Shown: piece after piece, positions 1 through 64,000 of the stretch
Layout of the letters: every line of letters starts with the position of its first letter
Position numbering within the stretch: the first letter of the stretch is position 1
Origin: Allacma fusca
Lineage: Eukaryota; Arthropoda; Collembola; Symphypleona; Sminthuridae
Assembly: GCA_947179485.1 (NCBI GenBank)
Contig: CAMXBY010000005.1
Coordinates: 124,001 to 188,000, forward strand
Reading direction: 5' to 3'
Length of the DNA: 64,000 bases
Position numbers and translations under genes: made by a program
The notes under the pieces: generated by a model
What the model saw: the letters and a program-made list of their open reading frames with translations, nothing else
Told to the model about the DNA's origin: nothing
Databases searched by the model: none

Positions 1-1305
1 ACGCCTGCTAAACATTTTAAAAATATTTTCATTGTTACTCGAGTAATCCATTCAAATAGGAACATGACCCGGAAAAGTCAAAGGTCAAGTTTGACCGAAT
101 GGCTCCGAATTCCCCAGAACTGGAGTTTGTACCGCTAGATATATGCAGGGGCTGTACGCCTGTAAAATATTTTAAAAATATTTTCATTTTTATTTGAGTA
201 ATCCATTCAAATGGGAACATGACCCGGAAAAGTCAAAGGTCAAGTTTAACCGATTCGCTCCTTATTCCCCCGAACTGGAGTTTGTACCGCTTGATATATG
301 TAGGGGCTGTACGCCTGTCAAATATTTTAAAAATGTTTTCATTTTTACTCGAGTAATCCATTCAAATAGGAACATGACCCGGAAAAGTCAAAGGTCAAGT
401 TTGACCGATTTGCTCCGAATTCCCCCGAACTGGAGTTGTACCGCTAGATATTATTAGGGGCTGTACGCCTGTCAAATATTTTAAAAATGTTTTCATTTTT
501 ACTCGAGTTATCCATTCAAATATCAACATGACCCGGAAAAGTCAAAGGTCAAGTTTGACGGATTGGCTCCGAATTCCCCCGAACTGGAGTTTGTACCGCT
601 AGATATATGTAGGGGCTGTACGCCTGCCAAATATTTTTAAAATATTTTTATTTTTACTCGAGTTATCGATTCAAATAAGAACAGGACCCGGAAAAGTCAA
701 AGGTCAAGTTTGACCAATTGGCTCCGAATTCCCCAGAACTGGAGTTTGTAATGCTAGATATATGCAGGGGCTGTACGCCTGCCAAAAAATTATAAAAATA
801 TTTTCATTTTTACTCGAATAATCCATTCAAATAGGAACATGACCCGGAAAAGTCAAAGGTCAAGTTTAACCGTTCGCTCCGAATTCCCCCGAACTGGAGT
901 TTGTACCGCTAGATATATGTAGGGGCTGTACGCCTGTCAAATATTTTTAAAATATTTTTATTTTTACTCGAGTTATCCATTCAAATAGAAACAGGACCCG
1001 GAAAAGTCAAAGCTCAAGTTTGACCGATTGGCTCCGCATTCACCAGAACTGGAGTTTGTAATGCTAGATATATGCAGGGGCTGTACGCCTGCCAAAAATT
1101 TTAAAAATATTTTCATTTTTACTCGAATAATCCATTCAAATAGGAACATGACCCGGAAAAGTCAAAGGTCAAGTTTAACCGTTCGCTCCGAATTCCCCCG
1201 AACTGGAGTTTGTACCGCTAGATATATGTAGGGGCTGTACGCCTGCCAAATATTTTTAAGATATTTTTATTTTTATTCGAGTTATCCATTCAAATAGGAA
1301 CAGGA
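1..1305 (+). repeat. Left block of heterogeneous monomers
   Basis: About 8 monomers with mixed variants. They include GTTTAACCG instead of GTTTGACCG, GTTTGTAATGCTAG instead of GTACCGCTAG, GTTATCGATTC, and a 1-bp-short copy near 434 reading GGAGTTGTACCGCTAG followed by ATATTATTAGG. Bases ~120-855 are related to 4921-5657, an offset of about 4.80 kb (31 monomers). No gene is present. Confidence 0.85.
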
Positions 1306-3818
1306 CCCGGAAAAGTCAAAGGTCAAGTTTGACCGATTGGCTCCGAATTCACCAGAACTGGAGTTTGTAATGCTAGATATATGCAGGGGCTGTACGCCTG
1401 CCAAAAATTTTAAAAATATTTTCATTTTTACTCGAATAATCCTTTCAAATAGGAACATGACCCGGAAAAGTCAAAGGTCAAGTTTAACCGATTCGCTCCG
1501 AATTCCCCCGAACTGGAGTTTGTACCGCTAGATATATGTAGGGGCTGTACGCCTGTCAAATATTTTAAAAATGTTTTCATTTTTACTCGAGTTGTCCATT
1601 CAAATAGGAACATGACCCAGAAAAGTCAAAGGTCAAGTTTGACCGATTCGCTCCGAATTCCCCCGAACTGGAGTTTGTACCGCTAGATATATGTAGGGGC
1701 TGTACGCCTGCCAAATATTTTTAAAATATTTTTATTTTTACTCGAGTTATCGATTCAAATAGGAACAGGACCCGGAAAAGTCAAAGGTCAAGTTTGTCCA
1801 ATTGGCTCCGAATTCCCCAGAACTAAAGTTTGTAATGCTAGATATATGCAGTGCTTGTACGCCTGCCAAATATTTTAAAAATATTTTCATTTTTACTGGA
1901 ATAATCCATTCAAATAGGAACATGACCCGGAAAAGTCAAAGGTCAAGTTTGACCGATTCGCTCCTTATTCCCCCGAACTGGAGTTTGTACCGCTAGATAT
2001 ATGTAGGGGCTGTACGCCTGTCAAATATTTTAAAAATGTTTTCATTTTTACTCGAGTTATCCATTCAAATAGGAACATGACCCGGAAAGGTCAAAGGTCA
2101 AGTTTGGTCGATTCGCTCCGAATTCCCCCGAACTGGAGTTTGTACCGCTAGATATATGTAGGGGCTGTACGCCTGTCAAATATTTTTAAAATATTTTTAT
2201 TTTTACTCGAGTTATCCATTCAAATAGGAACAGGACCCGGAAAAGTCAAAGGTCAAGTTTGACCGGTTGGCTCCGAATTCACCAGAACTGGCGTTTGTAC
2301 CGCTAGATATATGCAGGGGCTGTACGCCTGTAAAATATTTTAAAAATATTTTCATTTTTATTTGAGAAATCCATTCAAATGGGAACATGACCCGGAAAAG
2401 TCAAAGGTCAAGTTTGACCGATTGGCTCCGAATTCACCAGAACTGGAGTTTGTAATGCTAGATATATGCAGGGGCTGTACGCCTGCCAAAAATTTTAAAA
2501 ATATTTTCATTTTTACTCGAATAATCCATTCAAATAGGAACATGACCCGGAAAAGTCAAAGGTCAAGTTTAACCGATTCGCTCCGAATTCCCCCGAACTG
2601 GAGTTTGTACCGCTAGATATATGTAGGGGCTGTACGCCTGTCAAATATTTTAAAAATGTTTTCATTTTTACTCGAGTTGTCCATTCAAATAGGAACATGA
2701 CCCAGAAAAGTCAAAGGTCAAGTTTGACCGATTCGCTCCGAATTCCCCCGAACTGGAGTTTGTACCGCTAGATATATGTAGGGGCTGTACGCCTGCCAAA
2801 TATTTTTAAAATATTTTTATTTTTACTCGAGTTATCGATTCAAATAGGAACAGGACCCGGAAAAGTCAAAGGTCAAGTTTGTCCAATTGGCTCCGAATTC
2901 CCCAGAACTGGAGTTTGTAATGCTAGATATATGCAGTGCTTGTACGCCTGCCAAATATTTTAAAAATATTTTCATTTTTACTGGAATAATCCATTCAAAT
3001 AGGAACATGACCCGGAAAAGTCAAAGGTCAAGTTTGACCGATTCGCTCCTTATTCCCCCGAACTGGAGTTTGTACCGCTAGATATATGTAGGGGCTGTAC
3101 GCCTGTCAAATATTTTAAAAATGTTTTCATTTTTACTCGAGTTATCCATTCAAATAGGAACATGACCCGGAAAGGTCAAAGGTCAAGTTTGGTCGATTCG
3201 CTCCGAATTCCCCCGAACTGGAGTTTGTACCGCTAGATATATGTAGGGGCTGTACGCCTGTCAAATATTTTTAAAATATTTTTATTTTTACTCGAGTTAT
3301 CCATTCAAATAGGAACAGGACCCGGAAAAGTCAAAGGTCAAGTTTGACCGGTTGGCTCCGAATTCACCAGAGCTGGCGTTTGTACCGCTAGATATATGCA
3401 GGGGCTGTACGCCTGTAAAATATTTTAAAAATATTTTCATTTATATTTGAGAAATCCATTCAAATGGGAACATGACCCGGAAAAGTCAAAGGTCAAGTTT
3501 GACCGATTGGCTCCGAATTCACCAGAACTGGAGTTTGTAATGCTAGATATATGCAGGGGCTGTACGCCTGCCAAAAATTTTAAAAATATTTTCATTTTTA
3601 CTCGAATAATCCATTCAAATAGGAACATGACCCGGAAAAGTCAAAGGTCAAGTTTAACCGATTCGCTCCGAATTCCCCCGAACTGGAGTTTGTACCGCTA
3701 GATATATGTAGGGGCTGTACGCCTGTCAAATATTTTAAAAATGTTTTCATTTTTACTCGAGTTGTCCATTCAAATAGGAACATGACCCAGAAAAGTCAAA
3801 GGTCAAGTTTGACCGATT
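1306..3818 (+). repeat. 7-monomer higher-order repeat, 1,085 bp, about 2.3 copies
   Basis: Copy 1 is ~1306-2390, copy 2 ~2391-3475 and partial copy 3 ~3476-3818. Shared diagnostic variants include GAATTCACCAG, GTTTGTAATGCTAG, ATGCAGTGCTTGTACG with ACTGGAATAATCC, GACCCAGAAAAG, GTTTGGTCGATTCG, and GAACTGGCGTTTG. Only scattered substitutions separate copies (for example AATCCTTTC at ~1441 against AATCCATTC at ~2526). Copy 3 stops matching at ~3819, where a GTGAAATATTTTT-type monomer begins. This is the usual signature of unequal exchange in register by 7 monomers. Confidence 0.88.
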
Positions 3819-6800
3819 GGCTCCGAATTCCCCCGAACTGGAGTTTGTACCGCTAGATATATGTAGGGGCTGTACGCCTGTGAAATATTTTTAAAATATT
3901 ATTATTTTTACTCGAGTTATCCATTCAAATAGGAACAGGACCCGGAAAAGTCAAAGGTCAAGTTTGACCGATTGGCTCCGAATTCCCCAGAACTGGAGTT
4001 TGTACCGCTAGATATAAGCAGGGGCTGTACGCCTGTTAAACATTTTAAAAATATTTTCATTTTTACTCGAGTAATCCATTCAAATAGGAACATGACCCGG
4101 AAAAGTCAAAGGTCAAGTTTGACCGATTTGCTCCGAATTCCCCCGAACTGGAGTTGTACCGCTAGATATTATTAGGGGCTGTACGCCTGTCAAATATTTT
4201 AAAAATGTTTTTATTTTTACTCGAGTTATCCATTCAAATATCAACATGACCCGGAAAAGTCAAAGGTCAAGTTTGACGGATTGGCTCCGAATTCCCCCGA
4301 ACTGGAGTTTGTACCGCTAGATATATGTAGGGGCTGTACGCCTGCCAAATATTTTTAAGATATTTTTATTTTTACTCGAGTTATCCATTCAAATAGGAAC
4401 AGGACCCGGAAAAGTCAAAGGTCAAGTTTGACCGATTGGCTCCGAATTCACCAGAACTGGAGTTTGTAATGCTAGATATATGCAGGGGCTGTACGCCTGC
4501 CAAAAATTTTAAAAATATTTTCATTTTTACTCGAATAATCCATTCAAATAGGAACATGACCCGGAAAAGTCAAAGGTCAAGTTTAACCGATTCGCTCCGA
4601 ATTCCCCCGAACTGGAGTTTGTACCGCTAGATATATGTAGGGGCTGTACGCCTGTCAAATATTTTAAAAATGTTTTCATTTTTACTCGAGTTGTCCATTC
4701 AAATAGGAACATGACCCAGAAAAGTCAAAGGTCAAGTTTGACCGATTCGCTCCGAATTCCCCCGAACTGGAGTTTGTACCGCTAGATATATGTAGGGGCT
4801 GTACGTGTGTGAAATATTTTTAAAATATTATTATTTTTACTCGAGTTATCCATTCAAATAGGAACAGGACCCGGAAAAGTCAAAGGTCAAGTTTGACCGG
4901 TTGGTTTCGAATTCCCCAGAACTGGAGTTTGTACCGCTAGATATATGCAGGGGCTGTACGCCTGTAAAATATTTTAAAAATATTTTCATTTTTATTTGAG
5001 TAATCCATTCAAATGGGAACATGACCCGGAAAAGTCAAAGGTCAAGTTTAACCGATTCGCTCCGAATTCCCCCGAACTGGAGTTTGTACCGCTAGATATA
5101 TGTAGGGGCTGTACGCCTGCCAAATATTTTAAAAATGTTTTCATTTTTACTCGAGTAATCCATTCAAATAGGAACATGACCCGGAAAAGTCAAAGGTCAA
5201 GTTTGACCGATTTGCTCCGAATTCCCCCGAACTGGAGTTGTACCGCTAGATATTATTAGGGGCTGTACGCCTGTCAAATATTTTAAAAATGTTTTCATTT
5301 TTACTCGAGTTATCCATTCAAATATCAACATGACCCGGAAAAGTCAAAGGTCAAGTTTGACGGATTGGCTCCGAATTCCCCCGAACTGGAGTTTGTACCG
5401 CTAGATATATGTAGGGGCTGTACGCCTGCCAAATATTTTTAAAATATTTTTATTTTTACTCGAGTTATCGATTCAAATAAGAAAAGGACCCGGAAAAGTC
5501 AAAGGTCAAGTTTGACCAATTGGCTCCGAATTCCCCAGAACTGGAGCTTGTAATGCTAGATATATGCAGGGGCTGTACGCCTGCCAAAAAATTATAAAAA
5601 TATTTTCATTTTTACTCGAATAATCCATTCAAATAGGAACATGACCCGGAAAAGTCAAAGGTCAAGTTTAACCGATTCGCTCCGAATTCCCCCGAACTTT
5701 AGTTTGTACCGCTTGATATATGTAGGGGCTGTACGCCTGTCAAATATTTTAAAAATGTTTTCATTTTTACTCGAGTTATCCATTCAAATAGGAACATGAC
5801 CCAGAAAAGTCAAAGGTCAAGTTTGACCGATTCGCTCCGAATTCCCCCGAACTGGAGTTTGTACCGCTAGATATATGTAGGGGCTGTACGCCTGTGAAAT
5901 ATTTTTAAAATATTATTATTTTTACTCGAGTTATCCATTCAAATAGGAACAGGACCCGGAAAAGTCAAAGGTCAAGTTTGACCGATTGGCTCCGAATTCC
6001 CCAGAACTGGAGTTTGTACCGCTAGATATAAGCAGGGGCTGTACGCCTGCCAAACATTTTAAAAATATTTTCATTTTTACTCGAGTAATCCATTCAAATA
6101 GGAACATGACCCGGAAAAGTCAAAGGTCAAGTTTGACCGATTTGCTCCGAATTCCCCCGAACTGGAGTTGTACCGCTAGATATTATTAGGGGCTGTACGC
6201 CTGTCAAGTATTTTAAAAATGTTTTCATTTTTACTCGAGTTATCCATTCAAATATCAACATGACCCGGAAAAGTCAAAGGTCAAGTTTGACGGATAGGCT
6301 CCGAATTCCCCCGAACTGGAATTTGTACCGCTAGATATATGTAGGGGCTGTACGCCTGTCAAATATTTTTAAAATATTTTTATTTTTACTCGAGTTATCC
6401 ATTCAAATAGGAACAGGACCCGGAAAAGTCAAAGGTCAAGTTTGACCGATTCGCTCCGAATTCCCCCGAACTGGAGTTTGTACCGCTAGATATATGCAGG
6501 GGCTGTACGCCTGCCCAATATTTTTAAAATATTTTTATTTTTACTCGAGTTATCCATTCAAATAGGAACAGGACCCGGAAAAGTCAAAGGTCAAGTTTGA
6601 CTGATTGGCTCCGAATTCCCCAGAACTGGAGTTTGTACCGCTAGATATATGCAGGGGCTGTACGCCTGCCAAATATTTTAAAAATATTTTCATTTTTACT
6701 CGAGTAATCCATTCAAATAGGAACATGACCCGGAAAAGTCAAAGTTCAAGTTTGACCGACTCGCTCTGAATTCCCCCGAACTGGAGTTTGTACCGCTAGA

Positions 6801-6939
6801 TATATGTATAGGCTGTACGCCTGTCAAATATTTTAAAAATGTTTTTATTTTCACTCGAGTTATCCATTCAAATAGGAACAGGACCCGGAAAAGGCAAAGG
6901 TCAAGTTTGACCGATTCGCTCCGAATTCCCCCGAACTGG
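3819..6939 (+). repeat. Shuffled block with dispersed duplicate segments
   Basis: Segment 3819-4345 matches 5833-6359 at an offset of 2,014 bp. Shared marks are GTGAAATATTTTT, AAATATTATTATTTT, GATATAAGCAGG, the 1-bp-short GGAGTTGTACC copy, and GACGGATTGGC (GACGGATAGGC in the second). Segment ~4921-5657 repeats ~120-855. Segment ~4436-4740 repeats the GAATTCACCAG/GTTTAACC pair of the preceding 7-mer HOR at an offset of 929 bp. The monomers at ~6360-6939 are intermediate and introduce GTTCAAGTTTGACCGACTCG and AAAAGGCAAAGG, which become common further right. No gene is present. Confidence 0.82.
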
Positions 6940-9127
6940 AGTTTGTACCGCTAGATATATGTAGGGGCTGTACGCCTGTCAAATATTTTTAAAATATTTT
7001 TATTTTTACTCGAGTTATCCATTCAAATAGGAACATGACCCGGAAAAGGCAAAGGTCAAGTTTGACCGATTCGCTCCGAATTCCCCCGAACTGGAGTTTT
7101 TACCGCTAGATATATGTAGGGGCTGTACGACCTGTCAAATATTTTAAAAATGTTTTCATTTTTACTCGAGTTATCCTTTTAAATAGGAACATGACCCGGA
7201 AAATTCAAAGGTCAAGTTTGACTGATTCGCACCGAATTCCCCAGAACTAGAGTTTGTACCGCTAGATATATGCAGGGGCTGTACGCCTGCCAAATATTTT
7301 TAAAATATTTTTATTTTTACTCGAGTAATCCATTCAAATAGGAACATGACCCGGAAAAGTCAAAGGTCAAGTTTGACGGATTGGCTCCGAATTACCCCCA
7401 ACTTGAGTTTGTACCGCTAGATATATGTAGGGGCTGTACGCCTGTCAAATATTTTAAAAATGTTTTCATTTTTACTCGAGTTATCCATTCAAATAGGAAC
7501 TGGACCCGGAAAAGTCAAAGGTCAAGTTTGACCGATTGGCTCCAAATTCCCCCAAACTAGAGTTTGTACCGCTAGATATACGTAGGGGCTGTACGCCTGC
7601 CAAATATTTTTAAAATATTTTTATTTTTACTCGAGTTATCCATTCAAAGAAAAACAGGACCCGGAAAAGTCAAAGGTCAAGTTTGACCGATTCGCTCCGA
7701 TTTCCCCTGAACTGGAACTTGTACCGCTAGATATATGTAGGGGCTGTACGCCTGTCAAATATTTTAAAAATAATTTCATTTTTACTCGAGTTATCCATTC
7801 AAATAGAAACAGGACCCGGAAAAGGCAAAGGTCAAGTTTGACCGATTGGCTCCGTATTCCCCAGAACTGGAGTTTGTACCGCTAGATATATGCAGAGGCT
7901 GTAGGCCTGTTAAATATTTTAAAAACGTTTTCATTTTTACTCGAGATAGCCATTCAAATATTAAGATGACCCGGAAAAGTCAAAGGTCAAGTTTGACCGA
8001 TTGGCTCCGAATTCCCCAGAACTGGAGTTTGTACCGCTAGATATATGTAGGGGCTGTACGCCTGTCAAATATTTTTAAAATATTTTTATTTTTACTCGAG
8101 TTATCCATTCAAATAGGAACATGACCCGGAAAAGGCAAAGGTCAAGTTTGACCGATTCACTCCGAATTCCCCCGAACTGGAGTTTTTACCGCTAGATATA
8201 TGTAGGGGCTGTACGACCTGTCAAATATTTTAAAAATGTTTTCATTTTTACTCGAGTTATCCTTTTAAATAGGAACATCACCCGGAAAAGTCAAAGGTCA
8301 AGTTTAACTGATTCGCTCCGAATTCCCCAGAACTAGAGTTTGTACCGCTAGATATATGCAGGGGCTGTACGCCTGCCAAATATTTTAAAAATATTTTCAT
8401 TTTTACTCGAATAATCCATTCAAATAGGAACATCACCCGGAAAAGTCAAAGGTCAAGTTTGACCGATTCGCTCCGAATTCCCCCGAACTGGAGTTTGTAC
8501 CGCTAAATATATGTAGGGGCTATAAGCCTGTCAAATATTTTAAAAATGTTTTCATTTTTACTCGAGTTATCCATTTAAATAGGAACAGGACCCGGAAAAG
8601 TCAAAGGTCAAGTTTGACCGATTGGCTCCAAATTCCCCCAAACTAGAGTTTGTACCGCTAGATATACGTAGGGGCTGTACGCCTGCCAAATATTTTTAAA
8701 ATATTTTTATTTTTACTCGAGTTATCCATTCAAAGAAAAACAGGACCCGGAAAAGTCAAAGGTCAAGTTTGACCGATTCGCTCCGAATTTCCCCGAACTG
8801 GAACTTGTACCGCTAGATATATGTAGGGGCTGTACGCCTGTCAAATATTTTAAAAATAATTTTATTTTTTCTCGAGTTATCCATTCAAATAGGAACAGGA
8901 CCCGGAAAAGGCAAAGGTCAAGTTTGACCGATTGGCTCCGAATACCCCAGAACTGGAGTTTGTACCGCTAGATATATGCAGGGGCTGTACGCCTGTCAAA
9001 TATTTTAAAAATGTTTTCTTTTTTACTCGAGATAGCCATTCAAATATTAAGATGACCCGGAAAAGTCAAAGGTCAAGTTTGACCGATTGGCTCCGAATTC
9101 CCCAGAACTGGAGTTTGTACCGCTAGA
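6940..9127 (+). repeat. Second 7-monomer HOR, 1,086 bp, two copies
   Basis: Copy 1 is ~6940-8025 and copy 2 ~8026-9127. Shared marks are GGAGTTTTTACC, the 1-bp-longer GTACGACCTGTC, TTATCCTTTTAAATAGG, CCAAACTAGAG with ATATACGTAGG, CATTCAAAGAAAAACAGG, AAAAATAATTT, and GAGATAGCCATTC with ATTAAGATGACC. The copies differ more than those of the first 7-mer HOR (the fourth monomer is clearly diverged), so this duplication looks older. The extra base in GTACGACC explains the 1,086-bp period. Confidence 0.85.
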
Positions 9128-9849
9128 TATATGCAGGGGCTGTACGCCTGCCAAAAAGTTTTAAAATATTTTTATTTTTACTCGAGTTATCCATTCAAAT
9201 AGGAACAGGACCCGGAAAAGGCAAAGGTCAAGTTTGACCGATTGGCTCCGAATTCCCCAGAACTGGAGTTTGTACCGCTAGATATATGCAGGGGCTGTAC
9301 GCCTGCCAAATATTTTTAAAATATTTTCATTTTTACTCGAATAATCCATTCAAATAGGAACATGACCCGGAAAACCAAAGGTCAAGTTTGACCGATTCGC
9401 TCCGAATTCCCCCGAACTGGGGTTTGTACCGCTAGATATATGTAGGGGCTGTACGCCTGTCAAATATTTTAAAAATGTTTTCATTTTTACTCGAGTTATC
9501 CATTCAAATAGGAACATGACCCGGAAAAGTCAAAGGTCAAGTTTGACCGATTCGCTCCGAATTCCCCCGAACTGGAGTTTGTACCGCTAGATATATGTAG
9601 GGGCTGTACGCCTGTAAAATATTCAAAAAATGTTTTCATTTTTACTCGTGTTATCGATTCAAATATTAAGATGACCCGGGAAAGTCAAAGGTCAAGTTTG
9701 ACCGATTGGCTCCGAATTCCCCAGATTTGGAGTTTGTGCCGCTAGATATATGCAGGGGCTGTACGCCTGCCAAATATTTTTAAAATATTTTCATTTTTAC
9801 TCGAGTAATCCATTCAAATGGGAACATGACCCGGAAAAGTCAAAGGTCC
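9128..9849 (+). repeat. Lead-in monomers before the 8-mer HOR
   Basis: Five or so monomers. They include the first copy with the 2-bp deletion GGAAAACCAAAGG (~9369) and the first TATTCAAAAAATG / CGTGTTATCGATTC / ATTAAGATGACCC / CAGATTTGGAG monomer pair (~9614-9740). That pair recurs near 13020, 13486, 20935, 29455, 33492 and 42013. No gene is present. Confidence 0.8.
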
Positions 9850-12309
9850 AGTTTGACCGATTCGCTCCGAATTCCCCCGAACTGGAGTTTGTACCGCTAG
9901 ATATATGTAGGGGCTGTACGCCTGCCAAATATTTTTAAAATATTTTTATTTTTACTCGAGTTATCCATTCAAATAGGAACAGGACCCGGAAAAGTCAAAG
10001 GTCAAGTTTGACCGATTGGCTCCGAATTCCCCAGAACTGGAGTTTGTACCGCTAGATATATGCAGGGGCTGTACGCCTGCCAAATATTTTTAAAATATTT
10101 TCATTTTTACTCGAATAATCCATTCAAATAGGAACATGACCCGGAAAACCAAAGGTCAAGTTTGACCGATTCGCTCCGAATTCCCCCGAACTGGGGTTTG
10201 TACCGCTAGATATATGTAGGGGCTGTACGCCTGTCAAATATTTTAAAAATGTTTTCATTTTTACTCGAGTTATCCATTCAAATAGGAACATGACCCGGAA
10301 AAGTCAAAGGTCAAGTTTGACCGATTCGATCCGAATTCCCCCGAACTGGAGTTTGTACCGCTAGATATATGTAGGGGCTGTACGCCTGTCAAATATTTTT
10401 AAAATATTTTTATTTTTAGTCGAGTTATCCATTCAAATAGGAACAGGACCCGGAAAAGTCAAAGGTCAAGTTTGACCGATTGGCTCCGAATTCCCCAGAA
10501 CTGGAGTTTGTACCGCTAGATATATGCAGGGGCTGTACGCCTGCCAAATATTTTTAAAATATTTTCATTTTTACTCGAATAATCCATTCAAATAGGAACA
10601 TGACCCGGAAAACCAAAGGTCAAGTTTGACCGATTCGCTCCGAATTCCCCCGAACTGGGGTTTGTACCGCTAGATATATGTAGGGGCTGTACGCCTGTCA
10701 AATATTTTAAAAATGTTTTCATTTTTACTCGAGTTATCCATTCAAATAGGAACATGACCCGGAAAAGTCAAAGGTCAAGTTTGACCGATTCGCTCCGAAT
10801 TCCCCCGAACTGGAGTTTGTACCGCTAGATATATGTAGGGGCTGTACGCCTGTCAAATATTTTTAAAATATTTTTATTTTTAGTCGAGTTATCCATTCAA
10901 ATAGGAACAGGGCCCGGAAAAGTCAAAGGTCAAGTTTGACCGATTGGCTCCGAATTCCCCAGAACTGGAGTTTGTACCGCTAGATATATGCAGGGGCTGT
11001 ACGCCTGCCAAATATTTTAAAAATATTTTCATTTTTACTCGAGTAATCCATTCAAATAGGAACATGACCCGGAAAACCAAAGGTCAAGTTTGACCGATTC
11101 GCTCCGAATTCCCCCGAACTGGAGTTTGTACCGCTAGATATATGTAGGGGCTGTACGCCTGCCAAATATTTTTAAAATATTTTTATTTTTACTCGAGTTA
11201 TCCATTCAAATAGGAACAGGACCCGGAAAAGTCAAAGGTCAAGTTTGACCGATTGGCTCCGAATTCCCCAGAACTGGAGTTTGTACCGCTAGATATATGC
11301 AGGGGCTGTACGCCTGCCAAATATTTTTAAAATATTTTCATTTTTACTCGAATAATCCATTCAAATAGGAACATGACCCGGAAAACCAAAGGTCAAGTTT
11401 GACCGATTCGCTCCGAATTCCCCCGAACTGGGGTTTGTACCGCTAGATATATGTAGGGGCTGTACGCCTGTCAAATATTTTAAAAATGTTTTCATTTTTA
11501 CTCGAGTTATCCATTCAAATAGGAACATGACCCGGAAAAGTCAAAGGTCAAGTTTGACCGATTCGATCCGAATTCCCCCGAACTGGAGTTTGTACCGCTA
11601 GATATATGTAGGGGCTGTACGCCTGTCAAATATTTTTAAAATATTTTTATTTTTAGTCGAGTTATCCATTCAAATAGGAACAGGACCCGGAAAAGTCAAA
11701 GGTCAAGTTTGACCGATTGGCTCCGAATTCCCCAGAACTGGAGTTTGTACCGCTAGATATATGCAGGGGCTGTACGCCTGCCAAATATTTTTAAAATATT
11801 TTCATTTTTACTCGAATAATCCATTCAAATAGGAACATGACCCGGAAAACCAAAGGTCAAGTTTGACCGATTCGCTCCGAATTCCCCCGAACTGGGGTTT
11901 GTACCGCTAGATATATGTAGGGGCTGTACGCCTGTCAAATATTTTAAAAATGTTTTCATTTTTACTCGAGTTATCCATTCAAATAGGAACATGACCCGGA
12001 AAAGTCAAAGGTCAAGTTTGACCGATTCGCTCCGAATTCCCCCGAACTGGAGTTTGTACCGCTAGATATATGTAGGGGCTGTACGCCTGTCAAATATTTT
12101 TAAAATATTTTTATTTTTAGTCGAGTTATCCATTCAAATAGGAACAGGGCCCGGAAAAGTCAAAGGTCAAGTTTGACCGATTGGCTCCGAATTCCCCAGA
12201 ACTGGAGTTTGTACCGCTAGATATATGCAGGGGCTGTACGCCTGCCAAATATTTTAAAAATATTTTCATTTTTACTCGAGTAATCCATTCAAATAGGAAC
12301 ATGACCCGG
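9850..12309 (+). repeat. 8-monomer HOR, 1,237 bp, two copies
   Basis: Copy 1 is ~9850-11086 and copy 2 ~11087-12309. The same order of diagnostic monomers is seen twice: CTCGAATAATCC followed by GGAAAACCAAAGG and CTGGGGTTTG, then GATTCGATCCG (~10323 and ~11560), then TTTTAGTCGAG and GAACAGGGCCCGG (~10908 and ~12145). I noticed no differences between the copies in the parts I compared, so this is a recent duplication. The period is 3 bp short of 8x155 because several copies lack the GT of AAAAGTCAAAGG. Confidence 0.88.
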
Positions 12310-12849
12310 AAAAGTCAAAGTTCAAGTTTGACCGATTGGCTCCGAATTCCCCCGAACTGGAGTTTATACCACTAGATATATGTAGAGCCTGTACGCCTGT
12401 CAAATATTTTTAAAATATTTTTATTTTTACTCGACCTATCCATTCAAATAGGAACAGGACCCGGAAAAGTCAAAGGTCAAGTTTGACCGATTCGCTCCGA
12501 ATTCCCCCGAACTGGAGTTTGTACCGCTTGATATATGTAGGGGCTGTACTCCTGTCAAATATTTTTAAAATATTTTTATTTTTACTCGAGTTATCCATTC
12601 AAATAGGAACATGACCCGGAAAAGGCAAAGGTCAAGTTTGACCGATTCGCTCCGAATTCCCCCGAACTGGAGTTTTAACCGCTAGATATATGTAGGGGCT
12701 GTACGACCTGTCAAATATTTAAAAAATGTTTTCATTTTTACTCGAGTTATCCTTTTAAATAGGAACATGACCCGGAAAAGTCAAAGGTCAAGTTTGACTG
12801 ATTCGCTCCGAATTCAACAGAACTAGAGTTTGTACCGCAAGATATATGC
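12310..12849 (+). repeat. Monomers with CTCGACCTATCC and GTACTCCTGTC variants
   Basis: This stretch introduces CTCGACCTATCC (~12432), CCGCTTGATATATG with GTACTCCTGTC (~12525-12555), GGAGTTTTAACC with GTACGACCTGTC, and GAATTCAACAGAACTAGAG. A related run is found at ~14035-14400, offset 1,550 bp or 10 monomers. The same set is reused many times to the right. No gene is present. Confidence 0.8.
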
Positions 12850-13851
12850 AGGGGCTGTACGCCTGCCAAATATTTTTAAAATATTTTTATTTTTACTCGA
12901 GTTATCCATTCAAATAGGAACATGACCCGGAAAAGTCAAAGGTCAAGTTTGACCGATTCGCTCCGAATTCCCCCGAACTGGAGTTTGTACCGCTAGATAT
13001 ATGTAGGGGCTGTACGCCTGTAAAATATTCAAAAAATGTTTTCATTTTTACTCGTGTTATCGATTCAAATATTAAGATGACCCGGGAAAGTCAAAGGTCA
13101 AGTTTGACCGATTGGCTCCGAATTCCCCAGATTTGGAGTTTGTGCCGCTAGATATATGCAGGGGCTGTACGCCTGCCAAATATTTTAAAAATATTTTCAT
13201 TTTTACTCGAGTAATCCATTCAAATGGGAACATGACCCGGAAAAGTCAAAGGTCCAGTTTGACCGATTCGCTCCGAATTCCCCCGAACTGGAGTTTGTAC
13301 CGCTAGATATATGTAGGGGCTGTACGCCTGCCAAATATTTTTAAAATATTTTTATTTTTACTCGAGTTATCCATTCAAATAGGAACATGACCCGGAAAAG
13401 TCAAAGGTCAAGTTTGACCGATTCGCTCCGAATTCCCCCGAACTGGAGTTTGTACCGCTAGATATATGTAGGGGCTGTACGCCTGTAAAATATTCAAAAA
13501 ATGTTTTCATTTTTACTCGTGTTATCGATTCAAATATTAAGATGACCCGGGAAAGTCAAAGGTCAAGTTTGACCGATTGGCTCCGAATTCCCCAGATTTG
13601 GAGTTTGTGCCGCTAGATATATGCAGGGGCTGTACGCCTGCCAAATATTTTAAAAATATTTTCATTTTTACTCGATTAATCCATTCAAATGGGAACATGA
13701 CCCGGAAAAGTCAAAGGTCCAGTTTGACCGATTCGCTCCGAATTCCCCCGAACTGGAGTTTGTACCGCTAGATATATGTAGGGGCTGTACGCCTGCCAAA
13801 TATTTTTAAAATATTTTTATTTTTACTCGAGTTATCCATTCAAATAGGAAC
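12850..13851 (+). repeat. 3-monomer tandem duplication, 465 bp
   Basis: Copy 1 is ~12850-13314 and copy 2 ~13315-13779, with the match running on to ~13851. Both contain TATTCAAAAAATG, CGTGTTATCGATTC, CAGATTTGGAGTTTGTGCC and GGTCCAGTTTGACC. A visible difference is CTCGAGTAATCC (~13207) against CTCGATTAATCC (~13672). Confidence 0.87.
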
Positions 13852-16800
13852 AGGACCCGGAAAAGTCAAAGGTCAAGTTTGACCGATTGGCTCCGAATTC
13901 CCCAGAACTGGAGTTTGTACCGCTAGATATATGCAGGGGCTGTACGCCTGCCAAATATTTTTAAAATATTTTCATTTTTACTCGAATAATCCATTCAAAT
14001 AGGAACATGACCCGGAAAACCAAATGTCAAGTTTGACCGATTCGCTCCGAATTCCCCCGAACTGGAGTTTGTACCGCTTGATATATGTAGGGGCTGTACT
14101 CCTGTCAAATATTTTTAAAATATTTTTATTTTTACTCGAGTTATCCATTCAAATAGGAACATGACCCGGAAAAGGCAAAGGTCAAGTTTGACCGATTCGC
14201 TCCGAATTCCCCCGAACTGGAGTTTTAACCGCTAGATATATGTAGGGGCTGTACGACCTGTCAAATATTTAAAAAATGTTTTCATTTTTACTCGAGTTAT
14301 CCTTTTAAATAGGAACATGACCCGGAAAAGTCAAAGGTCAAGTTTGACTGATTCGCTCCGAATTCCACAGAACTAGAGTTTGTACCGCTAGATATATGCA
14401 GGGGCTGTACGCCTGCCAAATATTTTTAAAATATTTTCATTTTTACTCGAGTTATCCATTCAAATAGGAACATGACCCGGAAAAGTCAAAGGTCAAGTTT
14501 GACCGATTGGCTCCGAATTCCCCTGAACTGGAGTTTGTACCGCTAGATATATGTAGAGCCTGTACGCCTGTCAAATATTTTTAAAATGTTTTTATTTTTA
14601 CTCGAGTTATCCATTCAAATAGGAACAGGACCCGGAAAAGGCAAAGGTCAAGTTTGACCGATTCGCTCCGAATCCCCCCGAACTGGAGTTGATACCGCTT
14701 GATATATGTAGGGGCTGTACTCCTGTCAAATATTTTTAAAATATTTTTATTTTTACTCGAGTTATCCATTCAAATAGGAACATGACCCGGAAAAGGCAAA
14801 GGTCAAGTTTGACCGATTCGCTCCGAATTCCCCCGAACTGGAGTTTTAACCGCTAAATATATGTAGGGGCTGTACGACCTGTCAAATATTTTAAAAATGT
14901 TTTTATTTTTACTCGAGTTATCCATTCAAATAGGAACAGGACCCGGAAAAGGCAAAGGTCAAGTTTGACCGATTCGCTCCGAATCCCCCCGAACTGGAGT
15001 TGATACCGCTTGATATATGTAGGGGCTGTACTCCTGTCAAATATTTTTAAAATATTTTTATTTTTACTCGAGTTATCCATTCAAATAGGAACATGACCCG
15101 GAAAAGGCAAAGGTCAAGTTTGACCGATTCGCTCCGAATTCCCCCGAACTGGAGTTTTAACCGCTAGATATATGTAGGGGCTGTACGACCTGTCAAATAT
15201 TTAAAAAATGTTTTCATTTTTACTCGAGTTATCCTTTTAAATAGGAACATGACCCGGAAAAGTCAAAGGTCAAGTTTGACTGATTCGCTCCGAATTCCAC
15301 AGAACTAGAGTTTGTACCGCTAGATATATGCAGGGGCTGTACGCCTGCCAAATATTTTTAAAATATTTTCATTTTTACTCGAGTTATCCATTCAAATAGG
15401 AACATGACCCGGAAAAGTCAAAGGTCAAGTTTGACCGATTGGCTCCGAATTCCCCTGAACTGGAGTTTGTACCGCTAGATATATGTAGAGCCTGTACGCC
15501 TGTCAAATATTTTTAAAATGTTTTTATTTTTACTCGAGTTATCCATTCAAATAGGAACAGGACCCGGAAAAGGCAAAGGTCAAGTTTGACCGATTCGCTC
15601 CGAATCCCCCCGAACTGGAGTTGATACCGCTTGATATATGTAGGGGCTGTACTCCTGTCAAATATTTTTAAAATATTTTCATTTTTACTCGAGTAATCCA
15701 TTCAAATGGGAACATGACCCGGAAAAGTCAAAGGTCCAGTTTGACCGATTCGCTCCGAATTCCCCCGAACTGGAGTTTGTACCGCTAGATATATGTAGGG
15801 GCTGTACGCCTGCCAAATATTTTTAAAATATTTTTATTTTTACTCGAGTTATCCATTCAAATAGGAACAGGACCCGGAAAAGTCAAAGGTCAAGTTTGAC
15901 CGATTGGCTCCGAATTCCCCAGAACTGGAGTTTGTACCGCTAGATATATGCAGGGGCTGTACGCCTGCCAAATATTTTTAAAATATTTTCATTTTTACTC
16001 GAATAATCCATTCAAATAGGAACATGACCCGGAAAACCAAAGGTCAAGTTTGACCGATTCGCTCCGAATTCCCCCGAATTGGGGTTTGTACCGCTAGATA
16101 TATGTAGGGGCTGTACGCCTGTCAAATATTTTAAAAATGTTTTCATTTTTACTCGAGTTATCCACTCAAATAGGAACATGACCCGGAAAAGTCAAAGGTC
16201 AAGTTTGACCGATTCGCTCCGAATTCCCCCGAACTGGAGTTTGTACCGCTAGATATATGTAGGGGCTGTACGCCTGTCAAATATTTTTAAAATATTTTTA
16301 TTTTTAGTCGAGTTATCCATTCAAATAGGAACAGGACCCGGAAAAGTCAAAGGTCAAGTTTGACCGATTGGCTCCGAATTCCCCTGAACTGGAGTTTGTA
16401 CCGCTAGATATATGCAGGGGCTGTACGCCTGCCAAATATTTTAAAAATATTTTCATTTTTACTCGAGTAATCCGTTCAAATAGGAACAGGACCCGGAAAA
16501 GTCAAAGGTCAAGTTTGACCGATTGGCTCCGAATTCCCCAGAACTGGAGTTTGTACCGCTAGATATATGCAGGGGCTGTACGCCTGCCAAATATTTTTAA
16601 AATATTTTCATTTTTACTCGAATAATCCATTCAAATAGGAACATGACCCGGAAAAGTCAAAGTTCAAGTTTGACCGACTTGCTCTGAATTCCCCCGAACA
16701 GGAGTTTGTACCTCTAGATATATGTAGGGGCTGTACGCCTGTCAAATATTTTAAAAATGTTTTCATTTTTACTCGAGTTATCCATTCAAATAGGAACATG

Positions 16801-17398
16801 ACCCGGAAAAGTCAAAGGTCAAGTTTGACCGATTGGCTCCGAATTCCCCCGAACTGGAGTTTATACCACTAGATATATGTAGGGGCTGTACGCCTGCCAA
16901 ATATTTTAAAAATGTTTTTATTTTTACTCGAGTTATCCATTCAAATAGGAACAGGACCCGGAAAAGGCAAAGGTCAAGTTTGACCGATTCGCTCCGAATC
17001 CCCCCGAACTGGAGTTGATACCGCTTGATATATGTAGGGGCTGTACTCCTGTCAAATATTTTTAAAATATTTTTATTTTTACTCGAGTTATCCATTCAAA
17101 TAGGAACATGACCCGGAAAAGGCAAAGGTCAAGTTTGACCGATTCGCTCCGAATTCCCCCGAACTGGAGTTTTAACCGCTAGATATATGTAGGGGCTGTA
17201 CGACCTGTCAAATATTTAAAAAATGTTTTCATTTTTACTCGAGTTATCCTTTTAAATAGGAACATGACCCGGAAAAGTCAAAGGTCAAGTTTGACTGATT
17301 CGCTCCGAATTCCACAGAACTAGAGTTTGTACCGCTAGATATATGCAGGGGCTGTACGCCTGCCAAATATTTTTAAAATATTTTCATTTTTACTCGAG
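13852..17398 (+). repeat. Shuffled block with 2-, 6- and 19-monomer offsets
   Basis: Segment ~14085-15516 is repeated at ~17032-18463 (offset 2,947 bp, 19 monomers plus 2 bp). Inside it a 2-monomer unit (CCGAATCCCCCCGAAC with GGAGTTGATACCGCTTG, then GGAGTTTTAACC) is itself repeated at an offset of 311 bp (~14580 and ~14891). Segment ~15690-16430 resembles ~9800-10540, with GGTCCAGTTTG and the GGAAAACCAAAGG copy. The stretch ~16610-16900 carries GTTCAAGTTTGACCGACTTG, GAACAGGAG, GTACCTCTAG and GTTTATACCACTAG. No gene is present. Confidence 0.82.
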
Positions 17399-19391
17399 TT
17401 ATCCATTCAAATAGGAACATGACCCGGAAAAGTCAAAGGTCAAGTTTGACCGATTGGCTCCGAATTCCCCTGAACTGGAGTTTATACCGCTAGATATATG
17501 TAGAGCCTGTACGCCTGTCAAATATTTTTAAAATGTTTTTATTTTTACTCGAGTTATCCATTCAAATAGGAACAGGACCCGGAAAAGGCAAAGGTCAAGT
17601 TTGACCGATTCGCTCCGAATCCCCCCGAACTGGAGTTGATACCGCTTGATATATGTAGGGGCTGTACTCCTGTCAAATATTTTTAAAATATTTTTATTTT
17701 TACTCGAGTTATCCATTCAAATAGGAACATGACCCGGAAAAGGCAAAGGTCAAGTTTGACCGATTCGCTCCGAATTCCCCCGAACTGGAGTTTTAACCGC
17801 TAGATATATGTAGGGGCTGTACGACCTGTCAAATATTTTAAAAATGTTTTTATTTTTACTCGAGTTATCCATTCAAATAGGAACAGGACCCGGAAAAGGC
17901 AAAGGTCAAGTTTGACCGATTTGCTCCGAATCCCCCCGAACTGGAGTTGATACCGCTTGATATATGTAGGGGCTGTACTCCTGTCAAATATTTTTAAAAT
18001 ATTTTTATTTTTACTCGAGTTATCCATTCAAATAGGAACATGACCCGGAAAAGGCAAAGGTCAAGTTTGACCGATTCGCTCCGAATTCCCCCGAACTGGA
18101 GTTTTAACCGCTAGATATATGTAGGGGCTGTACGACCTGTCAAATATTTAAAAAATGTTTTCATTTTTACTCGAGTTATCCTTTTAAATAGGAACATGAC
18201 CCGGAAAAGTCAAAGGTCAAGTTTGACTGATTCGCTCCGAATTCCACAGAACTAGAGTTTGTACCGCTAGATATATGCAGGGGCTGTACGCCTGCCAAAT
18301 ATTTTTAAAATATTTTCATTTTTACTCGAGTTATCCATTCAAATAGGAACATGACCCGGAAAAGTCAAAGGTCAAGTTTGACCGATTGGCTCCGAATTCC
18401 CCTGAACTGGAGTTTGTACCGCTAGATATATGTAGAGCCTGTACGCCTGTCAAATATTTTTAAAATATTTTTATTTTTACTCGACCTATCCATTCAAATA
18501 GGAACAGGACCCGGAAAAGTCAAAGGTCAAGTTTGACCGATTCGCTCCGAATTCCCCCGAACTGGAGTTTGTACCGCTTGATATATGTAGGGGCTGTACG
18601 CCTGTCAAATATTTTTAAAATATTTTTATTTTTAGTCGAGTTATCCATTCAAATAGGAACAGGGCCCGGAAAAGTCAAAGGTCAAGTTTGACCGATTGGC
18701 TCCGAATTCCCCAGAACTGGAGTTTGTACCGCTAGATATATGCAGGGGCTGTACGCCTGCCAAATATTTTAAAAATATTTTCATTTTTACTCGAGTAATC
18801 CATTCAAATAGGAACATGACCCGGAAAAGTCAAAGTTCAAGTTTGACCGACTCGCTCTGAATTCCCCCGAACAGGAGTTTGTACCTCTAGATATATGTAG
18901 GGGCTGTACGCCTGTCAAATATTTTAAAAATGTTTTCATTTTTACTCGAGTTATCCATTCAAATAGGAACATGACCCGGAAAAGTCAAAGGTCAAGTTTG
19001 ACCGATTGGCTCCGAATTCCCCCGAACTGGAGTTTATACCACTAGATATATGTAGGGGCTGTACGCCTGCCAAATATTTTTAAAATGTTTTTATTTTTAC
19101 TCGAGTTATCCATTCAAATAGGAACAGGACCCGGAAAAGGCAAAGGTCAAGTTTGACCGATTCGCTCCGAATCCCCCCGAACTGGAGTTGATACCGCTTG
19201 ATATATGTAGGGGCTGTACTCCTGTCAAATATTTTTAAAATATTTTTATTTTTACTCGAGTTATCCATTCAAATAGGAACATGACCCGGAAAAGGCAAAG
19301 GTCAAGTTTGACCGATTCGCTCCGAATTCCCCCGAACTGGAGTTTTAACCGCTAGATATATGTAGGGGCTGTACGACCTGTCAAATATTTA

Positions 19392-20651
19392 AAAAATGTT
19401 TTCATTTTTACTCGAGTTATCCTTTTAAATAGGAACATGACCCGGAAAAGTCAAAGGTCAAGTTTGACTGATTCGCTCCGAATTCAACAGAACTAGAGTT
19501 TGTACCGCTAGATATATGCAGGGGCTGTACGCCTGCCAAATATTTTTAAAATATTTTCATTTTTACTCGAGTTATCCATTCAAATAGGAACATGACCCGG
19601 AAAAGTCAAAGGTCAAGTTTGACCGATTGGCTCCGAATTCCCCTGAACTGGAGTTTGTACCGCTAGATATATGTAGAGCCTGTACGCCTGCCAAATATTT
19701 TAAAAATATTTTCATTTTTACTCGAGTAATCCATTCAAATAGGAACATGACCCGGAAAAGTCAAAGTTCAAGTTTGACCGACTCGCTCTGAATTCCCCCG
19801 AACAGGAGTTTGTACCTCTAGATATATGTAGGGGCTGTACGCCTGTCAAATATTTTAAAAATGTTTTCATTTTTACTCGAGTTATCCATTCAAATAGGAA
19901 CATGACCCGGAAAAGTCAAAGGTCAAGTTTGACCGATTGGCTCCGAATTCCCCCGAACTGGAGTTTATACCACTAGATATATGTAGGGGCTGTACGCCTG
20001 CCAAATATTTTAAAAATGTTTTTATTTTTACTCGAGTTATCCATTCAAATAGGAACAGGACCCGGAAAAAGCAAAGGTCAAGTTTGACCGATTCGCTCCG
20101 AATTCCCCCGAACTGGAGTTTGTACCGCTTGATATATGTAGGGGCTGTACTCCTGTCAAATATTTTTAAAATATTTTTATTTTTACTCGAGTTATCCATT
20201 CAAATAGGAACATGACCCGGAAAAGGCAAAGGTCAAGTTTGACCGATTCGCTCCGAATTCCCCCGAACTGGAGTTTTAACCGCTAGATATATGTAGGGGC
20301 TGTACGACCTGTCAAATATTTAAAAAATGTTTTCATTTTTACTCGAGTTATCCTTTTAAATAGGAACATGACCCGGAAAAGTCAAAGGTCAAGTTTGACT
20401 GATTCGCTCCGAATTCCACAGAACTAGAGTTTGTACCGCTAGATATATGCAGGGGCTGTACGCCTGCCAAATATTTTTAAAATATTTTCATTTTTACTCG
20501 AGTTATTCATTCAAATAGGAACATGACCCGGAAAAGTCAAAGGTCAAGTTTGACCGATTGGCTCCGAATTCCCCTGAACTGGAGTTTGTACCGCTAGATA
20601 TATGTAGAGCCTGTACGCCTGTCAAATATTTTTAAAATATTTTTATTTTTA
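19392..20651 (+). repeat. 15-monomer-offset segment, first copy (pairs with 21717-22976)
   Basis: This segment repeats at an offset of 2,325 bp (15x155). Shared order: GAATTCAACAGAACTAGAG, CCTGAACTGG with TAGAGCC, GTTCAAGTTTGACCGACTCG with GAACAGGAG and GTACCTCTAG, GTTTATACCACTAG, then GTACTCCTGTC and GGAGTTTTAACC. Small differences include CTGCCAAAT against CTGCTGAAT and GTTATTCATTC against GTTATCCATTC. Because it lies within copy A it is also present at ~31949-33208. Confidence 0.82.
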
Positions 20652-21716
20652 CTCGACCTATCCATTTAAATAGGAACAGGACCCGGAAAAGTCAAAGGTC
20701 AAGTTTGACCGATTCGCTCCGAATTCCCCCGAACTGGAGTTTGTACCGCTTGATATATGTAGGGGCTGTACTTCTGTCAAATATTTTTAAAATATTTTTA
20801 TTTTTACTCGAGTTATCCATTCAAATAGGAACATGACCCGGAAAAGGCAAAGGTCAAGTTTGACCGATTCGCTCCGAATTCCCCCGAACTGGAGTTTGTA
20901 CCGCTAGATATATGTAGGGGCTGTACGCCTGTAAAATATTCAAAAAATGTTTTCATTTTTATTCGTGTTATCGATTCAAATATTAAGATGACCCGGAAAA
21001 GTCAAAGGTCAAGTTTGACCGATTGGCTCCGAATTCCCCAGATTTGGAGTTTGTGCCGCTAGATATATGCAGGGGCTGTACGCCTGCCAAATATTTTAAA
21101 AATATTTTCATTTTTACTCGAGTAATCCATTCAAATGGGAACATGACCCGGAAAAGTCAAAGGTGCAGTTTGACCGATTCGCTCCGAATTCCCCCGAACT
21201 GGAGTTTGTACCGCTAGATATATGTAGGGGCTGTACGCCTGCCAAATATTTTTAAAATATTTTTATTTTTACTCGAGTTATCCATTCAAATAGGAACAGG
21301 ACCCGGAAAAGTCAAAGGTCAAGTTTGACCGATTGGCTCCGAATTCCCCAGAACTGGAGTTTGTACCGCTAGATATATGCAGGGGCTGTACGCCTGCCAA
21401 ATATTTTTAAAATATTTTCATTTTTATTTGAATAATCCATTCAAATAGGAACATGACCCGGAAAACCAAAGGTCAAGTTTGACCGATTCGCTCCGAATTC
21501 CCCCGAACTGGGGTTTGTACCGCTAGATATATGTAGGGGCTGTACGCCTGTCAAATATTTTAAAAATGTTTTCATTTTTACTCGAGTTATCCATTCAAAT
21601 AGGAACATGACCCGGAAAAGTCAAAGGTCAAGTTTGACCGATTCGCTCCGAATTCCCCCGAACTGGAGTTTGTACCGCTAGATATATGTAGGGGCTGTAC
21701 GCCTGTCAAATATTTT

Positions 21717-22976
21717 AAAAATGTTTTCATTTTTACTCGAGTTATCCTTTTAAATAGGAACATGACCCGGAAAAGTCAAAGGTCAAGTTTGACTGATTCG
21801 CTCCGAATTCAACAGAACTAGAGTTTGTACCGCTAGATATATGCAGGGGCTGTACGCCTGCCAAATATTTTTAAAATATTTTCATTTTTACTCGAGTTAT
21901 CCATTCAAATAGGAACATGACCCGGAAAAGTCAAAGGTCAAGTTTGACCGATTGGCTCCGAATTCCCCTGAACTGGAGTTTGTACCGCTAGATATATGTA
22001 GAGCCTGTACGCCTGCCAAATATTTTAAAAATATTTTCATTTTTACTCGAGTAATCTATTCAAATAGGAACATGACCCGGAAAAGTCAAAGTTCAAGTTT
22101 GACCGACTCGCTCTGAATTCCCCCGAACAGGAGTTTGTACCTCTAGATATATGTAGGGGCTGTACGCCTGTCAAATATTTTAAAAATGTTTTCATTTTTA
22201 CTCGAGTTATCCATTCAAATAGGAACATGACCCGGAAAAGTCAAAGGTCAAGTTTGACCGATTGGCTCCGAATTCCCCCGAACTGGAGTTTATACCACTA
22301 GATATATGTAGGGGCTGTACGCCTGCTGAATATTTTAAAAATGTTTTTATTTTTACTCGAGTTATCCATTCAAATAGGAACAGGACCCGGAAAAGGCAAA
22401 GGTCAAGTTTGACCGATTCGCTCCGAATTCCCCCGAACTGGAGTTTGTACCGCTTGATATATGTAGGGGCTGTACTCCTGTCAAATATTTTTTAAATATT
22501 TTTATTTTTACTCGAGTTATCCATTCAAATAGGAACATGACCCGGAAAAGGCAAAGGTCAAGTTTGACCGATTCGCTCCGAATTCCCCCGAACTGGAGTT
22601 TTAACCGCTAGATATATGTTGGGGCTGTACGACCTGTCAAATATTTAAAAAATGTTTTCATTTTTACTCGAGTTATCCTTTTAAATAGGAACATGACCCG
22701 GAAAAGTCAAAGGTCAAGTTTGACTGATTCGCTCCGAATTCCACAGAACTAGAGTTTGTACCGCTAGATATATGCAGGGGCTGTACGCCTGCCAAATATT
22801 TTTAAAATATTTTCATTTTTACTCGAGTTATCCATTCAAATGGGAACATGACCCGGAAAAGTCAAAGGTCAAGTTTGACCGATTGGCTCCGAATTCCCCT
22901 GAACTGGAGTTTGTACCGCTAGATATATGTAGAGCCTGTACGCCTGTCAAATATTTTTAAAATATTTTTATTTTTA
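21717..22976 (+). repeat. 15-monomer-offset segment, second copy
   Basis: Partner of 19392-20651. It ends where CTCGAGTTATCC replaces CTCGACCTATCC at ~22977. Its core (~22043-22700) recurs again at ~24214-24870, offset 2,171 bp, showing that the same multi-monomer cassette was copied at least three times inside copy A. Copy B carries the same set 12,557 bp further right. Confidence 0.8.
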
Positions 22977-24722
22977 CTCGAGTTATCCATTCAAATAGGA
23001 ACATGACCCGGAAAAGTCAAAGGTCAAGTTTGACCAATTCGCTCCGAATTCCCCCGAACTGGAGTTTGTACCGCTAGATATATGCAGGGGCTGTACGCCT
23101 GCCAAATATTTTTAAAATATTTTTATTTTTACTCGAGTTATCCATTCAAATAGGAACATGACCCGGAAAAGTCAAAGGTCAAGTTTGACCGATTGGCTCC
23201 GAATTCCCCAGAACTGGAGTTTGTACCGCTAGATATATGCAGGGGCTGTACGCCTGCCAAATATTTTAAAAATGTTTTTATTTTTACTCGAGTTATCCTT
23301 TTAAATAGGAACATGACCCGGAAAAGTCAAAGGTCAAGTTTGACTGATTCGCTCCGAATTCCACAGAACTAGAGTTTGTACCGCTAGATATATGCAGGGG
23401 CTGTACGCCTGCCAAATATTTTTAAAATATTTTCATTTTTACTCGAGTTATCCATTCAAATAGGAACATGACCCGGAAAAGTCAAACGTCAAGTTTGACC
23501 GATTGGCTCCGAATTCCCCCGAACTGGAGTTTATACCGCTAGATATATGCAGGGGCTGTACGCCTGCCAAATATTTTTAAAATATTTTTATTTTTACTCG
23601 AGTTATCCATTCAAATAGGAACATGACCCGGAAAAGTCAAAGGTCAAACTTGACCGATTCGCTCCGAATTCCCCCGAACTGGAGTTTGTACCGCTAGATA
23701 TATATAGGGGCTGCACGCCTGTAAAATGTTTAAAAAATGTTTTCAGTTTTACTCGAGTTATCGATTCCAATAGGAACATGACCCGGAAAAGTCAAAGGTC
23801 AAGTTTGACCGATTGGCTCCGAATTCCCCTGAACTGGAGTTTGTACCGCTAGATATATGTAGAGCCTGTACGCCTGTCAAATATTTTTAAAATATTTTTA
23901 TTTTTACTCGACCTATCCATTCAAATAGGAACAGGACCCGGAAAAGTCAAAGGTCAAGTTTGACCGATTCGCTCCGAATTCCCCCGAACTGGAGTTTGTA
24001 CCGCTAGATATATGCAGGGGCTGTACGCCTGCCAAATATTTTTAAAATATTTTTATTTTTACTCGAGTTATCCTTTTAAATAGGAACATGACCCGGAAAA
24101 GTCAAAGGTCAAGTTTGACCGATTGGCTCCGAATTCCCCAGAACTGGAGTTTGTACCGCTAGATATATGCAGGGGCTGTACGCCTGCCAAATATTTTTAA
24201 AATATTTTTATTTTTACTCGAGTAATCCATTCAAATAGGAACATGACCCGGAAAAGTCAAAGTTCAAGTTTGACCGACTCGCTCTGAATTCCCCCGAACA
24301 GGAGTTTGTACCTCTAGATATATGTAGGGGCTGTACGCCTGTCAAATATTTTAAAAATGTTTTCATTTTTACTCGAGTTATCCATTCAAATAGGAACATG
24401 ACCCGGAAAAGGCAAAGGTCAAGTTTGACCGATTGGCTCCGAATTCCCCCGAACTGGAGTTTATACCACTAGATGTATGTAGGGGCTGTACGCCTGCCAA
24501 ATATTTTAAAAATGTTTTTATTCTTACTCGAGTTATCCATTCAAATAGGAACAGGACCCGGAAAAGGCAAAGGTCAAGTTTGACCGATTCGCTCCGAATT
24601 CCCCCGAACTTGAGTTTGTACCGCTTGATATATGTAGGGGCTGTACTCCTGTCAAATATTTTTAAAATATTTTTATTTTTACTCGAGTTATCCATTCAAA
24701 TAGGAACATGACCCGGAAAAGG

Positions 24723-26892
24723 CAAAGGTCAAGTTTGACCGATTCGCTCCGAATTCCCCCGAACTGGAGTTTTAACCGCTAGATATATGTAGGGGCTGTA
24801 CGACCTGTCAAATATTTAAAAAATGTTTTCATTTTTACTCGAGTTATCCTTTTAAATAGGAACATGACCCGGAAAAGTCAAAGGTCAAGTTTGACTGATT
24901 CGCTCCGAATTCCACAGAACTAGAGTTTGTACCGCTAGATATATGCAGGGGCTGTACGCCTGCCAAATATTTTTAAAATATTTTCATTTTTACTCGAGTT
25001 ATCCATTCAAATAGGAACAGGACCCGGAAAAGTCAAAGGTCAAGTTTGACCGATTCGCTCCGATTTCCCCCGAACTGGAGTTTGTACCGCTAGATATATG
25101 CAGGGGCTGTACACCTGCCAAATATTTTTAAAATATTTTTATTTTTACTCGAGTTATCCATTCAAATAGGAACAGGACGCGGAAAAGTCAAAGGTCAAGT
25201 TTGACCGATTCGCTCCGAATTCCCCCGAACTGGAGTTTGTACCGCTAGATATATGCAGGGGCTGTACGCCTGCCAAATATTTTTAAAATATTTTTATTTT
25301 TATTTGAGTTATCCATTCAAATAGGAACATGACCCGGAAAAGTCAAAGGTCAAGTTTGACCGATTGGCTCCGAATTCCCCAGAACTGGAGTTTGTACCGC
25401 TAGATATATGCAGGGGCTGTACGCCTTCCAAATATTTTTAAAATGTTTTTATTTTTACTCGAGTTATCCTTTTAAATAGGAACATGACCCGGAAAAGTCA
25501 AAGGTCAAGTTTGACTGATTCGCTCCGAATTCCACAGAACTAGAGTTTGTACCGCTAGATATATGCAGGGGCTGTACGCCTGCCAAATATTTTTAAAATA
25601 TTTTCATTTTTACTCGAGTTATCCATTCAAATAGGAACATGACCCGGAAAAGTCAAAGGTCAAGTTTGACCGATTGGCTCCGAATTCCCCCGAACTGGAG
25701 TTTGTACCGCTAGATATATGCAGGGGCTGTACGCCTGCCAAATATTTTTAAAATATTTTTATTTTTACTCGAGTTATCCATTCAAATAGGAACATGACCC
25801 GGAAAAGTTAAAGGTCAAACTTGACCGATACGCTCCGAATTCCCCCGAACTGGAGTTTGTACCGCTAGATATATGTAGGGGCTGCACGCCTGTAAAATAT
25901 TTAAAAAATGTTTTCATTTTTACTCGAGTTATCGATTCAAATAGGAACATGACCCGGAAAAGTCAAAGGTCAAGTTTGACCGATTGGCTCCGAATTCCCC
26001 CGAACTGGAGTTTGTACCGCTAGATATATGTAGGGGCTGTACGCCTGTCAAATATTTTTAAAATATTTTCATTTTTACTCGAGTTATCAATTCAAATAGG
26101 AACAGGACCCGGAAAAGTCAAAGGTCAAGTTTGACCGATTCGCTCCGATTTCCCCCGAACTGGAGTTTGTACCGCTAGATATATGCAGGGGCTGTACACC
26201 TGCCAAATATTTTTAAAATATTTTTATTTTTACTCGAGTTATCCATTCAAATAGGATCATGACCCGGAAAAGTCAAAGGTCAAACTTGACTGATTCGCTC
26301 CGAATTCCCCCGAACTGGAGTTTGTACCGCTTGATATATGTAGGGGCTGTACGCCTGTAAAATATTTAAAAAATGTTTTCATTTTTACTCGAGTTATCGA
26401 TTCAAATATTAAGATGACCCGGAAAAGTCAAAGGTCAAGTTTGATCGATTGGCTCCGAATTCCCCAGAACTGGAGTTTGTACCGCTAGATATATGCAGGG
26501 GCATTACGCCTGCCAAATATTTTAAAAATATTTTCATTTTTATTCGAGTAATCCATTCAAATAGGAACATGACCCTGAAAAGTCAAAGGTCAAGTTTGAC
26601 CGATTCGCTCTGAATTCCCCCGAACTGGAGTTTGTACCGCTAGATATATGCAGGGGCTGTACGCCTGCCAAATATTTTGAAAATATTTTCATTTTTACTC
26701 CAGTAATCCATTCAAATAGGAACATGACCCGGAAAACCAAAGGTCAAGTTTGACCGATTCGCTCCAAATTCCCCCGAACTGGGGTTTGTACCGCTAGATA
26801 TATGTAGGGGCTGTACCCCTGTCAAATAATTTAAAAATGTTTTCATTTTTACTCGAGTTATCCATTCAAATAGGAACATGACCCGGGAAAGT
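24723..26892 (+). repeat. 14-monomer HOR unit 1 inside copy A (2,170 bp)
   Basis: It repeats immediately to the right at an offset of 2,170 bp, exactly 14x155. Shared marks in order: GGAGTTTTAACC, CACAGAACTAGAG, CGATTTCCCCCG with TGTACACCTGCC, TTTTATTTGAGTT, CGCCTTCCAAAT, the palindrome-inverted GGTCAAACTTGACC copies, GGGGCATTACG, TATTTTGAAAATATT, ACTCCAGTAATCC and GACCCGGGAAAG. This unit alone has GGACGCGGAAAAG (~25189; GGACCCGG in unit 2) and ACTTGACTGATTC (~26285; CCGATTC in unit 2). Confidence 0.9.
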
Positions 26893-27809
26893 CAAAGGTC
26901 AAGTTTGACCGATTCGCTCCGAATTCCCCCGAACTGGAGTTTTAACCGCTAGATATATGTAGGGGCTGTACGACCTGTCAAATATTTAAAAAATGTTTTC
27001 ATTTTTACTCGAGTTATCCTTTTAAATAGGAACATGACCCGGAAAAGTCAAAGGTCAAGTTTGACTGATTCGCTCCGAATTCCACAGAACTAGAGTTTGT
27101 ACCGCTAGATATATGCAGGGGCTGTACGCCTGCCAAATATTTTTAAAATATTTTCATTTTTACTCGAGTTATCCATTCAAATAGGAACAGGACCCGGAAA
27201 AGTCAAAGGTCAAGTTTGACCGATTCGCTCCGATTTCCCCCGAACTGGAGTTTGTACCGCTAGATATATGCAGGGGCTGTACACCTGCCAAATATTTTTA
27301 AAATATTTTTATTTTTACTCGAGTTATCCATTCAAATAGGAACAGGACCCGGAAAAGTCAAAGGTCAAGTTTGACCGATTCGCTCCGAATTCCCCCGAAC
27401 TGGAGTTTGTACCGCTAGATATATGCAGGGGCTGTACGCCTGCCAAATATTTTTAAAATATTTTTATTTTTATTTGAGTTATCCATTCAAATAGGAACAT
27501 GACCCGGAAAAGTCAAAGGTCAAGTTTGACCGATTGGCTCCGAATTCCCCAGAACTGGAGTTTGTACCGCTAGATATATGCAGGGGCTGTACGCCTTCCA
27601 AATATTTTTAAAATGTTTTTATTTTTACTCGAGTTATCCTTTTAAATAGGAACATGACCCGGAAAAGTCAAAGGTCAAGTTTGACTGATTCGCTCCGAAT
27701 TCCACAGAACTAGAGTTTGTACCGCTAGATATATGCAGGGGCTGTACGCCTGCCAAATATTTTTAAAATATTTTCATTTTTACTCGAGTTATCCATTCAA
27801 ATAGGAACA

Positions 27810-27841
27810 TGACCCGGAAAAGTCAAAGGTCAAGTTTGACC
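27810..27841 (+). other. GGTCA/TGACC half-site cluster (repeated in most monomers)
   Basis: Four hexamers resembling nuclear-receptor half-sites lie within 32 bp: TGACCC (27810-27815, minus-strand GGGTCA), AAGTCA (27820-27825), AGGTCA (27827-27832), and TTGACC (27836-27841, minus-strand GGTCAA). AAGTCA-A-AGGTCA is one mismatch from the DR1 consensus bound by HNF4, RXR and COUP-TF type receptors in animals. The resemblance is seen directly. Binding or function is not shown, and the match could be coincidental to a palindromic satellite. Many copies carry GGCAAAGGTCA instead, which weakens the first half-site. Confidence 0.45.
27828..27841. repeat. Near-perfect palindrome GGTCAAGTTTGACC, one per monomer
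   Basis: Arms GGTCAA and TTGACC are exact reverse complements separated by the dinucleotide GT. It recurs in most of the array; GGTCAAGTTTAACC, AGTTCAAGTTTGACC and GGTCCAGTTTGACC variants weaken it locally. A subset of copies carry AC in the centre, which is the exact reverse complement of the usual form. Short dyads like this are common protein-binding or hairpin-forming elements in satellites, but nothing here proves either role. Confidence 0.85.
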
Positions 27842-27909
27842 GATTGGCTCCGAATTCCCCCGAACTGGAGTTTGTACCGCTAGATATATGCAGGGGCTGT
27901 ACGCCTGCC

Positions 27910-27937
27910 AAATATTTTTAAAATATTTTTATTTTTA
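27910..27937. repeat. 28-bp pure A/T tract with 19-bp palindrome, one per monomer
   Basis: The tract holds AAATATTTTTAAAATATTT (27910-27928), with 9-nt arms AAATATTTT and AAAATATTT around a single T. It is followed by more T-rich sequence up to the XhoI site. Other copies have A in the centre, which is the reverse complement of this form; others read AAAAATGTTTT or AAAAAATGTTTT and lose the symmetry. An A/T block every 155 bp may help phase nucleosomes or bend DNA (inference). Confidence 0.85.
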
Positions 27938-30900
27938 CTCGAGTTATCCATTCAAATAGGAACATGACCCGGAAAAGTTAAAGGTCAAACTTGACCGATA
28001 CGCTCCGAATTCCCCCGAACTGGAGTTTGTACCGCTAGATATATGTAGGAGCTGCACGCCTGTAAAATATTTAAAAAATGTTTTCATTTTTACTCGAGTT
28101 ATCGATTCAAATAGGAACATGACCCGGAAAAGTCAAAGGTCAAGTTTGACCGATTGGCTCCGAATTCCCCCGAACTGGAGTTTGTACCGCTAGATATATG
28201 TAGGGGCTGTACGCCTGTCAAATATTTTTAAAATATTTTCATTTTTACTCGAGTTATCAATTCAAATAGGAACAGGACCCGGAAAAGTCAAAGGTCAAGT
28301 TTGACCGATTCGCTCCGATTTCCCCCGAACTGGAGTTTGTACCGCTAGATATATGCAGGGGCTGTACACCTGCCAAATATTTTTAAAATATTTTTATTTT
28401 TACTCGAGTTATCCATTCAAATAGGATCATGACCCGGAAAAGTCAAAGGTCAAACTTGACCGATTCGCTCCGAATTCCCCCGAACTGGAGTTTGTACCGC
28501 TTGATATATGTAGGGGCTGTACGCCTGTAAAATATTTAAAAAATGTTTTCATTTTTACTCGAGTTATCGATTCAAATATTAAGATGACCCGGAAAAGTCA
28601 AAGGTCAAGTTTGATCGATTGGCTCCGAATTCCCCAGAACTGGAGTTTGTACCGCTAGATATATGCAGGGGCATTACGCCTGCCAAATATTTTAAAAATA
28701 TTTTCATTTTTATTCGAGTAATCCATTCAAATAGGAACATGACCCTGAAAAGTCAAAGGTCAAGTTTGACCGATTCGCTCTGAATTCCCCCGAACTGGAG
28801 TTTGTACCGCTAGATATATGCAGGGGCTGTACGCCTGCCAAATATTTTGAAAATATTTTCATTTTTACTCCAGTAATCCATTCAAATAGGAACATGACCC
28901 GGAAAACCAAAGGTCAAGTTTGACCGATTCGCTCCAAATTCCCCCGAACTGGGGTTTGTACCGCTAGATATATGTAGGGGCTGTACCCCTGTCAAATAAT
29001 TTAAAAATGTTTTCATTTTTACTCGAGTTATCCATTCAAATAGGAACATGACCCGGGAAAGTCAAAGGTCAAGTTTGACCGATTCGCTCCGAATTCCCCC
29101 GAACTGGAGTTTGTACCGCTAGATATATGTAGGGGCTGTACGCCTGTCAAATATTCAAAAAATGTTTTCATTTTTACTCGTGTTATCGATTCAAATATTA
29201 AGGTGACCCGGAAAAGTCAAAGGCCAAGTTTGACCGATTGGCTCCGAATTCCCCCGAACTGGAGTTTGTACCGCTAGATATATGCAGGGGCTGTACGCCT
29301 GCCAAATATTTTAAAAATATTTTCATTTTTACTTCAGTAATCCATTCAAATAGGAACATGACCCGGAAAACCAAAGGTCAAGTTTGACCGATTCGCTCCG
29401 AATTCCCCCGAACTGGGGTTTGTACCGCTAGATATATGTAGGGGCTGTACGCCTGTAAAATATTCAAAAAATGTTTTCATTTTTACTCGTGTTATCGATT
29501 CAAATATTAAGATGACTCGGAAAAGTCAAAGGTCAAGTTTGACCGATTGGCTCCGAATTCCCCAGATTTGGAGTTTGTGCCGCTAGATATATGCAGGGGC
29601 TGTACGCCTGCCAAATATTTTTAAAATATTTTCATTTTTACTCGAGTAATCCATTCAAATGGGAACATGACCCGGAAAAGTCAAAGGTCCAGTTTGACCG
29701 ATTCGCTCCGAATTCCCCCGAACTGGAGTTTGTACCGCTAGATATAGGTAGGGGCTGTACGCCTGCCAAATATTTTTAAAATATTTTTATTTTTACTCGA
29801 GTTATCCATTCAAATAGGAACAGGACCCGGAAAAGTCAAAGGTCAAGTTTGACCGATTGGCTCCGAATTCCCCAGAACTGGAGTTTGTAATGCTAGATAT
29901 ATGCAGGGGCTGTACGCCTGCCAAATATTTTTAAAATATTTTCATTTTTACTCGAGTTATCCATTCAAATAGGAACATGACCCGGAAAAGTCAAAGGTCA
30001 AGTTTGACCGATTGGCTCCGAATTCCCCTGAACTGGAGTTTATACCGCTAGATATATGTAGAGCCTGTACGCCTGTCAAATATTTTTAAAATGTTTTTAT
30101 TTTTACTCGAGTTATCCATTCAAATAGGAACAGGACCCGGAAAAGGCAAAGGTCAAGTTTGACCGATTCGCTCCGAATCCCCCCGAACTGGAGTTGATAC
30201 CGCTTGATATATGTAGGGGCTGTACTCCTGTCAAATATTTTTAAAATATTTTTATTTTTACTCGAGTTATCCATTCAAATAGGAACATGACCCGGAAAAG
30301 GCAAAGGTCAAGTTTGACCGATTCGCTCCGAATCCCCCCGAACTGGAGTTGATACCGCTTGATATATGTAGGGGCTGTACTCCTGTCAAATATTTTTAAA
30401 ATATTTTTATTTTTACTCGAGTTATCCATTCAAATAGGAACAGGACCCGGAAAAGGCAAAGGTCAAGTTTGACCGATTTGCTCCGAATCCCCCCGAACTG
30501 GAGTTGATACCGCTTGATATATGTAGGGGCTGTACTCCTGTCAAATATTTTTAAAATATTTTTATTTTTACTCGAGTTATCCATTCAAATAGGAACATGA
30601 CCCGGAAAAGGCAAAGGTCAAGTTTGACCGATTCGCTCCGAATTCCCCCGAACTGGAGTTTTAACCGCTAGATATATGTAGGGGCTGTACGACCTGTCAA
30701 ATATTTAAAAAATGTTTTCATTTTTACTCGAGTTATCCTTTTAAATAGGAACATGACCCGGAAAAGTCAAAGGTCAAGTTTGACTGATTCGCTCCGAATT
30801 CCACAGAACTAGAGTTTGTACCGCTAGATATATGCAGGGGCTGTACGCCTGCCAAATATTTTTAAAATATTTTCATTTTTACTCGAGTTATCCATTCAAA

Positions 30901-33900
30901 TAGGAACATGACCCGGAAAAGTCAAAGGTCAAGTTTGACCGATTGGCTCCGAATTCCCCTGAACTGGAGTTTGTACCGCTAGATATATGTAGAGCCTGTA
31001 CGCCTGTCAAATATTTTTAAAATATTTTTATTTTTACTCGACCTATCCATTCAAATAGGAACAGGACCCGGAAAAGTCAAAGGTCAAGTTTGACCGATTC
31101 GCTCCGAATTCCCCCGAACTGGAGTTTGTACCGCTTGATATATGTAGGGGCTGTACGCCTGTCAAATATTTTTAAAATATTTTTATTTTTAGTCGAGTTA
31201 TCCATTCAAATAGGAACAGGGCCCGGAAAAGTCAAAGGTCAAGTTTGACCGATTGGCTCCGAATTCCCCAGAACTGGAGTTTGTACCGCTAGATATATGC
31301 AGGGGCTGTACGCCTGCCAAATATTTTAAAAATATTTTCATTTTTACTCGAGTAATCCATTCAAATAGGAACATGACCCGGAAAAGTCAAAGTTCAAGTT
31401 TGACCGACTCGCTCTGAATTCCCCCGAACAGGAGTTTGTACCTCTAGATATATGTAGGGGCTGTACGCCTGTCAAATATTTTAAAAATGTTTTCATTTTT
31501 ACTCGAGTTATCCATTCAAATAGGAACATGACCCGGAAAAGTCAAAGGTCAAGTTTGACCGATTGGCTCCGAATTCCCCCGAACTGGAGTTTATACCACT
31601 AGATATATGTAGGGGCTGTACGCCTGCCAAATATTTTTAAAATGTTTTTATTTTTACTCGAGTTATCCATTCAAATAGGAACAGGACCCGGAAAAGGCAA
31701 AGGTCAAGTTTGACCGATTCGCTCCGAATCCCCCCGAACTGGAGTTGATACCGCTTGATATATGTAGGGGCTGTACTCCTGTCAAATATTTTTAAAATAT
31801 TTTTATTTTTACTCGAGTTATCCATTCAAATAGGAACATGACCCGGAAAAGGCAAAGGTCAAGTTTGACCGATTCGCTCCGAATTCCCCCGAACTGGAGT
31901 TTTAACCGCTAGATATATGTAGGGGCTGTACGACCTGTCAAATATTTAAAAAATGTTTTCATTTTTACTCGAGTTATCCTTTTAAATAGGAACATGACCC
32001 GGAAAAGTCAAAGGTCAAGTTTGACTGATTCGCTCCGAATTCAACAGAACTAGAGTTTGTACCGCTAGATATATGCAGGGGCTGTACGCCTGCCAAATAT
32101 TTTTAAAATATTTTCATTTTTACTCGAGTTATCCATTCAAATAGGAACATGACCCGGAAAAGTCAAAGGTCAAGTTTGACCGATTGGCTCCGAATTCCCC
32201 TGAACTGGAGTTTGTACCGCTAGATATATGTAGAGCCTGTACGCCTGCCAAATATTTTAAAAATATTTTCATTTTTACTCGAGTAATCCATTCAAATAGG
32301 AACATGACCCGGAAAAGTCAAAGTTCAAGTTTGACCGACTCGCTCTGAATTCCCCCGAACAGGAGTTTGTACCTCTAGATATATGTAGGGGCTGTACGCC
32401 TGTCAAATATTTTAAAAATGTTTTCATTTTTACTCGAGTTATCCATTCAAATAGGAACATGACCCGGAAAAGTCAAAGGTCAAGTTTGACCGATTGGCTC
32501 CGAATTCCCCCGAACTGGAGTTTATACCACTAGATATATGTAGGGGCTGTACGCCTGCCAAATATTTTAAAAATGTTTTTATTTTTACTCGAGTTATCCA
32601 TTCAAATAGGAACAGGACCCGGAAAAAGCAAAGGTCAAGTTTGACCGATTCGCTCCGAATTCCCCCGAACTGGAGTTTGTACCGCTTGATATATGTAGGG
32701 GCTGTACTCCTGTCAAATATTTTTAAAATATTTTTATTTTTACTCGAGTTATCCATTCAAATAGGAACATGACCCGGAAAAGGCAAAGGTCAAGTTTGAC
32801 CGATTCGCTCCGAATTCCCCCGAACTGGAGTTTTAACCGCTAGATATATGTAGGGGCTGTACGACCTGTCAAATATTTAAAAAATGTTTTCATTTTTACT
32901 CGAGTTATCCTTTTAAATAGGAACATGACCCGGAAAAGTCAAAGGTCAAGTTTGACTGATTCGCTCCGAATTCCACAGAACTAGAGTTTGTACCGCTAGA
33001 TATATGCAGGGGCTGTACGCCTGCCAAATATTTTTAAAATATTTTCATTTTTACTCGAGTTATTCATTCAAATAGGAACATGACCCGGAAAAGTCAAAGG
33101 TCAAGTTTGACCGATTGGCTCCGAATTCCCCTGAACTGGAGTTTGTACCGCTAGATATATGTAGAGCCTGTACGCCTGTCAAATATTTTTAAAATATTTT
33201 TATTTTTACTCGACCTATCCATTTAAATAGGAACAGGACCCGGAAAAGTCAAAGGTCAAGTTTGACCGATTCGCTCCGAATTCCCCCGAACTGGAGTTTG
33301 TACCGCTTGATATATGTAGGGGCTGTACTTCTGTCAAATATTTTTAAAATATTTTTATTTTTACTCGAGTTATCCATTCAAATAGGAACATGACCCGGAA
33401 AAGGCAAAGGTCAAGTTTGACCGATTCGCTCCGAATTCCCCCGAACTGGAGTTTGTACCGCTAGATATATGTAGGGGCTGTACGCCTGTAAAATATTCAA
33501 AAAATGTTTTCATTTTTATTCGTGTTATCGATTCAAATATTAAGATGACCCGGAAAAGTCAAAGGTCAAGTTTGACCGATTGGCTCCGAATTCCCCAGAT
33601 TTGGAGTTTGTGCCGCTAGATATATGCAGGGGCTGTACGCCTGCCAAATATTTTAAAAATATTTTCATTTTTACTCGAGTAATCCATTCAAATGGGAACA
33701 TGACCCGGAAAAGTCAAAGGTGCAGTTTGACCGATTCGCTCCGAATTCCCCCGAACTGGAGTTTGTACCGCTAGATATATGTAGGGGCTGTACGCCTGCC
33801 AAATATTTTTAAAATATTTTTATTTTTACTCGAGTTATCCATTCAAATAGGAACAGGACCCGGAAAAGTCAAAGGTCAAGTTTGACCGATTGGCTCCGAA

Positions 33901-36900
33901 TTCCCCAGAACTGGAGTTTGTACCGCTAGATATATGCAGGGGCTGTACGCCTGCCAAATATTTTTAAAATATTTTCATTTTTATTTGAATAATCCATTCA
34001 AATAGGAACATGACCCGGAAAACCAAAGGTCAAGTTTGACCGATTCGCTCCGAATTCCCCCGAACTGGGGTTTGTACCGCTAGATATATGTAGGGGCTGT
34101 ACGCCTGTCAAATATTTTAAAAATGTTTTCATTTTTACTCGAGTTATCCATTCAAATAGGAACATGACCCGGAAAAGTCAAAGGTCAAGTTTGACCGATT
34201 CGCTCCGAATTCCCCCGAACTGGAGTTTGTACCGCTAGATATATGTAGGGGCTGTACGCCTGTCAAATATTTTAAAAATGTTTTCATTTTTACTCGAGTT
34301 ATCCTTTTAAATAGGAACATGACCCGGAAAAGTCAAAGGTCAAGTTTGACTGATTCGCTCCGAATTCAACAGAACTAGAGTTTGTACCGCTAGATATATG
34401 CAGGGGCTGTACGCCTGCCAAATATTTTTAAAATATTTTCATTTTTACTCGAGTTATCCATTCAAATAGGAACATGACCCGGAAAAGTCAAAGGTCAAGT
34501 TTGACCGATTGGCTCCGAATTCCCCTGAACTGGAGTTTGTACCGCTAGATATATGTAGAGCCTGTACGCCTGCCAAATATTTTAAAAATATTTTCATTTT
34601 TACTCGAGTAATCTATTCAAATAGGAACATGACCCGGAAAAGTCAAAGTTCAAGTTTGACCGACTCGCTCTGAATTCCCCCGAACAGGAGTTTGTACCTC
34701 TAGATATATGTAGGGGCTGTACGCCTGTCAAATATTTTAAAAATGTTTTCATTTTTACTCGAGTTATCCATTCAAATAGGAACATGACCCGGAAAAGTCA
34801 AAGGTCAAGTTTGACCGATTGGCTCCGAATTCCCCCGAACTGGAGTTTATACCACTAGATATATGTAGGGGCTGTACGCCTGCTGAATATTTTAAAAATG
34901 TTTTTATTTTTACTCGAGTTATCCATTCAAATAGGAACAGGACCCGGAAAAGGCAAAGGTCAAGTTTGACCGATTCGCTCCGAATTCCCCCGAACTGGAG
35001 TTTGTACCGCTTGATATATGTAGGGGCTGTACTCCTGTCAAATATTTTTTAAATATTTTTATTTTTACTCGAGTTATCCATTCAAATAGGAACATGACCC
35101 GGAAAAGGCAAAGGTCAAGTTTGACCGATTCGCTCCGAATTCCCCCGAACTGGAGTTTTAACCGCTAGATATATGTTGGGGCTGTACGACCTGTCAAATA
35201 TTTAAAAAATGTTTTCATTTTTACTCGAGTTATCCTTTTAAATAGGAACATGACCCGGAAAAGTCAAAGGTCAAGTTTGACTGATTCGCTCCGAATTCCA
35301 CAGAACTAGAGTTTGTACCGCTAGATATATGCAGGGGCTGTACGCCTGCCAAATATTTTTAAAATATTTTCATTTTTACTCGAGTTATCCATTCAAATGG
35401 GAACATGACCCGGAAAAGTCAAAGGTCAAGTTTGACCGATTGGCTCCGAATTCCCCTGAACTGGAGTTTGTACCGCTAGATATATGTAGAGCCTGTACGC
35501 CTGTCAAATATTTTTAAAATATTTTTATTTTTACTCGAGTTATCCATTCAAATAGGAACATGACCCGGAAAAGTCAAAGGTCAAGTTTGACCAATTCGCT
35601 CCGAATTCCCCCGAACTGGAGTTTGTACCGCTAGATATATGCAGGGGCTGTACGCCTGCCAAATATTTTTAAAATATTTTTATTTTTACTCGAGTTATCC
35701 ATTCAAATAGGAACATGACCCGGAAAAGTCAAAGGTCAAGTTTGACCGATTGGCTCCGAATTCCCCAGAACTGGAGTTTGTACCGCTAGATATATGCAGG
35801 GGCTGTACGCCTGCCAAATATTTTAAAAATGTTTTTATTTTTACTCGAGTTATCCTTTTAAATAGGAACATGACCCGGAAAAGTCAAAGGTCAAGTTTGA
35901 CTGATTCGCTCCGAATTCCACAGAACTAGAGTTTGTACCGCTAGATATATGCAGGGGCTGTACGCCTGCCAAATATTTTTAAAATATTTTCATTTTTACT
36001 CGAGTTATCCATTCAAATAGGAACATGACCCGGAAAAGTCAAACGTCAAGTTTGACCGATTGGCTCCGAATTCCCCCGAACTGGAGTTTATACCGCTAGA
36101 TATATGCAGGGGCTGTACGCCTGCCAAATATTTTTAAAATATTTTTATTTTTACTCGAGTTATCCATTCAAATAGGAACATGACCCGGAAAAGTCAAAGG
36201 TCAAACTTGACCGATTCGCTCCGAATTCCCCCGAACTGGAGTTTGTACCGCTAGATATATATAGGGGCTGCACGCCTGTAAAATGTTTAAAAAATGTTTT
36301 CAGTTTTACTCGAGTTATCGATTCCAATAGGAACATGACCCGGAAAAGTCAAAGGTCAAGTTTGACCGATTGGCTCCGAATTCCCCTGAACTGGAGTTTG
36401 TACCGCTAGATATATGTAGAGCCTGTACGCCTGTCAAATATTTTTAAAATATTTTTATTTTTACTCGACCTATCCATTCAAATAGGAACAGGACCCGGAA
36501 AAGTCAAAGGTCAAGTTTGACCGATTCGCTCCGAATTCCCCCGAACTGGAGTTTGTACCGCTAGATATATGCAGGGGCTGTACGCCTGCCAAATATTTTT
36601 AAAATATTTTTATTTTTACTCGAGTTATCCTTTTAAATAGGAACATGACCCGGAAAAGTCAAAGGTCAAGTTTGACCGATTGGCTCCGAATTCCCCAGAA
36701 CTGGAGTTTGTACCGCTAGATATATGCAGGGGCTGTACGCCTGCCAAATATTTTTAAAATATTTTTATTTTTACTCGAGTAATCCATTCAAATAGGAACA
36801 TGACCCGGAAAAGTCAAAGTTCAAGTTTGACCGACTCGCTCTGAATTCCCCCGAACAGGAGTTTGTACCTCTAGATATATGTAGGGGCTGTACGCCTGTC

Positions 36901-37279
36901 AAATATTTTAAAAATGTTTTCATTTTTACTCGAGTTATCCATTCAAATAGGAACATGACCCGGAAAAGGCAAAGGTCAAGTTTGACCGATTGGCTCCGAA
37001 TTCCCCCGAACTGGAGTTTATACCACTAGATGTATGTAGGGGCTGTACGCCTGCCAAATATTTTAAAAATGTTTTTATTCTTACTCGAGTTATCCATTCA
37101 AATAGGAACAGGACCCGGAAAAGGCAAAGGTCAAGTTTGACCGATTCGCTCCGAATTCCCCCGAACTTGAGTTTGTACCGCTTGATATATGTAGGGGCTG
37201 TACTCCTGTCAAATATTTTTAAAATATTTTTATTTTTACTCGAGTTATCCATTCAAATAGGAACATGACCCGGAAAAGG

Positions 37280-39449
37280 CAAAGGTCAAGTTTGACCGAT
37301 TCGCTCCGAATTCCCCCGAACTGGAGTTTTAACCGCTAGATATATGTAGGGGCTGTACGACCTGTCAAATATTTAAAAAATGTTTTCATTTTTACTCGAG
37401 TTATCCTTTTAAATAGGAACATGACCCGGAAAAGTCAAAGGTCAAGTTTGACTGATTCGCTCCGAATTCCACAGAACTAGAGTTTGTACCGCTAGATATA
37501 TGCAGGGGCTGTACGCCTGCCAAATATTTTTAAAATATTTTCATTTTTACTCGAGTTATCCATTCAAATAGGAACAGGACCCGGAAAAGTCAAAGGTCAA
37601 GTTTGACCGATTCGCTCCGATTTCCCCCGAACTGGAGTTTGTACCGCTAGATATATGCAGGGGCTGTACACCTGCCAAATATTTTTAAAATATTTTTATT
37701 TTTACTCGAGTTATCCATTCAAATAGGAACAGGACGCGGAAAAGTCAAAGGTCAAGTTTGACCGATTCGCTCCGAATTCCCCCGAACTGGAGTTTGTACC
37801 GCTAGATATATGCAGGGGCTGTACGCCTGCCAAATATTTTTAAAATATTTTTATTTTTATTTGAGTTATCCATTCAAATAGGAACATGACCCGGAAAAGT
37901 CAAAGGTCAAGTTTGACCGATTGGCTCCGAATTCCCCAGAACTGGAGTTTGTACCGCTAGATATATGCAGGGGCTGTACGCCTTCCAAATATTTTTAAAA
38001 TGTTTTTATTTTTACTCGAGTTATCCTTTTAAATAGGAACATGACCCGGAAAAGTCAAAGGTCAAGTTTGACTGATTCGCTCCGAATTCCACAGAACTAG
38101 AGTTTGTACCGCTAGATATATGCAGGGGCTGTACGCCTGCCAAATATTTTTAAAATATTTTCATTTTTACTCGAGTTATCCATTCAAATAGGAACATGAC
38201 CCGGAAAAGTCAAAGGTCAAGTTTGACCGATTGGCTCCGAATTCCCCCGAACTGGAGTTTGTACCGCTAGATATATGCAGGGGCTGTACGCCTGCCAAAT
38301 ATTTTTAAAATATTTTTATTTTTACTCGAGTTATCCATTCAAATAGGAACATGACCCGGAAAAGTTAAAGGTCAAACTTGACCGATACGCTCCGAATTCC
38401 CCCGAACTGGAGTTTGTACCGCTAGATATATGTAGGGGCTGCACGCCTGTAAAATATTTAAAAAATGTTTTCATTTTTACTCGAGTTATCGATTCAAATA
38501 GGAACATGACCCGGAAAAGTCAAAGGTCAAGTTTGACCGATTGGCTCCGAATTCCCCCGAACTGGAGTTTGTACCGCTAGATATATGTAGGGGCTGTACG
38601 CCTGTCAAATATTTTTAAAATATTTTCATTTTTACTCGAGTTATCAATTCAAATAGGAACAGGACCCGGAAAAGTCAAAGGTCAAGTTTGACCGATTCGC
38701 TCCGATTTCCCCCGAACTGGAGTTTGTACCGCTAGATATATGCAGGGGCTGTACACCTGCCAAATATTTTTAAAATATTTTTATTTTTACTCGAGTTATC
38801 CATTCAAATAGGATCATGACCCGGAAAAGTCAAAGGTCAAACTTGACTGATTCGCTCCGAATTCCCCCGAACTGGAGTTTGTACCGCTTGATATATGTAG
38901 GGGCTGTACGCCTGTAAAATATTTAAAAAATGTTTTCATTTTTACTCGAGTTATCGATTCAAATATTAAGATGACCCGGAAAAGTCAAAGGTCAAGTTTG
39001 ATCGATTGGCTCCGAATTCCCCAGAACTGGAGTTTGTACCGCTAGATATATGCAGGGGCATTACGCCTGCCAAATATTTTAAAAATATTTTCATTTTTAT
39101 TCGAGTAATCCATTCAAATAGGAACATGACCCTGAAAAGTCAAAGGTCAAGTTTGACCGATTCGCTCTGAATTCCCCCGAACTGGAGTTTGTACCGCTAG
39201 ATATATGCAGGGGCTGTACGCCTGCCAAATATTTTGAAAATATTTTCATTTTTACTCCAGTAATCCATTCAAATAGGAACATGACCCGGAAAACCAAAGG
39301 TCAAGTTTGACCGATTCGCTCCAAATTCCCCCGAACTGGGGTTTGTACCGCTAGATATATGTAGGGGCTGTACCCCTGTCAAATAATTTAAAAATGTTTT
39401 CATTTTTACTCGAGTTATCCATTCAAATAGGAACATGACCCGGGAAAGT
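37280..39449 (+). repeat. 14-monomer HOR unit 1 inside copy B
   Basis: Counterpart of 24723-26892 at +12,557 bp. It keeps the unit-1 marks GGACGCGGAAAAG (~37735) and ACTTGACTGATTC (~38842), confirming that it descends from unit 1 rather than unit 2. Confidence 0.88.
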
Positions 39450-41619
39450 CAAAGGTCAAGTTTGACCGATTCGCTCCGAATTCCCCCGAACTGGAGTTTT
39501 AACCGCTAGATATATGTAGGGGCTGTACGACCTGTCAAATATTTAAAAAATGTTTTCATTTTTACTCGAGTTATCCTTTTAAATAGGAACATGACCCGGA
39601 AAAGTCAAAGGTCAAGTTTGACTGATTCGCTCCGAATTCCACAGAACTAGAGTTTGTACCGCTAGATATATGCAGGGGCTGTACGCCTGCCAAATATTTT
39701 TAAAATATTTTCATTTTTACTCGAGTTATCCATTCAAATAGGAACAGGACCCGGAAAAGTCAAAGGTCAAGTTTGACCGATTCGCTCCGATTTCCCCCGA
39801 ACTGGAGTTTGTACCGCTAGATATATGCAGGGGCTGTACACCTGCCAAATATTTTTAAAATATTTTTATTTTTACTCGAGTTATCCATTCAAATAGGAAC
39901 AGGACCCGGAAAAGTCAAAGGTCAAGTTTGACCGATTCGCTCCGAATTCCCCCGAACTGGAGTTTGTACCGCTAGATATATGCAGGGGCTGTACGCCTGC
40001 CAAATATTTTTAAAATATTTTTATTTTTATTTGAGTTATCCATTCAAATAGGAACATGACCCGGAAAAGTCAAAGGTCAAGTTTGACCGATTGGCTCCGA
40101 ATTCCCCAGAACTGGAGTTTGTACCGCTAGATATATGCAGGGGCTGTACGCCTTCCAAATATTTTTAAAATGTTTTTATTTTTACTCGAGTTATCCTTTT
40201 AAATAGGAACATGACCCGGAAAAGTCAAAGGTCAAGTTTGACTGATTCGCTCCGAATTCCACAGAACTAGAGTTTGTACCGCTAGATATATGCAGGGGCT
40301 GTACGCCTGCCAAATATTTTTAAAATATTTTCATTTTTACTCGAGTTATCCATTCAAATAGGAACATGACCCGGAAAAGTCAAAGGTCAAGTTTGACCGA
40401 TTGGCTCCGAATTCCCCCGAACTGGAGTTTGTACCGCTAGATATATGCAGGGGCTGTACGCCTGCCAAATATTTTTAAAATATTTTTATTTTTACTCGAG
40501 TTATCCATTCAAATAGGAACATGACCCGGAAAAGTTAAAGGTCAAACTTGACCGATACGCTCCGAATTCCCCCGAACTGGAGTTTGTACCGCTAGATATA
40601 TGTAGGGGCTGCACGCCTGTAAAATATTTAAAAAATGTTTTCATTTTTACTCGAGTTATCGATTCAAATAGGAACATGACCCGGAAAAGTCAAAGGTCAA
40701 GTTTGACCGATTGGCTCCGAATTCCCCCGAACTGGAGTTTGTACCGCTAGATATATGTAGGGGCTGTACGCCTGTCAAATATTTTTAAAATATTTTCATT
40801 TTTACTCGAGTTATCAATTCAAATAGGAACAGGACCCGGAAAAGTCAAAGGTCAAGTTTGACCGATTCGCTCCGATTTCCCCCGAACTGGAGTTTGTACC
40901 GCTAGATATATGCAGGGGCTGTACACCTGCCAAATATTTTTAAAATATTTTTATTTTTACTCGAGTTATCCATTCAAATAGGATCATGACCCGGAAAAGT
41001 CAAAGGTCAAACTTGACCGATTCGCTCCGAATTCCCCCGAACTGGAGTTTGTACCGCTTGATATATGTAGGGGCTGTACGCCTGTAAAATATTTAAAAAA
41101 TGTTTTCATTTTTACTCGAGTTATCGATTCAAATATTAAGATGACCCGGAAAAGTCAAAGGTCAAGTTTGATCGATTGGCTCCGAATTCCCCAGAACTGG
41201 AGTTTGTACCGCTAGATATATGCAGGGGCATTACGCCTGCCAAATATTTTAAAAATATTTTCATTTTTATTCGAGTAATCCATTCAAATAGGAACATGAC
41301 CCTGAAAAGTCAAAGGTCAAGTTTGACCGATTCGCTCTGAATTCCCCCGAACTGGAGTTTGTACCGCTAGATATATGCAGGGGCTGTACGCCTGCCAAAT
41401 ATTTTGAAAATATTTTCATTTTTACTCCAGTAATCCATTCAAATAGGAACATGACCCGGAAAACCAAAGGTCAAGTTTGACCGATTCGCTCCAAATTCCC
41501 CCGAACTGGGGTTTGTACCGCTAGATATATGTAGGGGCTGTACCCCTGTCAAATAATTTAAAAATGTTTTCATTTTTACTCGAGTTATCCATTCAAATAG
41601 GAACATGACCCGGGAAAGT
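39450..41619 (+). repeat. 14-monomer HOR unit 2 inside copy B
   Basis: Counterpart of 26893-29062. It keeps the unit-2 marks GGACCCGG (~39903) and ACTTGACCGATTC (~41012). It lacks the TAGGAGCTGCACG substitution seen in copy A unit 2, so that change arose in A after the large duplication, or was lost from B. Confidence 0.88.
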
Positions 41620-42512
41620 CAAAGGTCAAGTTTGACCGATTCGCTCCGAATTCCCCCGAACTGGAGTTTGTACCGCTAGATATATGTAGGGGCTGTACGC
41701 CTGTCAAATATTCAAAAAATGTTTTCATTTTTACTCGTGTTATCGATTCAAATATTAAGGTGACCCGGAAAAGTCAAAGGCCAAGTTTGACCGATTGGCT
41801 CCGAATTCCCCCGAACTGGAGTTTGTACCGCTAGATATATGCAGGGGCTGTACGCCTGCCAAATATTTTAAAAATATTTTCATTTTTACTTCAGTAATCC
41901 ATTCAAATAGGAACATGACCCGGAAAACCAAAGGTCAAGTTTGACCGATTCGCTCCGAATTCCCCCGAACTGGGGTTGGTACCGCTAGATATATGTAGGG
42001 GCTGTACGCCTGTAAAATATTCAAAAAATGTTTTCATTTTTACTCGTGTTATCGATTCAAATATTAAGATGACTCGGAAAAGTCAAAGGTCAAGTTTGAC
42101 CGATTGGCTCCGAATTCCCCAGATTTGGAGTTTGTGCCGCTAGATATATGCAGGGGCTGTACGCCTGCCAAATATTTTTAAAATATTTTCATTTTTACTC
42201 GAGTAATCCATTCAAATGGGAACATGACCCGGAAAAGTCAAAGGTCCAGTTTGACCGATTCGCTCCGAATTCCCCCGAACTGGAGTTTGTACCGCTAGAT
42301 ATAGGTAGGGGCTGTACGCCTGCCAAATATTTTTAAAATATTTTTATTTTTACTCGAGTTATCCATTCAAATAGGAACAGGACCCGGAAAAGTCAAAGGT
42401 CAAGTTTGACCGATTGGCTCCGAATTCCCCAGAACTGGAGTTTGTAATGCTAGATATATGCAGGGGCTGTACGCCTGCCAAATATTTTTAAAATATTTTC
42501 ATTTTTACTCGA

Positions 42513-43330
42513 ATAATCCATTCAAATATTAACATGACCCGGAAAACCAAAGGTCAAGTTTGACCGATTCGCTCCGAATTCCCCCGAACTGGGGTTTGTA
42601 CCGCTAGATATATTTAGGGGCTGTACGCCTGTCAAATATTTTAAAAATGTTTTCATTTTTACTCGAGTTATCCATTCAAATAGGAACATGACCCGGAAAA
42701 GTCAAAGGTCAAGTTTGACCGATTCGCTCCGAATTCCCCCGAACTGGAGTTTGTACCGCTAGATATATGTAGGGGCTGTACGCCTGTCAAATATTTTTAA
42801 AATATTTTTATTTTTAGTCGAGTTATCCATTCAAATAGGAACAGGACCCGGAAAAGTCAAAGGTCAAGTTTGACCGATTGGCTCCGAATTCCCCAGAACT
42901 GGAGTTTGTACCGCTAGATATATGCAGGGGCTGTACGCTTGCCAAATATTTTAAAAATATTTTCATTTTTACTCGAGTTATCCATTCAAATAGGAACATG
43001 ACCCGGAAAAGTCAAAGTTCAAGTTTGACCGACTCGCTCTGAATTCCCCCGAACAGGAGTTTGTACCTCTAGATATATGTATAGGCTGTACGCCTGTCAA
43101 ATATTTTAAAAATGTTTTTATTTTTACTCGAGTTATCCATTCAAATAGGAACAGGACCCGGAAAAGGCAAAGGTCAAGTTTGACCGATTCGCTCCGAATT
43201 CCCCCGAACTGGAGTTTGTACCGCTAGATATATGTAGGGGCTGTACGCCTGTCAAATATTTTTAAAATATTTTTATTTTTACTCGAGTTATCCATTCAAA
43301 TAGGAACATGACCCGGAAAAGGCAAAGGTC
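42513..43330 (+). repeat. Monomers between the large duplication and the 4-mer HOR block
   Basis: These begin with the GGAAAACCAAAGG copy (~42541) and the private ATATATTTAGGGG variant (~42608), then TTTTAGTCGAG, GTACGCTTGCC and the first GTTCAAGTTTGACCGACTCG copy of this block (~43017). No gene is present. Confidence 0.8.
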
Positions 43331-44774
43331 AAGTTTGACCGATTCGCTCCGAATTCCCCCGAACTGGAGTTTGTACCGCTAGATATATGCAGGGGCTGTA
43401 CGCCTGCCAAATATTTTTAAAATATTTTTATTTTTACTCGAGTTATCCATTCAAATAGGAACATGACCCGGAAAAGTCAAAGGTCAAGTTTGACCGATTG
43501 GCTCCGAATTCCCCAGAACTGGAGTTTGTACCGCTAGATATATGCAGGGGCTGTACGCCTGCCAAATATTTAAAAAATTTTTTCATTTTTACTCGAGTAA
43601 TCCATTCAAATAGGAACATGACCCGGAAAAGTCAAAGTTCAAGTTTGACCGACTCGCTCTGAATTCCCCCGAACAGGAGTTTGTACCTCTAGATATATGT
43701 ATAGGCTGTACGCCTGTCAAATATTTTAAAAATGTTTTTATTTTTACTCGAGTTATCCATTCAAATAGGAACAGGACCCGGAAAAGGCAAAGGTCAAGTT
43801 TGACCGATTCGCTCCGAATTCCCCCGAACTGGAGTTTGTACCGCTAGATATATGTAGGGGCTGTACGCCTGTCAAATATTTTTAAAATATTTTTATTTTT
43901 ACTCGAGTTATCCATTCAAATAGGAACATGACCCGGAAAAGGCAAAGGTCAAGTTTGACCGATTCGCTCCGAATTCCCCCGAACTGGAGTTTGTACCGCT
44001 AGATATATGCAGGGGCTGTACGCCTGCCAAATATTTTTAAAATATTTTTATTTTTACTCGAGTTATCCATTCAAATAGGAACATGACGCGGAAAAGTCAA
44101 AGGTCAAGTTTGACCGATTGGCTCCGAATTCCCCAGAACTGGAGTTTGTACCGCTAGATATATGCAGGGGCTGTACGCCTGCCAAATATTTAAAAAAAAT
44201 TTTCATTTTTACTCGAGTAATCCATTCAAATAGGAACATGACCCGGAAAAGTCAAAGTTCAAGTTTGACCGACTCGCTCTGAATTCCCCCGAACAGGAGT
44301 TTGTACCTCTAGATATATGTAGGGGCTGTACGCCTGTCAAATATTTTAAAAATGTTTTTATTTTTACTCGAGTTATCCATTCAAATAGGAACAGGACCCG
44401 GAAAAGGCAAAGGTCAAGTTTGACCGATTCGCTCCGAATTCCCCCGAACTGGAGTTTGTACCGCTAGATATATGTAGGGGCTGTACGCCTGTCAAATATT
44501 TTTAAAATATTTTTATTTTTACTCGAGTTATCCATTCAAATAGGAACAGGACCCGGAAAAGTCAAAGGTCAAGTTTGACCGATTGGCTCCGAATTCCCCA
44601 GAACTGGAGTTTGTACCGCTAGATATATGCAGGGGCTGTACGCCTGCCAAATATTTTCAAAATATTTTCATTTTTACTCGAGTAATCCATTCAAATAGGA
44701 ACATGACCCGGAAAACCAAAGGTCAAGTTTGACCGATTCGCTCCGAATTCCCCCGAACTGGGGTTTGTACCGCT
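43331..44774 (+). repeat. HOR segment, first copy (offset 1,704 bp to 45035-46478)
   Basis: It contains a 4-monomer subunit of 620 bp, seen twice. Monomer 1 has GTTCAAGTTTGACCGACTCG, GAACAGGAG and GTACCTCTAG; monomers 2 and 3 have AAAAGGCAAAGG; monomer 4 has CCCCAGAACTGG followed by an A-run/T-run junction. The segment ends with TATTTTCAAAATATT and the GGAAAACCAAAGG/CTGGGGTTTG copy. The same order is found 1,704 bp (11 monomers) to the right. Confidence 0.85.
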
Positions 44775-46245
44775 AGATATATGCAGGGGCTGTACGCTTG
44801 CCAAATATTTTAAAAATATTTTCATTTTTACTCGAGTTATCTATTCAAATAGGAATGTGACCCGGAAAAGTCAAAGGTCAAGTTTGACCGATTGGCTCCG
44901 AATTCCCCTGAACTGGAGTTTGTACCGCTAGATATATGTAGAGCCTGTACGCCTGTCAAATATTTTTAAAATATTTTTATTTTTACTCGAGTTATCCATT
45001 CAAATAGGAACAGGACCCGGAAAAGTCAAAGGTCAAGTTTGACCGATTCGCTCCGAATTCCCCCGAACTGGAGTTTGTACCACTAGATATATGCAGGGGC
45101 TGTACGCCTGCCAAATATTTTTAAAATATTTTTATTTTTACTCGAGTTATCCATTCAAATAGGAACATGACCCGGAAAAGTCAAAGGTCAAGTTTGACCG
45201 ATTGGCTCCGAATTCCCCAGAACTGGAGTTTGTACCGCTAGATATATGCAGGGGTTGTACGCCTGCCAAATATTTAAAAATTTTTTTCATTTTTACTCGA
45301 GTAATCCATTCAAATAGGAACATGACCCGGAAAAGTCAAAGTTCAAGTTTGACCGACTCGCTCTGAATTCCCCCGAACAGGAGTTTGTACCTCTAGATAT
45401 ATGTATAGGCTGTACGCCTGTCAAATATTTTAAAAATGTTTTTATTTTTACTCGAGTTATCCATTCAAATAGGAACAGGACCCGGAAAAGGCAAAGGTCA
45501 AGTTTGACCGATTCGCTCCGAATTCCCCCGAACTGGAGTTTGTACCGCTAGATATATGTAGGGGCTGTACGCCTGTCAAATATTTTTAAAATATTTTTAT
45601 TTTTACTCGAGTTATCCATTCAAATAGGAACATGACCCGGAAAAGGCAAAGGTCAAGTTTGACCGATTCGCTCCGAATTCCCCCGAACTGGAGTTTGTAC
45701 CGCTAGATATATGCAGGGGCTGTACGCCTGCCAAATATTTTTAAAATATTTTTATTTTTACTCGAGTTATCCATTCAAATAGGAACATGACCCGGAAAAG
45801 TCAAAGGTCAAGTTTGACCGATTGGCTCCGAATTCCCCAGAACTGGAGTTTGTACCGCTAGATATATGCAGGGGCTGTACGCCTGCCAAATATTTAAAAA
45901 AATTTTTCATTTTTACTCGAGTAATCCATTCAAATAGGAACATGACCCGGAAAAGTCAAAGTTCAAGTTTGACCGACTCGCTCTGAATTCCCCCGAACAG
46001 GAGTTTGTACCTCTAGATATATGTAGGGGCTGTACGCCTGTCAAATATTTTAAAAATGTTTTTATTTTTACTCGAGTTATCCATTCAAATAGGAACAGGA
46101 CCCGGAAAAGGCAAAGGTCAAGTTTGACCGATTCGCTCCGAATTCCCCCGAACTGGAGTTTGTACCGCTAGATATATGTAGGGGCTGTACGCCTGTCAAA
46201 TATTTTTAAAATATTTTTATTTTTACTCGAGTTATCCATTCAAAT
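44765..46245 (+). repeat. HOR segment, second copy (offset 2,014 bp to 46779-48259)
   Basis: It starts with GTACGCTTGCC and TTATCTATTC copies, then TAGAGCC, GTACCACTAG and the two 620-bp subunits. The third copy begins near 46779. Differences include GGAATGTGACCC (~44862) against GAAATATGACCC (~46876) and GGGGTTGTACG (~45251) against GGGGCTGTACG. The two periods (1,704 and 2,014 bp) differ by 2 monomers, so the HOR has variable monomer number. Confidence 0.85.
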
Positions 46246-46778
46246 AGGAACAGGACCCGGAAAAGTCAAAGGTCAAGTTTGACCGATTGGCTCCGAATTC
46301 CCCAGAACTGGAGTTTGTACCGCTAGATATATGCAGGGGCTGTACGCCTGCCAAATATTTTCAAAATATTTTCATTTTTACTCGAGTAATCCATTCAAAT
46401 AGGAACATGACCCGGAAAACCAAAGGTCAAGTTTGACCGATTCGCTCCGAATTCCCCCGAACTGGGGTTTGTACCACTAGATATATGTAGGGGCTGTACG
46501 CCTGTCAAATATTTTAAAAATGTTTTCATTTTTACTCGAGTTATCCATTCAAATAGGAACATGACCCGGAAAAGTCAAAGGTCAAGTTTGACCGATTCGC
46601 TCAGAATTCCCCCGAACTGGAGTTTGTACCGCTAGATATATGTAGGGGCTTTCCGCCTGTCAAATATTTTTAAAATATTTTTATTTTTAGTCGAGTTATC
46701 CATTCAAATAGGAACAGGACCCGGAAAAGTCAAAGGTCAAGTTTGACCGATTGGCTCCGAATTCCCCAGAACTGGAGT

Positions 46779-48259
46779 TTGTACCGCTAGATATATGCAG
46801 GGGCTGTACGCTTGCCAAATATTTTAAAAATATTTTCATTTTTACTCGAGTTATCTATTCAAATAGAAATATGACCCGGAAAAGTCAAAGGTCAAGTTTG
46901 ACCGATTGGCTCCGAATTCCCCTGAACTGGAGTTTGTACCGCTAGATATATGTAGAGCCTGTACGCCTGTCAAATATTTTTAAAATATTTTTATTTTTAC
47001 TCGAGTTATCCATTCAAATAGGAACAGGACCCGGAAAAGTCAAAGGTCAAGTTTGACCGATTCGCTCCGAATTCCCCCGAACTGGAGTTTGTACCACTAG
47101 ATATATGCAGGGGCTGTACGCCTGCCAAATATTTTTAAAATATTTTTATTTTTACTCGAGTTATCCATTCAAATAGGAACATGACCCGGAAAAGTCAAAG
47201 GTCAAGTTTGACCGATTGGCTCCGAATTCCCCAGAACTGGAGTTTGTACCGCTAGATATATGCAGGGGCTGTACGCCTGCCAAATATTTAAAAAATTTTT
47301 TCATTTTTACTCGAGTAATCCATTCAAATAGGAACATGACCCGGAAAAGTCAAAGTTCAAGTTTGACCGACTCGCTCTGAATTCCCCCGAACAGGAGTTT
47401 GTACCTCTAGATATATGTATAGGCTGTACGCCTGTCAAATATTTTAAAAATGTTTTTATTTTTACTCGAGTTATCCATTCAAATAGGAACAGGACCCGGA
47501 AAAGGCAAAGGTCAAGTTTGACCGATTCGCTCCGAATTCCCCCGAACTGGAGTTTGTACCGCTAGATATATGTAGGGGCTGTACGCCTGTCAAATATTTT
47601 TAAAATATTTTTATTTTTACTCGAGTTATCCATTCAAATAGGAACATGACCCGGAAAATGCAAAGGTCAAGTTTGACCGATTCGCTCCGAATTCCCCCGA
47701 ACTGGAGTTTGTACCGCTAGATATATGCAGGGGCTGTACGCCTGCCAAATATTTTTAAAATATTTTTATTTTTACTCGAGTTATCCATTCAAATAGGAAC
47801 ATGACCCGGAAAAGTCAAAGGTCAAGTTTGACCGATTGGCTCCGAATTCCCCAGAACTGGAGTTTGTACCGCTAGATATATGCAGGGGCTGTACGCCTGC
47901 CAAATATTTAAAAAAATTTTTCATTTTTACTCGAGTAATCCATTCAAATAGGAACATGACCCGGAAAAGTCAAAGTTCAAGTTTGACCGACTCGCTCTGA
48001 ATTCCCCCGAACAGGAGTTTGTACCTCTAGATATATGTAGGGGCTGTACGCCTGTCAAATATTTTAAAAATGTTTTTATTTTTACTCGAGTTATCCATTC
48101 AAATAGGAACAGGACCCGGAAAAGGCAAAGGTCAAGTTTGACCGATTCGCTCCGAATTCCCCCGAACTGGAGTTTGTACCGCTAGATATATGTAGGGGCT
48201 GTACGCCTGTCAAATATTTTTAAAATATTTTTATTTTTACTCGAGTTATCCATTCAAAT
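46779..48259 (+). repeat. HOR segment, third copy
   Basis: It matches 44765-46245 at +2,014 bp and ends at ~48259, where GAACATGACC/AAAAGGC replaces GAACAGGACC/AAAAGTC. It contains both 620-bp subunits and a private AAAATGCAAAGG change (~47656). Confidence 0.83.
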
Positions 48260-49029
48260 AGGAACATGACCCGGAAAAGGCAAAGGTCAAGTTTGACCGA
48301 TTCGCTCCGAATTCCCCCGAACTGGAGTTTGTACCGCTAGATATATGCAGGGGCTGTACGCCTGCCAAATATTTTAAAAATGTTTTTATTTTTACTCGAG
48401 TTATCCATTCAAATAGGAACAGGACCCGGAAAAGGCAAAGGTCAAGTTTGACCGATTCGCTCCGAATTCCCCCGAATTGGAGTTTGTACCGCTTGATATA
48501 TGTAGGGGCTGTACGCCTGTCAAATATTTTTAAAATATTTTTATTTTTACTCGAGTTATCAATTCAAATAGGAACATGACCCGGAAAAGGCAAAGGTCAA
48601 GTTTGACCGATTCGCTCCGAATTCACCCGAACTGGAGTATTAACCGCTAGATATATGTAGGGGCTGGACGACCTGTCAAATATTTAAAAAATGTTTTCAT
48701 TTTTACTCGAGTTATCCTTTTAAATAGGAACATGACCCGGAAAAGTCAAAGGTCAAGTTTGACCGATTGGCTCCGAATTCCCCCGAACTGGAGTTTGTAC
48801 CGCTAGATATATGTACGGGCTGTACGCCTGTCAAATATTTTTAAAATATTTTTATTTTTACTCGAGTTATCCATTCAAATAGGAACACGACCCGGAAAAG
48901 TCAAATGTCAAGTTTGACCGATTCGCTCCGAATTCCCCCGAACTGGAGTTTGTACCGCTAGATATATGCAGGGGCTGTACGCCTGCCAAATATTTTTAAA
49001 ATATTTTTATTTTTACTCGAGTTATCCAT
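48260..49029 (+). repeat. Transitional monomers
   Basis: Five monomers linking the two HOR domains. They include CCGAATTGGAG with CCGCTTGATATATG, GAATTCACCCG with GGAGTATTAACC, GGGGCTGGACGACC, ATGTACGGGCTG and GAACACGACCC. Most of these are private single substitutions, so this stretch has not been recently homogenised. No gene is present. Confidence 0.8.
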
Positions 49030-51290
49030 TCAAATAGGAACATGACCCGGAAAAGTCAAAGTTCAAGTTTGACCGACTCGCTCTGAATTCCCCCGAACTG
49101 GAGTTTGTACCGCTAGATATATGTAGGGGCTGTACGCCTGTCAAATATTTTAAAAATGTTTTCACTTTTACTCGAGTTATCCATTCAAATAGGAACATGA
49201 CCCGGAAAAGGCAAAGGTCAAGTTTGACCGATTCGCTCCGAATTCCCCCGAACTGGAGTTTGTACCACTAGATATATGTAGGGGCTGTACGCCTGCCAAA
49301 TATTTTAAAAATGTTTTCATTTTTACTCGAGTTATCCTTTTAAATAGGAACATGACCCGGAAAAGTCAAAGGTCAAGTTTGACTGATTCGCTCCGAATTC
49401 CACAGAACTAGAGTTTGTACCGCTAGATATATGCAGGGGCTGTACGCTTGCCAAATATTTTTAAAATATTTTCATTTTTACTCGAGTTTTCCATTCAAAT
49501 AGGAACATGACCCGGAAAAGTCAAAGGTCAAGTTTGACCGATTGGCTCCGAATTCCCCCGAACTGTAGTTTGTACCGCTAGATATATGTAGAGGCTGTAC
49601 GCCTGCCAAATATTTTAAAAATGTTTTTATTTTTACTCGAGTTATCCATTCAAATAGGAACAGGACCCGGAAAAGGCAAAGGTCAAGTTTGACCGATTCG
49701 CTCCGAATTCCCCCGAACTGGAGTTTGTACCGCTAGATATATGTAGGGGCTGTACGCCTGTCAAATATTTTTAAAATATTTTTATTTTTACTCGAGTTAT
49801 CCATTCAAATAGGAACATGACCCGGAAAAGGCAAAGGTCAAGTTTGACCGATTCGCTCCGAATTCCCCCGAACTGGAGTTTGTACCGCTAGATATATGCA
49901 GGGGCTGTACGCCTGCCAAATATTTTTAAAATATTTTTATTTTTACTCGAGTTATCCATTCAAATAGGAACAGGACCCGGAAAAGTCAAAGGTCAAGTTT
50001 GACCGATTGGCTCCGAATTCCCCAGAACTGGAGTTTGTACCGCTAGATATATGCAGGGGCTGTACGCCTGCCAAATATTTTAAAAATGTTTTTATTTTTA
50101 CTCGAGTTATCCATTCAAATAGGAACAGGACCCGGAAAAGGCAAAGGTCAAGTTTGACCGATTCGCTCCGAATTCCCCCGAATTGGAGTTTGTACCGCTT
50201 GATATATGTAGGGGCTGTACGCCTGTCAAATATTTTTAAAATATTTTTATTTTTACTCGAGTTATCCATTTAAATAGGAACATGACCCGGAAAAGGCAAA
50301 GGTCAAGTTTGACCGATTCGCTCCGAATTCCCCCGAACTGGAGTTTTAACCGCTAGATATATGTAGGGGCTGTACGCCTGTAAAATATTTAAAAAATGTT
50401 TTCATTTTTACACGAGTTATCGATTCAAATAGGAACATGACCCGGAAAAGTCAAAGGTCAAGTTTGACGGATTGGCTCCGAATTCCCCCGAACTAGAGTT
50501 TGTACCGCTAGATATATGTAGGGGCTGTACGCCTGTCAAATATTTTTAAAATATTTTCATTTTTACTCGAGTTATCCATTCAAATAGGAACAGGACCCGG
50601 AAAAGTCAAAGGTCAAGTTTGACCGATTCGCTCCGAATTCCCCCGAACTGGAGTTTGTACCGCTAGATATATGCAGGGGCTGTACGCCTGCCAAATATTT
50701 TAAAAATGTTTTTATTTTTACTCGAGTTATCCATTCAAATAGGATCATGACCCGGAAAAGTCAAAGGTCAAACTTGACCGATTCGCTCCGAATTCCCCCG
50801 AACTGGAGTTTGTACCTCTTGATATATGTAGGGGCGGTACGCCTGTAAAATATTTAAAAAATGTTTTCATTTTTACTCGAGTTATCGATTCAAATATTAA
50901 GATGACCCGGAAAAGTCAAAGGTCAAGTTTGACCGATTGGCTCCGAATTCCCCAGAACTGGAGTTTGTACCGCTTGATATATGTAGGGGCTGTGCGCCTG
51001 TAAAATATTTAAAAAATGTTTTCATTTTTACTCGAGTTATCGATTCAAATATTAAGATGACCCGGAAAAGTCAAAGGTCAAGTTTGACCGATTGGCTCCG
51101 AATTCCCCAGAACTGGAGTTTGTACCGTTAGATATATGCAGGGGCTGTACGCCTGCCAAATATTTTAAAAATATTTTCATTTTTACTCGAGTAATCTATT
51201 CAAATAGGAACATGACCCTGAAAAGTCAAAGGTCAAGTTTGACCGATTCGCTCCGAATTCCCCCGAACTGGAGTTTGTACCGCTAGATAT
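49030..51290 (+). repeat. ~2.3 kb duplication, left copy (with an extra monomer)
   Basis: It matches 51667-53772 at +2,637 bp up to about 50935 and at +2,482 bp afterwards. The 155-bp change of offset is one extra monomer here: GGGGCTGTGCGCCTGTAAAATATTT with GTTATCGATTC and ATTAAGATGACCC appears in two consecutive copies (~50830-51080) against one in the right copy. Other shared marks are CCGAATTGGAG, GACGGATTGGC with AACTAGAG, GGATCATGACC and the inverted palindrome GGTCAAACTTGACC. Confidence 0.86.
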
Positions 51291-51666
51291 ATATAGGCTC
51301 TGTACGCCTGTAAAGTATTTAAAAAATGTTTTCATTTTTACTCGAGTTATCGATTCAAATAGGAACAGGACCCGGAAAAGGCAAAGGTCAAGTTTGACCG
51401 ATTGGCTCCGAATTCCCCAGAACTGGAGTTTGTACCGCTAGATATATGCAGGGGCTGTACGCCTGCCAAATGATTTTAAAAATATTTTCATTTTTACTCC
51501 AGTAATCCATTCAAATAGGAACATGACCCGGAAAAGTCAAAGTTCAAGTTTGACCGACTCGCTCTGAATTCCCCCGAACTGGAGTTTGTACCGCTAGATA
51601 TATGCAGGGGCTGTACGCCTGCCAAATGATTTTAAAAATATTTTCATTTTTACTCCAGTAACCCAT
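51291..51666 (+). repeat. Monomers with CCAAATGATTTTAAAA, duplicated once
   Basis: CCAAATGATTTTAAAA with ACTCCAGTAATCC and GTTCAAGTTTGACCGACTCG occurs at ~51469 and ~51624, one monomer apart (the second has ACTCCAGTAACCC and GGATAATGACC). A related copy is at ~61371. This is a single-monomer tandem duplication. Confidence 0.82.
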
Positions 51667-53772
51667 TCAAATAGGATAATGACCCGGAAAAGTCAAAGTT
51701 CAAGTTTGACCGACTCGCTCTGAATTCCCCCGAACTGGAGTTTGTACCGCTAGATATATGTAGGGGCTGTACGCCTGTCAAATATTTTAAAAATGTTTTC
51801 ATTTTTACTCGAGTTATCCATTCAAATAGGAACATGACCCGGAAAAGTCAAAGGTCAAGTTTGACCGATTGGCTCCGAATTCCCCCGAACTGGAGTTTGT
51901 ACCACTAGATATATGTAGGGGCTGTACGCCTGCCAAATATTTTAAAAATGTTTTCATTTTTACTCGAGTTATCCTTTTAAATAGGAACATGACCCGGAAA
52001 AGTCAAAGGTCAAGTTTGACTGATTCGCTCCGAATTCCACAGAACTAGAGTTTGTACCGCTAGATATATGCAGGGGCTGTACGCCTGCCAAATATTTTTA
52101 AAATGTTTTCATTTTTACTCGAGTTATCCATTCAAATAGGAACATGACCCGGAAAAGTCAAAGGTCAAGTTTGACCGATTGGCTCCGAATTCCCCCGAAC
52201 TGGAGTTTGTACCGCTAGATATATGTAGGGGCTGTACGCCTGCCAAATATTTTAAAAATGTTTTTATTTTTACTCGAGTTATCCATTCAAATAGGAACAG
52301 GACCCGGAAAAGGCAAAGGTCAAGTTTGACCGATTCGCTCCGAATTCCCCCGAACTGGAGTTTGTACCGCTAGATATATGTAGGGGCTGTACGCCTGTCA
52401 AATATTTTTAAAATATTTTTATTTTTACTCGAGTTATCCATTCAAATAGGAACATGACCCGGAAAAGGCAAAGGTCAAGTTTGACCGATTCGCTCCGAAT
52501 TCCCCCGAACTGGAGTTTGTACCGCTAGATATATGCAGGGGCTGTACGCCTGCCAAATATTTTTAAAATATTTTTATTTTTACTCGAGTTATCCATTCAA
52601 ATAGGAACATGACCCGGAAAAGTCAAAGGTCAAGTTTGACCGATTGGCTCCGAATTCTCCAGAACTGGAGTTTGTACCGCTAGATATATGCAGGGGCTGT
52701 ACGCCTGCTAAATATTTTAAAAATGTTTTTATTTTTCCTCGAGTTATCCATTCAAATAGGAACAGGACCCGGAAAAGGCAAAGGTCAAGTTTGACCGATT
52801 CGCTCCGAATTCCCCCGAATTGGAGTTTGTACCGCTTGATATATGTAGGGGCTGTACGCCTGTCAAATATTTTTAAAATATTTTTATTTTTACTCGAGTT
52901 ATCCATTCAAATAGGAACATGACCCGGAAAAGGCAAAGGTCAAGTTTGACCGATTCGCTCCGAATTCCCCCGAACTGGAGTTTTAACCGCTAGATATATG
53001 TAGGGGCTGTACGCCTGTTAAATATTTAAAAAATGTTTTCATTTTTACTCGAGTTATCGATTCAAATAGGAACATGACCCGGAAAAGTCAAAGGTCAAGT
53101 TTGACGGATTGGCTCCGAATTCCCCCGAACTAGAGTTTGTACCGCTAGATATATGTAGGGGCTGTACGCCTGTCAAATATTTTTAAAATATTTTCATTTT
53201 TACTCGAGTTATCCATTCAAATAGGAACAGGACCCGGAAAAGTCAAAGGTCAAGTTTGACCGATTCGCTCCGAATTCCTCCGAACTGGAGTTTGTACCGC
53301 TAGATATATGCAGGGGCTGTACGCCTGCCAAATATTTTTAAAATATTTTTATTTTTACTCGAGTTATCCATTCAAATAGGATCATGACCCGGAAAAGTCA
53401 AAGGTCAAACTTGACCGATTCGCTCCGAATTCCCCCGAACTGGAGTTTGTACCGCTTGATATATGTAGGGGCTGTACGCCTGCAAAATATTTAAAAAATG
53501 TTTTCATTTTTACTCGAGTTATCGATTCAAATATTAAGATGACCCGGAAAAGTCAAAGGTCAAGTTTGACCGATTGGCTCCGAATTCCCCAGAACTGGAG
53601 TTTGTACCGCTAGATATATGCAGGGGCTGTACGCCTGCCAAATATTTTAAAAATATTTTCATTTTTACTCGAGTAATCTATTCAAATAGGAACATGACCC
53701 TGAAAAGTCAAAGGTCAAGTTTGACCGATTCGCTCCGAATTCCCCCAAACTGGAGTTTGTACCGCTAGATAT
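51667..53772 (+). repeat. ~2.3 kb duplication, right copy
   Basis: Right partner of 49030-51290, one monomer shorter. Private changes include GAATTCTCCAG (~52655), TTTTTCCTCGAG (~52735), GAATTCCTCCG (~53273) and CTGCAAAATATTT (~53481). The match ends near 53772, where CTGCCAAATATTTTT follows instead of CTGTAAAGTATTT. Confidence 0.86.
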
Positions 53773-53892
53773 ATATAGGGGCTGTACGCCTGCCAAATAT
53801 TTTTAAAATATTTTTATTTTTACTCGAGTTATCCATTCAAATAGGAACAGAACCCGGAAAAGGCAAAAGTCAAGTTTGACCGATTTACTCTG

Positions 53893-55146
53893 AATTCCCC
53901 CGAACTGGAGTTTGTACCGCTAGATATATGTAGGGGCTGTACGCCTGCCAAATGTTTTTAAAATATTTTTATTTTTACTCGAGTAATCCATTTAAATAGG
54001 AAAAGGACCCGGAAAAGGCAAATGTCAAGTTTGACCAATTGCTCCGAATTCCCCCGAAATGGAGTTTGTACCGCTAGATATATGCAGGAGCTGTACGCCC
54101 GCCAAATATTTTTAAAATATTTTTATTTTTACTCGAGTAATCCATTCAAATCGGAACAGGACCCGGAAAAGGCAAAGGTCAAGTTTAACCGATTGGCTCC
54201 GAATTCCCCAGAACTGGAGTTTGTACCGCTAGATATATGCAGGGGCTGTACGCCTCCCAAATATTTTAAAAATATTTTATTTTTACTCGAGTAATCCATT
54301 CAAATAGGAACATGACCCGGAAATGTTAAAGGTCAAGTTTGACCGATTCGGTCCGAATTCTCCCGAACTGGAGTTTTAACCGCTAGATATATGTAGGGGC
54401 TGTACGCCTGTCAAATAATTTAAAAATGTTTTCATTTTTACTCGAGTTATCCATTCAAATAGGAACATGACCCGGAAAAGTCAAAGGTCAAGTTTGACCG
54501 ATTTGCTCCGAATTCCCCCGAACTGGAGTTTGTACGGCTAGATATATGTAGGGCTGTACGCCTGCCAAATATTTTTAAAATGTTTTTATTTTTACTCGAG
54601 TTATCCATTCAAATAGAAACAGGACCCGGAAAAGTCAAAGGTCAAGTTTGACCGATTCGCTCCGAATTCCCCCGAACTGGAGTTTGTACCGCTAGATATA
54701 TGTAGGGGCTGTACGCCTGCCAAATGTTTTTAAAATATTTTTATTTTTACTCGAGTAATCCATTTAAATAGGAAAAGGACCCGGAAAAGGCAAATGTCAA
54801 GTTTGACCAATTGCTCCGAATTCCCCCGAAATGGAGTTTGTACCGCTAGATATATGCAGGAGCTGTACGCCCGCCAAATATTTTTAAAATATTTTTATTT
54901 TTACTCGAGTAATCCATTCAAATCGGAACAGGACCCGGAAAAGGCAAAGGTCAAGTTTAACCGATTGGCTCCGAATTCCCCAGAACTGGAGTTTGTACCG
55001 CTAGATATATGCAGGGGCTGTACGCCTCCCAAATATTTTAAAAATATTTTATTTTTACTCGAGTAATCCATTCAAATAGGAACATGACCCGGAAATGTTA
55101 AAGGTCAAGTTTGACCGATTCGGTCCGAATTCTCCCGAACTGGAGT
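53893..55146 (+). repeat. 5-monomer tandem duplication, 772 bp
   Basis: Segment ~53893-54374 recurs at ~54665-55146 (offset 772 bp, 5 monomers less 3 bp). Both contain CCAAATGTTTTT, GGAAAAGGACCC, GACCAATTGCTCC, CAAATCGGAACAGG and GGTCCGAATTCTCCCG. The period is short because two 1-bp-shorter monomers are included. The wider block ~53781-54698 also recurs at ~55945-56862 (offset 2,164 bp). Confidence 0.83.
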
Positions 55147-56510
55147 TTGTACCGCTTGATATATGTAGGGGCTGTACCCCTGCCAAATATTTTTAAAATA
55201 TTTTTATTTTTACTCGAGTTATCCATTCCAATAGGAACAAAACCCGGAAAAGGCAAAGGTCAAGTTTAACCGATTGGCTCCAAATTCCCCAGAACTGGAG
55301 TTTGTACCGCTAGATATATGCAGGGGCTGTACGGCTCCCAAATATTTTTAAAATATTTTCATTTTTACTCGAGTAATCCATTCAAATAGGAACATGACCC
55401 GGAAAAGTTAAAGGTCAAGTTTAACCGATTGGCTCCGAATTCCCCAGAACTGGAGTTTGTACCGCTAGATATATGCAGGGGCTGTACGCCTCCCAAATAT
55501 TTTAAAAACATTTTATTTTTACTCGAGTTATCCATTCAAATAGGAACATGACCCGGAAATGTTAAAGGTCAAGTTTGACCGATTCGCTCCGAATTCCCCC
55601 GAACTGGAATTTGTACGGCTAGATATATGTAGGGGCTGTACGTCTGCCAAATATTTTTAAAATATTTTTATTTTTACTCGAGTTATCCATTCAAATAGGA
55701 ACAGGACCCGGAAAAGTCAAAGGTCAAGTTTGACCGATTCGCTCCGAATTCCCCCGAACTGGAGTTTGTACCGCTAGATATATGTAGGGGCTGTACGCCT
55801 GTCAAATATTTTAAAAATGTTTTTATTTTTACTCGAGTTATCCATTCAAATAGGAACACGACCCGGAAAAGTCAAAGGTCAAGTTTGACCGATTGGCTCC
55901 GAATTCCCCCGAACTGGAGTTTTTACCGCTAGATATATGTAGGGGCTGTACGCCTGCCAAATATTTTTAAAATATTTTTATTTTTACTCGAGTTATCCAT
56001 TCAAAAAGGAACAGAACCCGGAAAAGGCAAAAGTCAAGTTTGACCGATTCACTCTGAATTCCCCCGAACTGGAGTTTGTACCGCTAGATATATGTAGGGG
56101 CTGTACGCCTGCCAAATGTTTTTAAAATATTTTTATTTTTACTCGAGTAATCCATTTAAATAGGAAAAGGACCCGGAAAAGGCAAATGTCAAGTTTGACC
56201 AATTGCTCCGAATTCCCCCGAAATGGAGTTTGTACCGCTAGATATATGCAGGAGCTGTACGCCCGCCAAATATTTTTAAAATATTTTTATTTTTACTCGA
56301 GTAATCCATTCAAATCGGAACAGGACCCGGAAAAGGCAAAGGTCAAGTTTAACCGATTGGCTCCGAATTCCCCAGAACTGGAGTTTGTACCGCTAGATAT
56401 ATGCAGGGGCTGTACGCCTCCCAAATATTTAAAAAATATTTTATTTTTACTCGAGTAATCCATTCAAATAGGAACATGACCCGGAAATGTTAAAGGTCAA
56501 GTTTGACCGA
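55147..56510 (+). repeat. 15-monomer-offset HOR segment, first copy (2,321 bp)
   Basis: It matches 57468-58831. Shared marks: GTACCCCTGCC with ATCCATTCCAATAGG and AACAAAACCCGG, GGCTCCAAATTCC, GTACGGCTCCC, AAAAACATTTT, GGAATTTGTACGGCTAG, GTACGTCTGCC, GAACACGACCC and GGAGTTTTTACC. A partial third copy lies at ~59880-60140 (offset 2,475 bp). Confidence 0.83.
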
Positions 56511-57467
56511 TTCGGTCCGAATTCTCCCGAACTGGAGTTTTAACCGCTAGATATATGTAGGGGCTGTACGCCTGTCAAATAATTTAAAAATGTTTTCATT
56601 TTTACTCGAGTTATCCATTCAAATAGGAACATGACCCGGAAAAGTCAAAGGTCAAGTTTGACCGATTTGCTCCGAATTCCCCCGAACTGGAGTTTGTACG
56701 GCTAGATATATGTAGGGCTGTACGCCTGCCAAATATTTTTAAAATGTTTTTATTTTTACTCGAGTTATCCATTCAAATAGAAACAGGACCCGGAAAAGTC
56801 AAAGGTCAAGTTTGACCGATTCGCTCCGAATTCCCCCGAACTGGAGTTTGTACCGCTAGATATATGCAGGGGCTGTACGCCTGCCAAATATTTTTAAAAT
56901 ATTTTTATTTTTACTCGAGTTATCCATTCAAATAGGAACATGACCCGGAAAAGTCAAAGGTCAAACTTGACCGATTCGCTCCGAATTCCCCCGAACTGGA
57001 ATTTGTACCGCTTGATATATGTAGCGGCTGTACGCCTGTAAAATATTTAAAAAATGTTTTCATTTTTACTCGAGTTATCGATTCAAATATTAAGATGACC
57101 CGGAAAAGTCAAAGGTCAAGTTTGACCGATTGGCTCCGAATTCCCCAGAACTGGAGTTTGTACCGCTAGATATATGCAGGGGCTGTACGCCTGCCAAATA
57201 TTTTAAAAATATTTTCATTTTTACTCGAGTAATCCATTCAAATAGGAACATGACCCCGAAAAGTCAAAGGTCAAGTTTGACCGATTCGCTCCGAATTCCC
57301 CCGAACTGGAGTTTGTACCGCTAGATATATGCAGGGGCTGTTCGCCTACCAAATATTTTTAAAGTATTTTCATTTTTACTCGAGTTATCCATTCAAATAG
57401 GAACATGACCCGGAAAAGGCAAAGGTCAAGTTTGACCGATTCGCTCCGAATTCCCCCGAACTGGAGT

Positions 57468-58831
57468 TTGTACCGCTTGATATATGTAGGGGCTGTACCC
57501 CTGCCAAATATTTTTAAAATATTTTTATTTTTACTCGAGTTATCCATTCCAATAGGAACAAAACCCGGAAAAGGCAAAGGTCAAGTTTAACCGATTGGCT
57601 CCAAATTCCCCAGAACTGGAGTTTGTACCGCTAGATATATGCAGGGGCTGTACGGCTCCCAAATATTTTTAAAATATTTTCATTTTTACTCGAGTAATCC
57701 ATTCAAATAGGAACATGACCCGGAAAAGTTAAAGGTCAAGTTTAACCGATTGGCTCCGAATTCCCCAGAACTGGAGTTTGTACCGCTAGATATATGCAGG
57801 GGCTGTACGCCTCCCAAATATTTTAAAAACATTTTATTTTTACTCGAGTAATCCATTCAAATAGGAACATGACCCGGAAATGTTAAAGGTCAAGTTTGAC
57901 CGATTCGCTCCGAATTCCCCCGAACTGGAATTTGTACGGCTAGATATATGTAGGGGCTGTACGTCTGCCAAATATTTTTAAAATATTTTTATTTTTACTC
58001 GAGTTATCCATTCAAATAGGAACAGGACCCGGAAAAGTCAAAGGTCAAGTTTGACCGATTCGCTCCGAATTCCCCCGAACTGGAGTTTGTACCGCTAGAT
58101 ATATGTAGGGGCTGTACGCCTGTCAAATATTTTAAAAATGTTTTTATTTTTACTCGAGATATCCATTCAAATAGGAACACGACCCGGAAAAGTCAAAGGT
58201 CAAGTTTGACCGATTGGCTCCGAATTCCCCCGAACTGGAGTTTTTACCGCTAGATATATGTAGGGGCTGTACGCCTGCCAAATATTTTTAAAATATTTTT
58301 ATTTTTACTCGAGTTATCCATTCAAATAGGAACAGAACCCGGAAAAGGCAAAAGTCAAGTTTGACCGATTCACTCTGAATTCCCCCGAACTGGAGTTTGT
58401 ACCGCTAGATATATGTAGGGGCTGTACGCCTGCCAAATGTTTTTAAAATATTTTTATTTTTACTCGAGTAATCCATTTAAATAGGAAAAGGACCCGGAAA
58501 AGGCAAATGTCAAGTTTGACCAATTGCTCCGAATTCCCCCGAAATGGAGTTTGTACCGCTAGATATATGCAGGAGCTGTACGCCCGCCAAATATTTTTAA
58601 AATATTTTTATTTTTACTCGAGTAATCCATTCAAATCGGAACAGGACCCGGAAAAGGAAAAGGTCAAGTTTAACCGATTGGCTCCGAATTCCCCAGAACT
58701 GGAGTTTGTACCGCTAGATATATGCAGGGGCTGTACGCCTCCCAAATATTTTAAAAATATTTTATTTTTACTCGAGTAATCCATTCAAATAGGAACATGA
58801 CCCGGAAATGTTAAAGGTCAAGTTTGACCGA
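57468..58831 (+). repeat. 15-monomer-offset HOR segment, second copy
   Basis: Partner of 55147-56510. It differs by CTCGAGATATCC (~58155; CTCGAGTTATCC in the first copy) and AAAAGGAAAAGG (~58653; AAAAGGCAAAGG). At its right end it continues into a 6-monomer duplication instead of following the first copy. Confidence 0.82.
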
Positions 58832-59731
58832 TTCGCTCCGAATTCCCCCGAACTGGAATTTGTACGGCTAGATATATGTAGGGGCTGTACGTCTGCCAAA
58901 TATTTTTAAAATATTTTTATTTTTACTCGAGTTATCCATTCAAATAGGAACAGGACCCGGAAAAGTCAAAGGTCAAGTTTGACCGATTCGCTCCGAATTC
59001 CCCCGAACTGGAGTTTGTACCGCTAGATATATGTAGGGGCTGTACGCCTGTCAAATATTTTAAAAATGTTTTTATTTTTACTCGAGATATCCATTCAAAT
59101 AGGAACACGACCCGGAAAAGTCAAAGGTCAAGTTTGACCGATTGGCTCCGAATTCCCCCGAACTGGAGTTTTTACCGCTAGATATATGTAGGGGCTGTAC
59201 GCCTGCCAAATATTTTTAAAATATTTTTATTTTTACTCGAGTTATCCATTCAAATAGGAACAGAACCCGGAAAAGGCAAAAGTCAAGTTTGACCGATTCA
59301 CTCTGAATTCCCCCGAACTGGAGTTTGTACCGCTAGATATATGTAGGGGCTGTACGCCTGCCAAATGTTTTTAAAATATTTTTATTTTTACTCGAGTAAT
59401 CCATTTAAATAGGAAAAGGACCCGGAAAAGGCAAATGTCAAGTTTGACCAATTGCTCCGAATTCCCCCGAAATGGAGTTTGTACCGCTAGATATATGCAG
59501 CAGCTGTACGCCCGCCAAATATTTTTAAAATATTTTTATTTTTACTCGAGTAATCCATTCAAATCGGAACAGGACCCGGAAAAGGAAAAGGTCAAGTTTA
59601 ACCGATTGGCTCCGAATTCCCCAGAACTGGAGTTTGTACCGCTAGATATATGCAGGGGCTGTACGCCTCCCAAATATTTTAAAAATATTTTATTTTTACT
59701 CGAGTAATCCATTCAAATAGGAACATGACCC
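57832..59731 (+). repeat. 6-monomer tandem duplication, 928 bp
   Basis: Copy 1 is ~57832-58759 and copy 2 ~58760-59731. Both carry CTCGAGATATCC and AAAAGGAAAAGG, so copy 2 came from copy 1 after those changes arose. A private change is ATATGCAGCAGCTG (~59496) against ATATGCAGGAGCTG. The match ends where GACCCGCAAATG and GGTCCGAATTCTCCCG appear. Confidence 0.84.
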
Positions 59732-60436
59732 GCAAATGTTAAAGGTCAAGTTTGACCGATTCGGTCCGAATTCTCCCGAACTGGAGTTTGTACCGCTAGA
59801 TATATGTAGGGGCTGTACGCCTGCCAAATATTTTTAAAATATTTTTATTTTTACTCGAGTTATCCATTCAAATAGGAACAGCTCCCGGAAAAGGCAAAGG
59901 TCAAGTTTGACCGATTCGCTCCGAATTCCCCCGAACTGGAGTTTGTACCGCTTGATATATGTAGGGGCTGTACCCCTGCCAAATATTTTTAAAATATTTT
60001 TATTTTTACTCGAGTTATCCATTCCAATAGGAACAAAACCCGGAAAAGGCAAAGGTCAAGTTTAACCGATTGGCTCCAAATCCTAGAACTGGAGTTTGTA
60101 CCGCTAGATATATGCAGGGGCTGTACGGCTCCCAAATATTTTTAAAATATTTTTATTTTTACTCGAGTAATCCATTTAAATAGGAAAAGGACCCGGAAAA
60201 GGCAAATGTCAAGTTTGACCAATTGCTCCGAATTCCCCCGAAATGGAGTTTGTACCGCTAGATATATGCAGGAGCTGTACGCCCGCCAAATATTTTTAAA
60301 ATATTTTTATTTTTACTCGAGTAATCCATTCAAATCGGAACAGGACCCGGAAAAGGCAAAGGTCAAGTTTAACCGATTGGCTCCGAATTCCCCCGAACTG
60401 GAGTTTGTACCGCTAGATATATGTAGGGGCTGTACA

Positions 60437-61062
60437 CCTGCCAAATATTTTTAAAATGTTTTTATTTTTACTCGAGTTATCCATTCAAATAGAAACAGGA
60501 CCCGGAAAAGTCAAAGGTCAAGTTTGACCGATTCGCTCCGAATTCCCCCGAACTGGAGTTTGTACCGCTAGATATATGCAGGGGCTGTACGCCTGCCAAA
60601 TATTTTTAAAATATTTTTATTTTTACTCGAGTTATCCATTCAAATAGGAACAGGACCCGGAAAAGTCAAAGGTCAAACTTGACCGATTCGCTCCGAATTC
60701 CCCCGAACTGGAGTTTGTACCGCTATATATATGTAGGGGCTGTACGCCTGTAAAATATTTAAAAAATGTTTTCATTTTTACTCGAGTTATCGATTCAAAT
60801 ATTAAGATGACCCGGAAAAGTCAAAGGTCAAGTTTGACCGATTGGCTCCGAATTCCCCAGAACTGGAGTTTGTACCGCTAGATATATGCAGGGGCTGTAC
60901 GCCTGCCAAATATTTTAAAAATATTTTCATTTTTACTCGAGTAATCCATTCAAATAGGAACATGACCCCGAAAAGTCAAAGGTCAAGTTTGACCGATTCG
61001 CTCCGAATTCCCCCGAACTGGAGTTTGTACCGCTAGATATATGCAGGGGCTGTTCGCCTGCC
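60437..61062 (+). repeat. Segment related to 56725-57350 (offset 3,712 bp)
   Basis: About 4 monomers, with CAAATAGAAACAGG, the inverted palindrome GGTCAAACTTGACC (~60673), TATTTAAAAAATG, ATTAAGATGACCC, GACCCCGAAAAG and CTGTTCGCCT in the same order as ~56725-57350. The copies diverge at CTACCAAAT against CTGCCAAAT. Confidence 0.8.
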
Positions 61063-62749
61063 AAATATTTTAAAAATATTTTCATTTTTACTCCAGTAAT
61101 CCATTCAAATAGGAAAATGACCCGGAAAAGTCAATGGTCAAGTTTGACCGATTCGCTCCGAATTCCCCCGAACTGGAGTTTGTACCGCTAGATATATGTA
61201 GGGGCTGTACGCCTGTAAAATATTTAAAAAATGTTTTCATTTTTACTCGAGTTATCGATTCAAATAGGAACAGGACCCGGAAAAGGCAAAGGTCAAGTTT
61301 GACCGATTGGCTCCGAATTCCCCAGAACTGGAGTTTGTACCGCTAGATATATGCAGTTGCTGTACGCCTGCTAAATGATTTTAAAAATATTTTCATTTTT
61401 ACTCCAGTAATCCATTCAAATAGGAACATGACCCGGAAAAGTCAAAGTTCAAGTTTGACCGACTCGCTCTGAATTCCCCCGAACTGGAGTTTGTACCGCT
61501 AGATATATGTAGGGGCTGTACGCCTGTCAAATATTTTAAAAATGTTTTCATTTTTACTCGAGTTATCCATTCAAATAGGAACATGACCCGGAAAAGTCAA
61601 AGGTCAAGTTTGACCGATTGGCTCCGAATTCCCCCGAACTGGAGTTTGTACCACTAGATATATGTAGGGGCTGTACGCCTGCCAAATATTTTTAAAATAT
61701 TTTTATTTTTACTCGAGTTATCCATTCCAATAGGAACAGAACCCGGAAAAGGCAAAGGTCAAGTTTAACCGATTGGCTCCGAATTCCCCAGAACTGGAGT
61801 TTTTACCGCTAGATATATGCAGGGGCTGTACTGCTCCCAAATATTTCAAAAATATTTTCATTTTTACTCGAGTAATCCATTCAAATAGGAACATGACCCG
61901 GAAAAGTTAAAGGTCAAGTTTAACCGATTGGCTCCGAATTCCCCAGAACTGGAGTTTGTACCGCTAGATATATGCAGGGGCTGTACGCCTCCCAAATATT
62001 TTAAAAACTATTTATTTTTACTCGAGTAATCCATTCAAATAGGAACATGACCCGGAAATGTTAAAGGTCAAGTTTGACCGATTCGCTCCGAATTCCCCCC
62101 AACTGGAGTTTGTACGGCTAGATATATGTAGGGGCTGTACGCCTGCCAAATATTTTTAAAATATTTTTATTTTTACTTGAGTTATCCATTCAAATAGGAA
62201 CAGGACCCAGAAAAGTCAAAGGTCAAGTTTGACCGATTCGCTCCGAATTCCCCCGAACTGGAGTTTGTACCGCTAGATATATGTAGGGGCTGTACGCCTG
62301 TCAAATATTTTAAAAATGTTTTTATTTTTACTCGAGTTATCCATTCAAATAGGAACACGACCCGGAAAAGTCAAAGGTCAAGTTTGAATGATTGGCTCCG
62401 AATTCCCCCGAACTGGAGTTTGTACCGCTAGATATATGTAGGGGCTGTACGCCTGCCAAATATTTTTAAAATATTTTTATTTTTACTCGAGTTATCCATT
62501 CAAATAGGAACAGAACCCGGAAAAGGCAAAAGTCAAGTTTGACCGATTCACTCTGAATTCCCCCGAACTGGAGTTTGTACCGCTAGATATATGTAGGGGC
62601 TGTGCGCCTGCCAAATGTTTTTAAAATATTTTTATTTTTACTCGAGTCATCCATTTAAATAGGAAAAGGACCCGGAAAAGGCAAATGTCAAGTTTGACCA
62701 ATTGCTCCGAATTCCCCCGAACTGGAGTTTGTACCGCTAGATATATGCA
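61063..62749 (+). repeat. Mixed monomers between right-hand HORs
   Basis: The left part (~61260-61680) resembles ~51360-51930, with CCAGTAATCC, AAATGATTTTAAAA and GTTCAAGTTTGACCGACTCG. The right part (~61720-62749) resembles ~57545-58570 at an offset of 4,178 bp, with ATCCATTCCAATAGG, GGAAATGTTAAAGG, GTACGGCTAG, GAACACGACCC and GACCAATTGCTCC. No gene is present. Confidence 0.78.
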
Positions 62750-63625
62750 GGAGCTGTACGCCCGCCAAATATTTTTAAAATATTTTTATTTTTACTCGAG
62801 TAATCCATTCAAATCGGAACAGGACCCGGAAAAGGCAAAGGTCAAGTTTAACCGATTGGCTCCGAATTCCCCAGAACTGGAGTTTGTACCGCTAGATATA
62901 TGCAGGGGCTGTACGCCTCCCAAATATTTTAAAAATATTTTATTTTTACTCGAGTAATCCATTCAAATAGGAACATGACCCGGAAATGTTAAAGGTCAAG
63001 TTTGACCGATTCGCTCCGAATTCCTTCGAACTGGAGTTTGTACCGCTAGATATATGTAGGGGCTGTACGCCTGTCGAATATTTTAAAAATGTTTTCATTT
63101 TTACTGGAGTTATCCATTCAAAAAGGAACATGACCCGGAAAAGTCAAAGGTCAAGTTTGACCGATTCGCTTCGAATTCCCCCGAACTGGAGTTTGTGCCG
63201 CTAGATATATGCAGGAGCTGTACGCCCGCCAAATATTTTTAAAATATTTTTATTTTTACTCGAGTAATCCATTCAAATCGGAACAGGACCCGGAAAAGGC
63301 AAAGGTCAAGTTTAACCGATTGGCTCCGAATTCCCCAGAACTGGAGTTTGTACCGCTAGATATATGCAGGGGCTGTACGCCTCCCAAATATTTTAAAAAT
63401 ATTTTATTTTTACTCGAGTAATCCATTCAAATAGGAACATGACCCGGAAATGTTAAAGGTCAAGTTTGACCGATTCGCTCCGAATTCCTTCGAACTGGAG
63501 TTTGTACCGCTAGATATATGTAGGGGCTGTACGCCTGTCGAATTTTTTAAAAATGTTTTCATTTTTACTGGAGTTATACATTCAAATAGGAACATGACCG
63601 GAAAAGTCAAAGGTCAAGTTTGACC
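62750..63625 (+). repeat. 3-monomer tandem duplication, 464 bp
   Basis: Copy 1 is ~62750-63213 and copy 2 ~63214-63625. Both have GGAGCTGTACGCCCGCC, CAAATCGGAACAGG, GTACGCCTCCC, GGAAATGTTAAAGG, CGAATTCCTTCGAAC, CTGTCGAAT and TTACTGGAGTTAT. Copy 2 differs by TTATACATTC and GAACATGACCGGAAAAG. Confidence 0.84.
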
Positions 63626-64000
63626 GATTCGGTCCGAATTCTCCCGAACTGGAGTTTGTACCGCTAGATATATGTAGGGGCTGTACGCCTGTCAAATAAT
63701 TTAAAAATGTTTTCATTTTTACTCGAGTTATCCATTCAAAAAGGAACATGACCCGGAAAAGTCAAAGGTCAAGTTTGACCGATTCGCTTCGAATTCCCCC
63801 GAACTGGAGTTTGTACGGCTAGATATATGTAGGGGCTGTACGCCTGCCAAATATTTTTAAAATATTTTTATTTTTACTCGAGTTATCCATTCCAATAGGA
63901 ACAGAACCCGGAAAAGGCAAAGGTCAAGTTTAACCGATTGGCTCCGAATTCCCCAGAACTGGAGTTTTTACCGCTAGATATATGCAGGGGCTGTACGGCT

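What the first reader, a model, noticed from the sequence alone, without database searches (positions are those of the whole stretch)
17399..42512. Near-identical 81-monomer (12,557 bp) tandem duplication inside the satellite
Two abutting 12.56 kb segments carry the same rare monomer variants in the same order. I saw only two isolated substitutions and one short patch between them in the parts compared. The unit is far larger than the other HORs here (3-19 monomers). It implies a single very recent unequal exchange, or an assembly duplication. The ambiguous ~60-bp identical stretch at the join (29893-29955 and 17336-17398) is the likely exchange site.
Basis: seen in the sequence. Interest (0 to 1): 0.72.

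Follow-up and report, generated by a model that had tools for sequence, protein, structure and literature searches.

The report
Large recent duplication within satellite array
A 12.6-kb block of 81 tandem repeats in what looks like a springtail's satellite array has been copied once, quite recently, next to itself; this is an ordinary if unusually large example of how such arrays change, and the two copies still show the few changes made since.

Summary
The duplication is real in the assembly. Copy 1 (17398-29955) and copy 2 (29956-42512) differ by two isolated substitutions and one 71-bp patch of 8 substitutions and a 1-bp indel. A 64-bp sequence stands identically at the left boundary, the join and the right end. 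Older paralogues run through the left boundary with 1 mismatch in 665 bp, none closely through the middle, so 29892-29955 is the new join. Related copies in the array polarise all three differences: one private mutation in each copy, and one copy-2 monomer overwritten by a neighbour's sequence, 379 bp from the join. The array is 1,252 monomers (~194 kb) on a 471-kb contig; two exact motifs occur no more often in the genome than in this array. The genome fits the springtail Allacma fusca. The 81-mer is the largest simple tandem duplication found there and among the least diverged; an older one of about 47 monomers lies outside the window. Human pedigrees show de novo satellite changes up to 12.2 kb, so it is ordinary in kind. 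No reads were available: 10,203 bp are identical and the HiFi library was PCR-amplified, so exact copy number is unproven.

The parts
1..64000 (+). 155-bp satellite, part of a 1,252-monomer array on contig C13 (about 12,020-206,294); the whole window is satellite
17398..29955 (+). copy 1 of the 81-monomer duplication (12,558 bp)
29956..42512 (+). copy 2 of the 81-monomer duplication (12,557 bp)
17334..17397 (+). 64-bp tract at the left boundary; this boundary is ancestral (older paralogues run through it)
29892..29955 (+). same 64-bp tract at the new join between the copies: inferred exchange site
42449..42512 (+). same 64-bp tract at the right end of copy 2
17776..17846 (+). patch, ancestral form, kept in copy 1
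   Evidence: outgroup differs by 1 of 151 positions
30334..30403 (+). patch in copy 2, overwritten: identical to the monomers on either side (exact tracts of 154 bp with the one at 30179 and 118 bp with the one at 30489)
28050..28050 (+). private substitution in copy 1 (A; copy 2 and the related internal HOR copies have G)
41978..41978 (+). private substitution in copy 2 (G; its counterpart 29421 has T, one of 18 places in the array with that 31-bp context)
14087..14751 (+). older paralogue running through the left boundary; used as outgroup
24675..29112 (+). older 14-monomer duplication inside the unit, present in both copies

Best explanation
Shown in the assembly: an 81-monomer block stands twice, head to tail, in monomer register; the new join is 29892-29955; each copy has one private point mutation, and one copy-2 monomer has taken the sequence of its neighbour over at least 70 bp. 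Inferred: the copy arose by misaligned homologous recombination, most likely between sister chromatids (unequal sister-chromatid exchange), with the crossover in the 64-bp identical tract; the patch is a short-tract gene conversion between adjacent monomers, either later or as part of the same repair, since it lies 379 bp from the join. From the two substitutions the age is about 29,000 generations (3,600-107,000) at a recalled Drosophila-like rate of 2.8e-9 per site, or about 1,700 (200-6,000) at roughly the human centromeric rate.
For: Identity and period. Older paralogues run through the left boundary with 1 mismatch in 665 and in 661 bp; the best ungapped match through the join is 322 bp with 6 mismatches. 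Private states and exact adjacent donors; the outgroup shares copy 1's patch (1 mismatch, against 9 and a gap for copy 2). Smaller duplications in the same array have the same anatomy, e.g. units of 10, 11, 14 and 15 monomers with overlaps of 23-98 bp, three of the four with 1-2 mismatches. Human pedigree: de novo alpha-satellite changes of 680-12,228 bp in whole HOR units (PMC12240836, passages). Drosophila histone array: unequal sister exchange, and conversion tracts of a few hundred bases, discussed (PMC12400953, passages). Sperm of A. fusca males are reported to show no recombination (PMC9630974, passages), so a meiotic inter-homologue route would be left to females. Age.
Against: No reads. 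Sister versus homologue cannot be told apart: the heterozygous variants reported for two males (28,070 and 235,301 anchored to chromosomes; by my arithmetic about 0.007% and 0.06% of the genome) bracket the 0.017% between the copies. The 64-bp tract is not clearly long (P 0.048 and 0.064), and seven hand-picked junctions together give P 0.060 by median and 0.159 by mean, so a need for identity beyond monomer register is unproven. No close paralogue runs through the right boundary, so that one was not shown to be ancestral. The patch's closeness to the join (about 4% by chance, my arithmetic coordinates) hints at a less simple event.
Confidence: 0.65

Rival explanations
1. Replicative origin: a broken or stalled fork re-invaded 81 monomers upstream and recopied the block (break-induced replication or template switching), without a crossover; a second short switch made the patch.
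For: Gives the same A-B-B-C anatomy with in-register homology. The overwritten patch lies 379-448 bp from the new join, in copy 2. Break-induced replication is linked to human array expansion (PMC11034957, search listing and start of abstract only).
Against: No direct evidence; apart from the patch the sequence within several hundred bp of the join is identical to its counterparts.
Confidence: 0.2
2. Assembly artefact: wrong copy number (for example a collapsed third copy) or a false duplication.
For: 10,203 bp are identical; the library used the ultra-low-input protocol after 12-20 kb shearing (PMC10427803), an amplification-based protocol for which average reads of about 10 kb are reported (PMC11809032, passages). 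A putative collapsed tandem duplication was met in a Drosophila assembly (PMC12400953, passages).
Against: The copies differ at three places, two with private variants; expected base errors at QV 58.7 are 0.03. Inference: the join needs reads that hold it, since the two ends share only 64 bp, and with patch 1 tied to the left flank and SNP 2 to the right flank any walk must pass the block at least twice. Chimeric alignments in tested human libraries were at most 0.81%.
Confidence: 0.12
3. A circle of 81 monomers was excised and reinserted beside its source.
For: Satellite-derived circles are surveyed in plants (PMC2543021, title and start of abstract only).
Against: Needs two events and exact adjacent, in-register insertion.
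Confidence: 0.03

Closest known systems
De novo alpha-satellite HOR insertions and deletions in a human pedigree (PMC12240836, passages)
   Same: Array grows or shrinks by whole repeat units; sizes up to 12,228 bp in one generation
   Different: Human centromeric HOR arrays; here a two-copy block of otherwise heterogeneous monomers on one unplaced contig of a springtail genome
Large higher-order repeats of alpha satellite (52-, 58- and 59-mers, titles)
   Same: Multi-monomer unit, with the units far more alike than the monomers within
   Different: Only two copies here, so at most a newborn HOR
Histone gene array of Drosophila melanogaster (PMC12400953, passages)
   Same: Copy-number change in a tandem array, with unequal sister-chromatid exchange and gene conversion discussed as causes
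   Different: Genic array, compared between haplotypes; here within one assembly

Membership tests
Tandem segmental duplication in a satellite array | Two abutting direct copies, far more alike than other monomer pairs of the array | tested here: met
Tandem segmental duplication in a satellite array | New join between the copies, outer boundaries ancestral | tested here: inconclusive
   Left boundary ancestral and join new; no close paralogue runs through the right boundary
Tandem segmental duplication in a satellite array | Present in reads and in the germ line | not testable with these tools
   no reads held
Higher-order repeat array | Many tandem copies of the multi-monomer unit | tested here: not met
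   No lag-162 run among the 44 run pairs; two copies only
Pan-centromeric satellite | Arrays on all chromosomes | tested here: not met
   Exact 16-mer: 847 in this array and 847 in the genome; exact 24-mer: 626 and 626. Diverged relatives could be missed
Centromeric satellite (any) | Bound by CENH3 | not testable with these tools
   no chromatin data
Gene conversion tract | Recipient exactly matches a donor across the tract, flanks unchanged, ancestral state known | tested here: met
   but the array holds ten exact donors, so which one acted is unknown

The most novel reading that the evidence does not exclude
The array, found at one locus only, lies in a species whose males lose X1 and X2 in early embryos and whose sperm show no recombination. 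It could be a chromosome-specific element, such as one chromosome's centromere or a controlling site for chromosome elimination, that grows by large duplications outside meiotic crossing-over.
Probability: 0.04. Interest if true: 0.8.

Novelty: new member of a known kind. Interest (0 to 1): 0.22.

Why it matters
It gives a clean, polarised snapshot of one satellite duplication and the changes since: two point mutations and one neighbour-to-neighbour conversion in about 25 kb. Pairs like this let mutation and conversion in satellites be compared directly, here in a lineage for which the rows listed by my two literature searches (10 of 16; 10 of 8,561) show no satellite-array study by title. A sample of one gives no rate.

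Tried and rejected
Rice CentO was my first guess, from memory, because of the 155-bp length and 393-Mb genome; TTAGG telomeres, an invertebrate-code COX1 and the chromosome lengths spoke against a plant. Pan-centromeric satellite: rejected. Whether the exchange tract is longer than chance was tested and is inconclusive: the seven junctions were picked by me from 44 run pairs as those with a small positive overlap, the 47-mer was put together by hand from several rows, and rows with negative overlap or with large overlap (more than two copies) were dropped. A rise of divergence at the array edges was looked for and not seen; instead the left half is somewhat further from the consensus than the right. 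The 31-mer multiplicity of copy 1 (6.3% exactly twice, against a mean of 5.5% in 239 control blocks; 0.2% single against 7.1%) is no substitute for read depth. Rfam: no match in the 5 non-satellite loci given. A whole-genome DNA search with 1 kb of satellite was not scored, and an 88-base exact pattern found nothing, being too long.

Full report
What was checked. The window is G000:C13:124001-188000 of a 392.7-Mb genome in 91 contigs. The whole window is a 155-bp satellite. Contig C13 is 470,923 bp, and the array runs from about 12,020 to 206,294 with non-satellite sequence on both sides. I cut it into 1,252 monomers of 152-157 bp, 730 of them distinct, with no monomer interrupted by an insert.

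Organism. TTAGG telomere repeats, a mitochondrial contig of 14,936 bp with COX1 read by the invertebrate code and contig lengths of 81.89, 75.61, 58.81 and 55.59 Mb fit chromosomes 1, 2, 4 and X1 of the springtail Allacma fusca (PMC10427803, parts 1 and 2 of 3 of the text read). The total and the scaffold count differ slightly from the paper (392,743,791 against 392,786,974 bp; 91 against 95; longest 81,893,619 against 81,897,997 bp), so it may be another version; the assignment is inference. C13 matches none of the published chromosome lengths and is taken as unplaced. Parts of its flanks are dispersed repeats that are 86-99% identical on several chromosomes, so it is not foreign DNA.

Observation. 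Copies 17398-29955 and 29956-42512 differ by 10 substitutions and 1 indel, of which 8 and the indel lie in one 71-bp patch. The longest exact run is 10,203 bp; the longest exact direct repeat of the array not belonging to this pair is 1,858 bp. The copies are 81 monomers apart. A 64-bp tract is shared exactly at 17334-17397, 29892-29955 and 42449-42512.

Polarity. An older paralogue 2,947 bp upstream matches the left flank and the start of copy 1 straight through the boundary, with 1 mismatch in 665 bp, and a second does so with 1 in 661 bp; the best ungapped match through the middle join is 322 bp with 6 mismatches. The left boundary is therefore ancestral and the middle join new. No close match runs through the right boundary, so that one stays open. 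At the patch the paralogue agrees with copy 1 (1 mismatch in 151 positions) and not with copy 2 (9 mismatches and a gap), while copy 2's monomer equals its neighbours exactly over 154 and 118 bp. So copy 2 was overwritten, at or after the duplication. The patch starts 379 bp from the join; by my arithmetic a randomly placed patch would fall that near the join on either side in about 4% of cases, so it may belong to the same event. In its 31-bp context the A at 28050 occurs once in the array against 3 times for G, and the G at 41978 once against 18 for T. Each copy therefore has one private mutation.

Setting. One search lists 44 run pairs (base-level edges), many dependent on each other; most have lags of 6-24 monomers. 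Several are simple two-copy duplications with short overlaps at the join. An older large one, period 7,268 bp at its left end, lies at C13:60,947-68,256 and 68,215-74,442 with 0.21-0.33% differences in its parts, since rearranged inside. Two pairs have lag 95: one is the 81-mer combined with its internal 14-mer, the other a 1.3-kb match at a distance, not a tandem one. The 81-mer is the largest simple tandem duplication and among the least diverged (0.02% over the 12,109-bp run), though four short runs of 1.05-1.26 kb show no difference at all, so it need not be the youngest.

Single locus. The exact 16-mer GTCAAGTTTGACCGAT occurs 847 times in the array and 847 times in the genome, and a 24-mer 626 and 626, on one strand only. 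Diverged relatives elsewhere could be missed.

Mechanism. Monomer register and a homologous join point to homologous recombination. Sister-chromatid exchange is my first choice because the copies are nearly identical and because sperm of A. fusca males are reported to show no recombination (PMC9630974, passages); but heterozygosity is low enough that exchange between near-identical homologues in females is not excluded, nor is replication-based copying. The tract-length tests were inconclusive. Age estimates are; the Drosophila rate is recalled, the human centromeric rate (about 5e-8) is.

Artefact. [quoted passage not shown] that protocol amplifies by PCR and can average about 10 kb (PMC11809032, passages). 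So the 10,203-bp identical stretch may be spanned by few reads. By inference the order is still forced, because patch and SNP of each copy attach to different neighbours, but more than two copies cannot be excluded.

Literature. Of 150 human centromere transmissions 18 de novo structural changes were validated, 13 in HOR arrays, of 680-12,228 bp (PMC12240836, passages), so this event is ordinary, near the upper end in size. My searches on springtail satellites (16 papers, 10 listed; 8,561 papers, 10 listed, none of the 10 holding 'Allacma') showed no study of this array; the Folsomia candida paper reports centromere positions, and its main text holds neither 'satellite' nor 'monomer' (PMC13194869, passages).

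Noticed in passing
C13:60947-68256 and 68215-74442 (L007, L008): An older tandem duplication of about 47 monomers (7.3 kb), 0.21-0.33% diverged in its parts, later reshaped inside.
   Followed up: partly
C13:206320-206513 (L016): Just beyond the array's right end a stretch of about 190 bp is 96-99% identical to dispersed copies on six chromosome-sized contigs.
   Followed up: no
C13:10229-10688 (L002): Part of the left flank is 73-78% like a tandem repeat of about 322 bp on C12 near 1.424 Mb and like copies on C10 near 32.077 Mb.
   Followed up: no
window 1-64000, monomer positions 42-61: The most conserved part of the monomer is around AAAGGTCAAGTTTGACC, with an imperfect palindrome GGTCAA-gt-TTGACC; a protein-binding site is possible, untested.
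   Followed up: no
G000 C12 (58.14 and 57.62 Mb), C5 (4.64 Mb), C8 (22.97 Mb): Full-length COX1 matches on nuclear chromosomes score like the mitochondrial contig: large recent nuclear copies, or misplaced mitochondrial DNA.
   Followed up: no
L019 (C13:260001-270000): ORFs that recall invertebrate mobile-element proteins, by eye and from memory; no search made.
   Followed up: no
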